In this document: piece by piece, positions 1 to 64,000 of the stretch
Layout: every line of letters starts with the position of its first letter
How positions within the stretch are numbered: the stretch's first letter is position 1
Origin: Platerodrilus igneus
Taxonomy: Eukaryota > Arthropoda > Insecta > Coleoptera > Lycidae
DNA length: 64,000 nucleotides
NCBI GenBank assembly: GCA_036346225.1
Contig: JARFIW010000900.1
Location: forward strand, 2,356,001-2,420,000
Reading direction: 5' to 3'
Notes under the pieces: generated by a model
Databases searched by the model: none
Told to the model about the DNA's origin: nothing
Seen by the model: only the letters and a program-made list of their open reading frames with translations
Made by a program: the position numbers and the translations under genes

Positions 1-92
1 CAAGGGTTCGGCAAAATTCAAAATTTTCCAGGTAACAAAAACTCGCTTCCTGGCCAATGTAGTACCTTCGGGTGGAGCATTGGAAAATCACA
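1..92 (+). repeat. 3' part of a tRNA-derived SINE copy
   Basis: The first ~92 bases match the 3' part of the SINE at 10126-10389 almost base for base, ending in the same GGAGCATTGGAAAAT tail. The window begins inside this copy. It interrupts the minus-strand polB relic: the polymerase reading stops making sense where the SINE sequence begins, just after its motif A region. Target duplication cannot be checked because the left end is outside the window. Confidence 0.7.
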
Positions 93-2265
93 TGTAATGT
101 CGGTCCATTCAAAGTCACCATATGGAAGAGGTTGACTCATGGCCCACCCATACTGGTTGTTTATATCGAAATACATTAGATATTCATCAGGTTTGGATGA
201 ATCATAAGTGGGTAGATATTTATTGTTAACAGAGGCACATCGCTCCGAACACACTTGACTAAGACCCCCGCGTATACCCTTCTCAATAAACAAGAGTTGA
301 TGAATTTCCGTTAATAACTTAAGTTCCTGGTCTGAATGCTTTATCATTGCGTCCCAAGTATACCCAGGCAGTGTATAGTAGTGGGCGGGTTTTCAAGAAT
401 ATATTTAGTGAAAGAAATATACTTTTCATTAGTTACTGCGAGTTCCTCTATACGACTTTCTAAATTAATAGCAATGTCTTTAATTATAAAATGACAATCA
501 TAACCACTTAGGTTGTGAAAAACGATGGGAATTTTTCAAGAGTCTTGATGATTTATATTACAATCCGAATATGCTGGGCCTCTATAGTTATTAGCTGGTG
601 TAAAATGATTATGCCCAGGAACCTTTATATCTCCAACATTAAATGGTTTATCACAGATATAACAATGCGTTACGGCTATGAAATCGGTTTCCTGTTGCAA
701 TGTTAATGGGGTTACATCATACGGACACATAAAAACTGTTTCAACATCCTCTGCTAACTGTCGTAGCTCTTTTGAAACCCAATTTATGAATCTTCACCGC
801 GATATGACCGATACAACGGTAACGAGTTATCATACTCACACTTGACATAATATCCCACACTACACGGTATATGTTCTTGATATTTTTGAGCATCCCCAGT
901 GGGCTTCAAAAGACATTCTAAATCGGCATATACTACAAATGTAACTTGAACTTTGTTTCGAAAATTTCTAAAACGGAGGATTTTATTTTTTTCTGTAGGC
1001 AACCAAGGTACACCCTATTCTTTCACTTTACAATCATTCATATGTTTTATTAATTTTTCCTCTGAAATGAAGTAGTGGAGACAACGATTACAAAAATATT
1101 TTCTATTTTTCTTAACACTAACTTGAAAAGACACTAATCGACTCAAATCCTTGATCCATACATATTGGGAATTAAACGGTTCAATTATATCATAGATTTC
1201 CAAATCATCACCATAAGACCGGTTATGAATCATCAAGAGTTTAACATGTTTGTTTTTTCTATTATCTGATACGAACAAAGGAACGATTGTAAATTTTTGT
1301 TTGTTTAGTTTAAGAGTATATACATTAGCTGAAATATTATTCTGAGATTAAAAATTTATAATTTGATTTAGAGTCACAGGGAACTGGATACCTTATAGAT
1401 TTAATACAAATGAATAATGAGGATATTTAAAGAGCCTTTGAGGATCATGACCGATAGGGTAAAGTGCAGATACTATAGACCATGACATACTATATTACAT
1501 ACTATAGACACGCTGGTCATTATTCCTTACGTTAATACATGTCTGTTTACGTTGTATTTGAGGTGGCAGCTCGATATATGATGATTCTCGCATGGGGTCA
1601 TACTTATTTATATTAATACATAAATTATAAATACTTTTCAATATCCAACCATTATCACGTTCTTGAAAGTGTTCTATTTTCATCGTTATTGGTTTTACAA
1701 CGTTAGTAGCAAACCATATGTTCAGATCTGTATTCTTGAATATTGGCACGGTAGATGTTGTAAAATATTTATATTCTCGTTTAACTTGAGAACCGGGTAT
1801 AAGCTCAAACTCTCTGCAGAAGGATGTGTTTACCTTGATAACTTCATTTTGCTCAAGTGTAGTGTGAATTCTTCTCTTGAAAACACTCTTACAATCTGCT
1901 AAAAAGGTTTTTACATCTCTATGTTTCAGATTACTAATTACACCAATATGAATACGTCTTTTGAAAGCAGAAATCGAGTCCTCCCAACGCAATCGATGGT
2001 TAGCAGTCTCCTTTTTGTTTTGATACCCTGCTCCTCTCTTTTGTGCTACTTTCAATTGGGTACGCAAGGTTTTAATATTAGCCAAGGATGCCAGTAACTG
2101 CTGTTTTTCACCAACAGACTTTACATGCTTTATAGCATCATGTAATCTACGCATTCCAACCATGCATAAACGTACCCCTTCTTCAACCTGTTTAATTCTA
2201 TAATGGTGTTGCACCAACCCAAGGAGGGCAGCAATATTTTTTATTAGTTCCAAAAAACGATTCAT
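1..2265 (-). pseudogene. polB: Protein-primed DNA polymerase B relic (5' half), Polinton-like
   Basis: Reading the minus strand from 2265 downward gives a decayed family-B polymerase of the type found in Polintons and related insect elements. The first open block (2265-1495, 256 codons) has a helical N-terminal region. It ends in a conserved linker (YIELPPQI around 1560), the same linker seen in the intact-length polB at 40.6 kb. Further blocks follow at 1278-1015 (one CxxC...H zinc-finger-like motif, YFCNRCLHYF), 1002-784 (exonuclease I-like VVYADLECLL), 730-536 (zinc-ribbon-like CYICDK) and 347-18 (KGIRGGLSQ, then motif A-like DINNQYGWAMS). Frameshifts separate the blocks, and the stretch between the Exo II and Exo III regions (about 530-350) is missing or unreadable. 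The palm with motifs B and C is absent. The N-terminus differs from the zinc-finger N-terminus of the 41 kb copy, so this is another lineage. Confidence 0.8.
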
Positions 2266-2424
2266 CTTGGCAGCTTAACGTTCTGCAACAAGTAACACAC
2301 GATCAACGTTTTACACTTAATAAAGACTGTTGTATGTTTTAAAGATAGACTTGCTTGTTAAATGCTGAATAAGAACTGACGCTCCGCTCGATAGCAACGG
2401 TTTATATACCTGCGAACGCGCCCG

Positions 2425-2740
2425 CAGAAACAGTAATAAACCCACTCATCAAGAAATTGAATGCTGTCGTCTGCAGAAAAAATAAATAAAATAAAATAAA
2501 CGTAGTCAGCATGAAATTTAATGCTGACATCCGCAGAAACAGGAATAAACCCAGGCCTCAAGAAATTTAATGCTGATGTCTGCAAAAATTAATAAACCCA
2601 GTCATCAAGAAATTAAATGCTGGCGTCCGCAGAAAAATAAATAAACCTAATCAGCAAGAAATTTAATGCTGACATCCGCAGAATATCAAATAAACCCACT
2701 CCGCAAGAAATTTAATGCTGTCTGCAAAAAATGAATAAAC
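2425..2740. repeat. Tandem array, ~58-62 bp unit, about five copies
   Basis: Imperfect head-to-tail units share the core AAGAAATTTAATGCTG followed by a (g)TCxGCAGAAA segment and AATAAACCCA. Five or six copies are visible with small indels. The array lies directly upstream (in gene direction) of the minus-strand polB relic that starts at 2265, so it could be the subterminal repeat of that element. I see no coding potential. Confidence 0.75.
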
Positions 2741-3059
2741 TGTTAGGTAGAAATTGTTACAAAATCCAGTAAGTATATTGAATTATGATATTACGTATAA
2801 TTATTATTGTTAATGTTGTAATACTTCCTTGGAATACGCAATATCAGCTCAGAGTTCAACGTTCAATATACCTATAAGCTAATACTAAAATACGCAAATT
2901 CTAAAAGGATTGATTTTATATAATTGCTGAAATGAACCGTTGTAATTAGTTGCACTAGAAGGTAAGGCAAGTCGAGTTATGTACTTCAAGCAGATATGTT
3001 TTTGAGTTATTAATAAGTAACAACAATAATTACAATCGACGGAATTATATTAATAACTA
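2741..3059. other. No feature recognised
   Basis: AT-rich sequence between the tandem array and the Gypsy fragment. I see no open frame, structured repeat or terminal repeat that can be supported. Confidence 0.4.
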
Positions 3060-4394
3060 TAGAGGTCAAGGTTCTAACTTTGCAACTAACAATGCTGACC
3101 TAACCAACAAACACGGGCAAGCCATTTAACCTAGATACGGTGGAAATCGGAGAAATTTTAATTTCAATAAAAATTACCGAAGAACAAATTATCGTGGTAG
3201 GTTCAGTAATAAAGATGGTGTATATGGTAGTAATAAAAGTAGAAAACGAAATATGTTCATAGCGAGAGACACTGAAACAACCACAACACGCCTATCGAAA
3301 CGCAAACATTTTTTCGAGGCTCAACTGGCTAATGATTCAAAATTATTTAGTATAAGTAGTCTAAATTTTGTTAGTGTAAATTACGGTCCAAAACGATACA
3401 TCTTCTTCTAAATACAGGCGCATCCATAAGTGCAATATTTATAAATTATTTACCTAAAAAACAACAAATTAATAAGCATGAATCAACAGAAATACAAGGC
3501 GTGTCAGGTTCTATAAAATCCAGTGGATCAGCAAACATTTTTCTACAGTCTAACGACTTGGAAGTAACCCATAAATTTCTAATAATAAAACTATTTCGTG
3601 ATGATATCCATGGTGTTATAGCAGCCTATTTCTTTGAAAAATTCAACGCAATAATTAATTATGAAACATTTGAATTTTCATTTTCATTTAACGGGCAAAA
3701 GACAACCGTACCTATCGAATCTAAATTTAATAATACTGTAAATATAACGTCACGTTGTGAGGTAATAAAATATTTTCATGTTAACCGAAGTAAAGATTGT
3801 ATAGGTTTTTCCCAAGAAATTGGAGATGGCATTTTTGTAGCTGGAATGGTAACACAACCAAAAAATGGGACAATACCAGTTCGATTTTTAAATACACGTA
3901 AGTACTCAGTCGTTATAAAAAATTTTCAACCAAAAATCAATTATTTAGAAAATTACGAAATTATTAACTTTTCAGGTAACATAAAAACGTCCGTGAATCG
4001 TGCAGAAGAAGTACTGCGTTTAATTGATAAAAATCATTTAAATAAAGATGAAAAGAATTCAGTAGAGCATATAATTGCAAAATTTTAAGATGTTTTTTAG
4101 CTACCACATGACTTGCTTACTAAAACAAACATTTATAAACATAATATTCAGTTAGAAGAAAATGCAGAACCTACTTATGTAAAACCCTATGGCCTACCTT
4201 AAAGTAAAAAACGGAAATACAAGAGCAAATTAATGAAATGCTTCGAAATGGTATAATAGAACCAGAAAAACCAGCCTGGTCTGCACCACTCTTAGTTGTA
4301 CCTAAAAAAACCTGATAAGAATGGCATTTGTAATTAGAGAGTTATGATTGATTATCCATTGTTAAACAAAAATATGCCATTTTCGGTAAAACAA
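3060..4394 (+). pseudogene. Ty3/Gypsy gag-pol fragment (Gag tail, protease, start of RT)
   Basis: The left part encodes an arginine/glycine/asparagine-rich stretch typical of a Gag C-terminus (about 3135-3260). Open frame 3501-4088 is the body of a retropepsin-type protease. In the same frame upstream, at about 3402-3422, the active-site motif reads LLLNTGAS, where a catalytic aspartate (DTG) would be expected, so the catalytic residue is replaced. After the stop at 4088 the next frames give the RT N-terminus (PYGLPYS, then NEMLRNGIIEP and WSAPLLVVPKK around 4230-4310). The element ends abruptly near 4394, where polymerase B coding begins. No LTR was found. Frameshifts and the altered active site make it dead. 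Confidence 0.75.
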
Positions 4395-5240
4395 TAGAGA
4401 ACAAGCGAAAACATTGTAATGTTAAGCTTGTTCAAAATTGGGATGGTAGGTATGGTGCCGAAGCTCGTATATCCAATCCTCTGTTCAGAAATCTAACAGT
4501 ATTTGATGAGAATCTTGTACTGGTTGTATTAGACAAATCAGAAATCTATTTTAATAAACCGATATATGTAGGGATGTGTGTACTAGACTTATCTAAACAC
4601 ACTATTTATGATTTTCACTATAAATACATGTTATGCACATTTGGAAAGGACTGTAGTGTTCTAAATACCGACACAGATAGCCTTACCTATAAAATATTAA
4701 ACCATGATCCCTATGAGGCGGGACTGTCACAAATATTTTGATACTTCAGACTATCAGCAGGACAACATCTATAAAATTCCTCTAGTAAATAAAAAAGTAT
4801 TGGGAATGATGAAAGATGAGAACAATGGACGGATTATGACCAACTTTATCGGGTTGAGATCCAAAATGTATGTGACGAAGGTCTTCAAAGCATCGGAAGA
4901 GGAGAAAGCTGAACGCTTGCGTATATAAAAAGATATTTCTATACCGCAAGCGGCTCTCTCTAATTTCGGTGTAACTAAAAAGGTCAAGGGAATTAAAAAA
5001 TCAGTTATTAAAAACCATATCACATTTGACGACTTTGCTCGTTGTGTAGATGAGTATAAAGAAAAGTTCATTTCACAAAATTTGATCCACTCATCTAAAT
5101 ATCATGTTCATACAATCATTTAAGATAAAATAGACTTAAGTCCACACGATGATAAAAGATATTTAATACCAGGATTAAACAAGACATTACCCATAGGTCA
5201 TTATTTCATAGATAGCATGGAAATTGTAAACGCGGTTTAA
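4395..5240 (+). pseudogene. polB: DNA polymerase B relic (3' end)
   Basis: This is the C-terminal palm and thumb of a protein-primed family-B polymerase. A motif B remnant (GKTIENKRKH) opens the block. Next comes FNKPIYVGMCVLDLSK, a palm segment, then motif C as NTDTDS near 4668, [19 protein letters not shown] near 4780 and [13 protein letters not shown] near 4850. The C-terminal end reads DKRYLIPGLNKTLPIGHY and closes at a stop at 5238-5240. At least two frameshifts and internal stops are visible, the region before motif B is missing, and the 5' side abuts the Gypsy RT. It lies in the opposite orientation to the 1-2265 relic, so the two are not halves of one gene. Motif C has N where the usual Y stands (YTDTDS). 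Confidence 0.8.
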
Positions 5241-6852
5241 ATTATAATAAATTAGTCTACTATATGCATGTAGTATGTAGGTGTAAATATGTTCATCCAG
5301 TAAATAAATGTAAATATCTAAATAAAATGTTAATTTATATGTAATAAGTGTAAAGTTATGTATTATACGTTGATTGGATTGGTACCTCCAATCCTATTGT
5401 AAATGTACTGTTATTTGTTAATGTAGTATTTAGGTATGTTAGTCTAAAAAATGTTAACTTAGATATAAGCAATCAATATATGTTTATGTTAATTCAGATA
5501 AACTGATATTCATATAAGCACTATTAAAAATATGTGTGTTATAGTATATAAAATCAATGAATGTAAGTGCAATGTATAATAAAGCATTTTAATGATTCGT
5601 CATTTTTATTTAGGACGGGTAGAGGACGGATCGGGGTGGGGACTGTGGATCAGACAGCTCCAGAATTTCCATATAAAACGGCTTAACAAAAGTCACGTGA
5701 ACGTTGAATGTAGGATTGCCCGTGGTGAATGATCTTTGTATCTTGCAAAAATGGACCTTAGAATTTCCCATGTTAGATCCCATACGAAAACCTGTTTTTT
5801 GCGCTCGTGGTAACCTTGCATATCTACTAACATAATTATTTGTTATATATTTGGTGTTGTATTCATAATTGCACATATACAATGAAATTTGAAACGTGTT
5901 GTGATCTGTAGGGCAGTAATCGAAATTGCATCTGACAGTAGAACAGAATATGTTACAGTGTTATGGCGTTTTCACGCGGGGCTGTATATTGCGAACAATA
6001 ATAAACCGCTATTTTGCTCTACACTAAAAATGCGTACTTCTAAATGAGTAGTTTTCACATGAACGCGAGATAGGTTTTGCGCCTTTGGAAGCTTCTTTTT
6101 AAAAACATTTATTTCTCAAAAAACTCTTCTATCAATTTTATTCTCAATTATACAATTACAAAAATGCCTTCTTTCTGTTACAATCAACTTAAACGTTTAT
6201 ATTCACTAACCTAATTGAATTGACAAAATACTTGAAGTAATAATCAATAATTAAAAATTAAAAATTATGGTGAGTAGCTTGAACCACCAACAATGTTAAA
6301 GTTATGAAGTTCGAGACTGACTGGCCATCAGCGGCTCCTCGGGGTATTTATGTAATGCCTGCTCTCACATTATCTTGTGGTAAAGTGCAAATCTCACCGT
6401 CTGCTATTTCTTGATAACATACAATGTCTTATTCTAAGTATTGTTTAGACTGCTTTATTGCAGTTCATTGTGTCTGCACCTGCAGTATCAGGTTGCGTCC
6501 GGAATACAAAGTAGTTGCTTCCTTTCTCATGTCTGATATGAATTTTGATTAACCTTTAATATCATAACGTTCAATTAATACAATGTAATATGCTATTACT
6601 AAGACATTATAAATGCGTTTAAATTTATATACATTTTAATATGGGGGATATGTAACTCGCGTTGCAACAAATAGTATTGCGGCAATAGTGCGATTTCGCA
6701 AATGCACGCAATGTGTTCTACTTTTATTGCACAATATTATATCGCAACCATTGCAGAGTCTCACACAAGTCTATGGCTGTTTTCACTCGAATCACCATTT
6801 ATCGCAGCAGTTCGTTTAGCATCAATTAATACGCTGTTGTCAGAAGACCAAG
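5241..6852. other. No recognised gene
   Basis: AT-rich DNA. A 90-codon minus-strand open frame (5882-5610) has no recognisable motif. Short segments near 5957 and 6772 share a GGC(TG)TTTTCAC(T/G)CG-like word resembling the GGCTGTT starts of some DNA-transposon ends, but no matching partner end was found. Confidence 0.35.
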
Positions 6853-8051
6853 TATGGCTAAAAAAAGTGAAATATATCTATGATCCTCTGGATCTAATTG
6901 AATGAATTAAACAGAGGCCTTGCTTATGGGATAAAAACGATTTTAAAGATTGAATTAAACAGGGAATCGCATGGACGGAGGTTTATAATTATCCGATCGA
7001 AAATTATGACGACTTGGAGGAAAGTGAAAAATTAACAGCAGGTAAGACGTAAAGTTTGATTAATTTATAATGTAACTAATATTTAACAAGGAGTGAGCAA
7101 TCCTCAGTTGAAATATTTTTAAAGATAAGAAGCAGAAGCTTTCTGTAAAAGTTCAAAAATACTGTAAATTTATAAGATACTTTTAAAATTAGGTGTCTCA
7201 AGATCTACCATTGCATTTGAAAGAAAGCTGAGGTTAGTTTCCACCACTCCCGTTACGCAAAATATCAGATAATTCCGAAAGAAAGTGTCAAACATAAAAT
7301 AATAGTTGACCAGTTTTTGGAATTTTTTGAAAAACTTTTACTTCCTTTTTACTGAATCTATTCCGAGAATGTTTTCACTTGCCAGCTATCTATGAATAAC
7401 TGAAAATACTTTTAATTTACAAATATTACAATTTCTATTATTGTTAGTAATATTGTACAATATATTTATAGAAAACATATACGTGATGCCTTTGCCCTTT
7501 CACTAAAGAAAAAAGTGGTGGTAAACGAACAAAAAATATATTTGCTTCGACCAGCTACAATTTTTAAATAAAATTTTACAAAAGAATGATACCGAATCGA
7601 GTATATGTGATGATGAGGAAATTAAAAAAGTGAAGATGAACAGACACCACAAACAACCCACTCTGATTTAGCGGCAAGCAAACTTCATCTCATTCGAGAA
7701 AACGAAGAGACACGTCGACGATTGATGCAACAGACAGGACTATTTTGAAACCATAGGAAGTAACTGCTCAACCGCCAGCACTATAAATAAAGACGCATGT
7801 TTTTTGTTTCTATAACACCTTCCGTGAAGAAATACAATGACAATCAAAAATTAATATTTCGCATGGGTGTTTTGACCTTAATTCAACAAATTAAAAATCA
7901 AAGAAGGTCTGCACCTTCGCCGAGTAATCTTTCTACGTTGTCATACTCGCCACATGGAGCAGTCCAAACTTATCATGAATATCAGTCTTCAGAGCATATG
8001 GTTCAATCTCGATTCGAAAACCTTTGTTTTTTTTTGCTTTTCTTCCATTAA
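6853..8051 (+). pseudogene. MADF-BESS domain protein relic
   Basis: The exon at 6853-7041 encodes a MADF (Myb/SANT-like DNA-binding) domain, with LIE-IKQRPCLWDK and IAWTEVY blocks. Two in-frame TGA codons interrupt it. It ends at a good splice donor (CAG/GTAAGA). About 700 bp downstream, at 7797-7920, is a BESS-type motif (SITPSVKKYNDNQKLIFRMG followed by LTLIQQIKN), the usual C-terminal protein-interaction motif of MADF proteins. Intervening frames between 7620 and 7760 are broken. The MADF-then-BESS order is the family's usual order. It may be a dead host regulator paralogue or the accessory DNA-binding gene of a DNA transposon. No terminal repeats were found. Confidence 0.65.
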
Positions 8052-8130
8052 ATTTAATAATCTGTTTTCATTTGCAATTAAATATACTTTTCCCCTATGT
8101 TTATTTGAAATTGCCTTTGTAAAACAATAA

Positions 8131-8282
8131 AACGACGTTATACAGTTAATTGAACAACGGTCATGTCTCTGGGACAAAACCACGGAGGATTATAAAAATA
8201 GGTTAAAGAAGTATGGGCGGAAATTTACCAGTTTTCAATAGAATACTCTGAAAGCATGCGTAAAGAGGAAAAGAAGTAGCAG
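8131..8282 (+). pseudogene. Second MADF domain fragment
   Basis: One frame reads QLIEQRSCLWDKTTEDYKN-RLKKYG, a clear MADF N-terminal half with the invariant CLWDK block. It then reaches a stop and a possible splice donor (CAG/GCAAGT). It is a different sequence from the MADF exon at 6853, so it is either a second diverged gene or a duplicate. Only the first half of the domain is present. Confidence 0.55.
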
Positions 8283-8640
8283 GCAAGTCATTTTGTCAAA
8301 GTTAAATAATATAATTTAATTTTAATTGCCATTATCCAATAGAAAATTAATTCCATTTACAGGATAACCTTAACAGTTAATAAATGTACAGTATTTAAAC
8401 AACTTAACTAAATATTTGGGAATAGCATAGGAGAACACACAAAAGAAGAATGAACAACAATAGTATTGAATTATAATGTAAACAGTTATAATCAGTCCTC
8501 ACTCATTGCAAGTGCTCTGTCACGTAAGTTATAAATTCTTTTAAGGACATATTAAGTATCATAGCTAGCACTTAGCTTGTTGAACATGCTAGATATCAAG
8601 TATATTGGGGAGTAGAGCAACAAGTTTGTACGTAATATTT

Positions 8641-11500
8641 TTACGTAAAACGTGGGATATTTTCGTAGATATCCAAGAGGTACATGGAGCTGCAACGCCG
8701 ACAACAATTTAGGACATCAACATATCCATGGAAAATTTTGTATAAAAATAGTTGACCGTGAATTGCGCGTCTATTTTCTAGTTGAGCCCAATTGGAGTAT
8801 TGGAGATAAAAGTACTTCTTGGGGTATCCTCTGTCTAGGTATGACCCCGTATCTATGTAAACGACAAATTTGAAAAATTTACGCTGTTCACCTTCTAGGG
8901 TTCGTTGGGATATTTTACATGTAAGATTCCATACCAAGTCAGCGTACTCCAATTTAGGTCTCATCAGCCCAACAAAAAGTGCACTTAACTCTCGAGTGTT
9001 CGTGAAATACTTGCAGTTGCGGATAATAAACCCACTAACTTTAAATGCTGTTGTAGTGATATTTCTAAGGTGATCAGAAAATGATAACCCGTGGTCAAAC
9101 AGTTAACCAAGATCAGCATCACAAATGGTGTATTTGAATATTAGTGGTAAATACTTTCACGTAAAAGAAATAATCTTACGTTTACCAGCGTTTAGTTGCA
9201 AACGGTTATCTGTGGACCAAAGTCGTAGGAATCTCGGCTCGTCTTGTAATTTTATACAGTTTTCAACAGATTGAATATCGGCATATAACTTAAGATCCTC
9301 AGCAAACAGCAACACCTTACATTTCAATATTTTGGTAATATCATTGATGAACAGTATGAATAAAAGTGGGCCAAGGTTGGAACCTTGTGGAAAACCTGAC
9401 TTGGTAAAAAAGTTGTCAGACCGGTGTCCATTGTATGTAATATATTGTACTCATTTGGGTAGGTAAGATTGAAACATTTTTAATAGTGTATCAGAAAATC
9501 CAAAATTGTTGAGGATCGGTGGTGAGAGTAGCTTATTTGTTTATAATAATGTTATGGTTGATACTGTAAAACGCTTTAGTGAAATCCGTGTAGACCACAT
9601 CGACTTGCCCATGATCAAACTCCAGTAGTTTCTGAGTGAGACACATAAGATTTGTGACGATAGATCTCTTATCTATAAAGCCATGCTGATCATCAGAGAT
9701 GCAATTTCTGACAAATGGATAGTTGCGCCAATGTAAAATCGTTTCAAAAATTTTAGCAAAGTTAGAAAAAGTGCTTATAGGTCTATAGTTAGATATCAAT
9801 CCAGGATCACCAGATTTTAAAACCGGGCATAGTTTGACAGTGGGAAATATACACGTTTTTAACGATAAATTAAATAAAAATGAAGGGATACAATGCGGTC
9901 CTGCAGTCATTTTGCTTTTATAGTATCTTAATGGGGCCATCTACATCAGCTATGCTATCAGTTGACACAAACTGAATGCAAAACTTATCAATATTTACAC
10001 CTCCGGGATTAATAGTACCACCCTCCATCTTTATCTACATTAACATTGCTATAATATTCTTTAAAGGTATCAATTATTTCACAAGGGTTACAATATTCAA
10101 CATTGCTCGTGGTAACGGTAGACGGGTGGCTCCGTGGTGTAGTTGGTATGCGTGTGACTACTATGCCCACGGGCCGCTTGAAAAATGCTAGGCGAACATT
10201 TTTCACAAAAATACGCCCTCGTTCGGATTAGAGGTAAAATGGAGGCCATTGTGTGTGTTGTCACGCATGTTAAAGATCCCTACCTTGCTTGCAACAGCAA
10301 GAGTTCTGCAAAATTCAAAATTTCCAGGTAAAAATAACTCGCTTCCTGGCCAATGTAGTACCTTCGGGTGGAGCATTGGAAAATGTAGGGTAATAGTAGA
10401 CGGTATACGTGAAGTTCCTCTTTTGGACCGTAGGTATTTCGATAATTGTTGAGGATCGGTGGTGAGAGAAGTTTGAATGTTTAGCAAATAACTTTTACAT
10501 GTTTTCCAAATAACCTTTTTAATCGTAGACCGAAGTATCCTATATTGTTGAAGATGGTTAACATATCGAATTTTTTTATAGCGGCGTAGGAGTCTGCTTT
10601 TTTCTTCATTATTATAAATAATCTACGATATAAACCACCATGGATATTTCTTTGCGCGCTCATTTTTAGGCGGTGATACAAAACGATCAACTATGTTATA
10701 CAGAATCTCCTAATAGTAGGAGCAAGCCAAGTTCGCATAATTAAACATGTACAGCTCTGACCAATCATAATTGAGTAGAGTACCATACATACCAACATAG
10801 TCCGCTTTCTTGTAATTGTACTACTTCAATAAGCTTTACATTGGAAATTTATTACTCAGTGTAGAGGCACACGAGATATCTATTGCTAATCACTAGATCG
10901 AGTAGACGTTGTTATTATTAGTAATACCATTATACTTAGTGCGATGGTATAAGCATCAAGACCGTTTGAGCTGAGGTTTGGACATTTAAAATCGCCCAAT
11001 AACAATACACTAGTATTACTTAAGCGGTAATGTTCCTCAAATAACTCAAAAAGCATGGCACGTATTGACATGTTGATGTCTGGCGGAATATATACAATCA
11101 AAATAAATAAAACTTGCTTCCCAAAGCTGCATTTGCATCCCGTAACATCTATACCAATCGCGAGTTCAGTTATTTTAAATAGATCTAAAATTGTGCATGA
11201 GATGTGATCCTTAATTGCTAATAACCCCCACCCCCATTGCCCATTTCAATTTATTGAGATCATACTGTTTATCACGCCAAAAATATTATAGACACACGGA
11301 AAAAGCTCACTATTCTTCACTATCTCATGGAAAGCTGTTTCCTTAATAGTTATCACGCCACAGTCAGTAGCGCATGTAGCACGATAAAAAACAACTACTT
11401 TAGATCTAAGTTCACTGACATTTTGGTAATAGCAATGTAATTCCTTTGTTAAAACAAGTCTCGGTAAAGTGTTAGTAGGACAATCACTTTTCTGTTGGTA
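8641..11500 (-). pseudogene. Jockey/CR1-type non-LTR retrotransposon ORF2, degraded
   Basis: On the minus strand the order is endonuclease then reverse transcriptase. The endonuclease part (about 11500-10886) includes YIPPDIN and LLLGDFKCPN, typical of APE-type LINE endonucleases. A linker follows (10690-10450, with a SKYLRSKR block), then RT at 9940-9533 with GPHCIPSFLFN, LCPVLKSGDPG, YRPIS and DFTKAFYSINH. RT continues in another frame with GFPQGSNLGPLLF and the catalytic box as FAEDLKLY near 9290, one residue away from the usual FADD. The tail (8964-8641) has LMRPKLEYADLVWN. Several frameshifts are present, and a SINE splits the linker at 10126-10389. The exact 5' and 3' ends are not clear. 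Confidence 0.8.
10126..10389 (+). mobile_element. tRNA-derived SINE inserted in the LINE, with target duplications
   Basis: The 264 bp insert begins GTGGCTCCGTGGTGTAGTTGG, containing an RNA polymerase III A-box-like TGGTGTAGTTGG. A weaker B-box-like GTTCGGATT lies about 70 bp on. A non-tRNA body follows, ending GGAGCATTGGAAAAT. It is flanked by 14 bp repeats at 10112-10125 and 10390-10403 (GTAACGGTAGACGG and GTAATAGTAGACGG, 12 of 14 identical). Removing the insert rejoins the LINE reading frame across the site, which confirms the boundaries. A second copy's 3' part forms bases 1-92. Confidence 0.85.
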
Positions 11501-11639
11501 GTTAATTAATTTTTTTGTACAATTTTAGGTTTGCTCAAAACAAATAAATGACACACACCTTTTGAACACTTTTTTTGACTTGACTACAAATAAATAGTAT
11601 CAATTTAATTATTTATTCATAATTTTTTTTATTAATAGA

Positions 11640-12212
11640 TATTAAAACAACAAATCATATTTTGGTCAAATGTCAAGGTATTGAGACTTCTGAACTTAAC
11701 AAAATAATTTAAAAATTTGTTTCTTATTTTGTTAGCATGCCTTCTACCTCCAACAGCATTACATGTAGGTAGGTTTTGAAATCTCCCATTGAGTGGAGTA
11801 TAAATATATAGATCTGTCGAGTGAAACCCATCTTTTACACCAACTATATTATGTAAAATTATAGTAGTTTTTACAGTGTCTTTTGCATATGGTATGGAAA
11901 CATTTACAGCTCTACGAAAAATTCTCCATTTGTTACTCAGTACCCCAAAACCTTCGAGTTCTAATTAACGGTAATTAAATATTGAATATTCTTTTTGTAA
12001 GACTTAGATTGTGCCCTTCGAATAGTCTTAATAGATTTTTACTTAACGAAAATGTCTCATCTCCAACCAAAAGAAATGGCAAGTTTAGATTTGTATTATT
12101 TAAACAAATGCAATGTGAAAAATGTAACATTCTTAAAAATTTTTTGATATATTAAATAAACGTTCTTCAGCAGGTATGTGTATATATTCTTCTCTAAAAT
12201 TAATCCATATGC
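11640..12212 (-). pseudogene. PIF/Harbinger (DDE_4) transposase fragment
   Basis: Minus-strand frames give PFLLVGDETFSLSKNLLR, which carries the conserved GDxxF block of HARBI1-like transposases. Next comes IFNY-like sequence, then a decayed VIRTRRF...ENA-type block and downstream TPLNGRF. Stops and frameshifts are numerous and the N-terminal half is absent. The 12213 end coincides with the start of the Gypsy LTR-like segment, which probably interrupts it. Confidence 0.55.
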
Positions 12213-12922
12213 TGTTACGTGCCAATCCAATTGGCACTTAAACATTGTTATTAGGTTAGTTTTGATGTGCGGGAGTTTCGCGCCATAATTTCAAAAGACG
12301 CGGTGCGCGGAATTTAAATAGACTAGGCGTGTACTTCCGTTACGTCATAGTGAGTTTGCGCAGAGTGCCCGACGCTAGAGGGTTGGACGAATAAGTTCGC
12401 GCCGATGGGGAAAAAGACAAAAGAGTGGGGAAGTTTCCTGTTCTCTCTAGAACGTGGGTTTTGCCGAAAACTATCGAGTGGAATTCAGAATCTCAACAGG
12501 CTTTCGAACAAATTAAAACATTAATCACTTCAGCACCTATCTTAATTTCACCCAATTTCGATGAAAAGTTTTATATACAAACCGATGCCTCGGTTACTGG
12601 TTTAGGTGCAATGTTATTCCAGGTAAGCAATGGTTTAGAACATCCAATCGCCTATGCAAGTCGTGCCTTAACTTCTGCCGAACCAAAATATTCTGCTACC
12701 GAACGAGAATTATTGGGCGTTATCTTTGGCATCGAGAAATTTAGAGGATATGTTGAAGGTACACACTTTACCGTAATCACTGATTGTGCAGCCCTCACTT
12801 GGCTTAATAACTTGAAACTGCCCGCAGGTCGTTTGGCAAGATGGAACTTGCGTATATCTCAATTCACTTTTGACGTTAGGCATAGGCCTGGCAAATTAAA
12901 TATCGTACCTGATGCCTTATCT
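12213..12922 (+). repeat. Copy 1 of 710 bp direct repeat (LTR-like start plus RNase H)
   Basis: The segment begins TGTTACGTGCCAATCC, a typical Gypsy LTR opening. It contains a TATA-like AATTTAAATAG and a GC-rich leader, and passes directly into RNase H coding at 12425. Copy 2 is at 14323-15032, also 710 bp with no indels. I count about 12 differences, roughly 98% identity. The joint between LTR-like DNA and RNase H coding is shared, so it arose before the duplication. Confidence 0.8.
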
Positions 12923-13066
12923 TCTGTTAGTCACCGTGTGGTTGCGCGGGAGGTTTTGACCGACACCTGGACCTCGTATCTGCGAATCTTTCGTGGGGTC
13001 ATGCGGTGCCGCTGTCAGTGCATGGGCTCTGGCAGTGAAGGTATGTATGAGTGTGTGAATGTGTGA
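12425..13066 (+). pseudogene. Gypsy RNase H fragment with non-homologous tail (copy 1)
   Basis: The frame encodes the RT connection and RNase H of a Ty3/Gypsy Pol. FYIQTDASVTGLGAML carries the first catalytic aspartate, YSATERELLGVIFGIEKFR the glutamate, and FTVITDCAALTWL the next aspartate. HRPGKLNIVPDALS closes the domain. After 12922 the frame runs into about 48 unrelated codons (SVSHRVV...) and stops. There is no RT in front of it and no integrase behind it, so it cannot make a working Pol. Confidence 0.75.
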
Positions 13067-13269
13067 GTGGATGTGTATATAGGTACCGTATATACCGTGT
13101 GGATATCGGGTGATTGTATCACCGATATCAATTACCGCCGGGTGCAGGGATGCACCCAAATGCCTTTGCCGGTCCCTCGTGCCATTTATTGTAAACGGAC
13201 CTGCTTCACAGGTTTCTCTTTTTAGAGGGCACGAGTCAATCCCCATTTAAACGGCTCTACTGGAGCCAC

Positions 13270-13690
13270 TCTATCTTTACCTTATCCATTGTCTTGGGTA
13301 ATAACTAGGCCAAAACCTTTGTCTTCTTTATTATCTTTGATAATACCCTTAGTTTTAATATCGTTATCTTACCGATTACCCTTAATAATAACTTTAGTGT
13401 AGTATCGTTATCTTACCGACTACCCTTAATAATAACTTCGAGTTAATTTCACGTTATCTTACCTGTTATCTTTAGTGATAACTTTTGTTTAATATCGCGT
13501 TACCTTACCTACTATCTCTAGTAATAACTCTTAGCTTAATATCGCGTTATCTTATCTAGTATCTCAAATATAACTAAAGCTTAATACCGTTATCTTATCC
13601 ATTACCTTTGAGGATAACAACTTAAGCTTAATATCATTATCTTATCTCTTATCTTTAACAACAATTTGAGATCTTGTCTTATCTTTTTAT
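13270..13690. repeat. Degenerate tandem array, ~45 bp unit, about eight copies
   Basis: Units share CTTAATATCGTTATCTTACC followed by a variable (A/T)TTA(C/T)C(T/C)(T/C)TAATAATAACT block. Copies diverge steadily toward the right. It lies between the two 710 bp direct repeats and has no coding potential. Confidence 0.7.
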
Positions 13691-14322
13691 CTTCCTAACG
13701 TGTGGTATCTACGACCAGACGTGGGAATTATTTTTCTTGAAATTTGAGTGAAAAAGCTAGCCTGATATAGACATGTAATTTGTCAGGTTAGCATATAAGG
13801 ATTTAGTAGGTGGTACTTTTGGTAAATTTGTTGATTCACAACTGTGTCATGGACAAGTTTTAAATGTGCATCGTTAGAAAACCAAAGTACCAGTAACAAA
13901 ATTTGCTAGAGTGCAGAGTGCACTCCATGAACATTTTTAAATTTGGGCACTTCTTGCCAAAAGAAGAATAGTTTGATGCAACACTCATGTGTGTTTGCAC
14001 GTAAGAACTTTAATGTTAGCTTTAGTTAGATAGTTTAGGCGACTTGTCGCACCCGTTTTAGTTTAAGTAGTGTTTCATGCTCCCCGACAAATTTGTGCTG
14101 TCGATAATTAGTGTAGTCAAAGACTATGGGGCTACCTATTCCGTTTCCTGGTACTTCGGTAGACGTGTTATCGGTCAAAAAACCAGGTGGCGCCTTATAT
14201 AAACATTTTGTAGGTTTTAAGTTAGGGTTTATGTAGGGTAGTTAGGTCTTAGATTTTAAGCTGTTACTGAGCTAACAGACTTTTTCTTTTTTAAGTTTTT
14301 TCTTTTGTGGATTTGTCGCGAT
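13691..14322. other. Non-coding spacer between the direct repeats
   Basis: No protein domain is recognised. The segment ends in a T-rich stretch just before the second TGTTACGTGCC start. It could be the untranslated 3' region of the Gypsy element, but there is no direct evidence for that. Confidence 0.35.
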
Positions 14323-15032
14323 TGTTACGTGCCATTCCAATTGGCACTTAAACATTGTTATTAGGTTAGTTTTGATGTGCGGGAGTTTCGCGCCATAATT
14401 TCAAAAAACGCGGTGCGCGGAATTTAAATAGACTAGGCGTGTACTTCCGTTACGTCATAGTGAGTTTGCGCAGAGTGCGCGACGCTAGAGGGTTGGACGA
14501 ATAAGTTCGCGCCGATGGGGAAAAAGACAAAAGAGTGGGGAAGTTTCCTGTTCTCTCTAGAACGTGGGTTTTGCCGAAAACTATCGAGTGGAATTCAGAA
14601 TCCCAACAGGCTTTCGAACAAATTAAAACATTAATCACTTCAGCACCTATCTTAATTTCACCCAATTTCGATGAAAAGTTTTATATACAAACCGATGCCT
14701 CGCTTACTGGTTTAGGTGCAATGTTATTCCAGGTAAGCAATGGTTTAGAACATCCAATCGCCTATGCAAGTCGTGCCATAACTTCTGCCGAACAAAAATA
14801 TTCTGCTACCGAACGAGAATTATTAGGCGTTATCTTTGGCATCGAGAAATTTAGAGGATATGTTGAAGGTACACACTTTACCATAATCACTGATTGTGCA
14901 GCCCCCACTTGGCTTAATAACTTGAAACAGCCCGCAGGTCGTTTGGCAAGATGGAACTTGCGTATATCTCAATTCACTTTTGACGTTAGGCATAGGCCTG
15001 GCAAATTAAATATCGTACCTGATGCTTTATCT
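14323..15032 (+). repeat. Copy 2 of 710 bp direct repeat (LTR-like start plus RNase H)
   Basis: Same structure as the copy at 12213-12922, starting TGTTACGTGCCATTCC and ending inside the RNase H C-terminus (GATGCTTTATCT). Differences are substitutions only. Beyond 15032 the two copies part completely: copy 1 runs into an unknown tail, copy 2 into Gag coding. Confidence 0.8.
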
Positions 15033-15506
15033 CGTGATGTTGTTTCCTTCATTACCTCATTAGAAGCTTTATATAGCAGACTCGATAAAAAACCTTCAGA
15101 ACCCGAAATTATCGATCAGTTACTTAGAAATTTAAACCCGCATTTCTCTGAACGTCTGGCATTGCAACACATCTCTTCGTTAGCCCACTCTAAAGATCTA
15201 TGTCGTTCTCTCCAGGAAGTGAAGTTAAGAATTGATACATACCACCCGCCCCCAGAGAAACAATCTGGTCTCTTAGAACCCGATTTAGCTTGTCAAGCTC
15301 AAGCTTCCCATAAAGTATCTACCCTTAATGTTCCTTCTACCGTAACTAATAACTCACTTACCTGTTGGAACTGTAGGAGAAGTGGACATAACTATAATGT
15401 CTGCACATACCCTAGAAATATTTTTTGTTATGGTTGTGGCTGCTCAAATATCTACAAATCTAACTGCACCAACTGTAATCCTAACGTATCGGGAAACTCC
15501 CGTTGA
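14535..15506 (+). CDS. RNase H-Gag fusion ORF of a permuted Gypsy element
   Basis: This is a single open frame of 323 codons. Residues about 1-165 are the Gypsy RNase H domain (YIQTDASLTG, YSATERELLG, HRPGKLN, PDALSRD). Residues about 170-245 are a Gag capsid C-terminal region (LEALYSRLDKKPSEPEI, NLNPHFSERLAL, CRSLQEVKLRI). Residues about 285-318 are cysteine-rich nucleocapsid knuckles (CWNCRRSGHNYNVC then CYGCGCSN). RNase H normally lies near the end of Pol and Gag at the start of the element, so the order is inverted relative to any functional Gypsy. The protease frame follows, overlapping the last codons as a Gag-Pol frameshift arrangement would. Whether it is expressed is unknown. It more likely records a rearrangement than a working protein. 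Confidence 0.75.
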   Translation: MGKFPVLSRTWVLPKTIEWNSESQQAFEQIKTLITSAPILISPNFDEKFYIQTDASLTGLGAMLFQVSNGLEHPIAYASRAITSAEQKYSATERELLGVIFGIEKFRGYVEGTHFTIITDCAAPTWLNNLKQPAGRLARWNLRISQFTFDVRHRPGKLNIVPDALSRDVVSFITSLEALYSRLDKKPSEPEIIDQLLRNLNPHFSERLALQHISSLAHSKDLCRSLQEVKLRIDTYHPPPEKQSGLLEPDLACQAQASHKVSTLNVPSTVTNNSLTCWNCRRSGHNYNVCTYPRNIFCYGCGCSNIYKSNCTNCNPNVSGNSR

Positions 15507-16090
15507 GATATTCCAAATCAGGGCGTGAATATCTCAAGGAATCAAAATCGTCCTCAACACCAATCATTCAACGGACCCAGACGTCAATAAATTCAAATCA
15601 TAAAACTACTTTTAACGCTGTACCGTCATTAAATTTATCTAACAATAATACCGCTACTGTTAATGTACAAAATGCCTTACCTTCATTAGAAGAATTATGC
15701 TATACTACTCCATCCGAGTGGTCTAAGTGGTTACGAACCGTCAATTCCTTTTATCATAAAAAGTCTGCCGTTTTACAACTTGTTAAGAAACCCTTGGATA
15801 ATCGTCCACACTTGTCTATCTCGATTGGTTCCTTAAATGTAATTGCTTTATTGGATACAGGTTCTTCATGCTCCCTTATAAATAACAAAGGTTTACATCA
15901 ATTATCTAAACAAAATATTAATATTCAAATTATTCCCCAAAAAACTTCCATAAATTTAGCTGACGATAATCAAATACATGTAGCGGGTTCCCTCAAGTTA
16001 AAAATTCGTGTAGAATCACTTGAACGTGAGGTTTTATTTTTGATTGTCCCCACATTAGCTTATCCTTTTCTACTAGGTGTTGATTTCTGA
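15503..16090 (+). CDS. Gypsy Pol: retropepsin (N-terminal part of Pol, frame-broken)
   Basis: The frame starts within the last codons of the Gag frame and has no ATG of its own, as expected for expression by ribosomal frameshifting. The N-terminal ~105 residues are a polar linker. The aspartic protease core is at about residues 105-195: IALLDTGSSCSLI is the catalytic D-T/S-G box and AYPFLLGVDF the C-terminal motif. The stop immediately after GVDF at 16088 looks like a one-base deletion, because coding continues in the next frame (LFNLSLYFQDFSW) into the RT. Protease and RT were therefore one Pol frame. Confidence 0.75.
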   Translation: MRYSKSGREYLKESKSSSTPIIQRTQTSINSNHKTTFNAVPSLNLSNNNTATVNVQNALPSLEELCYTTPSEWSKWLRTVNSFYHKKSAVLQLVKKPLDNRPHLSISIGSLNVIALLDTGSSCSLINNKGLHQLSKQNINIQIIPQKTSINLADDNQIHVAGSLKLKIRVESLEREVLFLIVPTLAYPFLLGVDF

Positions 16091-17128
16091 AACTTTTTAA
16101 TCTGTCACTTTATTTCCAGGATTTTTCATGGCAAACCTCTATTAAAACAAATTCTTGTGCATCTACAGGAATATCTAACAAAATCTCTCTTACTGATTCC
16201 CAAAATATAACTTTTAATGCTACAATCGACAAATTTCGTAAACTTAATACCTCTGAACTTGGTTGCGTTACAACTGCAACACACGTTATCTCTACAGGTG
16301 ATGCCCATCCTTTTAAGCAACGTCAATATCCCTTATCGCCTGCATTACAAAAGCATTTACATGCTGAAATAGATAAAATGTTAGAATCTGGTGTTATCTC
16401 TCCCTCAAATTCACCCTGGACGTCTCCCGTATTACTAGTTCGGAAAAAGAATGACGAATGGCGTGTCTGTTTCGATGGCAGAAAGTTGAATTCCGTGACT
16501 GTTTCAGATGCTTATCCTTTACCTAGAACAGATTCTATTTTAAGTCGGCTTCGAAACGCAAAATTTATCTCATCTATCGACCTTAGACAAGCTTTTTATC
16601 AGATACCTCTCGACCTATCTTCTCGTCAAAAAACTGCTTTTTGTGTTCCAGGCCGAGGTCTTTTCGAATATAATTTCTTGCCATTTGGTCTCTGTAACGC
16701 ACCACAAACCCTACAACGTACTATGGATCAAACGTTAGGTCCTGTCTTACATCAGGAACGTGCCTTTGTGTTTTTGGATGATATCTTAGTTATCTCAAGT
16801 TCTTTCGATGAACATATCGCCACATTAAATAAAGTTGCAGAACGTTTAAATGCAGCAGGGTTTAAGATAAACTGGGAAAAGTCTCAATTTTGTTGTTCAT
16901 CCCTTACATTTTTTGGTTTTATTATCGATGGAACTGGCCTACGAGCAGATCCTGCTAAAGTCGACGCTATTACTAAATTCAAAACACCCAAAACCGTTAC
17001 CGAAATCAAACGTTTAATTGGAATGATTAGCTATTATCGCATCTTTCTACCCAATCTTTCAACTATATCTGCACCCATTACCGCTTTAATTAAAAATAAA
17101 AAGAAATCCCAAACGATCGAGTGGAGTG
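16091..17128 (+). pseudogene. Gypsy Pol: reverse transcriptase, truncated at its 3' end
   Basis: The RT is well preserved. ISPSNSPWTSPVLLVRKK opens the domain, with ISSIDLRQAFYQIPL as motif A, FCVPGRGLFEYNFLPFGLCN as motif B and FVFLDDILVIS as the catalytic motif C (FLDD in place of the common YLDD). YYRIFLPNLS and APITALIK are in the thumb. The open frame from 16378 runs to 17184, but homology ends at TIEW near 17128. That is the same short word (ATCGAGTGGA) at which the RNase H segments at 12470 and 14580 begin their homology. RNase H and integrase are missing downstream. Confidence 0.8.
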
Positions 17129-20100
17129 GTCGCTTTGAGGTATCGTATCGTGCTTATCTTTACCTATGTAGATATCCTGCTTAATTGTCTTTGTCTGTTG
17201 CCTTTACCTAGTATTCCTGCCCATTCCCTGCATAGGTAGGTGACAATATAAAGCCACCGAGGCGAACTGGACTGCACGACCCGAGATGACGAGTCACCAA
17301 CTTTAATAACTCCGGGAGGGAGCCCTGATGGACCTTGATAGAGGCCAACCCCGCAGAACGTTTGGATTTCCGGGGTAAGTAATACAGTGTTTAATTTGTT
17401 CACTGATATGAACTTTTGTTTAAATTTTATATTTCCGATTATTACGCAATGTAATTTGGCAGGGTGACGTCATTGGTAGTTGGCAGCGCGGAATCTGTAA
17501 TAAGGTTCGCGCTTACATCCGCCAGGGGCGTTGCTCGCTTTCTTATTCATTGCGCTTGCGCGATGTGTTTATGAACTCTTAAACTGTATTACCGACTTCG
17601 TAAACTGTTCTATCGACTTTTAAATGGTAAGAACTATCACCAATTAAATTGTAATAATGCATTGGCAGACTGTTCAACCAATTTCACGTTTAGTAGAGAT
17701 GCCAAGTCTATAGGTATTATGAAAGTTAGTAAAAGTATTTCAAATAGCCAAGTGTCTGTAAATAATAAAGTTTATAATTTAAACAATGTCGAGGATAGTA
17801 TAAGTTCAAATTTATAAATATTATCTATTACAAAATGTTGCCCAAACTAATTGCACCGATTACAAAAAAACAACACTATTTATCCAAACTTTGAAGTATA
17901 TAATTTGAGACATGAATATCAGCTGTAATAAATTGGAACTTATATTATTTGCAGAAAAACTAATGAGAAATGGAAACATTTTCTAGACGCTTTTGCAACT
18001 TCCTTTTTAGCATTTGAGTTTATCAAGCTATTTACAAGCATGATTCTTGAAAATATATTATATGTAATGTTCCTTCTGATTATAAATCAATCACAAATGC
18101 CTAAATATTTGTTTTAGAAAGTGAATTATCGTCAATGTAGATGTACCTTTAAATTTTGGAATCGCTTGTTAAGAAATTGTATTCGTAGTTAACGATAAGT
18201 TGTTCTAGTAATGCAACAAACAACGCGTGCGCAAAGAGATTGTAAATTGTTGTAAGCGAATGGACAGGTTCGTTCATTCTTACTTATGATGTTGTGATAA
18301 AAACTAAACAAATGACTTCAATCTAGGTGGCATGGTATCGCCTGATTACAATTAGTTTTTAGGTCCCGGTCAAACAGGACCCGACGTTTCCAATAATTGC
18401 AGGTATTCATTCTCGATTATTGATGGTGGAAGAGTTGGCTGCTTTAAGTTTAATACATACCGTTGCACATGGTGCATGGAGAGTTGTTTGGATAGTAAGC
18501 ACGCATAACAATTAATCTATAGAAATGGAGCTCTGGAATACAAAAATAGAGTTTGATTAAATTTGTAATAGAAGCAAGTGATATCTGTTGATTGAATCAA
18601 CAGCTGTGATTTATACGTTGCCCGAAGTCATGCAGTGCTTTATCCCGAAGAACATAACCAGATTATTTATATATCTAATTTCGGTACTGGACTCGTTAAG
18701 GTAAACACTTTCCTTTATTTCGTTTATGTCAACATTTTATTAGAAGATTTGCAAATTTAGTAACTCGTTAGTAGTAGATAAAATTGGTGATTGGTATTCT
18801 GTCTTCGTTGTAAAATTTTAAAGTAACATTTATATATACTTTTTATTGGGTGTTTAAATGAGCCCTTGTTCTGAAACCAAAATATTAAGAATTATAGTGA
18901 AACAAATTTCAGGTTAGTTCAATAATGCAGATGACGATTGTTATATTTTTGACTTATTGATAGTTCAAATTTGTAATTATAATGGTAACATGCTAGTTTT
19001 GAGATAAGTTTAATGCATAATTTTAAAATTAACGATACGCACACTTGTGCCATATTTTATGTACTGTAGTAGCGAGATCTTTGAATTAGAAAATTCATTA
19101 ACTTTGATTAATTATATATTATCTTTGATATATTTTGAGTAAAGTCAAACTTGGGTGAAGCATTTTTTGCTTATTGTAAATGTATGGTGATTGATATGGA
19201 ACAAATCTTAAGAATTCATTAAGTTTAAACTGGACAATACTTCTTTATATTGTTAAAGATTTAAAAATACATGGTGTACTTCAGAATTTGTGAAGGACAT
19301 TCAAGTACAACCTAAATTTCTTTAAATTCAGTTCATGCTTTTGAAAATTTCAATTATAAGACCCATAAGAATTCGTCACAAGAACGTAAGTTTATTTGAA
19401 TGGTTTCAATATGAACTATTACCTGGATATTGCTTTATGTATTTTATGGGGCACAAACAGTGACCTCAGTTATTGATTTTTCTTGTACCTATTTTTATGT
19501 TTCAGATTTAACTAAGATACTTATTGTGTTGAAGTTCATAATAACCTAAAGGTTTTTCCATCTTACCATTAGGTTTATCTTGTAAGTATCACTTGATGCA
19601 ATGGTGATCCCCCTCCCCTATCTTTGCTTTGATAGTCTCATCCCATGACCACTTTTATGCTTCCGCGGGACGTAAAAATCAAGTTAGTCTGGAAGTACAG
19701 TCAGTAATTCCGTTACTTTCAACGCCGGCCTTCTACCCTACTCAAGTGTATGACTTGCCTCCATTTTTAAGGAATCCTATCAACCACCCCAGGTATTCCA
19801 CCCTACCTATATGTGGAGCACTCTTTAACCTTAGAAGAAAGAAAAGTGGCGATAAAATAGGCAAGAAGTACATACACTTTGATCAGCTTCAATTTTATTT
19901 TAACTTACCACAAAGTAACTGCCAGCATTTCCTTAGAGGGAATACTTAATCGCATTGTTCTCTTCTTTTTGTATCCTTTTAGATAATCGTTCTATAAACA
20001 TACTAAAAGTACTGGTGCTCAATCGAAAATAATTAAATAATTTTTCTTTATAGTGCTATCTTTTTCAAAAAGTGCATAAAAGGCACTCTCAACATACCTT

Positions 20101-20539
20101 ACTTTTAATAAGGGATAATCTTGTAATATTTGATTATTACCGTGTGTGAAAAATAACTGCATAATACGACCATTTTTCGCGAGCAATAAATGGTATGGAT
20201 ATAACGTCGTGTGTAAACAGCCTTAGTGTGTTCACCTACGTATACTACAGTTTGCTTACATATTTATCAAAAATTGTGACTGCTTTTGAGAAAACCCTGA
20301 AAGGATTGCTTCAAGTATGAAATTTATATGATCATCACATAGATATTCCATGAGAAATAATATAAAATCAGTGCAACTACTATTTGAAAACTTTGTATCT
20401 GTAAAGATACATTGCCCGGTTGGCCTAAGCTAAATTTTTTGTTTATATGTATCTTTAAGGATGCAATGCCAAACATTCTTTTCAAATGACACGGAGTGTT
20501 TTCCTAGCTATGAAAGAAAATATAGCACCCTTTGCTGGT
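17129..20539. other. Long stretch without a recognised gene
   Basis: AT-rich DNA with only short open frames. The 106-codon plus frame at 19629-19949 has no domain. A tRNA-like or LTR-like structure could not be supported. Near 20180-20225 a word resembling GGCTGTTTACAC (reverse strand) might be the end of a small DNA transposon, but no partner was found. Confidence 0.4.
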
Positions 20540-21308
20540 AGAACTATGCTTTTAATTATGTTGTTTCCGGAAGACCCAGGAAGCTCAGAGAATTAAGAAA
20601 ATGATAAACTTGTCAGAAATCATTTTTTGTCGATTCCTGACACATCCGAAATGTTGCCACTTGAAGACTGTTTCAAAAACATGGATATTGAAAATCAAGA
20701 AACAACCGCTGAATTCGAGGCAACGATTTCCACAAGTATGAATATGCTCTGATTGCCGACAAATCAACTTGGATTCAATGCAAGTGACTGTTAAATCAAT
20801 AAATCTCAGTAGAGAATATGCTAGTCTTTACTGGTATCGAGCTTTTGATGGTCATAGTTAGCATGCACGCTTATACGGATTTTTAGTCACAATTCTTTAG
20901 GTTTAATCAAATTGCAGATATTATGTCACTCAAGCGATATCAAGCAATCCCTAAAAATATACATGACAGTGAGGACATTGACGGTATAGAAGGTTGTCAC
21001 AAAATCTGTTTTTCATTAGAACGCATTTGCCAAAACTGTCTCGTTATTAAAGAGGGGTAAGTAAGCATTTTCCATTGATGAAATGATGGTACCCTACAAG
21101 GGGGTCTACACGGGAAGTAGAAGAATACATCAAAAATAAACCCAGTATATTCAAACTTCATCCTAGAAAGTCGTATATTTTGACAACTGATTCACCTCGC
21201 TTGAAGTGAATTTGGAATTCTCAGCAAGCAGACCAACAGATTGCGTGACTGTGATATAATCTCCGACAAAATTCTATTGAAAAGAGGACGTGTAAGTTTT
21301 GCTTCGAA
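20540..21308 (+). pseudogene. piggyBac transposase relic, 5' part
   Basis: Frames across this stretch match the DDE region of piggyBac-family transposases. MSLKRYQAIPKNIHDSE marks the region before the first catalytic residue. FSIDEMMVPYKG near 21075 contains the second catalytic aspartate block, followed by YIKNKPSIFKL in another frame. LRDCDIISDKILLKRGRVSF at 21244-21300 is the segment before the third catalytic aspartate. Frameshifts and stops separate the blocks. The gene is cut at 21308/21309 by the hAT element and resumes at 25067. Confidence 0.75.
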
Positions 21309-21316
21309 GTGTGATA
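21309..21316. repeat. 8 bp target-site duplication, left copy (GTGTGATA)
   Basis: GTGTGATA directly precedes the hAT element and recurs exactly at 25059-25066 after it. Eight base pairs is the hAT-superfamily length. Confidence 0.9.
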
Positions 21317-24300
21317 TAGTGGCGTATCTAGTAGGGGGTCAGGGGGACTGCCTTGGTGACCTGGCGCCTTTTGCTATAAATCTATCTCACAATTCTATAA
21401 AAAATGCATTTATTACTAAGTAATTTTAATAATTTTTCAAAATACATAATATTAAGGTACCTATCGCGAAGGTTAGATACAATTATTACTAAAGACCCCC
21501 AGAGCTAGTCATACTTTCTGTATAGCCATAGAAATTCATTCGATAAAACACTTGTTCTGGCGTACCTTTCTAGGTATTCGAGGTAACAAATGTGAAGCTG
21601 TGTCGCCGATGTAACATCTTGTACCTTTCTCATACTTTATGATCGAAGATAAGAAAGGATCCGTTTCCGTTTGCCGTTAGGCTGATCCTGACTTATTGAA
21701 TAACAAGAGTGTTGTTTACAATGCTGACTGCTGACTGGTCTTTTGCTTGCAATACATTTTTCAAGTATATTTTAAAACAGTATCGTTAAGAATTTTGAAT
21801 CGACATGTCCGGCACCAGATGTATTTAACCGTTCATGTTGTACGAACAATTTCAAGCTTTCCGTTTATTATTTAATCATTATTTTAATGAGAGTAGTATA
21901 TCAATTAATTCATGTTTATTTCATTAATTTATATTGCACATTTCGCCGTGTAAATTACTTAAACCCAATAAAAATAGTACCGCTGACGGACGGTGTTTTG
22001 TTTTTCGAACAGTCGTAATTAGCTAAAACGGGTAGTTTTCAGCGAACGGACACTTATTTGATATATCTGAAATATCCAGTGATCCAGTTTTGATTGGATA
22101 AGTAAAGCAATATTGTTATGGTTAAACTTGTTCTACGTTATGTTATTAGTTTTGTGTGAATGTTTTAGGCCCTGTTTTTTAAATTACCTTTTTTAGTTCT
22201 AGAATTCTAAGTACAATACAATGGATAAAAGGAAGAAATCTGGATGGGAATACAAAAAGAAGCGCGAGGAAAAATGAGAAAACTTATGTCGAGAAGTCAT
22301 ATGAATCTGAAAAAGTATTTTCAGTCGCATTCGCTTTCTGATATAAATATCTCAGACTTAGAGACTGAGGCAACAATATCCAATGTTCCCTCAACATCAA
22401 GAAATTCCGAGTTAGAAAATCGCGCGGCTCTTGATTACGAAATTGAAATGGAAGTTTGCAAACCAGAAGAGAAAGACGACGATGAGGAAATGTCAGATTC
22501 TGAAAACAGAAGCATTCAAAAGTTGGTAAGTTATTATTGTTGATTAATAAAATCAATGTAGCATGTATCTATCCACACATTTATTAGTTGTAGAGTAATT
22601 TTTTTCTTTGCAATAGACAAAAGCGTACAATACTGCAATAGATAAAGTATAATTCGATTTTTCAGATAATGCCATAGATATAAGATATGAAACCATGTAC
22701 GATGATGATTTCTATTCGTCTGATCCGATCCTTTCCAAAAACATTCAACCAACGTCCGAGATTATTCATAAATTGATTGTAGAAGGACCTTGCCAACCAG
22801 GAGTAAGAGACAATTTTAACAAGTTTCCAACTACCAAAGCAAGAAACTTTAATGTTTCATGGTATTCAAGAGATACATAAAATACCGGTTCCTTGTGTAT
22901 TCGGGCTTGTTGGTTTACTCTCTCCGTACGAACAAAATGTTTTGTTTTTCTTGTTTTTTGTTTGATTGAGAAAAGAAATCTGTTTGGGCAGATCCTAATC
23001 AAGGCTTTTCAAATTATAAAAAAGCAACTGGGAAAATTCTATTACCCGAAAATAGTGCAGCTCATCAACGTCATCATGGTAAGTTCATTTTAACTAAATT
23101 GCGCGTTGTAAAAAAATAGTACTATAATTAAAGAACATCTCCTGGCAGACAAAAACCCAGGTAGAGAAAAACAGGGAAACTCTAAAGAGAATATTTGACA
23201 TAATATCATATTTATCAAAACAAAACTTACCTTTTAGAGGACACAATGGCGATGCAAGTAGCAATAAAGAAAATTTTTTAGAACTTCTTGATTTGTTTAA
23301 AAAATGCGTCGTAGTTTTAGCTGAACATTTTACAAATGCAAAACGAAATGCTAAATACTCAAGCCACATAATTCAAAACGAAATTCTTAAACTGATGGCC
23401 GAAGAAGTCACCGCTAAAATTAGATATGACATTAATTTTTCAAAATATTTTATTTTAATTTTGGATTCTACTCATGATATATTAAAAAAGAACAATTGTC
23501 TGTCTCACTTCGATTTGTTGGAAAAATAATTAAATTCAATAAATATAGACATAGATTTTTGTCGAGGGTAAGCGTATGATGGGGCCAACGTTATGCCTGG
23601 ACATATTAGCGGGCTTCAAAAAGGAATAAAACAACTTGTACCAGAAGCAATATATGTGCACTGTTGTGTTCATAATTTAAATTTAGTTCTTGTAGATTCT
23701 ATCACTACATGCATTGAAACGAAACTACTTTTTGGTACGATGGAGCAAATCTACGTTTACATTTCAGAAAGTTTTTCACGGTTAAAACTCTTTGAAAAAA
23801 TACAGACTGAGCATAACCATTCAAATCCACAAATATATCACTAAAAAACTTATCTACCACTCGTTGCGCCAGTCATAAGAGAGTAGTTGATTCAATTTTC
23901 TTAAACATATCTGCTATTCGCGAGACAATTTTAAAAATAGTTGAGGGCGAGATAGTCAACGTGAATGTTAAACAAATTGCTGAGGCAAATGGACTCATAA
24001 GCTATATAGAAACTTTCGAGTTTAAATTTTTGTTCTGTTTCTGGAAAGGTATTTTATCAAAAATTTACAATTTACGTACTATCGAATTATTTACAAAAAA
24101 ATTGAAATCAATTTAGCAATAGCGGCAAATCTCATACATGCGGCTACGAAACACTTAAAAGATATGAGGAACAACGACACGTTCCCAAGATATAAAATGT
24201 TAGCAAAGAAGATGGCTTCAAACTGTTAGATCTAGAAAAATTAAAAGATTTCATGATGAGTTAGCTTTTAATCATGTAGATAATAGCCCACGTCAAAAAT

Positions 24301-25058
24301 TTAAAGTTAAAGTTATTTTTAAAACAATAGATACATTCATACAGACTCTGACAAGCAGATTTGAAGATTTTCTAAAGGTCAGAAATTCTCTTGTTTAACC
24401 ACTGAGAAAATTTTAAACGAAGAGGAAGATGAAAACGTTGATTGTATTTCAATTCTATTGAAATTTTACGAAAAAGATTTAAATGCTATTAACACAATTG
24501 AGGAATATAAATCATTTTGTTCATTTTTAAAAGATGTATCGAAAGATGATAAAATTGCCAGTAAGGAACTTTTATCATTTCTTGTATTGAATAATTTAAA
24601 GTCTACTTTTCCCAACATTTCCATATTGTATAGAATATTTCTAACTGTTGGGACAAACAGTGTAAATGCTGAAAGAAACTTTAGTCGTCTTAAACAAATT
24701 AAAACATATCTTAGGTCAACTATGCTACAAGAAAGATTAAACAATTTCTCCATTTTAAGCATTGACTCGGATTATTCAAAAAAAGTAGATTTTACTGTTA
24801 TTTTGGATAAGTTTAAGTACGTTAAAATTAGGCGAATACTGTTATAATTAAATACTTGAATGCTTTTGCAATATTATATTTTATAAGTTTTTTACATACA
24901 AAAAGATATTTTGTTAATTAAGGATAGGTATAATAGTTTGAACCTGTGTAAGCTAATAAGAATAAAATTAATATTTTTAAAATAGATACCTGAAAACTAT
25001 TGTGCCTCCTTTTTAAAGACCTGCCCCACCCGCCTTCAAACGTTAGATACGTCACTGG
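21317..25058 (+). mobile_element. hAT element (ZMYM/DUF4371 type), 3,742 bp, inserted in piggyBac
   Basis: The ends are short inverted repeats: TAGTGGCGTATCTA at 21317 and, reading in from the other end, CAGTGACGTATCTA at 25058. The two differ at two positions, including the terminal base. Perfect 8 bp duplications flank the element, and a recognisable hAT transposase lies inside. The insertion splits a piggyBac transposase gene whose two parts can be read on either side. Confidence 0.9.
22221..24847 (+). pseudogene. hAT transposase, ZMYM1/DUF4371-like, degraded
   Basis: Coding begins near the ATG at 22221 (MDKRKKSGWEYKKKREEK) and shifts frame into 22244-22543. An apparent intron (donor GTAAGT near 22526, acceptor TTTTTCAG ending at 22665) leads to the TTF-type zinc-finger region (GPCQPGVRDNFNKFP, ARNFNVSWYSRD). 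DUF4371-like catalytic blocks follow: LPFRGHNGDASSNKENFLEL near 23230, ILILDSTHDILKKNNCLSH near 23460, ANVMPGHISGLQKG and YVHCCVHNLNLVLVD near 23590-23700. The C-terminal hAT dimerisation domain is at 24458-24847 (FPNISILYRIFLTVGTNSVNAERNFS). About six frame breaks make it non-functional. Such elements encode a nuclear DDE-type transposase acting on the 14 bp ends. Confidence 0.85.
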
Positions 25059-25066
25059 TGTGATAA
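25059..25066. repeat. 8 bp target-site duplication, right copy (GTGTGATA)
   Basis: Exact copy of 21309-21316, immediately after the hAT right end. Confidence 0.9.
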
Positions 25067-25535
25067 TAATAATAAGATATTCGTTACGAAGTGGATTGAT
25101 AATAAGTGTGTTAGACTTGTGTCTTCACACTCAGTTAGCTCAGAAACTTCACGCACAGCAAGACTGCAAGAACGAGAACAAAGAATTGGTGACCCATGAC
25201 CAAGACCGTTTGTGATTATATCAACACATAGGCGTAATTGATCTAGCAGATATGCTAGTTTCACTTTATAGAACGGCCAAATTATTAGACATATTTGTAA
25301 ACAATGCCTGGCTACTTTATAAAAGAGAATGTTCCATCTTACATATAAAGAAAATTCTGCGTCTGAAACCCTTTAGGTATTCAATACGTTCACTGATCAG
25401 AACTAGTTCGAGAAAAATTAGCAGACCTTTCCCCTTGAGAGGCTCCTGCAAAAATTTAAGAAACCAGTTGCTATCATGCCTATCCAATTGGATGACGTCG
25501 ATCACTTTCCAACATCTATAACAAAAGACCATTGT
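25067..25535 (+). pseudogene. piggyBac transposase relic, 3' part
   Basis: Continuation of the gene interrupted at 21308. A KWIDNKCVRLVSS-like block contains the third catalytic aspartate region. IDLADMLVSLYRTAKLLDIF and VNAWLLYKREC-type sequence follow (25237-25330), then a C-terminal QLDDVDHFPTSI and CRLC zinc-binding end near 25480-25545. All are piggyBac family landmarks. Frames shift several times, and no TTAA-flanked terminal repeats were identified. Confidence 0.75.
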
Positions 25536-25545
25536 AGATTATGCT

Positions 25546-26945
25546 TAACGCTGTTTAAGTTTGTTTTTTTGTACGAACATGATTATTTTTTCAGTGTTAT
25601 GGTTATTCTCTAGTGGGAAGTAATAAATAAATCAATAGTAAATAATTAACTTATACACAGAGAAAGGAAAAACAGAATTCGGTAGTTGATACCTAGGTTT
25701 TGCTTAATGGTTAGTTGCAAAGACAAAATCAATATTATTTTATAAAGAGTTCATACTGAAATGACGCCCTCCCTCCTCTAATTTCGATTGTTGTATTCGA
25801 TTTTGAATTAGTCAATCCAAATTTAAAATACGGCAAATATGGTAAAGCAATTTTATGGGCTGTAAGAAATTTGCAAAAAAAATATGTTGCTATAGTTAGT
25901 GTAGAATTCTCAATTGTACACATTAATCTTTTAATTGTGGACAGTTCTTCAGTTCAAATCAAAAGATAGAGGTGAATGTTGTTTTATATTTTTAATATTG
26001 TGTTATTTACAACCGCAATTTTAATATAAACCGGGAAAAGGACGTCTACGCATTTTGCTTAGCGCCGTGTCTACTGAGGCGGTTAATTTTAGTAGAGAAG
26101 TCATCAATTTATTTCCTGTAGTAGACGTCTCGTTAGTTTTTAAGACTGTAATGCGTCGAATGTTTTGAAAATAAACAGTGGGTTACGAAATTAGTTTCTT
26201 TACAACATAACTTGGCTTAAGCTAGTTCAGTTTCTAGTGAAAATTTATGTGTACTCATTTGAATGTTAACCATGACTATGTTCTAACATGTTAGTTACAA
26301 GTTCAGTTAATCATAATGAAAGCAATGCTATCAATCACAGCCTGAGAATTTCAATAACCTACGTGGGAACAGACATACGCTAAAAATGGTTGTTAATAAT
26401 ATTTTATTTTAGTAGAACTCAACAATAAATTATGTATTTTGTCCGATATCCTAATAAAATGCTAAGAATGCGTTGCAGTTCAAGACAATAATATATTTTC
26501 TACAAATATTTCTAAGATTTTATATTATTATAAATAATTTTACTATTCAAATAGAAATAGACGAACAGCCTTTCTTCGAATAGCAATTTGCCCTGGAAAT
26601 ACAAAGGAATGTAATTCTTTTTCCCTTTATTGCTGTGAATTGCGCCAATATTTATTTAAATTCGAGTTGCTTTTAAAAACCTTGTACGCGCCAAATTTAT
26701 AGCGAATTCCACTGGACGCTCTATGCGAGCTGAGCTCGAACGCTGATAGGTTTTCATGTTCCATTGTGAATGTTTCGTGCGAACTATGACAAGGAACCAT
26801 ATTCCACTCGGCGATAAGAACTCACAAAATGCGATCTGAGTGCAACTTTTTAGAACCGTCGGTAGTCAACGGTTCTTCACGTCGCTCTGTCATTATTGTT
26901 CATCCACAAATGGCGGCGAACTTCGTTTGACGATACAAATTCATC
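25546..26945. other. No recognised gene
   Basis: AT-rich flank between the piggyBac relic and the Harbinger gene. A short palindromic AGAACCGT...ACGGTTCTT lies near 26851-26877, about 70 bp before the Harbinger start codon. No promoter or terminal repeat could be fixed. Confidence 0.35.
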
Positions 26946-27995
26946 ATGAATGTTATCTCAATATTGCCAATCATTGACAAACTGTTGGATTCTTCAGACA
27001 GTAGTGATGATGATGAATTGTTAATTGAAATTGAGAATTATAAAATAAACAAAAGGCGTAATTTACCCAAAATTGTAAATTATTTGGAGGTTGTAGATAG
27101 CAATACAGAAAAGCAGGTGTGCTATTATAAATATACAAATTATTTTGTTCTTAATTAATTACACACCCAATTTCAATTTAAAGAAATTTTAGGGTCAGTA
27201 GGGAAACTGCTAATCAGTTAGCCGAACCATATAAGTATTCTGAATTTTTCCCTGCACAAGACCATGGTGAGGGCACGCCAGTGCCTACAGATAAACAAAT
27301 TTTAAGCTATTTATGGTAAGAACAGAAAACGATTTGTGTAGAGAATTATAGACTTGTATATGGTAAGTTTGCCGGAAATAAAAGTTGTATTCGTGTTGTA
27401 GCAGTTCGATTTGGAATTGGTCGAACAACATTTTTTAGGCAGTGTTTGAGATCATGGACTTTTTCGTGAATATGGCTCCCAAAATTATCGCATTTCCTAA
27501 TAACGAAGAGGAAAAGTTAAAGATTGCAGAGGAATTTAAAGCTGTGAGAATTTAGTGTCTGTAGTTGTGTATAATAACTAAAGTATGGGTTTAGCTTTTA
27601 GGGTTCCCTAATGTTATAGGTTGCATCGATGGAACAGCAATACCTATACGAACTCCAGCACACAAAATACAAAGTACTTATGCAATGCCAACAAGCAATT
27701 TATAGATATTTTTACAGAGCCTCCTGGAAAGATTCATAATTCAAGAGTTTTTAAATTATCATTTATTTCAAAAGATATTCCTCGTATTTGTGAAGAAAAA
27801 TATTATTTACTTGGAGATAGTGCCTATGCAATAAGGGAATACTTCTTAACACCATATTGTGACAATGGAAATTTATCAGCGGCAGACGTTCATTTTAATA
27901 AAAAGTTTTGTGGTAGTGGTACAAGAGTAGTAGTTGAAAATTCCTTTGGCTTATTAAAAGGAAGGTTTCGAAAAATTAGATTTGTATGTAAATAG
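26946..27995 (+). pseudogene. PIF/Harbinger DDE transposase (HARBI1-like), decayed
   Basis: Exon 1 starts at ATG 26946 with an acidic serine-rich segment (DSSDSSDDDELLIEIE) and reaches a donor (CAG/GTGTGC) at about 27117. Homology resumes near 27186 (RETANQLAEPYKYSEFFPA-like), then QILSYLW, VAVRFGIGRTTFFRQCL near 27410, and the first DDE block VIGCIDGTAIPIRTP near 27610. After a frameshift, the frame from 27660 has IFTEPPGKIHNSRVFKLS, YYLLGDSAYAIREYFLTPY with the second catalytic region, and VVVENSFGLLKGRFRKI with the third (E). Frame breaks at about 27330, 27470, 27555 and 27660. The paired DNA-binding gene lies convergently at 28049-28667. Confidence 0.8.
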
Positions 27996-28048
27996 CATTG
28001 TAGTTTTATAACATATAGCTCTAAATAAAATAGTGAACATGAACATAT

Positions 28049-28665
28049 TTATTTTTGTGTGTTTTGAATAAGCTTATATAGCAGCTCCATTTTTTCTTGT
28101 TGCCGTTTTTCTTTGGCATCCTCTTTAAGTTTATCTAATTGTAGAAGTGATTCTCTTAATACAACTGATAACCTTTTTGGCGCTTTCTTTAACTTCTCTT
28201 CACTATCGGTTTTATGCAGAATAGTAGTAACTCCTCTCATTACCTCAGGTTCAACACTGTCATCTATTGCTGTGATTTTATTTATTTCCTCTTCAAATTC
28301 GATGCTGTGTCTAAAATTACCTGTTTTTCGATTCTCGTCAGTAGACTTCCTTTTTCTCTTCAAAATAGTTTTATATCTATTCTCCACTTGTTGTGCTGTT
28401 CTCAACGTGTTGTATTTGATTTGTAAATCCAAAACAATCTGCACCCACGTGGTCTTTTTATTTTTAAATTTTTTCATGGAACCCACTAACTTTAAATAGG
28501 TTTCATATTTATCCAGAAGTAATCTGGTCTCTTTATCTGTCCATTGATTAATGCTATTACCTACAATATATTGTTAATAATATAAACCTACTTGTTTGTG
28601 GTGCATTACTTACATTCTTAACTTCGAAAGCATCAACTGATATGTTAGTTTCACTAGGTTTCCTG

Positions 28666-28667
<2 letters not shown>
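28049..28667 (-). CDS. Myb/SANT-like DNA-binding protein of the Harbinger element
   Basis: This is the second protein expected in PIF/Harbinger elements, which works with the transposase at the element ends. The minus-strand frame reads INQWTDKETRLLLDKYETYL (28550-28490), then WVQIVLDLQIKYNTLRTAQQ and RYKTILKRKRKS, a trihelix/Myb-SANT domain. An acidic and then coiled-coil-prone C-terminus rich in K, E and Q follows, ending at 28049. The open frame from M at 28486 is 145 codons but starts inside the domain. The domain's beginning comes from an exon whose acceptor (TATTGTAG) ends at about 28562. An upstream exon fragment (NISVDAFEVKN) ends at a GTAAGT donor near 28617. The upstream exon is cut by the (TA)n tract at 28668, so the gene is probably 5' truncated. 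Confidence 0.75.

Positions 28668-28717
<50 letters not shown>
28668..28717. repeat. (TA)n microsatellite 1
   Basis: About 48 bp of uninterrupted AT dinucleotides. First of six such tracts spaced between 28.7 and 35.7 kb, each separating two different blocks. Confidence 0.95.
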
Positions 28718-28719
<2 letters not shown>

Positions 28720-28768
28720 AGATAGTTAATTACACAAGGTAAGTTGATAAATACTACAGTATTACAGT

Positions 28769-28970
28769 GATAAGATGAAATAATAACTTAGACTTTTATG
28801 CAAAGCCCAAATGATCATTTCAAATCGAGCTAGTAATTGAAAGATGGAAAATATAAGGTCTTGGATACAGGTTCAAGTTCTGTCCAAGACCTTATATTTT
28901 CCATCTTTCAATTACTAGCTCGATTTAAATAAGCATTGGGCTTTGCTAAAAGTCTAAGTTATTATTCATC

Positions 28971-28974
<4 letters not shown>
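28769..28974. repeat. Long hairpin (inverted repeat, ~95 bp arms)
   Basis: The left arm begins GATAAGATGAAATAATAACT at 28769. The right arm, read in reverse complement from 28974, repeats it with a few small differences, through to the centre at about 28870 (GGTCTTGGA facing TCCAAGACC). The loop is only about 10-20 nt. The hairpin sits between (TA)n tracts 1 and 2 with only ~50 bp of extra DNA. It has no coding potential and may be a foldback transposon or a Penelope-related palindrome. Confidence 0.85.

Positions 28975-28975
<1 letters not shown>

Positions 28976-29010
<35 letters not shown>
28976..29010. repeat. (TA)n microsatellite 2
   Basis: About 32 bp of AT dinucleotides between the hairpin and the left inverted flank of the Penelope-like element. 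Confidence 0.95.
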
Positions 29011-29015
<5 letters not shown>

Positions 29016-29103
29016 TTTTAAATTAGTTTTATTGATAAAAATTGGGATGATGTAGTCCAAATCAAAATTCAATATTGTATTTAGCACAACATTTAATTAA
29101 GAC

Positions 29104-29142
29104 CTTACGTTTCGGCAAAGGTATTTGCCTTTTTCAAAGGTA
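29104..29142 (-). ncRNA. Hammerhead-ribozyme-like motif (left copy), degenerate
   Basis: On the minus strand the order is CTTTGAAAAAGGCA, loop, TTTGCCGAAACGT. A small stem (GGCA/TGCC) sits between a CUGANGA-like box (here UUGAAAA) and the GAAA box, as in hammerhead ribozymes reported in Penelope-like terminal repeats. Two core positions differ from consensus, so catalytic activity is doubtful. Confidence 0.4.
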
Positions 29143-29452
29143 CTGCAAAAAATTGACATGTAGAATGACAGTTGGTGAAAGATTAAAAATATTTACTTAA
29201 AAGTTGTTATTGCAGAAATACATATATATAGTTAAACACCACCAAAATTGAAATGATGAGGTCCCAAATAAAATAATAAGATGGAGCACTCACTAGGGTG
29301 TAGAAAGTTATTCTAATACAAGATTGTCATTAATACATATTGTAATGACAAGTGACAAGTAATGACTGAAACAATTTTGAAAAGAATGCGTGAATCATAT
29401 GTAGCCTATTAAGTTATAATAAAAAGCTAATTAGGTGACATTCGGGTTGTTA

Positions 29453-29970
29453 TTAAATGTTTGGTAATTTCCTTGAAATCCTGTACAAATTTTCATATAT
29501 GGGATGCAAATTTTGTGTATCTTGTCTGAAGTTAATGGCATTAAGTTCATTGTATATATAGTAAGCCTCTAAGAAAAGTCTAGTTTTATAATTAGTTTCA
29601 GAATCTAAGATAACTACCTCTTTATAATTAGGAGTGTGAAGGGTACTACTGATGTGTTGAGACAAAGCACAGCTTTTTTATGTAATTTTGCATCAGACCT
29701 GTGTTGAATAATACGATTTTTCAACCATTGGGTGGTGTTACCGATATAGGTTTTTCCACAGGAACAAGTTATTTTATAAATAACATTGCTTCTAAATAGT
29801 ATGTTAGTTTTGTCTTTTAATCTTGTGAAAAAGTTTCTCATTGATTTTTCATAAATATTTACTATTTCACCAACTGTCATTCTACATGTCAATTTTTTGC
29901 AGTACCTTTGAAAAAGGCAAAAACCTTTGCCGAAACGTAAGGTCTTAATTAAATGTTGTGCTAAATACAA
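29453..29970 (-). pseudogene. GIY-YIG endonuclease of Penelope-like element (C-terminal Pol)
   Basis: Two overlapping minus-strand frames (29970-29614 and 29665-29453) form one domain broken by a frameshift near 29665. VIYKITCSCGKTYIGNTTQW is the GIY-YIG core with the CxC seen in Penelope elements, and LKNRIIQHRSDAKLHKKA contains the helix with the conserved R and H. The second frame gives HTPNYKEVVILDSETNYKTR and LFLEAYYI with the conserved glutamate. The first ~35 residues of the longer frame come from the antisense terminal repeat and are not real domain. No RT motifs remain. Confidence 0.8.
29903..29944 (+). ncRNA. Hammerhead-ribozyme-like motif (right copy), degenerate
   Basis: Plus-strand counterpart of the motif at 29104-29142, with the same CTTTGAAAAAGGC, loop and GCCGAAACGTAAGG. 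It lies in the inverted flank, so it is antisense to the endonuclease ORF. Confidence 0.4.
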
Positions 29971-30077
29971 TATTGAATTTTGATTTGGACTACATCATCC
30001 CAATTTTCATCAATAAAACTAATTTAAAAAAAAAACATAAAATATTAGACCAGTCCATTAACTAAGAGTGAAGCTTA

Positions 30078-30080
<3 letters not shown>

Positions 30081-30118
<38 letters not shown>
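30081..30118. repeat. (TA)n microsatellite 3
   Basis: About 38 bp of AT dinucleotides between the Penelope-like block and long repeat unit A. Confidence 0.95.
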
Positions 30119-30120
<2 letters not shown>

Positions 30121-32491
30121 CTGTGATCCTCCCCAATTTTACGGGAACTAAGGTTTTCGAATCGAGCCTCAGCGTTGCGTCATCAAGATTTTGCTGTGAT
30201 ACCTACAAAAAGCCTCACCAGAGTAAAAAAAAAATATTCGAGCCTCTCAAATTGGGCACCAAGATTTGCTGTGATTCTCGCCCTGTTGAATCTCTTCTGA
30301 TAATCGCCTCTTTACTCTTTCCGCCTCGGCTGCTCACCTAGTTAAAACTTTCATCCTCATTAATAAAAAAAACAAACACATTCCTACCACAAACATCAAC
30401 GTTAACTCTATTTACATCAATATTCATAATACATTAAAATTTCAAAATTAAATTTCAGCATAAATTTCAGTATCATAAAATTTCAAGTTTAAATTTGTCA
30501 TCATTTTAATTTGCATCCAGAATTAAAGTCCTTGTAGGATGCATACTAATTAATTTAACAATATTTGCAGACCTGAGTCTGAATAAAAGGGAGCATCTCC
30601 CACCCCTTTACGTTAATTTAACAGGTTAGTCTAATTGAGCTCAAAGACAGACCCAAATTTTCATCATAATCAAAACATAAACTGCTAAATACTCCTTTCT
30701 ACTTAAACAAGAAAATTTTACCTTAAAATTAAAAATTTGTTGTTTATACAAATTCACTACTGTTGATTTATTTTTATCAAACAAATTATAAAGTTATTCT
30801 ACACACACCAAAACATCAAAAATCGAACAACAAAGCATAAGTTACCTGAAAGTTACTGCACTCGTGGCTTCAATGTACGTCGGACTTGCTAATTCCACCA
30901 TTCCAGCTGGTTTATATTTACGGCTTCAGATTCTGAACGCTTTTAAAATTTTTGTACACCACCATTCGTCAAAATTGGTTCAGGACTTGTCAGGAACTCA
31001 TCTCTGTATATCTAAATTTTGTTTTGTGGACCCAATCACGTTTACTAATAACACTCTATTACTCACTCCCAAAAATTAGCAAAGCAATCCATAATTCGTT
31101 CACGCTATACAAAGCGGCATACTTCAATGTATTTATTTATCGCTACTTATCTATCTTTTCTAAGTGCACTAATGCATACTAACTTGTATCGTAGCACGTA
31201 TTCTGCTTGCCGTATCGTATAACATCCAAAAATAAAGAGCAAACTGTTTTAAAGTATTCAATAAAATCAAAATCTAAGAGCCAAACTCTTTAAAATACTG
31301 ATAAAAATCGAAAATCTAAGAGAGCGAAACTCCTATAAACACGGGTTTATATAACGGCCCGCTTGCACGTCGGATTTGTCCCGCGACGGACAGTTTTCAG
31401 AATTTCGCATTCTATGTTCCCTTTTCGACAGTCCGGCACAGCGATTCTAAAAATTTGCACACGCGCCAGTTGAAAATCTAAGAACTTTTCACACGACTCG
31501 CAACGCGTCTGCAAACAACTAATTAATTTTATACAGAAATCGTTACGTTTACACCTCTCATATCTGCATCTTATTTTCACCAATCGTAAACCTCGTGACG
31601 TTGCTCAAATCCTGCCTTTTATTATTCGTGTCTCTACCTTGCGCGTTTCATCCGTCTCTTTCTACCCTGGCCTGAGTGGTACAAATCGATATTCTTTATT
31701 ATAGGCTATTTTAATCCACGTGAACCCGCGACGTGACTTACTTGAGTTAAATAACCCCTTATCTAGCCTTTCCCGTTAATATAAGCTACGATTTATCCGA
31801 CCGTTTCCAATATACGTAGAAACTGCATGTTTATCTATTCAAATTTATTAGAATTTGACATTTAAAAGTTTGCAGGTGTGCGCTTCTAATAAATGTTTTA
31901 AATATAATTCTCCGAGCTTTGTTTTTATGGTATTTTAACCAAACTTGGATTTGTATGCTAGCAACGCGTCTCATATTTGGTATTATTGGGTTTTTAAAAG
32001 CTTTTATGCATATTACTAATCGTTCAATTAACTCCAATTAAAATAATAATGAATGGCATTGACTTCTACCCTTTAATTTTTAGCGAATACTAATTAATTA
32101 TTAATTATTATTTGTACACTTTGTTTAATACCCGTTACTTAAAAATTGAATTAATCAATATAAATTTCGCAGGTAATTTCTATTTATTTCTTAGAACAAT
32201 TAAATTAAATACACGTTGAGCATTTTAATTCTGCTTCTTTTTATAGAAAGCGTCTAGTGAATAATTTAAATCCCTTATTTTTAATGAAACGAATAAATTT
32301 TTATGCCCCACGGTTTTAATAACGCGTATTATCCAATAAAATTCTATACCAACCCTACATTCTAATTGAATGATTTAAATCTTCACACTAGGCATTTAAT
32401 TACGCGTACTTTTTCCCAAAGCTTCCTTATACACGGTGATTAAAATTATTTGATGTCGTTAATTAATTTTCTACCCTGGTCTAAATATGAG

Positions 32492-32493
<2 letters not shown>
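30119..32493. repeat. Long tandem repeat unit A (LTR-retrotransposon-like, minus)
   Basis: About 2.37 kb, closely matching unit B (32534-34703) in the same orientation through most of its length. Shared landmarks are GGGAACTAAGGTTTTCGAA, GCATCTCCCACCCC, ACTCGTGGCTTCAATGTAC, ACACGGGTTTATATAA and CTACCCTGGTCTAAAT. Unit A has ~240 bp near 32190-32440 that unit B lacks. Short open frames in it are not domain-bearing. Primer-site-like motifs at its left end (30150-30280) suggest the unit is mostly a long LTR of a minus-strand retrotransposon, but clear TG...CA ends were not established. Confidence 0.65.
30140..30290 (-). promoter_or_regulatory. tRNA-Lys primer-binding-site-like motifs in unit A
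   Basis: On the minus strand, TTGGTGCCCAATTTGAGAGG followed by CTCGAAT resembles the complement of the 3' end of tRNA-Lys (TGGCGCCCAACGTGGGGC), the primer used by gypsy-type elements. A second, more decayed copy (GACGCAACGCTGAGGCTCGA) lies ~80 bp further on. Both follow a CACAGCA word that could be an LTR end. Confidence 0.45.

Positions 32494-32533
<40 letters not shown>
32494..32533. repeat. (TA)n microsatellite 4
   Basis: About 40 bp of AT dinucleotides at the unit A / unit B boundary. Confidence 0.95.
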
Positions 32534-32535
<2 letters not shown>

Positions 32536-34701
32536 ATGTGAAATGTTTTTTGGTCACGGGAACTGGTACTTTCTGCTGATCATTCGAGCCCCACAGATTG
32601 GGCGTCAAGAGATGCTGTAATCGTCACCATTATTCGGGAACTAAGGTTTTCGAATCGAGCCCCAGCGTTGGGCCGCCCAAGAGATGCTGTGGAACCTACA
32701 AAAAAACTCACCAGATTAAAAAAATATTCGAGCCTCTCGAATTGGGCACCAAGATTTGCTGTGATTCTCGCCCTGGTGAATCTCTTCTGATAATCGCCTC
32801 TTTACTCTTTCCGCCTCGGCTGCTCACCTAGTTAAAACTTTCATCCTCATTCATAAAAAAAACAAACACATTCCTACCACAAACATCAACGTTAACTCTA
32901 TTTACATCAATATTCATAATACATTAAAATTTCAAAATTAAATTGTAGCATAAATTTCAGCATCATAAAATTTCAAGTTAAAATTTGTCATCATTTTAAT
33001 TTGCATCCAGAATTAGAGTCCTTGTAGGATGCATACTAATTAAATAAACAATATTTGCAGACCTGAGTCTGAATAAAAGGGAGCATCTCCCACCCCTTTA
33101 CGTTAATTAAACAGGTTAGTATAATTGAGTTCAAATACAGACCCAAATTTTCATCATAATCAAAAACATAAACCTGATAAATACTCCTTTCTACTTATAC
33201 AAGAAAATTTTACCTTAAAATTAAAAATTTGTTGTTTATACAAATTTACTACTGTCCATTTTTTATCAAACAAATTATAAAGATATTCAACACACACCAA
33301 AACATCTAAGATCGAACAAAATTGCATAATTTACCTGAAGGTTACTGCACTCGTGGCTTCAATGTACATCGGACTTGCTCATCCCACCATTCCAGCTGGT
33401 TTATGTTTACGGATTCAGATTCTGACCGCTTTTAAAATTTTTCTACACCACCATTCATCTAAATTGTTTCAGGGCTTCTCAGGAACTCTTCTACGTATAT
33501 CTAAATCTTGTTTTGTGGATCCAATCACGTTTACGAATAACACTTGATTACTCACTCCCGAAAAATAGCAAAGAAATTCATAATTCTTTCACGCTATACC
33601 CAAAATTGCCTACTTTTGTTTATTCATTTATCGTTACTAATTTGGATAATTGGTACAGTAATACTCGCAAATATAACTAGACTTTATTACCTTGTATCTT
33701 CTCTAAGTGCACTAATAACTTTTATTGTAGCACGTAATCGCCACGTATTCTACTTAAAGTATCAAAGAGCAAAACTGTTTAAAGTATCGAATAAAATCAA
33801 AAATCTAAGAGAGCGAAACTCCTATAAACACGGGTTTATATAATGGCCCGCTTGCACGTCGAATTTGTCCCGCAACGGACAATTTTTAGAATTTCGCATT
33901 CTCTTTTCCCTATCGACAGTCCGGCACAGCGATTTCTACTGAAATTTGTACTCGTCCTAGTTGAAAATCTAAGAAATTTCCACACGGCTCGCCACGTCTG
34001 AGAACAACTAATTAATTTTACACACCAACTGATATGCTTTCCCCTCTCATGTATGCATCTTATTTCAACCAATCGCAAACCCAGTGACGTTTCTCAAATC
34101 ACGCTTTCTATTATCCGTGTCTCTGCTTTGCGCATTTTATCCGTCTCTTTCTACCCTGGTCTGAGTGGTACAAATCGATATTCTTTACTATCGGCTATTT
34201 GAATCCACGTGGATTCCTATTTGAGTTAATATAAGCTACGGTTTATCCGACCGTTTGCAATATACGCAGAATTTTCATGTTTATCCAAACAAATTAAACA
34301 GAACGTGATATTTAAAAATACGCAGGTGTTCAATCGTAATACTTTTACAATTTGGATATTCCACGTATTTTAACCCTCTTGATAGATTTGTATGCTAGCA
34401 ACGCGTCTCATATTTGGTATTATTGAGTTTTTAAAAGCTTTTATGCATATTAAATATTACTAATGGTTCAATTAACTCCAATTAAAATAATAATGAATGG
34501 CATTGACTTCTACCCTTTAATTTTTAGCGAATACTAATTAAATATTAATTATTATCTGTACACTTTGTTTAATACTCGTTACTTAAAAATTTGAATTAAT
34601 TAATATAAATTTCGCACGTAATTTCTATTTGTTTCTTTATACAAGGTGATTAAAATTATTTGATGTCGTTAATTAATTTTCTACCCTGGTCTAAATTTGA
34701 G

Positions 34702-34703
<2 letters not shown>
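32534..34703. repeat. Long tandem repeat unit B (LTR-retrotransposon-like, minus)
   Basis: The second copy of the unit, ~2.17 kb. It starts with ~80 bp not in unit A that carry an extra primer-site-like motif, then follows unit A to the same CTACCCTGGTCTAAAT end and a (TA)n tract. Identity looks above 90% over most of the length by eye, with several indels. Confidence 0.65.
32565..32770 (-). promoter_or_regulatory. Three tRNA-Lys primer-binding-site-like motifs in unit B
   Basis: Minus-strand copies read TTGACGCCCAATCTGTGGGG (about 32610-32590), TTGGGCGGCCCAACGCTGGG (about 32680-32660) and TTGGTGCCCAATTCGAGAGG (about 32752-32733), each followed by CTCGA(A/T). Each is preceded by CAGCA(T/A). 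Three copies in one leader are unusual. A single site primes reverse transcription in ordinary elements. Confidence 0.45.

Positions 34704-34741
<38 letters not shown>
34704..34741. repeat. (TA)n microsatellite 5
   Basis: About 38 bp of AT dinucleotides at the right end of unit B. Confidence 0.95.
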
Positions 34742-34743
<2 letters not shown>

Positions 34744-35620
34744 CATGTCGGAATTAAAAGCCCTGTTTTACTAATATTAGAAATGAATTTAATTAAGTCG
34801 TTTTTCTTACGTCTATTTATAGATCGGCTTATTTTCGTTGCACTAATTCTCGCACTTTTAATTCTGATTTATTTTGGTTTATACTTCACTGGTTACGTAA
34901 TTTTTTAACACCTTTGAACATAGTCGTTGCTCAGTTTGAATATAGATTAACCTGTCGCTTCGTCACAATCGTATATATAAGCCCTACCTCCAATTGTTTT
35001 CATTGGCTTGTTGACGTTCTAGGGCGATACTTCTACCTTATCTCGCATACCAATTATTTAGTTTAAATCTTTCAATGCATGTCTTGTCCGTCACGTACGC
35101 ATCCCGCATATTGTGGTATTATTCAAGAATTTCCTACTTTTGACTTTTATTAACTCACGTATTTGGATGTTTGTTAAATTTTATCGTCTAAATTGAATCG
35201 CCTGGTGCTTGTTTATTTCTACAGAATATTGGATTTTTCAACAAATGTGATTTCTTCCGGTCACGTAACGATTTTCTAATAATGAATTATTTAGAATGCG
35301 CGAACGATGATATTCTCAACGCAATTGTTAAATGTTTGCAATGCCAATTTATCTATGCTTCCCGGTGATTTAATTTTTATGCAATTTGTTGCGTTTTAAA
35401 ATCTTATCTTTACTTGTAAACTACACTAGACATCTTTATGGTCTCATGCAGTTAATTCCGCGTATTTTATGTACAGTGTCCTCTCAATTAACAGTATGTA
35501 GAGTGACCGTTTTACTATTATGATTTCTGGAATTATGTGCTTTTCTTAAAGTGGAAGTTGTTTACATTTATTCTACGACCCCCATGACTTAACCTACCCC
35601 TAAACTACCCTATCATCATA

Positions 35621-35621
<1 letters not shown>
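34742..35621. other. Unrecognised block between (TA)n tracts 5 and 6
   Basis: 880 bp with no open frame or similarity to the neighbouring units that I can see. Bounded on both sides by (TA)n, like the other blocks of this region. Confidence 0.4.

Positions 35622-35660
<39 letters not shown>
35622..35660. repeat. (TA)n microsatellite 6
   Basis: About 38 bp of AT dinucleotides, the last in the series before the Polinton flank. Confidence 0.95.
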
Positions 35661-35663
<3 letters not shown>

Positions 35664-36398
35664 AATACACAGCAGTGAATACAAATTGCTTTTTACCCAT
35701 TTTCTTCAACTCTCTGCACTGTATTCAGTTCTTCATTTAAAATGATAAAGTTGGCATCGATTAATCGTTTAATATAATTCACTACGAACTGGTTTTCATC
35801 TAAACAATAAAAGTTAATCAATGTTTAACTACTTTGGGTGCCTACTTTTTAATCTATTTCTTACTTCCAGGTCCGTCGTATCATCAAATTTGAACTCAAT
35901 TGCATTTACATAAAAATACAAGTTCACCGGATGTTTCGCTATTGTACATAGTTTATTAATATAAAGTAATTTGACTATACTTAACACAGGTCACCATTCA
36001 AGCGTTAAATGGTCGGCCGCGTTAAAGACACAGTCATAAACAAAAATATAACATAACCCAAAAATTCTATCGCGCAAGTATTAGCAGCAAAATCGTTTTC
36101 CACCGCTCCGTTTAAAAGTTGCACTATATAAGAGTCGAGAGCAAAATCCCATTGCTCTCGCTCGGTACTCGAGCGTTTTAATAACTGATCAATGGAAAAT
36201 GCTATTATAATTGAATGTTTTTACTATCATTGGTTTATATAAAGGAAACCAGAAGGCAACATCATTTCTAAGCATGTCAATGTTTATAATTTATCAGCTG
36301 ATTGTGTACTTAAAAGTCGTGTTAAAGATATTTTAAGGTTAAATGGACTTGTTTACTTGTAAATAATTAAATCCTAATATTTTTGTAGTTTTGGGTGA
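35661..36398. other. Left flank of the Polinton, no gene recognised
   Basis: AT-rich DNA with no supported feature. It is the pre-insertion neighbour of the Polinton target site. The matching right neighbour begins at 52099 with mariner-derived sequence, but no mariner sequence is evident on this side. Confidence 0.4.
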
Positions 36399-36404
36399 AA
36401 CGGT
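36399..36404. repeat. 6 bp target-site duplication, left copy (AACGGT)
   Basis: AACGGT directly before the AGTAGTGCATAAT end of the element. The same six bases follow the other end at 52093-52098. Six base pairs is the length made by Polinton integrases. Confidence 0.95.
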
Positions 36405-36966
36405 AGTAGTGCATAATTGGGGCTTTTGTGACCTCATCTGAACCAAATAGTTTTCTTCGACTAACCATTTTCATCTTTCGAGCTAAATGTACCTTGTTTG
36501 GTATCAATTAATATTAGATTTTTCTCAGCTACCCGAATTTCTAGGAATTTTTTAGATAGCATCACCCCCCAGGGGGCTACCCACATTTTAAGATTTTTTA
36601 CCGCTAACATTCTGATCCAAATAGTTTTCTTCGACTAGCCATTGCATCTTTCGAGATAAACCTATCTTGTTTGGTATCAATTAATATTAGAATTTTCTCA
36701 GCTACCCGAATCTCTAGGAATTCTTTAGATAGCATCACCCGCCCAGGGAGTTACACTCATTTTAAGATTTTTTACCGGTAGCGATTTTTGACCATCCGCA
36801 TAAATTTTTTTATACATGTGGCACATCAAATTAGTCTAGAATTTTACGCAGAATTCGAATCTATAAACAGATTTAAAATCGGACTACCCCTTACAAAGTT
36901 ACACTTTAAAGCTCCCAAATCTCTTTAAAATTTTTGTCCATCTATGACATATGCTTTAACCAAGCA
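36405..36966 (+). repeat. Left terminal inverted repeat of the Polinton
   Basis: It matches the reverse complement of 51499-52092 with scattered substitutions. Relative to the right repeat it lacks ~30 bp after GTGACCTCAT. Inside it are two ~180 bp direct units (36429-36605 and 36609-36785) sharing CCAAATAGTTTTCTTCGACT, GGTATCAATTAATATTAG and TAGATAGCATCACC. The inner edge is at the word ATGCTTTAACCAA. Confidence 0.9.
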
Positions 36967-37248
36967 CTTAGAGGTATTAACACAAAGAAATTAAGCACAC
37001 AAAAGTTTAATAATTTATTTTATGCTATTTACAGTTTAATAAACTAATAGAATACAATTTTTACAAAGTATAACATTATTTTCTTCGTTTAACCAAATCC
37101 AAGCAGCTGAACGTAACCTGTAACAAAAACAATAGAAATTAATGTGTTGTTTAAAAAAGACCTATAACAAAAAGAGATTAATGTACTGTTTAATAAGAGC
37201 GGAAACGTGTTTTCGGTCAATAAGACATATTGTCGTTAATCTAACAAT

Positions 37249-37347
37249 ATGTTTTACCGTCCAGCGACACCACGTGGAGGTAAACAAATACATGTCGCCG
37301 GGGGCGAAGAAATTATTAAGGATGGGGATGGTAGGTATGTCTTATAA
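37249..37347 (+). CDS. Possible 32-codon ORF between left repeat and polB
   Basis: A short ATG-initiated frame with a basic start (MFYRPATPRGGKQIH) and a mixed-charge end (AGGEEIIKDGDGRYVL). It lies in an otherwise gene-free ~430 bp interval and is not recognisable as a known Polinton protein. It may be chance, or an old exon. Confidence 0.2.
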   Translation: MFYRPATPRGGKQIHVAGGEEIIKDGDGRYVL

Positions 37348-37397
37348 CTAACTTACATACTATATATACACAATAAAATATATACAAATATAAACAA

Positions 37398-40300
37398 TTA
37401 TCTTATATTTTTATGCACCCATGCATATGTTGATGTGCTTCCGGGGATGACATAACGTTTGTCATCGTCACCCGACAAACTAACCTTATTAAGTAACTGA
37501 GTGTACAACTGATGCTTAATACTGCGAATGCATACCATCGTATGCATGAGAGCTTAGCATTATCGTTGACTATACCTCTAAAACTATCTACACCAATTCC
37601 CTTAACAACACTACGAGAAATTCCTTTAATCTTTTTTACAACGTCTTTCTCACTTATTACACAGTACGACTTCGCTTTAGTACCAACAAACTCCAAGACC
37701 AAGTCACCACAAAACTCGTCTTTAAATTTTCCAAGCACTTTCTTGTTAACTAAGGGAATATTGTACTTATTGTTTGGGGGGTAATCACTTGTATCGAATA
37801 GGTCCAGGCGGGCACGAATATCACTGTACAAGTCTTCTGTTTCTACACTATACACGATCGAATCGGTGTCTGTATAAAGAAGCGAGATTTTGGATTCATA
37901 CAGATGTTTCATGGTCCCATAGTGAAAATCATACATTAAAGACTCGGAACGATCTAAAACTAACAGGCCCGCATAAATCGGCTTATTATAAGTAACTTTA
38001 ACTCGATTCATCTGTATGATTGCCAAATCCTCGCCTAGCACTAAACAACTATTAGAATTAGGTTTAGCAATCAACTTGCTAGCGCACAGTTTGTTACCAT
38101 TGAACTCCCACTGCGTGATGATTTTGACATCAACCCGCTTGTCTACATTCTCCATGGTTTTATCAAATATAGAATTATTCATCAGTTTGAAAAAAACTTT
38201 TTCAAATGCATTCTTGGCTGATGTTCTCAAATTGGTGTTTAAATCTTTATATGGTTTAAGCCATGAAGCCTGCTCGAATTCCAGCACTCGATGTACTGCG
38301 ATGAGTTTAAGACCATACTGTAATGCCTGTTGTAGATTGTGGTAGTGCACAACGTACTTCTTTTTATCCAAAAGAGTCGCAAGCAGATTAGAAGTTTTTG
38401 AAGTTGGAAGTTGTGGTACCATGCTTTCAGGACAAAATGGTAAATCATTATGAGCGTGGTGAAGATTTTCCGAATATTCTAAATCAACCTCTAGTATGTA
38501 CCCTTTGTCACTCGTGGAAGACGTAAATAAAATTTGATTTCGAATGCGATCAAGTTCTTCACCGCATACCCATCTAAAACCGCTTATAGGCAGATACTGG
38601 GACATAGCCCACCTATATAAATTATTGGCATCAAGATAAGTAATGTATTTAGAAGGTTTGCTAGCGTCATAGTCATTCATATATGCGTTGTTTGCTTTCA
38701 CATGTCTGTCACTGCATTGCGTGAGACCACCCCGAATACCTTTTCTGATAAAATGGTACATGTTTACATCCGTTAGTAAATCCAATTTAACCTGAGTATA
38801 CTTTAGCATCGCATCCCAGCTCGAGCTTGGTGCAGTTACATATTGACATAAGTCTAAATGATAAGTTGATATGCAGACATCTCTAAAATTTTCAAAAACG
38901 TCAGCTAACAACAGGACGTCTGTTTTTAAATAAAGATCGCTATATTCTCCTAATGTGCCAATCTTGAACTCATTCCATACCTGTTCTGCATCCCAGCTCA
39001 GGCTTGGTGCAGTTACATATTGACATGGGTCTAAATGATAAGTTGATATGCAGACATCTCTAAAATTTTCAAAAACGTCAGCTAACAACAGGACGTCTGT
39101 TTTTAAATAAAGATCGCTATATTCTCCTAATGTGCCAATCTTAAACTCATTCCATACCTGTTCTGCATGGTGATACTCTGCATCCGTTATATGTGAGAAT
39201 GTCAGATCATTGTAGAAGGCATCCTTTGGTGGAAGTTTAGTCTCGTTTAACACAGAGATGTCTTTGACGTATTTATATGGAAATACACCCTTCCGATTCA
39301 ATATAGCGAACTGAGCATCATTGGGGAAATACCTGCGGACTTAAGCGAATTGATGAGTATTTAAATTTCTAACCAATTTATCCAAACTGGTCGTCATGAA
39401 CCTTAGAGAATCTATAAACCTTAGTTGGATAACAGAATTATTTTTATCAGCATTATCAGCATCATCATCATCACAATCATCGATTTCAGCGCCTTGAGCT
39501 CCAGATAAACGTATGTTTTTTGTAAACGAAATAAATCGTTCTTTGTTATTTGGGATCACTGCAACGCGCTCCCTATCACAACCCAACTCCTTCACAATAA
39601 AATGGGAATCGTATCCTGTAAGGTTGTGGAATACAACAGGGATGAAATTTGGCATCCTATATTGAACGTTGCACTGGCAATGTGCAGCGAAGCGGAACTT
39701 TCCTGTTAGGTGGCAGTGATCCCTCACTCGATCATCACCCAAACGTTTCTGACAAATACCACACTCTTCATCCATATAAAAAAGAAGCTCATCCAAGGGT
39801 TCTAATGGTTTCATTGGTACATTAGTTTTTAAAATAGTACCCAATCTCTTTGATTCCTCCTTCAACATCGCCATAAATACCTTGGCGGCGTCGGGTCCTC
39901 TATACGATTCAAATTTATTAAGTGACTCATCATAAGAACATTTAACATAATAGGCAAAACTGAAAGGTTGATGTTGCTCAGTGCTGTTGGTGAATGGCAC
40001 GCTAGTGTTGGGCGTTGCAGAACTGATCGGTTTAAGGATGCGCTCAAAATCTGAGTAAATCACGAACGGCACCTCACCTGCTTGTGCACATTCTTAAATT
40101 CGACGATGCTGTTAAAGTGGTTCGGCATAGTGATGGCGACATGGTTGCATTCGTGCTCTGTATGCCGGCGTAATTCCTCCTCGGATTGGAAATATATAAG
40201 ACAACCATCACACAACCATTTGGATCCTCTGTGGGTAGACGACTGAGTTCTAACTAACCCATTCAAGTTTTTATTCAAACAAAAGTGTTGTTTATCTCCT

Positions 40301-41510
40301 TGCTGGATGTACAAAAGATTGACATGCCGTGTCCTCTTTCTTTGCGTGAAATGCAAAGGCCCCACAATCGACGTCCTTTCTACGCCAAACTCGTTAACGC
40401 TGACGTCGTTTAGCTCTTCAAACCTGTGTATATTCTTGAATTCCATAGGGAAATCTATACCATTCAAGTCCAATATTTCAGAGTAGTGCGGGTAGGATGA
40501 AGGTCGTAGAGGGTTTCCGTTTTTCCGTAGGATGCAATGCAGCCACAACACACCACGCAAAGCATGCGTTATCCTGGTTCTGGATGTTAACAACGACATG
40601 CTTGCCTCGGATCTATTTGGGGAGCTCGATGTACGAAGACCCGCGTAGAGGTTGGTACTTGTTTACATTGAGCTCCAAATAGAGTAGCTGTTGTAGTGTT
40701 CACCCTAAAACACAATGATTAAAATATATAAACAACGGGTTGTAAAACTTACCAGAATCTTGTTCCTGAAACTTGTCAGATTTTGCCGACATTTTTTCAA
40801 CCAACCCCTCATACACTTCACCCAAGTTACTTGATCTTGTTATCACTATATTGTTTGTGTTAAAGGATTTGACGTCTTCAACACGTTCTGTAACACCCAT
40901 CTTGGTATAGATACTAAACAACTCACAATTAATCTTGAGGGAGGTGTGTATAGCCAGTTGTTCATCAATTAAGGCGCTGAATCGTTCCCGTTGATTTCGC
41001 AAGAATTCCAATATATCTAGAAATAATAGCGTTAATCACTAATTCAAGTAGTTTTTTTTAAAACATACCACTAGTGTTAATATTTTTAATTCTGTATGTA
41101 GCGATTCTATTTCGAAACGCCGTAGCAACGATTTCCACACCATCGCCTCCGTCGAGTACCCTAGTCGCACTCGCCCTGTGCACATTAGAGCGCTGGTGGG
41201 CTGCAAATGCCCCGTCTGGGATATCCACATTGTACTCAATGCATCTCCTCGGTATCTTGGGAGCAGGCCCCTCAACCGCAGACAAAGCAGGTCTCTTAAC
41301 CCCGGATGGGCCGGCAACTGGCACCACACCATGCTTGGTGTCCTTGTGCCGCTTCAAGTTATCGCGTCTAGAAAACGATGCCGAGCACACATCGCAGTCA
41401 AAAAGGCATGAGGGTTTCGACACTACTCCATGCTGCTGGAGCTTTTGCCTCTTCAAGTTATCGCTCCTCGAGAAGGAAGCCCCACAGACATCACAAGTAA
41501 AGAAAGCCAT
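37398..41510 (-). pseudogene. polB: Protein-primed DNA polymerase B with N-terminal zinc fingers, three exons
   Basis: Replicates the element from its ends with a protein primer. Exon 1 (41510-41069) starts MAFFTCDVCGASFSRSDNL and holds two C2H2 zinc fingers. A 52 bp intron (GTATGT...TTCTAG) leads to exon 2 (41016-40753). A 48 bp intron (GTAAGT...TTTTAG) leads to exon 3 (40704-37398). Exon 3 has the YIELP linker, the exonuclease I block PFVIYSDFERIL near 40070, zinc-ribbon CGICQKRLGDDRVRDHCHL near 39780, FHNLTGYDSHFIVKELG (Exo II), YSDLYLKTDVLLLADV (Exo III), palm motif A YLDANNLYRWAMS, motif B FFKLMNNSIFDKT (G to D against the usual YG/FG) and an intact motif C YTDTDS. Lesions: in-frame stops near 40702, 40626 and 39343, frameshifts near 40535, 40075 and 37510, and a 177 bp in-frame tandem duplication of the Exo III segment. 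The end is the stop at 37398-37400. Confidence 0.85.
38815..39170 (-). repeat. 177 bp tandem duplication within polB (Exo III motif doubled)
   Basis: Two in-frame copies of a 59-residue segment beginning AEQVWNEFKIGTLGEYSD and ending TAPS-SWD. They differ at only a few bases (for example HLDPCQY against HLDLCQY). The copies join at a CATCCCAGCT word shared by both ends. The frame is kept. Confidence 0.9.
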
Positions 41511-41589
41511 TTCATTGTAAATAACTAAAAAAGCTTGTTTACTAGTCAAAGACTAAACAGAAACTGAATTTATATCGCCTCGTACCATG

Positions 41590-41597
41590 CTTTTATA
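41590..41597 (-). promoter_or_regulatory. TATA-like box upstream of polB
   Basis: Minus-strand TATAAAAG lies ~80 bp before the polB start at 41510, with a second AT-rich ATATAAATT at 41569-41577. Placement is reasonable for a core promoter of the polB transcript. Inferred from position only. Confidence 0.35.
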
Positions 41598-41938
41598 CAC
41601 ATAATAATTAAGATCGTATAATAATTGGGTAGTTCACTTTAAAATTAGAATAAACCCAAACGTAGTTTTAGCCTTGAATTATATTTCAAACTAGTCTATT
41701 CACATCGGTGAAAACTAGTTAGCTCTCTGCTTACTCATGCATTCCAAACTAGTCTAATCACATCAGTAAAACCTAATATTCTTAACTAACCTTGAATCGG
41801 ATTACAAAGCAGTTCATGCCTGTCTGTAAAGTACTGCAAATGATAGTGAGGAGCATGCGCAAGAGCAATTTGAGAGATATAAGATGAGAATAGCATAGGG
41901 TTCTTTATCAGTCATCTTAGTGAAAGCAGTGTGAAGCA
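41598..41938. promoter_or_regulatory. Divergent intergenic region between polB and the plus-strand genes
   Basis: About 340 bp between the two divergent transcription units. It contains two or three imperfect copies of CAAACTAGTCTA(T/A)TCACATC(G/A)GT (41689-41715, 41745-41771), a possible shared regulatory repeat. No open frame of note. It is the natural place for the element's divergent promoters. Confidence 0.4.
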
Positions 41939-42730
41939 ATGGAGTCTGTAGGTGCTAGTAATGCACAAGTTTCGTATACCGAAAATCTGATTAATAAGTT
42001 TACGTATATTTTAAATGAATTGGGTGAACAACCTCATAATGTGGAAATTGAGTTTGTTATAAACCAGAGAATAAAACCCGTATTACAATTGGTGTGTAGC
42101 AAGAAATATTGCATCAACCATGTTCTGGAATTGACATACGAAAATTGATTAGCATTTACAAATTTTCACGTGGAATTTCAAATTAACGTATTTTCCCGTA
42201 ACGTGTTAAATACTCGATTAAATGGTGCAACCGAAATGGAAAATCTACACATACAACTAGGAGCTCCGTTCTTTATCACTCTGTCACCAGCGTCTGGGTC
42301 AACCAAGGACGAAACGTTCCAGTTAAAAATAATAATGGGTAATAGTTCGATAGTTATAAACAAATTGGAGTGCCGTAAACTATTCCATATGCGAGAGTTG
42401 TTTGAGTATCAACTTAAGCAGTTGAAAAGTCGTGACTTTCCAGCATTATACAGCGAATTAGTAGGGTTTGTTGCTAATTCTAATTTAAATGATGGTGATT
42501 GGTTTAATACTCTGACTGAAGGGGAGAAACGAATTAAAATCTTGGTTGAAAGCGAAGTTCGAATTGGCAATATTTTATTCTACAACGAATCGACTTAGAA
42601 TGCACTAAATGCTTTGGAGCTGGTTATATGTTTTTCGGATATATTTGTGCAAGACGTGACACGTACAAGAACATTGGTGGAAATGTTTAGACGTTTAAAT
42701 TTGTCGGATTCTGAAGATGGTGATCACTAG
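41939..42730 (+). pseudogene. Unknown Polinton gene, open frame with two in-frame stops
   Basis: One reading frame of ~263 codons runs from ATG 41939 (MESVGASNAQVSYTEN) to TAG 42728-42730, interrupted only by TGA at 42146 and TAG at 42596. Between them the frame is clean (42149-42595), and the C-terminal ~44 codons after the second stop look coding and end acidic (LSDSEDGDH). I do not recognise the family. The content is mixed alpha/beta with no membrane segment and no cysteine motif. Position as the first plus-strand gene, before the PLA2 ORF, suggests an early or accessory role. Two isolated stops with no frameshift look like recent point mutations. Confidence 0.55.
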
Positions 42731-42894
42731 AGGGAGTATCTTATAAACAGTTAGGTTGTAGTTATAGTAAACAAGTGTAACGAACAACAACTGTGGTCAC
42801 CGCTCAAGAGACGTAGATGTAAATATATTGTTTTTGTAAATGTATTGTTTAAGTAGTTTGTGAAACTAAAATATATATAAATTTTTTAAAAAAG

Positions 42895-42903
42895 TATAAA
42901 TAG
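42895..42903 (+). promoter_or_regulatory. TATA box upstream of the PLA2 gene
   Basis: TATAAATAG lies 54 bp before the ATG at 42957, preceded by an AT-rich stretch. It is a textbook match to an animal/viral core promoter, and the run of tightly packed virion genes starts just downstream. Confidence 0.5.
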
Positions 42904-42956
42904 ACTCGCTGTTGTTTATTTATTTAGTATAGTTTGAGATTTTTTTGAGTAAACAC

Positions 42957-43379
42957 ATGAATATCTGTTCCGGAGAGGGTTTAATCAACAGCGCTATAAA
43001 CAGGTTACCGTTTGAGCTGCATATTCCAGGTTATCAGTACTGCGGCCCTGGCACAAAGTTGAATGAGCGTTTAGCGAGAGGTGATCAAGGAGCTAATGAG
43101 TTGGATCGCTTGTGTAGGGACCACGACATTGCATACTCCAAGCACCCAGACGATCTTCCAGCCAGACATCGAGCAGATAAAATTTTAGAACAAGGAGCCT
43201 GGGAGAGAGAGTCTAAGAACGCAAAGTTTGGGGAAAGAGCTGCAGCTTGGTTTGTGACAAACGCTATCAAAGCGAAGAGAAAAATGGGTATGGGCTTAAA
43301 GAAAAAAATAAGTTTCAAAGGTGGATTCTTGACGAAAATACGATCCGCAATAGACCGAGTTGGTTCCGACAACTTTTAA
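42957..43379 (+). CDS. Phospholipase A2 domain protein (virion-associated type)
   Basis: A 140-residue protein starting at ATG 42957. The PLA2 signature is plain: YCGPGTKL is the calcium-binding loop and LDRLCRDHDIAYSKH the catalytic helix with the His-Asp pair, at about residues 24-65. This is the compact PLA2 of the parvovirus-capsid type, which in those viruses acts on endosomal membranes during entry. PLA2-like ORFs are known in adintoviruses/Polintons. A basic, lysine-rich C-terminus (KRKMGMGLKKK) follows. The frame is intact and the catalytic residues are present. Its end overlaps the start of the next ORF in a different frame, and that next ORF has no ATG, so the two may once have been one protein. 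Confidence 0.85.
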   Translation: MNICSGEGLINSAINRLPFELHIPGYQYCGPGTKLNERLARGDQGANELDRLCRDHDIAYSKHPDDLPARHRADKILEQGAWERESKNAKFGERAAAWFVTNAIKAKRKMGMGLKKKISFKGGFLTKIRSAIDRVGSDNF

Positions 43380-43757
43380 AAAGCTACTAGACGTTGGTAT
43401 TCTAATTGGTAAAAAAATCATAAAAGGAGCTGGTGGGAGAAGTAAAATTAAAGTCCCACGTATTATACCCGTTCCACAGAAAGGAGGTTTTTTATCATTG
43501 ATTCCGATATTCGCAGGACTAAGTGCCCTAGGAGCACTAACAGGTGGTGCTGCGGGGATAGCTAAAGCAGTAAATGATGTCAAGACAGCCAACGAGCAGC
43601 TTAAGGAAAGCAAACGGCACAACAGATCTATGGAAGCCATTGCCGTTGGGAAAAAAGGAAATGGAATGTTTCTAAAACCGTACAAAAAGGCACAGCATTA
43701 TTCTTGAAACCGTACAAACAGGGGCGTGGTGTTTGTAAAAAAGTATCAAACAACTAA
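43360..43757 (+). CDS. Small hydrophobic virion-core-like protein (adenovirus pX-like)
   Basis: The frame opens within the last codons of the PLA2 gene without an ATG. It encodes a basic segment (IGKKIIKGAGGRSKIK), then a glycine/alanine-rich hydrophobic helix (IPIFAGLSALGALTGGAAG), a short helical stretch (NDVKTANEQLKESKRHNRS) and a repeated FLKPYK motif. The first FLKPYK is at 43668-43692. A second lies in the shifted frame up to the stop at 43757, so one frameshift near 43695 separates them. This layout matches small core or pX-like proteins of adintoviruses and Polintons. The role is inferred: condensing DNA or lining the particle. Confidence 0.6.
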
Positions 43758-44111
43758 GCAAGTTACCTCGAAGAGCTCTCACCGACGTAGATATAAAGAA
43801 ACACGCATCTAACATTCCTCATTTTCGCGGCGTCTTTTCTAGAGATCAATTACAGAAGATTAGACCGTATGTCAACGAGTCGGGTGTGATTAATTTAGAT
43901 ACCACCAAAGGGTCAGGTACACATTGGGTGGGGTACCGAAAACGTGGAAATAGTGTGTTTTACTACGATTCGTTTGGAGACGAGACCACCGGAAGAAGTG
44001 AAGAGATATTTTCGAGGTTGTAAAATTTACTACAACAGTGTACCGGAGCAGACTTACAATACTTACAATTGTGGGCACTTAGTGTTAAAGTTTCTTAGTG
44101 ACAATGGCTAA
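43758..44111 (+). pseudogene. Adenain-like (C48/Ulp1-type) cysteine protease, frame-broken
   Basis: Would process capsid and core proteins. Coding begins just after the previous stop (LPRRALTDVDIKKHA, FRGVFSRDQL). The catalytic histidine is in GTHWVGYRKRG (about 43918), and the acidic residue in VFYYDSFGD (about 43960-43980). A frameshift near 43985 moves coding to another frame: RPPEEVKRYFRGCKIYYNS, the likely oxyanion Gln in PEQTYN, and the catalytic cysteine in YNCGHLVLKFL (about 44070). All triad residues are readable but in two frames. No upstream ATG in frame is seen. The stop at 44109-44111 overlaps the penton ATG (ATGGCTAA). Confidence 0.75.
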
Positions 44112-44898
44112 AACAGTGAGCGTGTTCGGGTATGGTAATGTCATATCGACAGGATCCATTTACCCACCAATTAAATTGAAACAGGATGGCGAATATGCTT
44201 TGGGTCTAGTGGGACTGTATACTTGTAACACTGTGCAAAACATACATCCAGGAAACGACATCTTATACTTTAACGATCCAGAGCATCGCAGAATAACCAT
44301 TGAACCTGGATCATACGAATTAGAAGAAATAAATGCATGTATACAGGACGTTTTCAAAAAATGGTTCAGTCAGAAGCCGGACATCAACGAGAGCATTGAA
44401 AAATATTTTAAACTGAGTGCCAACAATAATACATTAAAGTGTTCTATACGAAGCAGTATACCGATTGATTTTGGGACAAACCGTAAAAACAGTATTGGAA
44501 GCATCTTGGGGTTTACCAATCGCAAATTGGCTGCAGATACCGTACATATCGCTAATCAGCAGCAAGTGAACATAATATCGGTCTCAAACATTTTTGTGGA
44601 AACCAATATCACCGCAGGATCGTTCAGAAACAATTTTCTTACCCACAGCATATTCAAATTCAGTCTATCTGTACCACCTGGATGTAATCTGGAAAAGGAA
44701 CCTAACCACGTCATATATTATCCACTGAGCGTGACAGAAATTGATAATATTACAATCAGATTAGTCGATCATTTGGGTGAATTGGTAAACTTTTCACCGG
44801 AATCATACACCTGTGTGAGACTGGAAATAAAAAGTAGTCGAAAATGCCCATCGATTTTGTATATAAAACACGCTACAACACCCCCAGACGACCAGTAG
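44104..44898 (+). CDS. Penton / minor capsid protein
   Basis: An intact 264-residue protein. The ATG at 44104 is preferred over the in-frame GTG at 44098. The N-terminus MAKTVSVFGYGNVISTGSIY and the blocks YALGLVGLYTCNTVQNIHPG and IEPGSYELEEINACI are typical of the Polinton/adintovirus minor capsid (single jelly-roll penton) protein. No lesions are seen. It overlaps the protease end on the left and a small ORF on the right, in the usual order protease, penton, major capsid. Would sit at particle vertices. Confidence 0.8.
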   Translation: MAKTVSVFGYGNVISTGSIYPPIKLKQDGEYALGLVGLYTCNTVQNIHPGNDILYFNDPEHRRITIEPGSYELEEINACIQDVFKKWFSQKPDINESIEKYFKLSANNNTLKCSIRSSIPIDFGTNRKNSIGSILGFTNRKLAADTVHIANQQQVNIISVSNIFVETNITAGSFRNNFLTHSIFKFSLSVPPGCNLEKEPNHVIYYPLSVTEIDNITIRLVDHLGELVNFSPESYTCVRLEIKSSRKCPSILYIKHATTPPDDQ

Positions 44899-45005
44899 TG
44901 AATACGACGTCAAAGCATCAAGTTGTCGAGAAGCTTACAGCAGAAGAAATACGTTTCTTAAAATCTTTGGGATTAAAAGTTATAAATGATGGGTGGCAGA
45001 AGTAA
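44844..45005 (+). CDS. Small ORF between penton and major capsid (53 codons)
   Basis: ATG at 44844 lies inside the penton end, and the stop at 45003-45005 lies inside the major capsid start, so it overlaps both in another frame. The N-terminus is basic (YKTRYNTPRRP). The C-terminus LTAEEIRFLKSLGLKV resembles a short helical motif I associate with small ORFs at this position in Polinton-like elements. The link is from memory and modest. Intact. Function unknown; possibly a capsid cement or scaffolding peptide. Confidence 0.5.
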   Translation: MPIDFVYKTRYNTPRRPVVNTTSKHQVVEKLTAEEIRFLKSLGLKVINDGWQK

Positions 45006-46302
45006 ACGCAGCTTAGATCTTCACGGTGATGAAAACGTTAAACTTGGAGGGCTTAAATATGAGGACGAGGATGTGTTTGGAGGTTATAAATTAGACGAAA
45101 CCATAATAAAAGAAGATTATTATACATATCTTCCCTTTACATTGAATGCAGATAACAACGATCGAATTTCAATTGAAATCCAGAGCAGTGATAACATCAC
45201 ATATCCCCATGAAAGTTTCACATTTATAAGGGATACCTATAAACCTACGGAAACATTAAGAGAAGCGTCAACAACTGTAGACCCGATTAGAGCAGTAGAA
45301 CCAGACCCTAAAGCTTACGAATTTACTAGAAATGCACCATATTTTCTGTTTGAGGAAATTCAATACAAATTGGGTAATAATCAAATAATAGATGTCTGCA
45401 GAATCCCTGGAATTACAAGAATTAAGGGTTTAGTATCCATGGAAGAATCAGAAACAAAATCTATTACACATACCGGGTGGAAGCCCGATACCATATTCCA
45501 AGATGGACGGTTTAGTTGTACTATACCACTAAAAACCATTTTTGGTTTTTTTGAAGATTACAAGAAAACTATCGTGAACATGCCTCAAGAGCTGATTTTA
45601 ATCCGATTCAAGTCGGACGTAAATTGCTACAAGTCGATTGGAAATACAGTAACGTTCAAAATACAACGTATTTCATGGGAGGTTCCGCATATAACATTAA
45701 GTGACTTCGCCAAGGCATCGCTGCTATCGGAAATGCAAAATCAATCATCTATAATGGTCGCATTCAGAAAATGGGAACTACACGAATTACCGTCTTTAAC
45801 AGAATCAAAGTCACAAGTATGGAGAATTAAAGTATCGAACGAAACAGAGAAGGCTCGATGGATATTACTGGCGTTGCAAAATGGGAAGTACGACAGGAAA
45901 GAAGAAAATGCTACGAGCTTTACGAATGCCAATATAACCAATGTTAAAGTGTTTTTAAACTCTCAGGCATTCCCTCAAGGTCGATTAAATTTGGATTTCG
46001 AGCAGAACGACTACTTGCCAGCGTACCTGTCTTATGCATCTTTTATGGAAAAATACTACCCGAACAAATCGTCAAATAAATGTTTAATGAACTACAACAG
46101 GTTTAAGGACTCACCCTTCTTTGTAATCGACTGTCGTCATCAATTTGAAAGCATCAAAGATGCAACGGTTGATGTAAGAATGGAATTAGAAGCTTCAAGA
46201 AATTTTGAACCGTCGATGAAGGCTTATGCTTTAATTATACATGATTCTATGTTTGAATATAATCCGTTTACAGAAATTGTTAATAGATTTATTCACAATT
46301 AA
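44986..46302 (+). CDS. Major capsid protein (double jelly-roll, hexon-like)
   Basis: An intact 438-residue frame, the usual length for Polinton major capsid proteins. ATG 44986 is followed by a second at 44989. Landmarks: the N-terminal arm with YEDEDVFGGYKLDE, then YYTYLPFTLN, TRNAPYFLFEEIQYKLGNN in the first jelly roll, EKARWILLALQNGKYDR in the second, and FKDSPFFVIDCRHQFESI near the C-terminus. These agree with the conserved pattern of these capsid proteins. No frameshift or stop. A poly(A) signal-like AATAAA lies at ~46323. Would form the trimeric capsomers of an icosahedral particle. Confidence 0.85.
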   Translation: MMGGRSKRSLDLHGDENVKLGGLKYEDEDVFGGYKLDETIIKEDYYTYLPFTLNADNNDRISIEIQSSDNITYPHESFTFIRDTYKPTETLREASTTVDPIRAVEPDPKAYEFTRNAPYFLFEEIQYKLGNNQIIDVCRIPGITRIKGLVSMEESETKSITHTGWKPDTIFQDGRFSCTIPLKTIFGFFEDYKKTIVNMPQELILIRFKSDVNCYKSIGNTVTFKIQRISWEVPHITLSDFAKASLLSEMQNQSSIMVAFRKWELHELPSLTESKSQVWRIKVSNETEKARWILLALQNGKYDRKEENATSFTNANITNVKVFLNSQAFPQGRLNLDFEQNDYLPAYLSYASFMEKYYPNKSSNKCLMNYNRFKDSPFFVIDCRHQFESIKDATVDVRMELEASRNFEPSMKAYALIIHDSMFEYNPFTEIVNRFIHN

Positions 46303-46453
46303 ATATTTTGTATATATATTCTTAATAAAATAGTATAAAAGCAAGGAATTAATTTGTTTCAATTAGTCTACTTTTATAGGCGAATGGTGAGCATCTCCCA
46401 CTCTGTAAATAAGTTCTAGTTATTTTAATGCGAATTTACCTCTATCAGAATAG

Positions 46454-46613
46454 AATGAAATTGCCCCATAGGGTGAAATTGCCTCATAGGGTGAAATTAC
46501 CCCCATAGAGTGAAATTGCCCCATAGGGTGAAATTGCCTCATTGGGTGAAATTGCCCCCATAGAGTGAAATTGCCCCATAGGGTAAAATTACCTCATAGG
46601 GTGAAATTGCCTC
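46454..46613. repeat. Minisatellite, ~18-19 bp unit, about nine copies
   Basis: Head-to-tail GTGAAATTGCCCCATAGG units with variants (CCTCATAGG, CCCCCATAGA). It lies in the 330 bp gap between the major capsid gene and the next start codon. No frame across it is coding. Confidence 0.9.
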
Positions 46614-46630
46614 CGCCAGTATTGGTTAGT

Positions 46631-47519
46631 ATGGTTCGCAATTACATAAGAAGACGAAATAGTGGATACTGTAAAGAAGCGTTAGAAAAAGCTATAGAAG
46701 AAGTTAGACTGGGTAAATCAACTATTTATTTACTCCATCAGTAGAAAATATAATATACCGAAAGAGACGTTAAGGTATCACCGCAAACAGCAACAAAAGC
46801 AGGAACACACTCAAAGCAATATGGAGACTGCAAAACAAAAAATTACAATACCTATACAGAATTATGATAACTTTGCTATTGCTAGTGCAAAAGAGGATGG
46901 TAAACATAGAGTTTTGTTCCCGTCTAACATACGAGCTATATTCGCTAGACCATCGAGTTGTGGAAAAACCAATGCCTTAATATCTCTGATCTTGCACCAG
47001 AATGGGCTTAGATTCCAAAATGTCTATGTATTTTCGAAAAGTTTATATCAACCGAAATACGAATTGTTAAGAAACGTTTTTAAACCATTAAAAGAAGAAA
47101 TTGGGTACCATGAGTTTGAAAATTACGATGATTTGATTGAACCCGGAGATACCAAACAAGATTCAATTATGGTTTTCGATGATATATCTGCAAACGAGCA
47201 GAGTAAAATCACACGGTTTTTCGCGTTCGGTCCACATAAGAGCATTGCTTCCTTTTACTTACGTCAAACTTACGCTAGTGCCTTAAAACATAGACTCAGA
47301 GATAACGCCAATGTAATTGCATTATGGAAACAGGATGAAACCAATCTCAGACATATCTTTCTTGATCATATAAGTGGCGACATGTCATATCCAAAATTTA
47401 AACAAATATGTTTGCAGTGTTGGGGTGACTCAAAACATAATTTTATAACTATTGTGAAAGATTTGGATTTGGATAATGGTCGATATAGGAAGAATTTCGA
47501 CGAGTATATAAATATTTGA
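46631..47519 (+). pseudogene. Packaging ATPase (FtsK/HerA type) with upstream HTH-psq segment
   Basis: The ATPase body is open from ATG 46821 (232 residues): ITIPIQNYDNFAIASAKEDG is the typical N-terminus, IFARPSSCGKTNAL the Walker A (with R where glycine is usual at the first position) and DSIMVFDDIS the Walker B. Its role would be DNA packaging. In front lies ATG 46631 with MVRNYIRRRNSGYCKEALEK and IEEVRLGKSTIY, a pipsqueak-type helix-turn-helix start. After a frame break at ~46740, NIPKETLRYHRKQQQKQEHT follows in the same frame as the ATPase and runs straight into it. So the HTH and ATPase appear to be one original frame. If the HTH is dispensable, the ATPase alone is intact. Confidence 0.75.
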
Positions 47520-47560
47520 TATTATTCAAAAACTAGTTAGTTCCCATCCAGAGCCTGATA

Positions 47561-48476
47561 ATGACGGATGTTAAAGATTTTATTGCAAATAAACGTAAGC
47601 TTCATCTTATGCAGGATGTTGTACGAAAAAAGTTTGTGGCATACAAAAAGGGAGACACTACATCTTATCAAAAATTCAAAAAAGCTCACAAACAATTGAT
47701 CGACCCCTTGCAAATAACCGCTTCCCAGTTGCAAGCAATCACCGAAAAAATTCCCACACCTACAACAAGGGTTAAACTCGAAAACATGGAAGTACCTATA
47801 AAGAAAATTAAACAACTCGTTCCAGAAGAACCGTTCCATCTTTACTATGCAAATGTGTTAGCTAGAGCCGTAGACGAAAATATTGACAAATCAATTTATG
47901 GAGTAAAGTATAATGCGGAAACCGACTCATGGAGTTTGTGGAAAAGTGTATTGGTAATTAACCCGGAAACTAGCGATATAACATTAAATATGTTATATAT
48001 CCGGGTACGAGAGGTTTATACAATCTGCTGGTTTATAAAGACGTCAGCCCCGAAGATGGTGATTTCAATTTGCATGAAGATTTGCCGAATTACTTGGAAA
48101 TGATCAAATCAGCATCGATTTTGAGTAGAAAGTTTGACCCATTTGCGGCGCACGGTTTAAGCGGATTTCCAACAAATAACAAAAAGTTTAACAAATATGT
48201 GCAAAAATATCTCACCGAATTTCGGAGGAACCCCGAAAGAAAACAGCTAATGAGATGAAAACAGCCTAAGGGAGCTGTTTTAGGCTTTTCTAATCGGTTT
48301 TACAAAAGTTTGAATTCAAAGCCGGTGCACTATATCTACTGGAATAATGTACATGAACTTGTGGATCGGCTGAGATTGTTGAACGCATTCAACCGAGCTG
48401 GAAATACAAGCGAGGAAAACATTAACGAGATGGTGTCCATAATAGAAGAGTTGAGAGAAGAAGGTATAATACAGTG
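47561..48476 (+). pseudogene. Unknown Polinton gene, ~305 codons, two lesions
   Basis: ATG 47561 begins a lysine-rich helical region (DVKDFIANKRKLHLMQDVV). The central FHLYYANVLARAVDENIDKS and SLWKSVLVINPETSDIT follow. A frameshift near 48000 moves the frame to GLYNLLVYKDVSPEDGDF and LHEDLPNYLEMIKSAS. TGA at 48256 is followed in the same frame by KGAVLGFSNRFYKSLNS, HYIYWNNVHELVDRLRLLNA and IIEELREEGIIQ to the stop at 48474-48476. The C-terminal WNNVHELVDRLRLL...SIIEELRE block resembles proteins found in other insect Polinton-like elements, of unknown function. Position between ATPase and fibre-like gene suggests a virion or assembly role. Confidence 0.6.
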
Positions 48477-48505
48477 ACCTCAGTAAATAATTACACAGTT
48501 TTAAA

Positions 48506-49179
48506 ATGCCCGTCGACCGCTTTGGACGTTCATAGCGTAAAGATGCCGATATTCGGCGTGGTCCTCCAGGTCGAGGATTTGTACTAACGTTGGATGGTGA
48601 TGGATACGATATGCAGCAAAGAAGGTTAGTGAATTCATCAGACCCGAAAGAAGATTATGATTGTGTTAATCAGAGAAGCACTATAGTATTCAAGTCTGGA
48701 GAAGAAACAATTAGTTTTCGTAAAAGAAGGTTAGTTGATGTAATGGATCCTAAAGACGATAGTGATTGTGTTAATAAGAAATCCGCAATCAAGCTCGTGA
48801 ATCAACCCTTTTCATACTGTCTAAAAGTTCTGATGATATACAGCGTAAAGATAAAGCCTTCAATGCAAGAAACCAGCGTATCACAATGCTTGCTCACCCG
48901 GTTGAACCATCTGATGCAGTTAATAAACAATATGTAAATGAAAAATTGGATAAGCTTATATCTGACTTTAAAACGTTTATACAGTTTTTTATGAATTTGA
49001 CTGCAACTTCTGAGACAAACGAGAAGGAGCTCGGTCTCGCAATATCATCGATTTACGAGGCGTCACCAGCAGCTATAAAAAACAAATACTACAAACCAAA
49101 GCTTCAGTTTATGTCAAAGGTGCAACTAGATAAAGATAGCCCTATTAGTTTAGCAGCAGTGTTAAGCAAAAATGAGTAA
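48506..49179 (+). pseudogene. Fibre-like protein with repeated DAVNK-type motif
   Basis: Starts at ATG 48506 (MPVDRFGRS), with an in-frame TAG at 48533 then RGPPGRGFVLTLDGDGYDM. Three copies of a motif follow: RRLVNSSDPKEDYDCVNQ, RRLVDVMDPKDDSDCVNK and, after a frameshift near 48800, MLAHPVEPSDAVNKQYVNE. The pattern, a strand, a proline turn and D(A/C)VNK, is the one used in trimerising tail/fibre shafts. The C-terminus (SDFKTFIQFFMNLTATSETN then ISLAAVLSKNE) ends at the stop 49177-49179, which overlaps the integrase ATG. Inferred role: receptor-binding or vertex spike. Broken by one stop and one frameshift. Confidence 0.55.
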
Positions 49180-50106
49180 AGAAATCATCGTTAAGGAATT
49201 ATTTAATCCTGCAAGAAAAAAAATTTTTAGCGTCGTCATACAAATCTGAAAAATGCGAAACGTAATCTTATCCAATCGAACTTGTGCGAAATGCAACCTT
49301 ACTCGCGTGTGAACAATGGGTACAGATATATTCTAATAGCGGTAGACTGTTTCACAAAATATGCTTTAGCAGAGCCCTTTAAAAAATAAAACTGGATTAG
49401 AAGTTACAAATGCTGTGAAAAAAATATTGAATAAAATGTTGCAAGGAGAAAATAACGCAAAAATCAATCTACAAACGGATTTCGGGAAAGAGTACTACAA
49501 CCGCTGGGTTAAAAATCGTATGCAAAAATATATGGTGAACCATTACTCTACGTATTCCGCAATCAAAGCTAGTATGGTTGAGCGGTTGATCAGAACAATA
49601 AAAAACAAATTGTACAGAAGATTTTACTTGCAAGGCAGTCATAGATGGTTGGATATTTTGCCTAAGCTTATGGAAGAATACAATAATACACCGCATCGGG
49701 CTATTAACATGACACCTATGGAGGCGGAAGAACATCCGGAAATAAATAAAACTTTACACCGCTGACAGTGCTTCTAAAAGTCGCAAAAAGTTGTATAAGG
49801 TTGGAGAAATTGTGCGCATATCAAAATATAAAGCAGTATTTGACCGAGGATTTCACCCAAACTGGAGTGCAGGACTATTCAAAATTGTTAAAGTACAACA
49901 AACGAAACCGATAACCTATCTGCTACAAGATTTGGAAGGTCGGCCAATCCTAGGTACTTTTTACGGCGATGAGATTCAGCTCACAGCAGCATCCGACACA
50001 TACCTAGTGAAAAAAAGTTTTACGGAAACGGAAGCACGGACGTGAACTATTAGTGTCGTGGTTGGGAGATGGTAAAAGTTGGATTAAGAAAACAGACTTG
50101 CTTTAG
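49172..50106 (+). pseudogene. Retroviral-type integrase with chromodomain-like tail, frame-broken
   Basis: Inserts the element and makes the 6 bp duplication. ATG 49172 overlaps the previous stop (ATGAGTAA). Coding reads MSKEIIVKELFNPARKK, shifts, then gives MQPYSRVNNGYRYILIAVD and KYALAEP. The first catalytic position, just before the MQ, is glutamate rather than aspartate in the readable frame. The second is in LQTDFGKEYYN (about 49480), the third in ASMVERLIRTIKNKLYRRF (about 49570). After a stop at 49763 the next frame (49791-50045) has the SH3-like VGEIVRISKYKAVFDRGFHP. A final frameshift near 50010 reaches a short chromodomain-like WLGDGKSWIKK and the stop at 50104. At least four frame breaks, so inactive as it stands. 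Confidence 0.85.
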
Positions 50107-50243
50107 TATCAACCAAAGTTCTAGATAATTACCTAGTTGAAAAAATAATAAAAAGCGTTGGCGGGGGTAAAGACCCCCTAGCTGGATAGATAGGAGAGAT
50201 TTGCTTAGAAGCCCATTTCCATTTATGATTTGAAGCAGGAAGC

Positions 50244-50723
50244 ATGTGTTTCATAATTGATTTACAAGGATATCAATACAAAACTAGTGATTTCTATTGC
50301 AAGAAGATCGCCATTTTGGATGTAGCGAATAATGTAATATGGCATGAGATACTGAACATGGTGGTTGAATATAACACCCTAAGTGATGATTTCAAAAAGC
50401 AGTTCCAGTGGTTAAAGAAAAGAATCCATGGACTATGCTAGGATGAACAATCTACGAGTGGATATACAAATGTGGGTGATTTACTGAAAGAAATCATACC
50501 TCCCGAGGCTACTGTCTATGTTAAAGGAGAACCGAAGAAGCAGTTACTATCGAAATATTTATCAAACAACATTTTAAACATGGAAAGTGTATTCTCACTT
50601 CCAAGACTCAAAGAATTAAGGAGATTCGGTGATAGATACAATTACTGTTTAAACCATTGTTTGAATAACTTAAGCTGTTTCAAAGAGAATGTTTTACTGT
50701 TACAACCTTTTGTTAATGTATAA
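50244..50723 (+). pseudogene. Unknown Polinton gene, 160 codons, one in-frame stop
   Basis: A single frame from ATG 50244 (MCFIIDLQGYQYKTSDFYCK) to the stop 50721-50723, interrupted only by TAG at 50439. The N-terminal IIDLQGY...CKKIAILDV pattern is a beta-strand pair with an acidic residue that could be an RNase H-like/exonuclease fold. This is an inference from pattern only. The C-terminus is cysteine-containing (YNYCLNHCLNNLSCFKEN). I recall similar small proteins in insect elements but cannot name the family. An AATAAA-like poly(A) signal lies at ~50738. It is the last gene before the right inverted repeat. Confidence 0.5.
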
Positions 50724-50759
50724 ATGTATTTAATTTTTAATAAAATATTTGTGGGGAAT

Positions 50760-51498
50760 TGTTTTTTATTTATCTTAGCTAAAAGTTTATTTTTAAAATT
50801 TGAAAAAAATATATATGTAAAACAGTGCTTTACTTTAAAAAAATTAATGTTTTAAAAAATACAATCAGAAACAATAGTAAAATACACAATAATTGGTGTT
50901 TGCAAATAAATTCAGTTCTATTTTAATAAAAAATGCAGACTTACCTTAAATTTTCAATATGAGGAAAAATAACTACACGAAACGATTTGGTTTAAAATTT
51001 CGACGAACTTTACACAAAAGCGTGCGAAACTAATAGAATTTACTAATCAGACCGCGTTATATACGGTTTGAAATAATTACCGTTAATTGATCTGTATTAC
51101 TAAATGAAGTTTGTATTTCCCTAAATACGTAGTCGAGGATGGTTACTAGAAAGTACCTTGTGTGAATCCCCAGCAATTATACGTCAATTTTTAATGCACT
51201 ATATTCAAACATAATTAATAGAAAGTCCAAGAAAAGAAATTATATACAGCTTTCACATGTAATTTGGGTAATCCATTATCGTCAAGGAAACGACTTGTAT
51301 TTTCCCAAGCATTGAGCATATAATTATTTGTGACGTACTTAGTAATTAAAAAAATGTTAAACCAGAAATTGATAACTGTTTAAAATTTTAAAAGTCATAG
51401 TTTTGAAGATTTACAAAAACTATTGGTTATAAATATTAAACACTTAGGGCCCATAAAGGACTCATTTCTAAAACTCTCGCGTTTTTAATTTTTGGAGA
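50760..51498. other. Gene-free interval before the right inverted repeat
   Basis: AT-rich DNA inside the Polinton. No ORF or repeat is seen. Confidence 0.5.
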
Positions 51499-52092
51499 TG
51501 TTTGGTTAAAGCATATGTCATAGATGAACAAAAATTTTAAAGAGATTTGGGAGCTTTAAAGTGTAATTTTGTAAGGCGTGGTTCTATTTTAAATCTGTTT
51601 ACAGATTCGAATTCTGCATAAAATTTTAGACTAATTTGATGTGCCGCATGTATAAAAAATTTATGCGGACGGTCAGAAATCGCTGCCGGTAAAAAAATCT
51701 TAAAATGAGGGTAACTCCCTGGGGGGTGATGCTATCTAAAAAATTCCTAGAGATTCGGGTAGCTGAGAAAATTCTAATATTAATTGATACCAAACAAGAT
51801 AGGTTTATCTCGAAAGATGCAATGGCTAGTTGAAGAAAACTATTTGGATCAGAATGTTAGCGATAAAAAAAATCTTAAAATGTGGGCAGCCCCTTGGGGA
51901 ATGATGCTATCTAAAAAATTCCTAGAAATTCGGCTAGCTAAGAAAAATATAATATTAATTGATACCAAACAAGGTACATTTATCTCAAAAGATGAAAATG
52001 GTTAGTCGAAAAAAACTATTTGGTCCAGATAAGTGAGGAAATGAGGGATTCTGGAAGAAATGAGGTCACAAAAGCCCCTATTATGCACTACT
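51499..52092 (-). repeat. Right terminal inverted repeat of the Polinton
   Basis: Reverse complement of the left repeat with scattered changes, 594 bp against 562 bp. It ends TTATGCACTACT at 52092. It holds ~30 bp (about 52036-52065) absent from the left repeat. Like the left repeat it carries two internal direct units. Confidence 0.9.
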
Positions 52093-52098
52093 AACGGT
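52093..52098. repeat. 6 bp target-site duplication, right copy (AACGGT)
   Basis: Exact match to 36399-36404. Confidence 0.95.
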
Positions 52099-52109
52099 CA
52101 GCCACATAC

Positions 52110-53315
52110 TAGAACAATTACATACCGGGCATCGTAAGGTGTTTGAATTTCACAAGGATGTTTAACGCAGCAGTTGCCATCTAAAACATTTGTGATGTTC
52201 ATCAAAGTGCATTGGACGTTAAATGTCAAAGGTGGTTTTCATGTTCAGATCCGGTAATTTTGATCTTTTCGAATCGTTGTGGTAAAGAATATCAACCACT
52301 TTAGACAATGACGTGTTAAGGACGGAAGCGGAAGCATATATGTGTCAGACAATCGAAAAACTGTCAACTACTCTGAACCAATCTTGGTCGACTGTCGGAG
52401 AACATGTGCAGCAGATTGTGTTGTGTCCCGCATGATCTGTCCGAAAGAAACAAAGCTAGACAATTCTGCACTGCTTCAGCGGCACAATACAAAAGTGATT
52501 TTTGATCGCGTGATCACCGGAAACCTAAAATAGGTCCTGTATTGTTGAGACGAGTACCGGGCCTCAACGTGTTAATAAAATTTAAGAGCAGGAATTACGT
52601 CTTTTATTGAACAGTTACTTGCAGTTTGTTCTAATACACAGTCTCGCTGCTTTAAATTTGTGTACATGCAAGTAAACCCTGGTTTTTCAGTATAAGAAAT
52701 ATAAATTACATAACATTAAATTTTTTTGAAATATGTCAATTCGAAAACTCCTAGATTCTTTTTCTAAATTGAATAACAGTTAATGACACAACAAATACAA
52801 CCAATCAACACACTGTCGGGTGAACCTGTCGCAGTAACATGTATGATAACCCAAAACGCAACGAATGAGTCACCACAAAGTACAGCCAACTAAGTTTACA
52901 TCCCATAAAGGAGTTTTTTTTTGTGTTTGACGGAGTATTCACTTTTACTGTAAACAGTTGGATAGAGTAAATCAATTTTTAATTAAAAAGTGTGCAGCGA
53001 TTATTAACAGAAAATGCGTTATTTTTCAACACGATAATGCAAGACCGCAATGCGCAAGGCGAACCCTGGAAAAATTAGGGTGGGAGGTACTGCCTCACCC
53101 ATCATACTTGCTCGAAATTGCACCTTCAGATTTCTATTTATTCCGATCGCAATAACACTTTCTAAATTTGAAAATTTGGGTGATATCCAAAATGCCTCTC
53201 CAGATATTTTGCTCAAAACCAATTCATTTTTATCGATTCGGCATTGAAAATTTGTATACTAGATGGCAAAAGGATATCGATAACGATGGTGGTTATATCA
53301 TTGATTTAAAATAAA
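52110..53315 (+). pseudogene. Mariner-family transposase relic
   Basis: The C-terminal part is clearest. At 52958-53155 the frame reads FLIKKCAAIINRKCVIFQHD and NARPQCARRTLEKLGWEVLPHPSYLLEIAPSDFYLF, the mariner DDE segment with the third acidic residue. FYRFGIENLYTRWQKDID follows in other frames to ~53300. The N-terminal paired-type DNA-binding region is faintly readable at 52200-52420 (LDNDVLRTEAEA, TLNQSWSTVGEHVQQI), then LLQRHNTKVIFDRVITG near 52470-52525. The middle of the catalytic domain (about 52540-52950) is unreadable or missing. The relic begins right at the Polinton's right edge. Confidence 0.75.
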
Positions 53316-53859
53316 ACTTGTGAAAAATGTATTTGTTTGAATATAGTTTTAAAAAAATAACTTTACTTTCCGGTCAATAGTAATACGTGGGTATTATTCG
53401 CACAGTGTTGCCGCCTCACTAACACCGTATACGCAATTTATTAATTCTTAACAATTTTCAATAGAATTAACTATCAGAAGAAAAGTAGTACACGAAAATA
53501 GGAAATTGTTCTTGGCCGGGGGTGTAAACGTAGGGTTCGTTGTGACTACAAGACAACAATAATAGCCATAATTTTAGTACAGGTTCTTCAAATTCAATCT
53601 TGTAAATATAAGCCATAGGAAACCTAATCCCTAACCCCACTTTCAGAACTTTTAGATTAGTAGCTAACGTACTAAATCAATGGCGATATCTGCCAATAGT
53701 TAGGTGTGTGCAGCCATCCCTTAGAAATTTATAAATGTTTATGTAAAAGTTAAATATTTCTAGGGTAACAGCCTTCACGAGTATCTGTCTGATTTATCAA
53801 GACATTAAATTAATAATATGAATGTAACCTTGCACTATTCCCGGACCATTATGATCGGA
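53316..53859. other. No recognised gene
   Basis: AT-rich DNA after the mariner relic. Nothing supported. Confidence 0.35.
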
Positions 53860-54310
53860 ATGGGACGTTTCATTGCAGCCACTTCATTGCCGCAATTAGT
53901 AATAAAATAGGCTAATAATACCAATGTTTTATTAAAATAAATCAAAATCCTAAAACTAAAGATCTAATTACAATGGTATGTGTTTTATATTATTACAAAT
54001 TATTGTTCCATTTGGTAATTGTAAGCTATGTCCCTAAAATAATCGATTGGGTATCGATGTTCTAATCACTTACAATAGCTAGGGTTCTTCTATCGGCATC
54101 TTTGTACCTTCGTAATTTCAGAGGAAGATTATGACCTAAAATTTTATAATTTTATGCGAGAAATGTAATTTATACAAATCAAGTATTTATTAGTGAGGTA
54201 AGCTGGCAATGAGACGGATCTGCATTAGGTAGTACCTGCAATGAAATGGTCCTGCAATGACATGGCGGCAATGAACTGGCGACAATGAAGTGGTGGCAAT
54301 GAAGTATCCT
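53860..54310. mobile_element. MITE-like segment with inverted CATTGCC-motif ends
   Basis: The left end has GGGACGTTTCATTGCAGCC followed by ACTTCATTGCCGC. The right end has the reverse complement motif repeated several times (GGCGGCAATGAACTGGCG, ACAATGAAGTGGTGGCAATG). There is no coding capacity in the ~450 bp between. A target duplication was not identified, so exact ends and superfamily are open. Confidence 0.45.
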
Positions 54311-56493
54311 AGATCGCATTATGATAGAATTTTAAATAGCATTAAATGAAGTTGTAGTAATTGAGACAGCGAGTATTAATAAGCAAGCAATTGAAAATAA
54401 AAATTTGGCGTGCTGTGCTATCAATAAACTCCCACTTCCAATACGCAGTACACAGGTTGTTACAATACAACAAGCGCCACTACTCCTATTATGAGCGCGC
54501 ACAAGTCAAATAATTAGTTTTGTTAGAAGGGCATTATCATGGTTCGCACTCTAATCAGCTCCTAGATATTCCAGAACAGACTCACTGACTCTTATGACAT
54601 TTTTGACGGCATCTTCTATAGTAATCTCTGCAACTCAGCAGCTCCATGTTATTTTTGAATGATTTTTTAACCTGTGGTACTTTTCGGCATACCTCATTTG
54701 CCTTTACAAACCTTTAACAATACCTTTTAAGCCAGTCTTTACGTCTCGTCAGTTCTGGGTTGTTCTTGGATCACCGGCACGCGACAGAAACTTTTAAAGG
54801 ACATTCTACAACACCTTCTACGCTCCTTCTATGGCATTCTTCAATTTTCATCAGACCCAAGTGTCGGTGCGATCTTACCTATTTGTATAAATGTTTAATT
54901 GCCTATTTTTACTTAGGGCCGATATCTCGGCTCAAAAGTCTCCTAAAGCATCTTACTAATACAGTTATATTTAAAAGGTGCAAGTGAGCACCCTGTATAT
55001 AAACCATAGTCATAGTTAATTAACGAGATGAAAAATACGTTAGAAGATTTGATTACATAAACGATTTGGCAAGTCATAAGACAACGTGAACGGAAGTTGA
55101 AACACAATACGTATGAATAATGCATCATCATTACGCTAAAAATTTCAATTGAACAAGCAGGTTTAAAAATGCGTAATAGAAAACGCATATAATTTAATAC
55201 ATAAATTATATTAAGAATACGTGACCAGAAAGGTAAAATTCAACAGGGAGATTACAAATAAACACGGCATTGTGATAAAAACAAAATTCATCAAATTTAT
55301 TGTTCAAACATTAATTTAGGTGAGCTTGAAATGAGAAAATCCAATAGAACCAATGCATTAACTTCAAGTACTACGTGCGGAAAGTAGCGCATCAGTTTTG
55401 TGTAGACGGCAAAAATCCATAGAATAAACGAAAATCTGTTATGTAAGAATCACGTACAATAGCGTAATCGTTGAACTCTGCGCTTGTCAATAGATAGGCA
55501 ATCTTTTTAAATACGACCGGATTTGCAAACAAATCAGTTCAACATGAATTAAGGCTTAGTCCACATCACTTAAAAGAAAATATTTACGTGACAGAATTAA
55601 AAGTGATTTATTGTGACGTAATAAATAGTACAATGATATTTGTGAAAAATTAAAAGAGGTTCGTCGTTTTAACCCTTTAAAAACGTAAGTGACTAAAGAT
55701 TGTTTAATTTAAATTCTAATATTAACATTAATAAAAAGGATCCAATGAGGAAATTCAACAAGCATTTAATTCAATTATTAATTACTGAATATGACTAGGA
55801 AGTTTAACAAAGGGCCCTAAAATAATTTAAAGCTATGCTAAGAAAAATGCAACCGATATCTAAAGCAGATCTGGATTCAACGTTGGCACTATTAAATCGC
55901 TAAGCTGAATACGGGAGCAGTTGGTACAGGGACTGATTCGAGCTTGAAACAACAGGTTAGCCAACTGAATGTTTTGTTATTTTTATTTGTGAATATTTCG
56001 TTGTATATTTCTAATTTGAATAATATAAAAATTACTTTCATGACAATTTTATGTGAGGGTCAACAAAGATCGTATTTTTAATACACGTTATAAATTACGT
56101 AAATTTTAAAAAAGTTTTAATGAACGTTCATGGGGCTTCAGATAATAATAATAGGGGTAATTTTTGCTAAATTTATGACTAATTTTGGGAATGATGATTA
56201 TTGAAGGAGTTTTTATTCAATTATTAAAAAAAAGTTCTATTTAGAGAATTCTTAAACATTTCATACATTGTAAATATTTTTGAGAATATTATAGTAATTG
56301 TGCTTAATGGTGTTTTGGTTTAAAGAAACAGGAAGTAGAGGTAGAAGGTAAATTTAAAGGCTTTGTTGTCGTATTGTCGTAAGCTCCGTGCGTGGTTAAA
56401 ACTGAGGTAGCCGAGGTATTCAAAATTAAAATTAAAAATTGATAAAAACAAAATTTTATTTTTATTTCACAAAAAGGGAGCACCGGGTTATTG

Positions 56494-56495
<2 letters not shown>
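54311..56495. other. No recognised gene
   Basis: About 2.2 kb of AT-rich sequence. Open frames at 54760-54987 and 55188-54943 have no domains. No structured repeats are visible. Confidence 0.35.
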
Positions 56496-56536
<41 letters not shown>

Positions 56537-56547
56537 GTATATGTAAT

Positions 56548-56591
<44 letters not shown>
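56496..56591. repeat. (TA)n microsatellite, interrupted
   Basis: About 95 bp of AT dinucleotides with short interruptions (TATGTATATGTAATATAAAT). Spurious tyrosine/isoleucine open frames across it are not genes. Confidence 0.95.
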
Positions 56592-56594
<3 letters not shown>

Positions 56595-57099
56595 TGTATG
56601 TTACTTATACCTCAATTATTGTTATTTCTTTATTTCCTTTTTGTATTTCTATACTTTACTGTCGAGTTGTAGGTTCATCGGTTGCATTTTAATTGACTCC
56701 CGCCGAATCTTCGACTGTGTAAGTGCGGCCTTCTCTTTCTTTCAGTTTCCGCTTTTGTTGCAGTAATTCGAGCGAATCGTTTCTGACTGACTCTCGTATT
56801 TTTGTTTCTGGCCCGCTCGTTTGACTGCGTAACAAAGGAAAGCTCAAAACTTTGTTGGAAAAACAATATACTGCAAGTTGAAGAATTAAATTTCTAAGGG
56901 CATATAGAGGCAATATAGACTCTAACACAAAACCAGAATCGTTTTTATGGACGAAACTTGGCATTTTTCTAGGGGATCTTAAACAAGATCATGGCAAGAC
57001 GATAATATTAGAATTGTGAGGAAGCCAAGTGGGTATGACAGAAAACGCTTTGTAGTAGTTTATACGGGATCAAAGAAATGTTTGTTTTATAGAAGGTGC

Positions 57100-57480
57100 T
57101 TCTTTGTTCTTTGTTTACTAAACGAAAAGCAAATATCACGGTGAAATGAATGTGTATACGTTTTTACAGTGGATTGCAGAGAAGTTAATATACCATTTAG
57201 AAGAACCATCATTAATCGTGCTAGACAATGCACCTCATCATTTAATATTATTCGACAAAGTGCCAACAGCAACTTGGACTAAGGCTGATATAATTTAGTG
57301 GCTTAATACACACGTCGTTCAGTATACTAAACTGATGTTTGAAAGTAAATTATTAAGTTGGGAAAATTCTATAAGCCACGAAAGCATTACAAAGTAGACA
57401 AGCTTATAAGAAGCCATGGCTATGAAGTTTTGCGGCTACCACCATATCATCGTCAAAAGGTAATTATAATAAGCGTATCG
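57100..57480 (+). pseudogene. Tc1/IS630-like DDE transposase fragment
   Basis: Frames in this interval read YHGEMNVYTFLQWIAEKLIY then SLIVLDNAPHHLILFDKVPT and WTKADII-WLNTHVVQYTK, with GYEVLRLPPYH near 57430. LDNAPHH is the second catalytic aspartate block and LPPYH the region before the third acidic residue. The N-terminal half and the DNA-binding domain are not seen, and frame breaks occur near 57120 and 57290. The family assignment (Tc1/mariner superfamily, IS630-like) rests on these blocks. Confidence 0.6.
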
Positions 57481-57497
57481 GCAGAGATGGTTATAGC

Positions 57498-57680
57498 ATG
57501 ACAAAGTGTTCCATATGTGGAACGAAACTTCACAGCAATTTTCCAAAGATTTATGGCAAAAATGTATTCAACATACTGAAACAGTACCTATGTGAAAAAG
57601 CACAAGATGTGACTGTTAATGAATTATTAATTCAAGTTGATCGTAACAGTAATACGTCAATAGCAAGTGATAGCAATTAA
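57498..57680 (+). CDS. Hypothetical 60-codon ORF with CxxC motif
   Basis: Reads MTKCSICGTKLHSNFPKIYG then VFNILKQYLCEKAQDVTV. The CxxC and later C/H positions hint at the start of a zinc-binding domain such as those at the N-terminus of insect DNA-binding proteins. It is not assigned. It follows the DDE fragment by ~20 bp and could be unrelated or an exon fragment. Confidence 0.2.
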   Translation: MTKCSICGTKLHSNFPKIYGKNVFNILKQYLCEKAQDVTVNELLIQVDRNSNTSIASDSN

Positions 57681-60600
57681 AAAACTCCTTGATCATTTTA
57701 ATATCGACACACTACCACTGTACATTTTTTGATACTCTAATATATATTCAAAATTGTTGTTTGGTAATCTAAAGAAATTCTTCGATAAAATAAATATTGA
57801 TACATTATCTATTTGTTAACGCAATTGTTTTAAAAGCCCTATTACACTTTAGGCGTCATTACAAGTCAATCATAATTGTGTAAAAACTGTTTAGCAAGAT
57901 ACATTACTGCTCGTAATTTCTTATTTCCTTTTTAAATAGCTGATACCTACAAAACAAAATTTCCATTCTAGTATATGTTGAATCTGTGCAGTTGTCAAGT
58001 TAAATTTAACATAGTTAAAACACCAATACAATCTTTGTATATTTAAGGATTTATAATTCCCTTGCAAATATTGATTAACATACGTACGTATTTGTTTTAG
58101 AACAATGCTTGAATTATTGGAATGTTAAATATTACGATTATTCTAGTTCTATGGTGACTAATTAAATAACAACATGTTAGTTATGAACACAAATTCTATA
58201 ATAATAGAAATGTTTGGAAATAAAATAGAATTGGCAATATCGCTTTTTCCTATAAAACTTCACAATAAATGTAGGTGGATGATCATTTGACTTCAAAAAA
58301 CTCATATTGATTAAGACAAATACAAATGATCACGTCATGGTCTCCTTACGTGGTCCTGCCAATAGATTTAAATTACGGGGTAAAATAGAGTTTCGACCAG
58401 ACCTGTAGAAAACCTATCTCTAATATAGCTTTGTACGGAAACGTCTAAAAATTAAAGAGTTGATATTTTATCGGGATGAAAATGCCGAGCAAAACAGAGT
58501 TCTGTGACATATGTTACACTCAAATGATTCTATAATTGATTCGTAGTTCTTTATTTAGTGGTCCACGCAGTTGTTAAGGAAATTCCAGCATAGTTTAATC
58601 AATACTATTTTTTCGAACCCCCAAAAGTTTGCAATTTTGCCAAAGTTAGTATAACTAAGAGTAAAATATTAACCTCACCTTATTTGCAACCATTTTTTGG
58701 ATTATTACGTATACCATATGAAGAATAAGTTGATTTTTTGATATACAACATTCGTTACAATTCCTATGTTGTTTTTGTAGCGTGTTCTAAAAATCTTTTA
58801 AAGTGCAAAAAGCTTAGAGCAGTTCCTAGTGTATACATTATTATTTTAAGGCACTAACTGAGTGAAAGCTAAATTATGCCCATTATAAATACTAATCAAA
58901 TGCGTTTATAGTTTGTTCTTCGTCAAATTTTAGTACAAAAATACCATAAAAGACGTTAACGGGTCTAGAATCGAAAGAAAACCGTTAAGCCAACAATGAA
59001 TTGATTGACAGTTACAAGAGCGTATTTGAAGAACTCGCACAAAGCATACAAAAACGAATAGTCTAGTAATATTCCGAAAACTTCTGGTAATTCCTGAACG
59101 CTATTTCATGACCTATATAAAACCGCACGGCTCGGCAGAACTTTCAGTTTCAGTCGCAGTGTAAATTTGCCAATACTATAATATAAATTACTGGATGAAT
59201 CGATAAAATAAGTACGTTTAATGTGTATATAAATTAAGGCCTGCATAAGGAAATTACATAGTCAAATTTGGTAATAAATGTAGTTAATCGGGATGTTAAA
59301 AGAGAATTTAGTATCCGTGAACATTGTAGTAATTATCATCAGCAATATCTCTAGCGGCATTTTAGTACATGAAGGCTTCTCTGTATTTATGTTAAACCAA
59401 ATAAATAACAGTATAAAAGGTCTCTACAATACTATATAAGCACAAGCCTTTAGGCTAAAACGCACATCACTTGCTTTAAAAAGAAGAACACGTCAATATA
59501 AATATAACAGTATATTAAAATGTTTGTAACGTCGATTGGGAACATTTTTAAGTTGTTAGATAGTACTTTCATATTATTCTGCACCCTCCATCAACCCTAA
59601 ATGTCCGCAGGGTTTATATTCCCCCTTGCATTAATTGAAGTTGTTTGAAATAGAAATTGCAATTTCTCTTTGACCCTTACAACGTTGCGAAACCCCTCTT
59701 CTCATGAATAACAATTTAAATCTATCATCAAGATGAGCACTCCACATTTATTAATCCATATCAATGTAACACGTATTTGCACTTCATGTATATATTAGCG
59801 TAATCCTAGTGCTGTAACACTGTTGTAATGAACATTTTAGCACAATTGATACTAAAAAAAGAAAAAGTAAATATAGGTTCTATTTACTACAAACTATAAA
59901 TATTTTTTTTAAACTCGTGTGTGCTAATTATACCATGAATTGCAACCAATGGCAAGATTTATCGATAGAACCTGAAAGGACATTAAAAAAGCGACAACAT
60001 CTTAAAGACTCTGAGGTTTTCATATAATTACCTAACCTCATAAAAGACACCATTAACTCATTTTTCTCAAATTATAAATGTTGTATAATTTTTTCAATAG
60101 GTTTGTGTGCTCTGCTAAAGGGGGTGCCTATAATGGATTCTGCCAAGACGCGGATGATGGAAGTTGATCACATCCTCAAGTAGTCAGTCGATATTGGGAT
60201 AATATGGAGTGCGAATGATCTGCTGCTCGTTTGTATGGTTGTTTTGCTATCGGAACATGTAGTACAAGTGAGTTTGTAGTGTATTGAGAATCCTGAATAC
60301 GTGTCCCAATAGGTTATTGGCCCGAATGTTCATTGTCTGTATGTTTTTATCGACCAACGGCATTTTAAAACAGTTAATCAATTAAAAAACACTAACCTGT
60401 AATGGTTGCCAATTACGCTGGTATGAAAAATGTAGTGGACTGTAATCTGCATCTGCACGACAGCCGTAAACTGCATAAACGAAAGTTCACTATTCTTAAG
60501 GAGTTTTCACCATAGAAAACTCATGGTCAAGCACACCGAACTGATTGTTACGGTCACTCCCGTTGTCAAGTTAATAATGTTTTGTTCGTTGCGCGTCTTG

Positions 60601-60935
60601 AACTTGAACTGTGTACACGAACACAAAAAGGCATTCGCGCGCACTCCTTCCAATATCCAAAGCTGTATGTATATGTAATAGAATAGGCGATAACAGGAAA
60701 GGAACTTTGATAATGTAACTATCAACCCAGAATAATTTGAAGTGATCATATGTCACCAAAAATGCTATAAAATGCATAACATATCGCCCACCAAAATAAG
60801 ATTGAAAACTTATTTTAACCAATGTAATTCAATATATACAAATGCGTAATAACACAAAAAATCAAATAATAATGAATGCGTAATTCCACCAAAAAAAAAT
60901 TATTGAGAAAAGAAAAAAAATTAATTTTTCCTTTG
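57681..60935. other. Long stretch without a recognised gene
   Basis: AT-rich DNA with only short frames. Part of it (about 60000-60935) may be the 3' untranslated region and LTR of the BEL/Pao element on the minus strand, but no LTR pair could be matched inside the window. Confidence 0.35.
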
Positions 60936-63891
60936 TTATGTGTCCTCTAATGGGAGAGCACACAATTTGACCAAAGGTCGTTTAGTAATGCCGTGTGCAG
61001 TTTGAACCTGCGACACTCTGACGACATTATCTGTGCCAGGCTATAAGTGGGTAATGCGTCCCAGTCGCCAATGCAATGGAGGGGTATTGTCCTCCTTAAT
61101 TAGGACCAATGTCCCAATCTTAACAACGGGAAGAGATAAAAACCATTTAGTTTTCTGTTGGAGCGTATCTAAGTACTCGCTATGCCAACGGCACCAAAAA
61201 GATTGTTGGATTCTCTGAAGGAGCTGCCAACAATCTAAAATTGATGGTTTCAGTTCCAAGACATTTGGGTCAGGAAACACTGAAACTGGTTCGACTCCTA
61301 AGAAATGACATGATGCCAAATAAGAAAAATCTTGTACTCAATGAACGCAAAAAACGAGAATTGAGTATGGCCTCAATCTGAATTAGTACTGTATTGAATT
61401 CCTCATACGAGAGAATTTGAGCGCCGATAACCTTGTTGAGATGACTCTTAACTGACTTGATACCAGCCTCCCACAACCCTCCAAAGTGAGGGGACGACAG
61501 GGGATTGAAAATAAATTCAATACCCGATGCGGTAGCAACATGTTGCATAAGTTCTGGCAGTTCACGGGCAGCACCAGTAAAATTTGTGCCGCAATCACAG
61601 TAAATTTTGGCACATTTACCACGACGAGCAATGAAACGCCTCAATGCCGCTATAAAAGCAGATGAGGACAAATTCGAAACTAGCTCTAAGTGCAGAGCCT
61701 TAGTTCCACAACAAACGAACAAACATAAGCCTTTAATGACTTTGAACCACGAGTAAATATTTTTGATGACAGTCCAAAATAAGGAGATTTGTCAAACGAT
61801 GAGAGTAAGGGGTAATAGGAGTGGAAATTTTTCCCCATAAGGTAAATTTGAATTTCGAAGGCGACCGCCCACCCTGAGTAAACCATGTCTGTCCAGAAAT
61901 GGGCTAAGGGGTCTAAGCTGTTTGCTAATGGTTCTCCTTTTTTCAATATTCTCTATGTTCTTATAAAAGAATTCTGATTGAACTCTTTAACCAATAAATT
62001 AAGCGCAACTTCTTGTTGCTGACTTGAAATAATTTGCGATGCGTTTGAAACGAGATCCACGGAGGTTCTCAAAATGCAAATGAAATAATGGACATAACAT
62101 ATAATGCGACAAAATTTATTTATATCAGAAAATTTGTTTAAAAAGAGATCAAGAAAATGATCCGAAATGATAATATTCAATGAGATAATTCTCTTTTCCA
62201 AATCCATAGATGTTGAATGCATTTCAGAAAAATTACTCACAGACCAATCAGATTGTGGCAAAGAAAGCCAAATAGGACCGGACCACCATAAACGATGCTC
62301 TACTAAGTCCATGGCTAGTAAACCTCGAGAGGCGCAATCCGCTGGATTATCTTGAGACTTGATGTGGTTCCAAGACCCAGGAGGAATTCGATCTTGAATG
62401 TGTGAAATTCTATTACTAATAAAAGTTTTCCAATGGTAAGAAGGCGATCGAATCCATGATAAAGCCACTGTAGAATCTGACCACGCATAAATTGATAACT
62501 TCAGTCCAAGCTTGTAAATATTGAACAAGAATTCGATCAAATCGGATAAAAGTACCGCGGCAGATAATTCTAGCCGAGGCACAGAAATGCGTTGAGTAGG
62601 TGCAACCCTTGATTTTGCACATACCAATGAAACCTTGATATTACCATTTGCGTCTACTACTCTGAAGTAAACTACTGCGGCGTATCCTTGTTGTGAGGTT
62701 TAGCGCACTTTCTACAAACAGATTTTGAAGAACATTTCGTGACTCGATGAAGCGCCGATAAACAATTAATGCAGAAAATTTTCTGCTTAACAAACTCGTA
62801 GCGCTCGTGAGGCGTCTTGTCCAAAAAATTCTGAACTGATATAAAGCATGTTTGCATTTACAATGAATGCAACTTTTGTTGTCTGATATTGTCACCAATG
62901 AAGTTTGATATTGAGATTTTGTATAAATTCCAGTAGGTTTATTAAAATGTGTAGATTTACTATTTGTTTTAGACTGTTTGCTCGTACATAGACTACTAAC
63001 TTCCAAGGCTTTAGAGGCCTTTCAACAAATGTTTTTAACTGCTTATATGTGGGAATCAAATTTAAACCATTGTTTTCCAATTCGAATAATTTTAAAAATT
63101 CGTTATCCAAATTTTTAGATAATGTACGAAACTGAAACATGTCCAGAACATCTACCTTAGCTTGTTCTAAGCATGTCAAATTTTCATCAAAGCAATTTAT
63201 GAGAGCTCTAAGCTCTTGGTGAGAATTATGGTTGGCCTTTGGAGCATTTTCCAAAGTCGCAAAATGTGAGTTTGCCAAAGGTCGGTTGCTTTCATACCTT
63301 TCAACCACGGTATCGTATGCCAACTTAAAATTATCCCCTGTAATAGGTATATGTTTAATTAAACCTTTAGAATCTGAATCTAATGCGTCCAGCAAGAAAT
63401 AAAAATTCTCTACGCTTAATAAATTCTTGTTATCAACAACAAGATTTTTAAAAGCTCATTAAAATGCATAAACTCTGAAATCTTGCCAGAGAATTTTAGG
63501 ACAGATATCCGAGGAAGACCTATGTTAGACACGCTTGTCAATTGAGAAAATTCTTGTGTGTTGGCAAGAATATTTTCTTTCTTGATTTTGGATAAATCAA
63601 GCTCCATTTGTGCCGCACTATTTTATTTTTTATTGAAATGACTAATCCATTCATGCTGGTTTTTAAACCTTTAATTTCCTCCAGATTTTCTGCGTCTAGA
63701 GTGCACATTTTGTACACACTATCCATCTCATGTTTGAGATCGATAGCTGTTTGCGTTAAAATTTTAGCCAAAACTAAATTTTGCTCTGTTGAGTCCAAAT
63801 TAGACGTTTCATCAAAAAGCTAACGAAACTGTTCAATAGCCAATTTCAAATCCAGGATAAACCGTTCGATAGAACTTTTCTTGGTAGCCAT
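60936..63891 (-). pseudogene. BEL/Pao retrotransposon gag-pol with internal deletions
   Basis: Reading the minus strand from ATG 63891 (MATKKSSIERFILDLKLAI): Gag N-terminus, then the DUF1759-type core LPRISVLKFSGKISEFMHF (~63510), LIKHIPITGDNFKLAYDTVV (~63340) and LANSHFATLENAP. The zinc-knuckle region FCINCLSALHRVTKC and CRKCAKPH (~62780-62690) follows. At ~62675 Gag joins directly to the RNase H part of Pol (CAKSRVAPTQRISVPRLELS, IYAWSDSTVALSWI, NPADCASRGL), so protease and RT are deleted. Integrase follows at 61722-61270 (KALHLELVSNLSSSAF, CDCGTNFTGAARELPEL, SPHFGGLWEAGIKSVK), with its zinc region partly deleted near 61800. The tail domain is LPVVKIGTLVLIKEDNTPPL, and the last frame stops at 60936-60938. 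It cannot copy itself. Confidence 0.85.
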
Positions 63892-64000
63892 TGTAGCTAC
63901 TGAAATGCCCAATAAGCTCTAAGGAATTGTATTGAAATAAATGCCAAAAAATCAAAGACAAAAATTTACCTGTAAAATTTAAAAATTACATAAATAATTT
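63892..64000. other. Presumed leader of the BEL/Pao element
   Basis: Short 5' sequence upstream of the Gag ATG on the minus strand. The primer site and LTR would lie here or beyond the window edge. No clear motif is seen. Confidence 0.3.

What the first reader, a model, noticed from the sequence alone, without database searches (positions are those of the whole stretch)
36399..52098. Full-length Polinton/Maverick with perfect 6 bp target duplication
AACGGT flanks both ends, the ends are AGTAGT inverted repeats, and the full replication plus virion gene set lies between. This shows a single clean integrase-mediated insertion of 15,688 bp. Few lesions per gene and near-matching inverted repeats suggest recent activity of this family in the host. 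Intact copies elsewhere in the genome, or free virus-like forms, are plausible.
Basis: partly seen in the sequence, partly recalled or inferred. Interest (0 to 1): 0.85.

Follow-up and report, generated by a model that had tools for sequence, protein, structure and literature searches.

The report
Insect Polinton with palindromic relatives
The window holds an old, partly broken virus-like jumping element (a Polinton) inserted whole in an animal, probably insect, genome, and some related copies elsewhere in that genome have become giant mirror-image palindromes that also inserted cleanly, which hints at how such elements copy themselves.

Summary
Window 36405-52092 is one 15,688-bp insertion with identical 6-bp duplications (AACGGT), AGTAGT ends and inverted repeats of about 0.56-0.59 kb. 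It is an adintovirus-type Polinton: double-jelly-roll capsid (Pfam 1.5e-73), penton (fold matches mavirus penton, 7.7e-10), PLA2-like domain, polymerase and integrase pieces. 'Recent' suits the family, not this copy: its arms differ at 5.4% of positions, and polymerase, integrase, protease-candidate and fibre-like genes are broken. In the same assembly 96 of 96 scored capsid hits match, 74 without a stop.

The surprise is in the relatives. Of 12 elements with window-type ends read end to end, 6 (five lineages at most) are 69-86% inverted repeat, each with identical 6-bp duplications. One relative with other ends, C1076 (14,565 bp), is a mirror image centred on a hairpin: one gap in 1,231 sampled arm positions, TTGATA on both sides, flanks not mirrored. 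So palindromes most likely existed before integration. I infer that a linear replicating molecule turned back at a hairpin or by template switch. Conversion inside the chromosome is the main rival.

The parts
36399..36404 (.). left target duplication AACGGT
36405..36966 (+). left terminal inverted repeat, starts AGTAGT, with an internal direct duplication of about 174 bp
37403..39340 (-). polymerase, C-terminal piece; carries a 177-bp in-frame tandem duplication (38811-39164)
   Evidence: PHROG DNA polymerase 7.5e-6; duplication; no Pfam match
39341..40093 (-). polymerase, N-terminal piece, same frame as the C-terminal piece but cut off by one stop
   Evidence: PHROG DNA polymerase 2.4e-6; frames
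40060..40662 (-). upstream piece of the polymerase reading, another frame; a further piece 40700-41035 (assignment by position and by tblastn in relatives)
41058..41552 (-). C2H2 zinc-finger protein
   Evidence: zf-C2H2 1.8e-9
42149..42598 (+). open frame of 149 aa, unknown; diverged relatives in other elements
42933..43379 (+). PLA2-like protein
   Evidence: PF08398 1.9e-10
43739..44023 (+). protease candidate (adenain-like motif recalled, no Pfam match), goes on in another frame
44104..44898 (+). penton protein, open
   Evidence: model pLDDT 85.1, mavirus penton 7.7e-10 (TM-scores only 0.35-0.45)
44986..46302 (+). major capsid protein (double jelly roll), open, 438 aa
   Evidence: PF21738 1.5e-73
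46432..46632 (+). 18-bp minisatellite between capsid and ATPase genes
46698..47519 (+). packaging ATPase candidate (Walker-like motif by eye; no Pfam or PHROG match), core open
47537..48258 (+). unknown protein in two overlapping frames
48536..49179 (+). fibre-like protein in two overlapping frames, with a stretch resembling phage tail fibres
   Evidence: PF03906 2.1e-4 (below cut-off); PHROG tail fibre 2.9e-5
49370..50045 (+). integrase C-terminal part in two frames (49370-49765, 49746-50045); upstream part interrupted by stops
   Evidence: PHROG transposase 5.8e-5 (weak)
50442..50723 (+). open frame of 93 aa near the right end, conserved in relatives
51499..52092 (-). right terminal inverted repeat, ends ACTACT
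52093..52098 (.). right target duplication AACGGT

Best explanation
The window element is a canonical Polinton of adintovirus type (left and right halves distinct) that entered the chromosome once as a TIR-ended linear DNA and has since decayed in its replication and integration genes. Shown: in the same genome, elements bounded by the same kind of ends and by 6-bp duplications are often giant palindromes made of one end region twice, facing outward. One (C1076) is a mirror image around a short hairpin with practically identical arms; another pair of arms (C1148) is joined by an asymmetric switch without a hairpin; one palindromic element (C1245/C1689) sits at two loci with different duplications. 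Inferred: the element is copied outside the chromosome as a linear molecule started at its TIR ends; a growing strand sometimes folds back at an inserted hairpin, or switches to the opposite strand, and copies back to its own end. The resulting palindrome has two good ends and can be copied and integrated in trans by enzymes of intact copies, like a snap-back defective genome. Protein priming, helper use and free molecules are inferred, not shown.
For: Window element and duplication, gene set. Six of 12 closed elements with window-type ends are 69-86% inverted repeat, each with identical 6-bp duplications. C891 = positions 15662->8331, hairpin, 11227->15662 of the window element; C1 turns between positions 14103 and 14101. 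C1245 and C1689 share one palindromic structure (92% over 5,240 bp) with AATAAA and GCTAAG. C1076: 257 pairs at the centre, 686 of 687 about 6 kb out and 287 of 287 at the ends match; TTGATA on both sides; flanks not mirrored; element midpoint within 4 bp of the hairpin centre. Two of 5 hairpin places read are palindromes centred on it. Capsid gene under purifying selection: dN/dS 0.09-0.17 for the window against 8 copies.
Against: Canonical copies exist too (window, C1378, C668) and only 2 head-to-head pairs appear among 150 scored ATPase hits, so palindromes may be a small share of the whole family. Three palindromes (C1102, C553, C1253) and C1148 have no hairpin at the turn. Arms of C1245, C1689 and C1253 are mosaics of left- and right-end sequence, which shows recombination between ends. 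Closed elements are biased to short ones: 12 of 27 read, 27 of 34 behind the scored places. C1148's outer ends were not read. No free linear molecule was seen.
Confidence: 0.7

Rival explanations
1. Conversion in place: a break inside an integrated element is repaired by its TIR invading the opposite TIR (of itself, the sister chromatid or another copy) and copying inward, so one half replaces the other while the old target duplication stays. This is the TIR1-F1-F1-TIR2 model proposed for Galileo.
For: Passages of PMC3573991 propose it and say that expansion of inverted repeats has been reported for Polintons. Mosaic arms and variable TIR length in this genome show exchange between ends.
Against: C1076 is symmetric over its whole 14.6 kb around a hairpin, which needs the copied tract to stop exactly there; the C1245/C1689 palindrome was found at two sites with different duplications, so at least that one moves as a palindrome.
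Confidence: 0.2
2. The hairpin is a bystander: a mobile hairpin repeat that prefers to land at, or survives best in, palindrome centres, which arose by simple template switches.
For: C1148 and three older palindromes turn without it; the hairpin is a dispersed repeat (40 scored of 1,249 loose candidates).
Against: In C1245, C1689 and C891 it begins within 7 bp of an arm end, in C1241 it overlaps one, in C1054 it is 22 bp away, in C1 it lies between the arms, and in C1076 it is the centre.
Confidence: 0.25
3. Assembly or library artefact: fold-back chimeric reads or missed adapters make false palindromes.
For: Perfect palindromes are a known artefact of long-read and amplified libraries (recalled).
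Against: Host flanks of C1076 do not mirror each other and both carry TTGATA; older palindromes have arms that differ by several percent; the same palindrome is found at two loci.
Confidence: 0.03
4. The window copy itself is a recent, active insertion.
For: Capsid, penton, PLA2-like and ATPase-core frames are open and the target duplication is perfect. Two canonical copies, C1378 and C668, also have arms that differ by about 9% and 5%, so arms may not be identical at insertion.
Against: Arms differ at 30 of 560 positions and by 5 gaps; polymerase, integrase, protease-candidate and fibre-like genes are interrupted.
Confidence: 0.12

Closest known systems
Polinton/Maverick elements (defining papers recalled; passages of the review PMC6431247 read)
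   Same: size, TIRs, 6-bp duplication, polymerase and integrase pieces, double-jelly-roll capsid and penton
   Different: window copy is decayed; relatives with the same ends are often palindromes of one end region
Adintoviruses (passages of PMC11071296 read; founding paper not held)
   Same: capsid protein recognisable by sequence: 35% to the hexon of Bos-associated insect adintovirus 2, E 1.5e-66
   Different: integrated copy with broken genes; the N-terminal OTU-like and the integrase chromodomain features were not found in the pieces
Galileo / Foldback elements (passages of PMC3573991 read)
   Same: long and variable inverted repeats, copies that are nearly all inverted repeat
   Different: those are cut-and-paste DNA transposons; here the family has its own polymerase, and one fresh copy is a full mirror image around a hairpin
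Snap-back or copy-back defective viral genomes and palindromic derivatives of protein-ended linear DNAs (recalled; searches found no held paper on them)
   Same: one end duplicated in inverted orientation, sometimes with an asymmetric loop
   Different: here they are integrated in a chromosome with target duplications, and one kind has multiplied

Membership tests
Polinton/Maverick | terminal inverted repeats and 6-bp target duplication | tested here: met
Polinton/Maverick | family B DNA polymerase | tested here: met
   two pieces, PHROG DNA polymerase 7.5e-6 and 2.4e-6; Pfam DNA_pol_B_2 0.0015, below cut-off, for one piece and none for the other
Polinton/Maverick | retrovirus-like integrase | tested here: inconclusive
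   only a weak PHROG transposase match 5.8e-5, no Pfam rve match; the gene is broken
Polinton/Maverick | double-jelly-roll major capsid and penton | tested here: met
   Pfam 1.5e-73; penton by fold, E 7.7e-10 but TM-score about 0.4
Polinton/Maverick | packaging ATPase and adenain-like protease | tested here: inconclusive
   no family match for either piece; motifs recalled
Adintoviridae | hexon recognisable by BLASTp among adintoviruses | tested here: met
   P0012, 35%, 1.5e-66
Adintoviridae | polymerase with N-terminal OTU-like domain; integrase with C-terminal chromodomain | tested here: inconclusive
   no such Pfam match in the pieces scanned, which are broken
Snap-back (copy-back) defective genomes | both ends derive from the same end of the parent, in inverted orientation | tested here: met
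   C891, C1, C1102, C553, C1076; not the window copy
Snap-back (copy-back) defective genomes | arise during replication of a linear genome and are multiplied by intact helpers | not testable with these tools
   needs living material; mobility of one palindromic kind is shown by C1245/C1689
Galileo/Foldback-type DNA transposon | P-type or other cut-and-paste transposase | not tested
   no search for such transposases was made beyond the Pfam scans of the window frames, which show none

The most novel reading that the evidence does not exclude
Hairpin-turned palindromes are a regular second form of this Polinton lineage: half-genomes with two replication ends that fold on themselves, restart easily, live off intact copies and integrate in trans. 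They would arise whenever a mobile hairpin lands in the element, and their integrated remains would be a fossil record of linear, end-primed Polinton replication.
Probability: 0.4. Interest if true: 0.85.

Novelty: new variant of a known kind. Interest (0 to 1): 0.66.

Why it matters
Polintons are thought to copy themselves as linear DNA with protein-primed ends, but direct evidence in animals is scarce (recalled). Palindromes bounded by the element's own ends and target duplications constrain the intermediate: the molecule that integrates has two TIR ends, and a strand must be able to turn round before integration. The host assembly offers examples from practically identical arms to arms that differ by several percent, so the order of events can be read. 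A self-made satellite class would also bear on how such virus-like elements are held in check.

Tried and rejected
Relatives in viral contigs: 4 stretches matched a pattern for the capsid protein, none was confirmed. Rfam and tRNA scans of the window: nothing. PDB sequence searches with the polymerase piece and the capsid: none and two chance-like rows.

Of the 27, 12 were closed, 1 was dropped (C1069: its inverted repeats run on into another repeat and it lacks AGTAGT ends) and 14 could not be closed. Palindromes are easier to close because they are shorter, so 6 of 12 is not a population estimate.

Idea that the hairpin is a normal part of canonical elements between the capsid and ATPase genes: rejected, 3 of 3 such intervals read lack it (C1378 and C668, closed canonical copies, and C170, not closed). 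Idea that the arm difference dates the insertion: kept only with a caution, because C1378 and C668 show similar differences.

Literature: (Polinton with palindrom-, foldback, defective interfering: 44, 7 and 1 papers hold the words; 15, 7 and 1 listed) show no title on palindromic Polintons; passages of three 'foldback' papers were read. One of them states that expansion of inverted repeats has been reported for Polintons, so long inverted repeats as such are not new. The library lacks most subscription journals. Searches gave background or nothing. One search was asked for a census; and earlier tries to count the C1076 turn genome-wide, and for the integrase, did not complete.

Full report
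OBSERVATION. The window's own assembly (G000, unnamed, 2.71 Gb in 1,723 contigs) places the window at C899:2356001-2420000. At 36399-36404 and 52093-52098 the same hexamer AACGGT lies directly against the outer ends of a 15,688-bp element that starts AGTAGTGCATAAT and ends with its reverse complement. The inverted arms are 562 and 594 bp, 530 of 560 aligned positions identical, 23 transitions and 7 transversions, 5 gap events. The hexamer alone is common (11 in the window, 11.7 expected); its exact contact with both ends is what counts. Each arm holds an internal direct duplication of about 174 bp.

GENES. On the minus strand: polymerase pieces (PHROG DNA polymerase 7.5e-6 and 2.4e-6) and a C2H2 zinc-finger protein. 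On the plus strand: a PLA2-like protein (Pfam 1.9e-10), a protease candidate, a penton, a double-jelly-roll capsid protein (Pfam 1.5e-73), an ATPase candidate, a fibre-like protein and an integrase piece (PHROG transposase 5.8e-5). Protease and ATPase rest on position and recalled motifs; no family model matched them. The penton was assigned by fold: a model of window 44104-44898 with 23 of 43 relatives (mean pLDDT 85.1) has mavirus penton as its best solved match (7.7e-10), followed by adenovirus penton bases; TM-scores are modest, 0.35-0.45. The capsid protein has 32 relatives in the protein database; the named ones are from beetles (Ignelater luminosus 50%, Aromia, Exocentrus, Diabrotica, Euwallacea) and an insect adintovirus hexon (35%). 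The host is therefore probably an insect; it is not named.

STATE OF THIS COPY. Open: capsid, penton, PLA2-like protein and ATPase core. Broken: polymerase (one in-frame stop between two pieces, frame changes upstream, a 177-bp tandem duplication), integrase (two frames, stops upstream), protease candidate and fibre-like protein. In the same genome the capsid protein has 96 matches among 96 scored candidates (11,052 loose ones), at 94-100%, 74 of the 96 without a stop, the window copy included. The ATPase has 150 of 150 scored (13,718 loose), at 86-100%, 142 without a stop. The best candidates are scored first, so these shares favour intact copies and are no totals. For 8 capsid copies read out of the 96, DNA identity to the window is 95.3-96.3% and dN/dS 0.09-0.17; all 8 are open. 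The family is thus large and its capsid gene has been under purifying selection. By its arms the window copy is not fresh, with a caution: two canonical copies (C1378, 16,627 bp, AAAGTC twice; C668, 16,472 bp, TATGTA twice) also have arms that differ by about 9% and 5%.

RELATIVES WITH THE SAME ENDS. The left arm gives 55 matches from 40 scored candidates (5,081 loose ones); the main matches other than itself are 88-94% identical. They stand for 34 elements by my count; 27 were read and 7 were not. Twelve were closed with both ends and duplications: window AACGGT; C1245 AATAAA; C1689 GCTAAG; C891 CCAAGG; C1 GTCAAT; C1102 CATTTC; C553 GATATC; C1054 CAAATC; C1253 CACATT; C993 TATGTG; C1318 CTCGCC; C181 ATTGAG/ATTAAG (one mismatch). 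One was dropped (C1069) and 14 could not be closed. Share of each element in internal inverted repeats of at least 150 bp and 80%: window 7%, C1318 11%, C1054 20%, C993 27%, C1 39%, C181 50%, C1689 69%, C1245 71%, C1102 72%, C1253 75%, C891 79%, C553 86%. C1245 and C1689 are one lineage, so the six palindromes are at most five lineages.

ANATOMY OF THE PALINDROMES. In coordinates of the window element C891 reads 15662->8331 (with gaps), a hairpin repeat, 11227->15662: the right half twice with a unique loop. C1 turns between positions 14103 and 14101 with a 158-bp hairpin in the 424 bp between, and has a 2.2-kb insert in one arm. C1102 and C553 repeat the left (polymerase) side. C1245, C1689 and C1253 have arms that mix left- and right-end sequence. 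C1245 and C1689 are one palindromic element at two loci (92% over 5,240 bp) with different duplications. A hairpin repeat (stem up to about 80 bp) occurs in 8 of the 36 loci then held and not in the window. In C1245, C1689 and C891 it begins within 7 bp of an arm end, in C1241 (not closed) it overlaps one, in C1054 it lies 22 bp away; C1102, C553 and C1253 lack it.

FRESH EXAMPLES. The 150 ATPase hits hold two head-to-head pairs. C1076: 514 bases at the centre (257 pairs) are a perfect inverted repeat whose middle is a 54-bp hairpin, 81% identical to the hairpin repeat. Stretches about 6 kb out on either side match at 686 of 687 positions (one gap) and the ends at 287 of 287; so 1,231 of roughly 7,280 arm positions were sampled. 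The element runs 9158671-9173235; its midpoint is within 4 bp of the hairpin centre; TTGATA lies on both sides; the flanks do not mirror each other. C1148 goes from position 8502 to 9387 with a 4-bp overlap and a short tandem duplication; the 106 arm bases seen on both sides are identical; there is no hairpin, and its outer ends were not read. Searched on its own, the hairpin has 40 scored of 1,249 loose candidates. Five places were read, the best-scoring other than C1; all 5 share sequence beyond the hairpin with loci that carry window-type ends or with the ATPase gene, and 2 of 5 (L052, L053) are palindromes centred on it with arms of about 1 kb as far as read (97.4% and 95.6%). Three of 3 capsid-ATPase intervals of main-family copies have a minisatellite and no hairpin.

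MECHANISM. Shown: the palindromes have the element's own kind of ends and 6-bp duplications, one kind exists at two sites, and the freshest is a mirror image over its sampled length. A chromosomal fold-back would also mirror the host flank; in C1076 it does not. Two routes remain. In the first, favoured here, a linear molecule with replication ends is copied outside the chromosome and the strand turns back at a hairpin or by a template switch before integration. In the second, one half overwrites the other inside an integrated copy, as proposed for Galileo (PMC3573991, passages read). The symmetry of C1076 around a hairpin and the mobility of the C1245/C1689 palindrome speak for the first; mosaic arms show that exchange between ends happens too. 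Protein priming, helper dependence and free molecules are inferred.

VERDICT. The palindromic relatives are a new variant of that kind. No paper listed in the searches made has them as its subject by title; long inverted repeats in Polintons are mentioned in print, and the library held is partial.

Noticed in passing
window 105-1650 (-) and 4457-5186 (+): Pieces of a second, diverged Polinton-type polymerase (37-58% at protein level to the main element, no DNA similarity found).
   Followed up: no
L032:819-2588; pieces in L019, L034; related DNA in L025, L036: A gene absent from the window element, about 780 aa in insects (34 relatives), on elements with window-type ends; fold weakly like rolling-circle initiators and TBP, function open.
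   Followed up: partly
window 48778-49179: A stretch of the fibre-like protein resembles phage tail fibres (Pfam PF03906 2.1e-4, below cut-off; PHROG 2.9e-5) in an animal element.
   Followed up: no
window 46640-46820: A psq-like helix-turn-helix motif (recalled, not searched) reads in two frames just before the ATPase candidate.
   Followed up: no
window 46432-46632; L054, L055, L056: The minisatellite between capsid and ATPase genes differs in unit and sequence between copies (18, 15/30 and 16/32 bp), as if replaced again and again.
   Followed up: partly
L007:131-288; L057:228-281: The hairpin stem holds short TTAGG-like runs, the insect telomere unit (recalled); a link to end protection is untested.
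   Followed up: no
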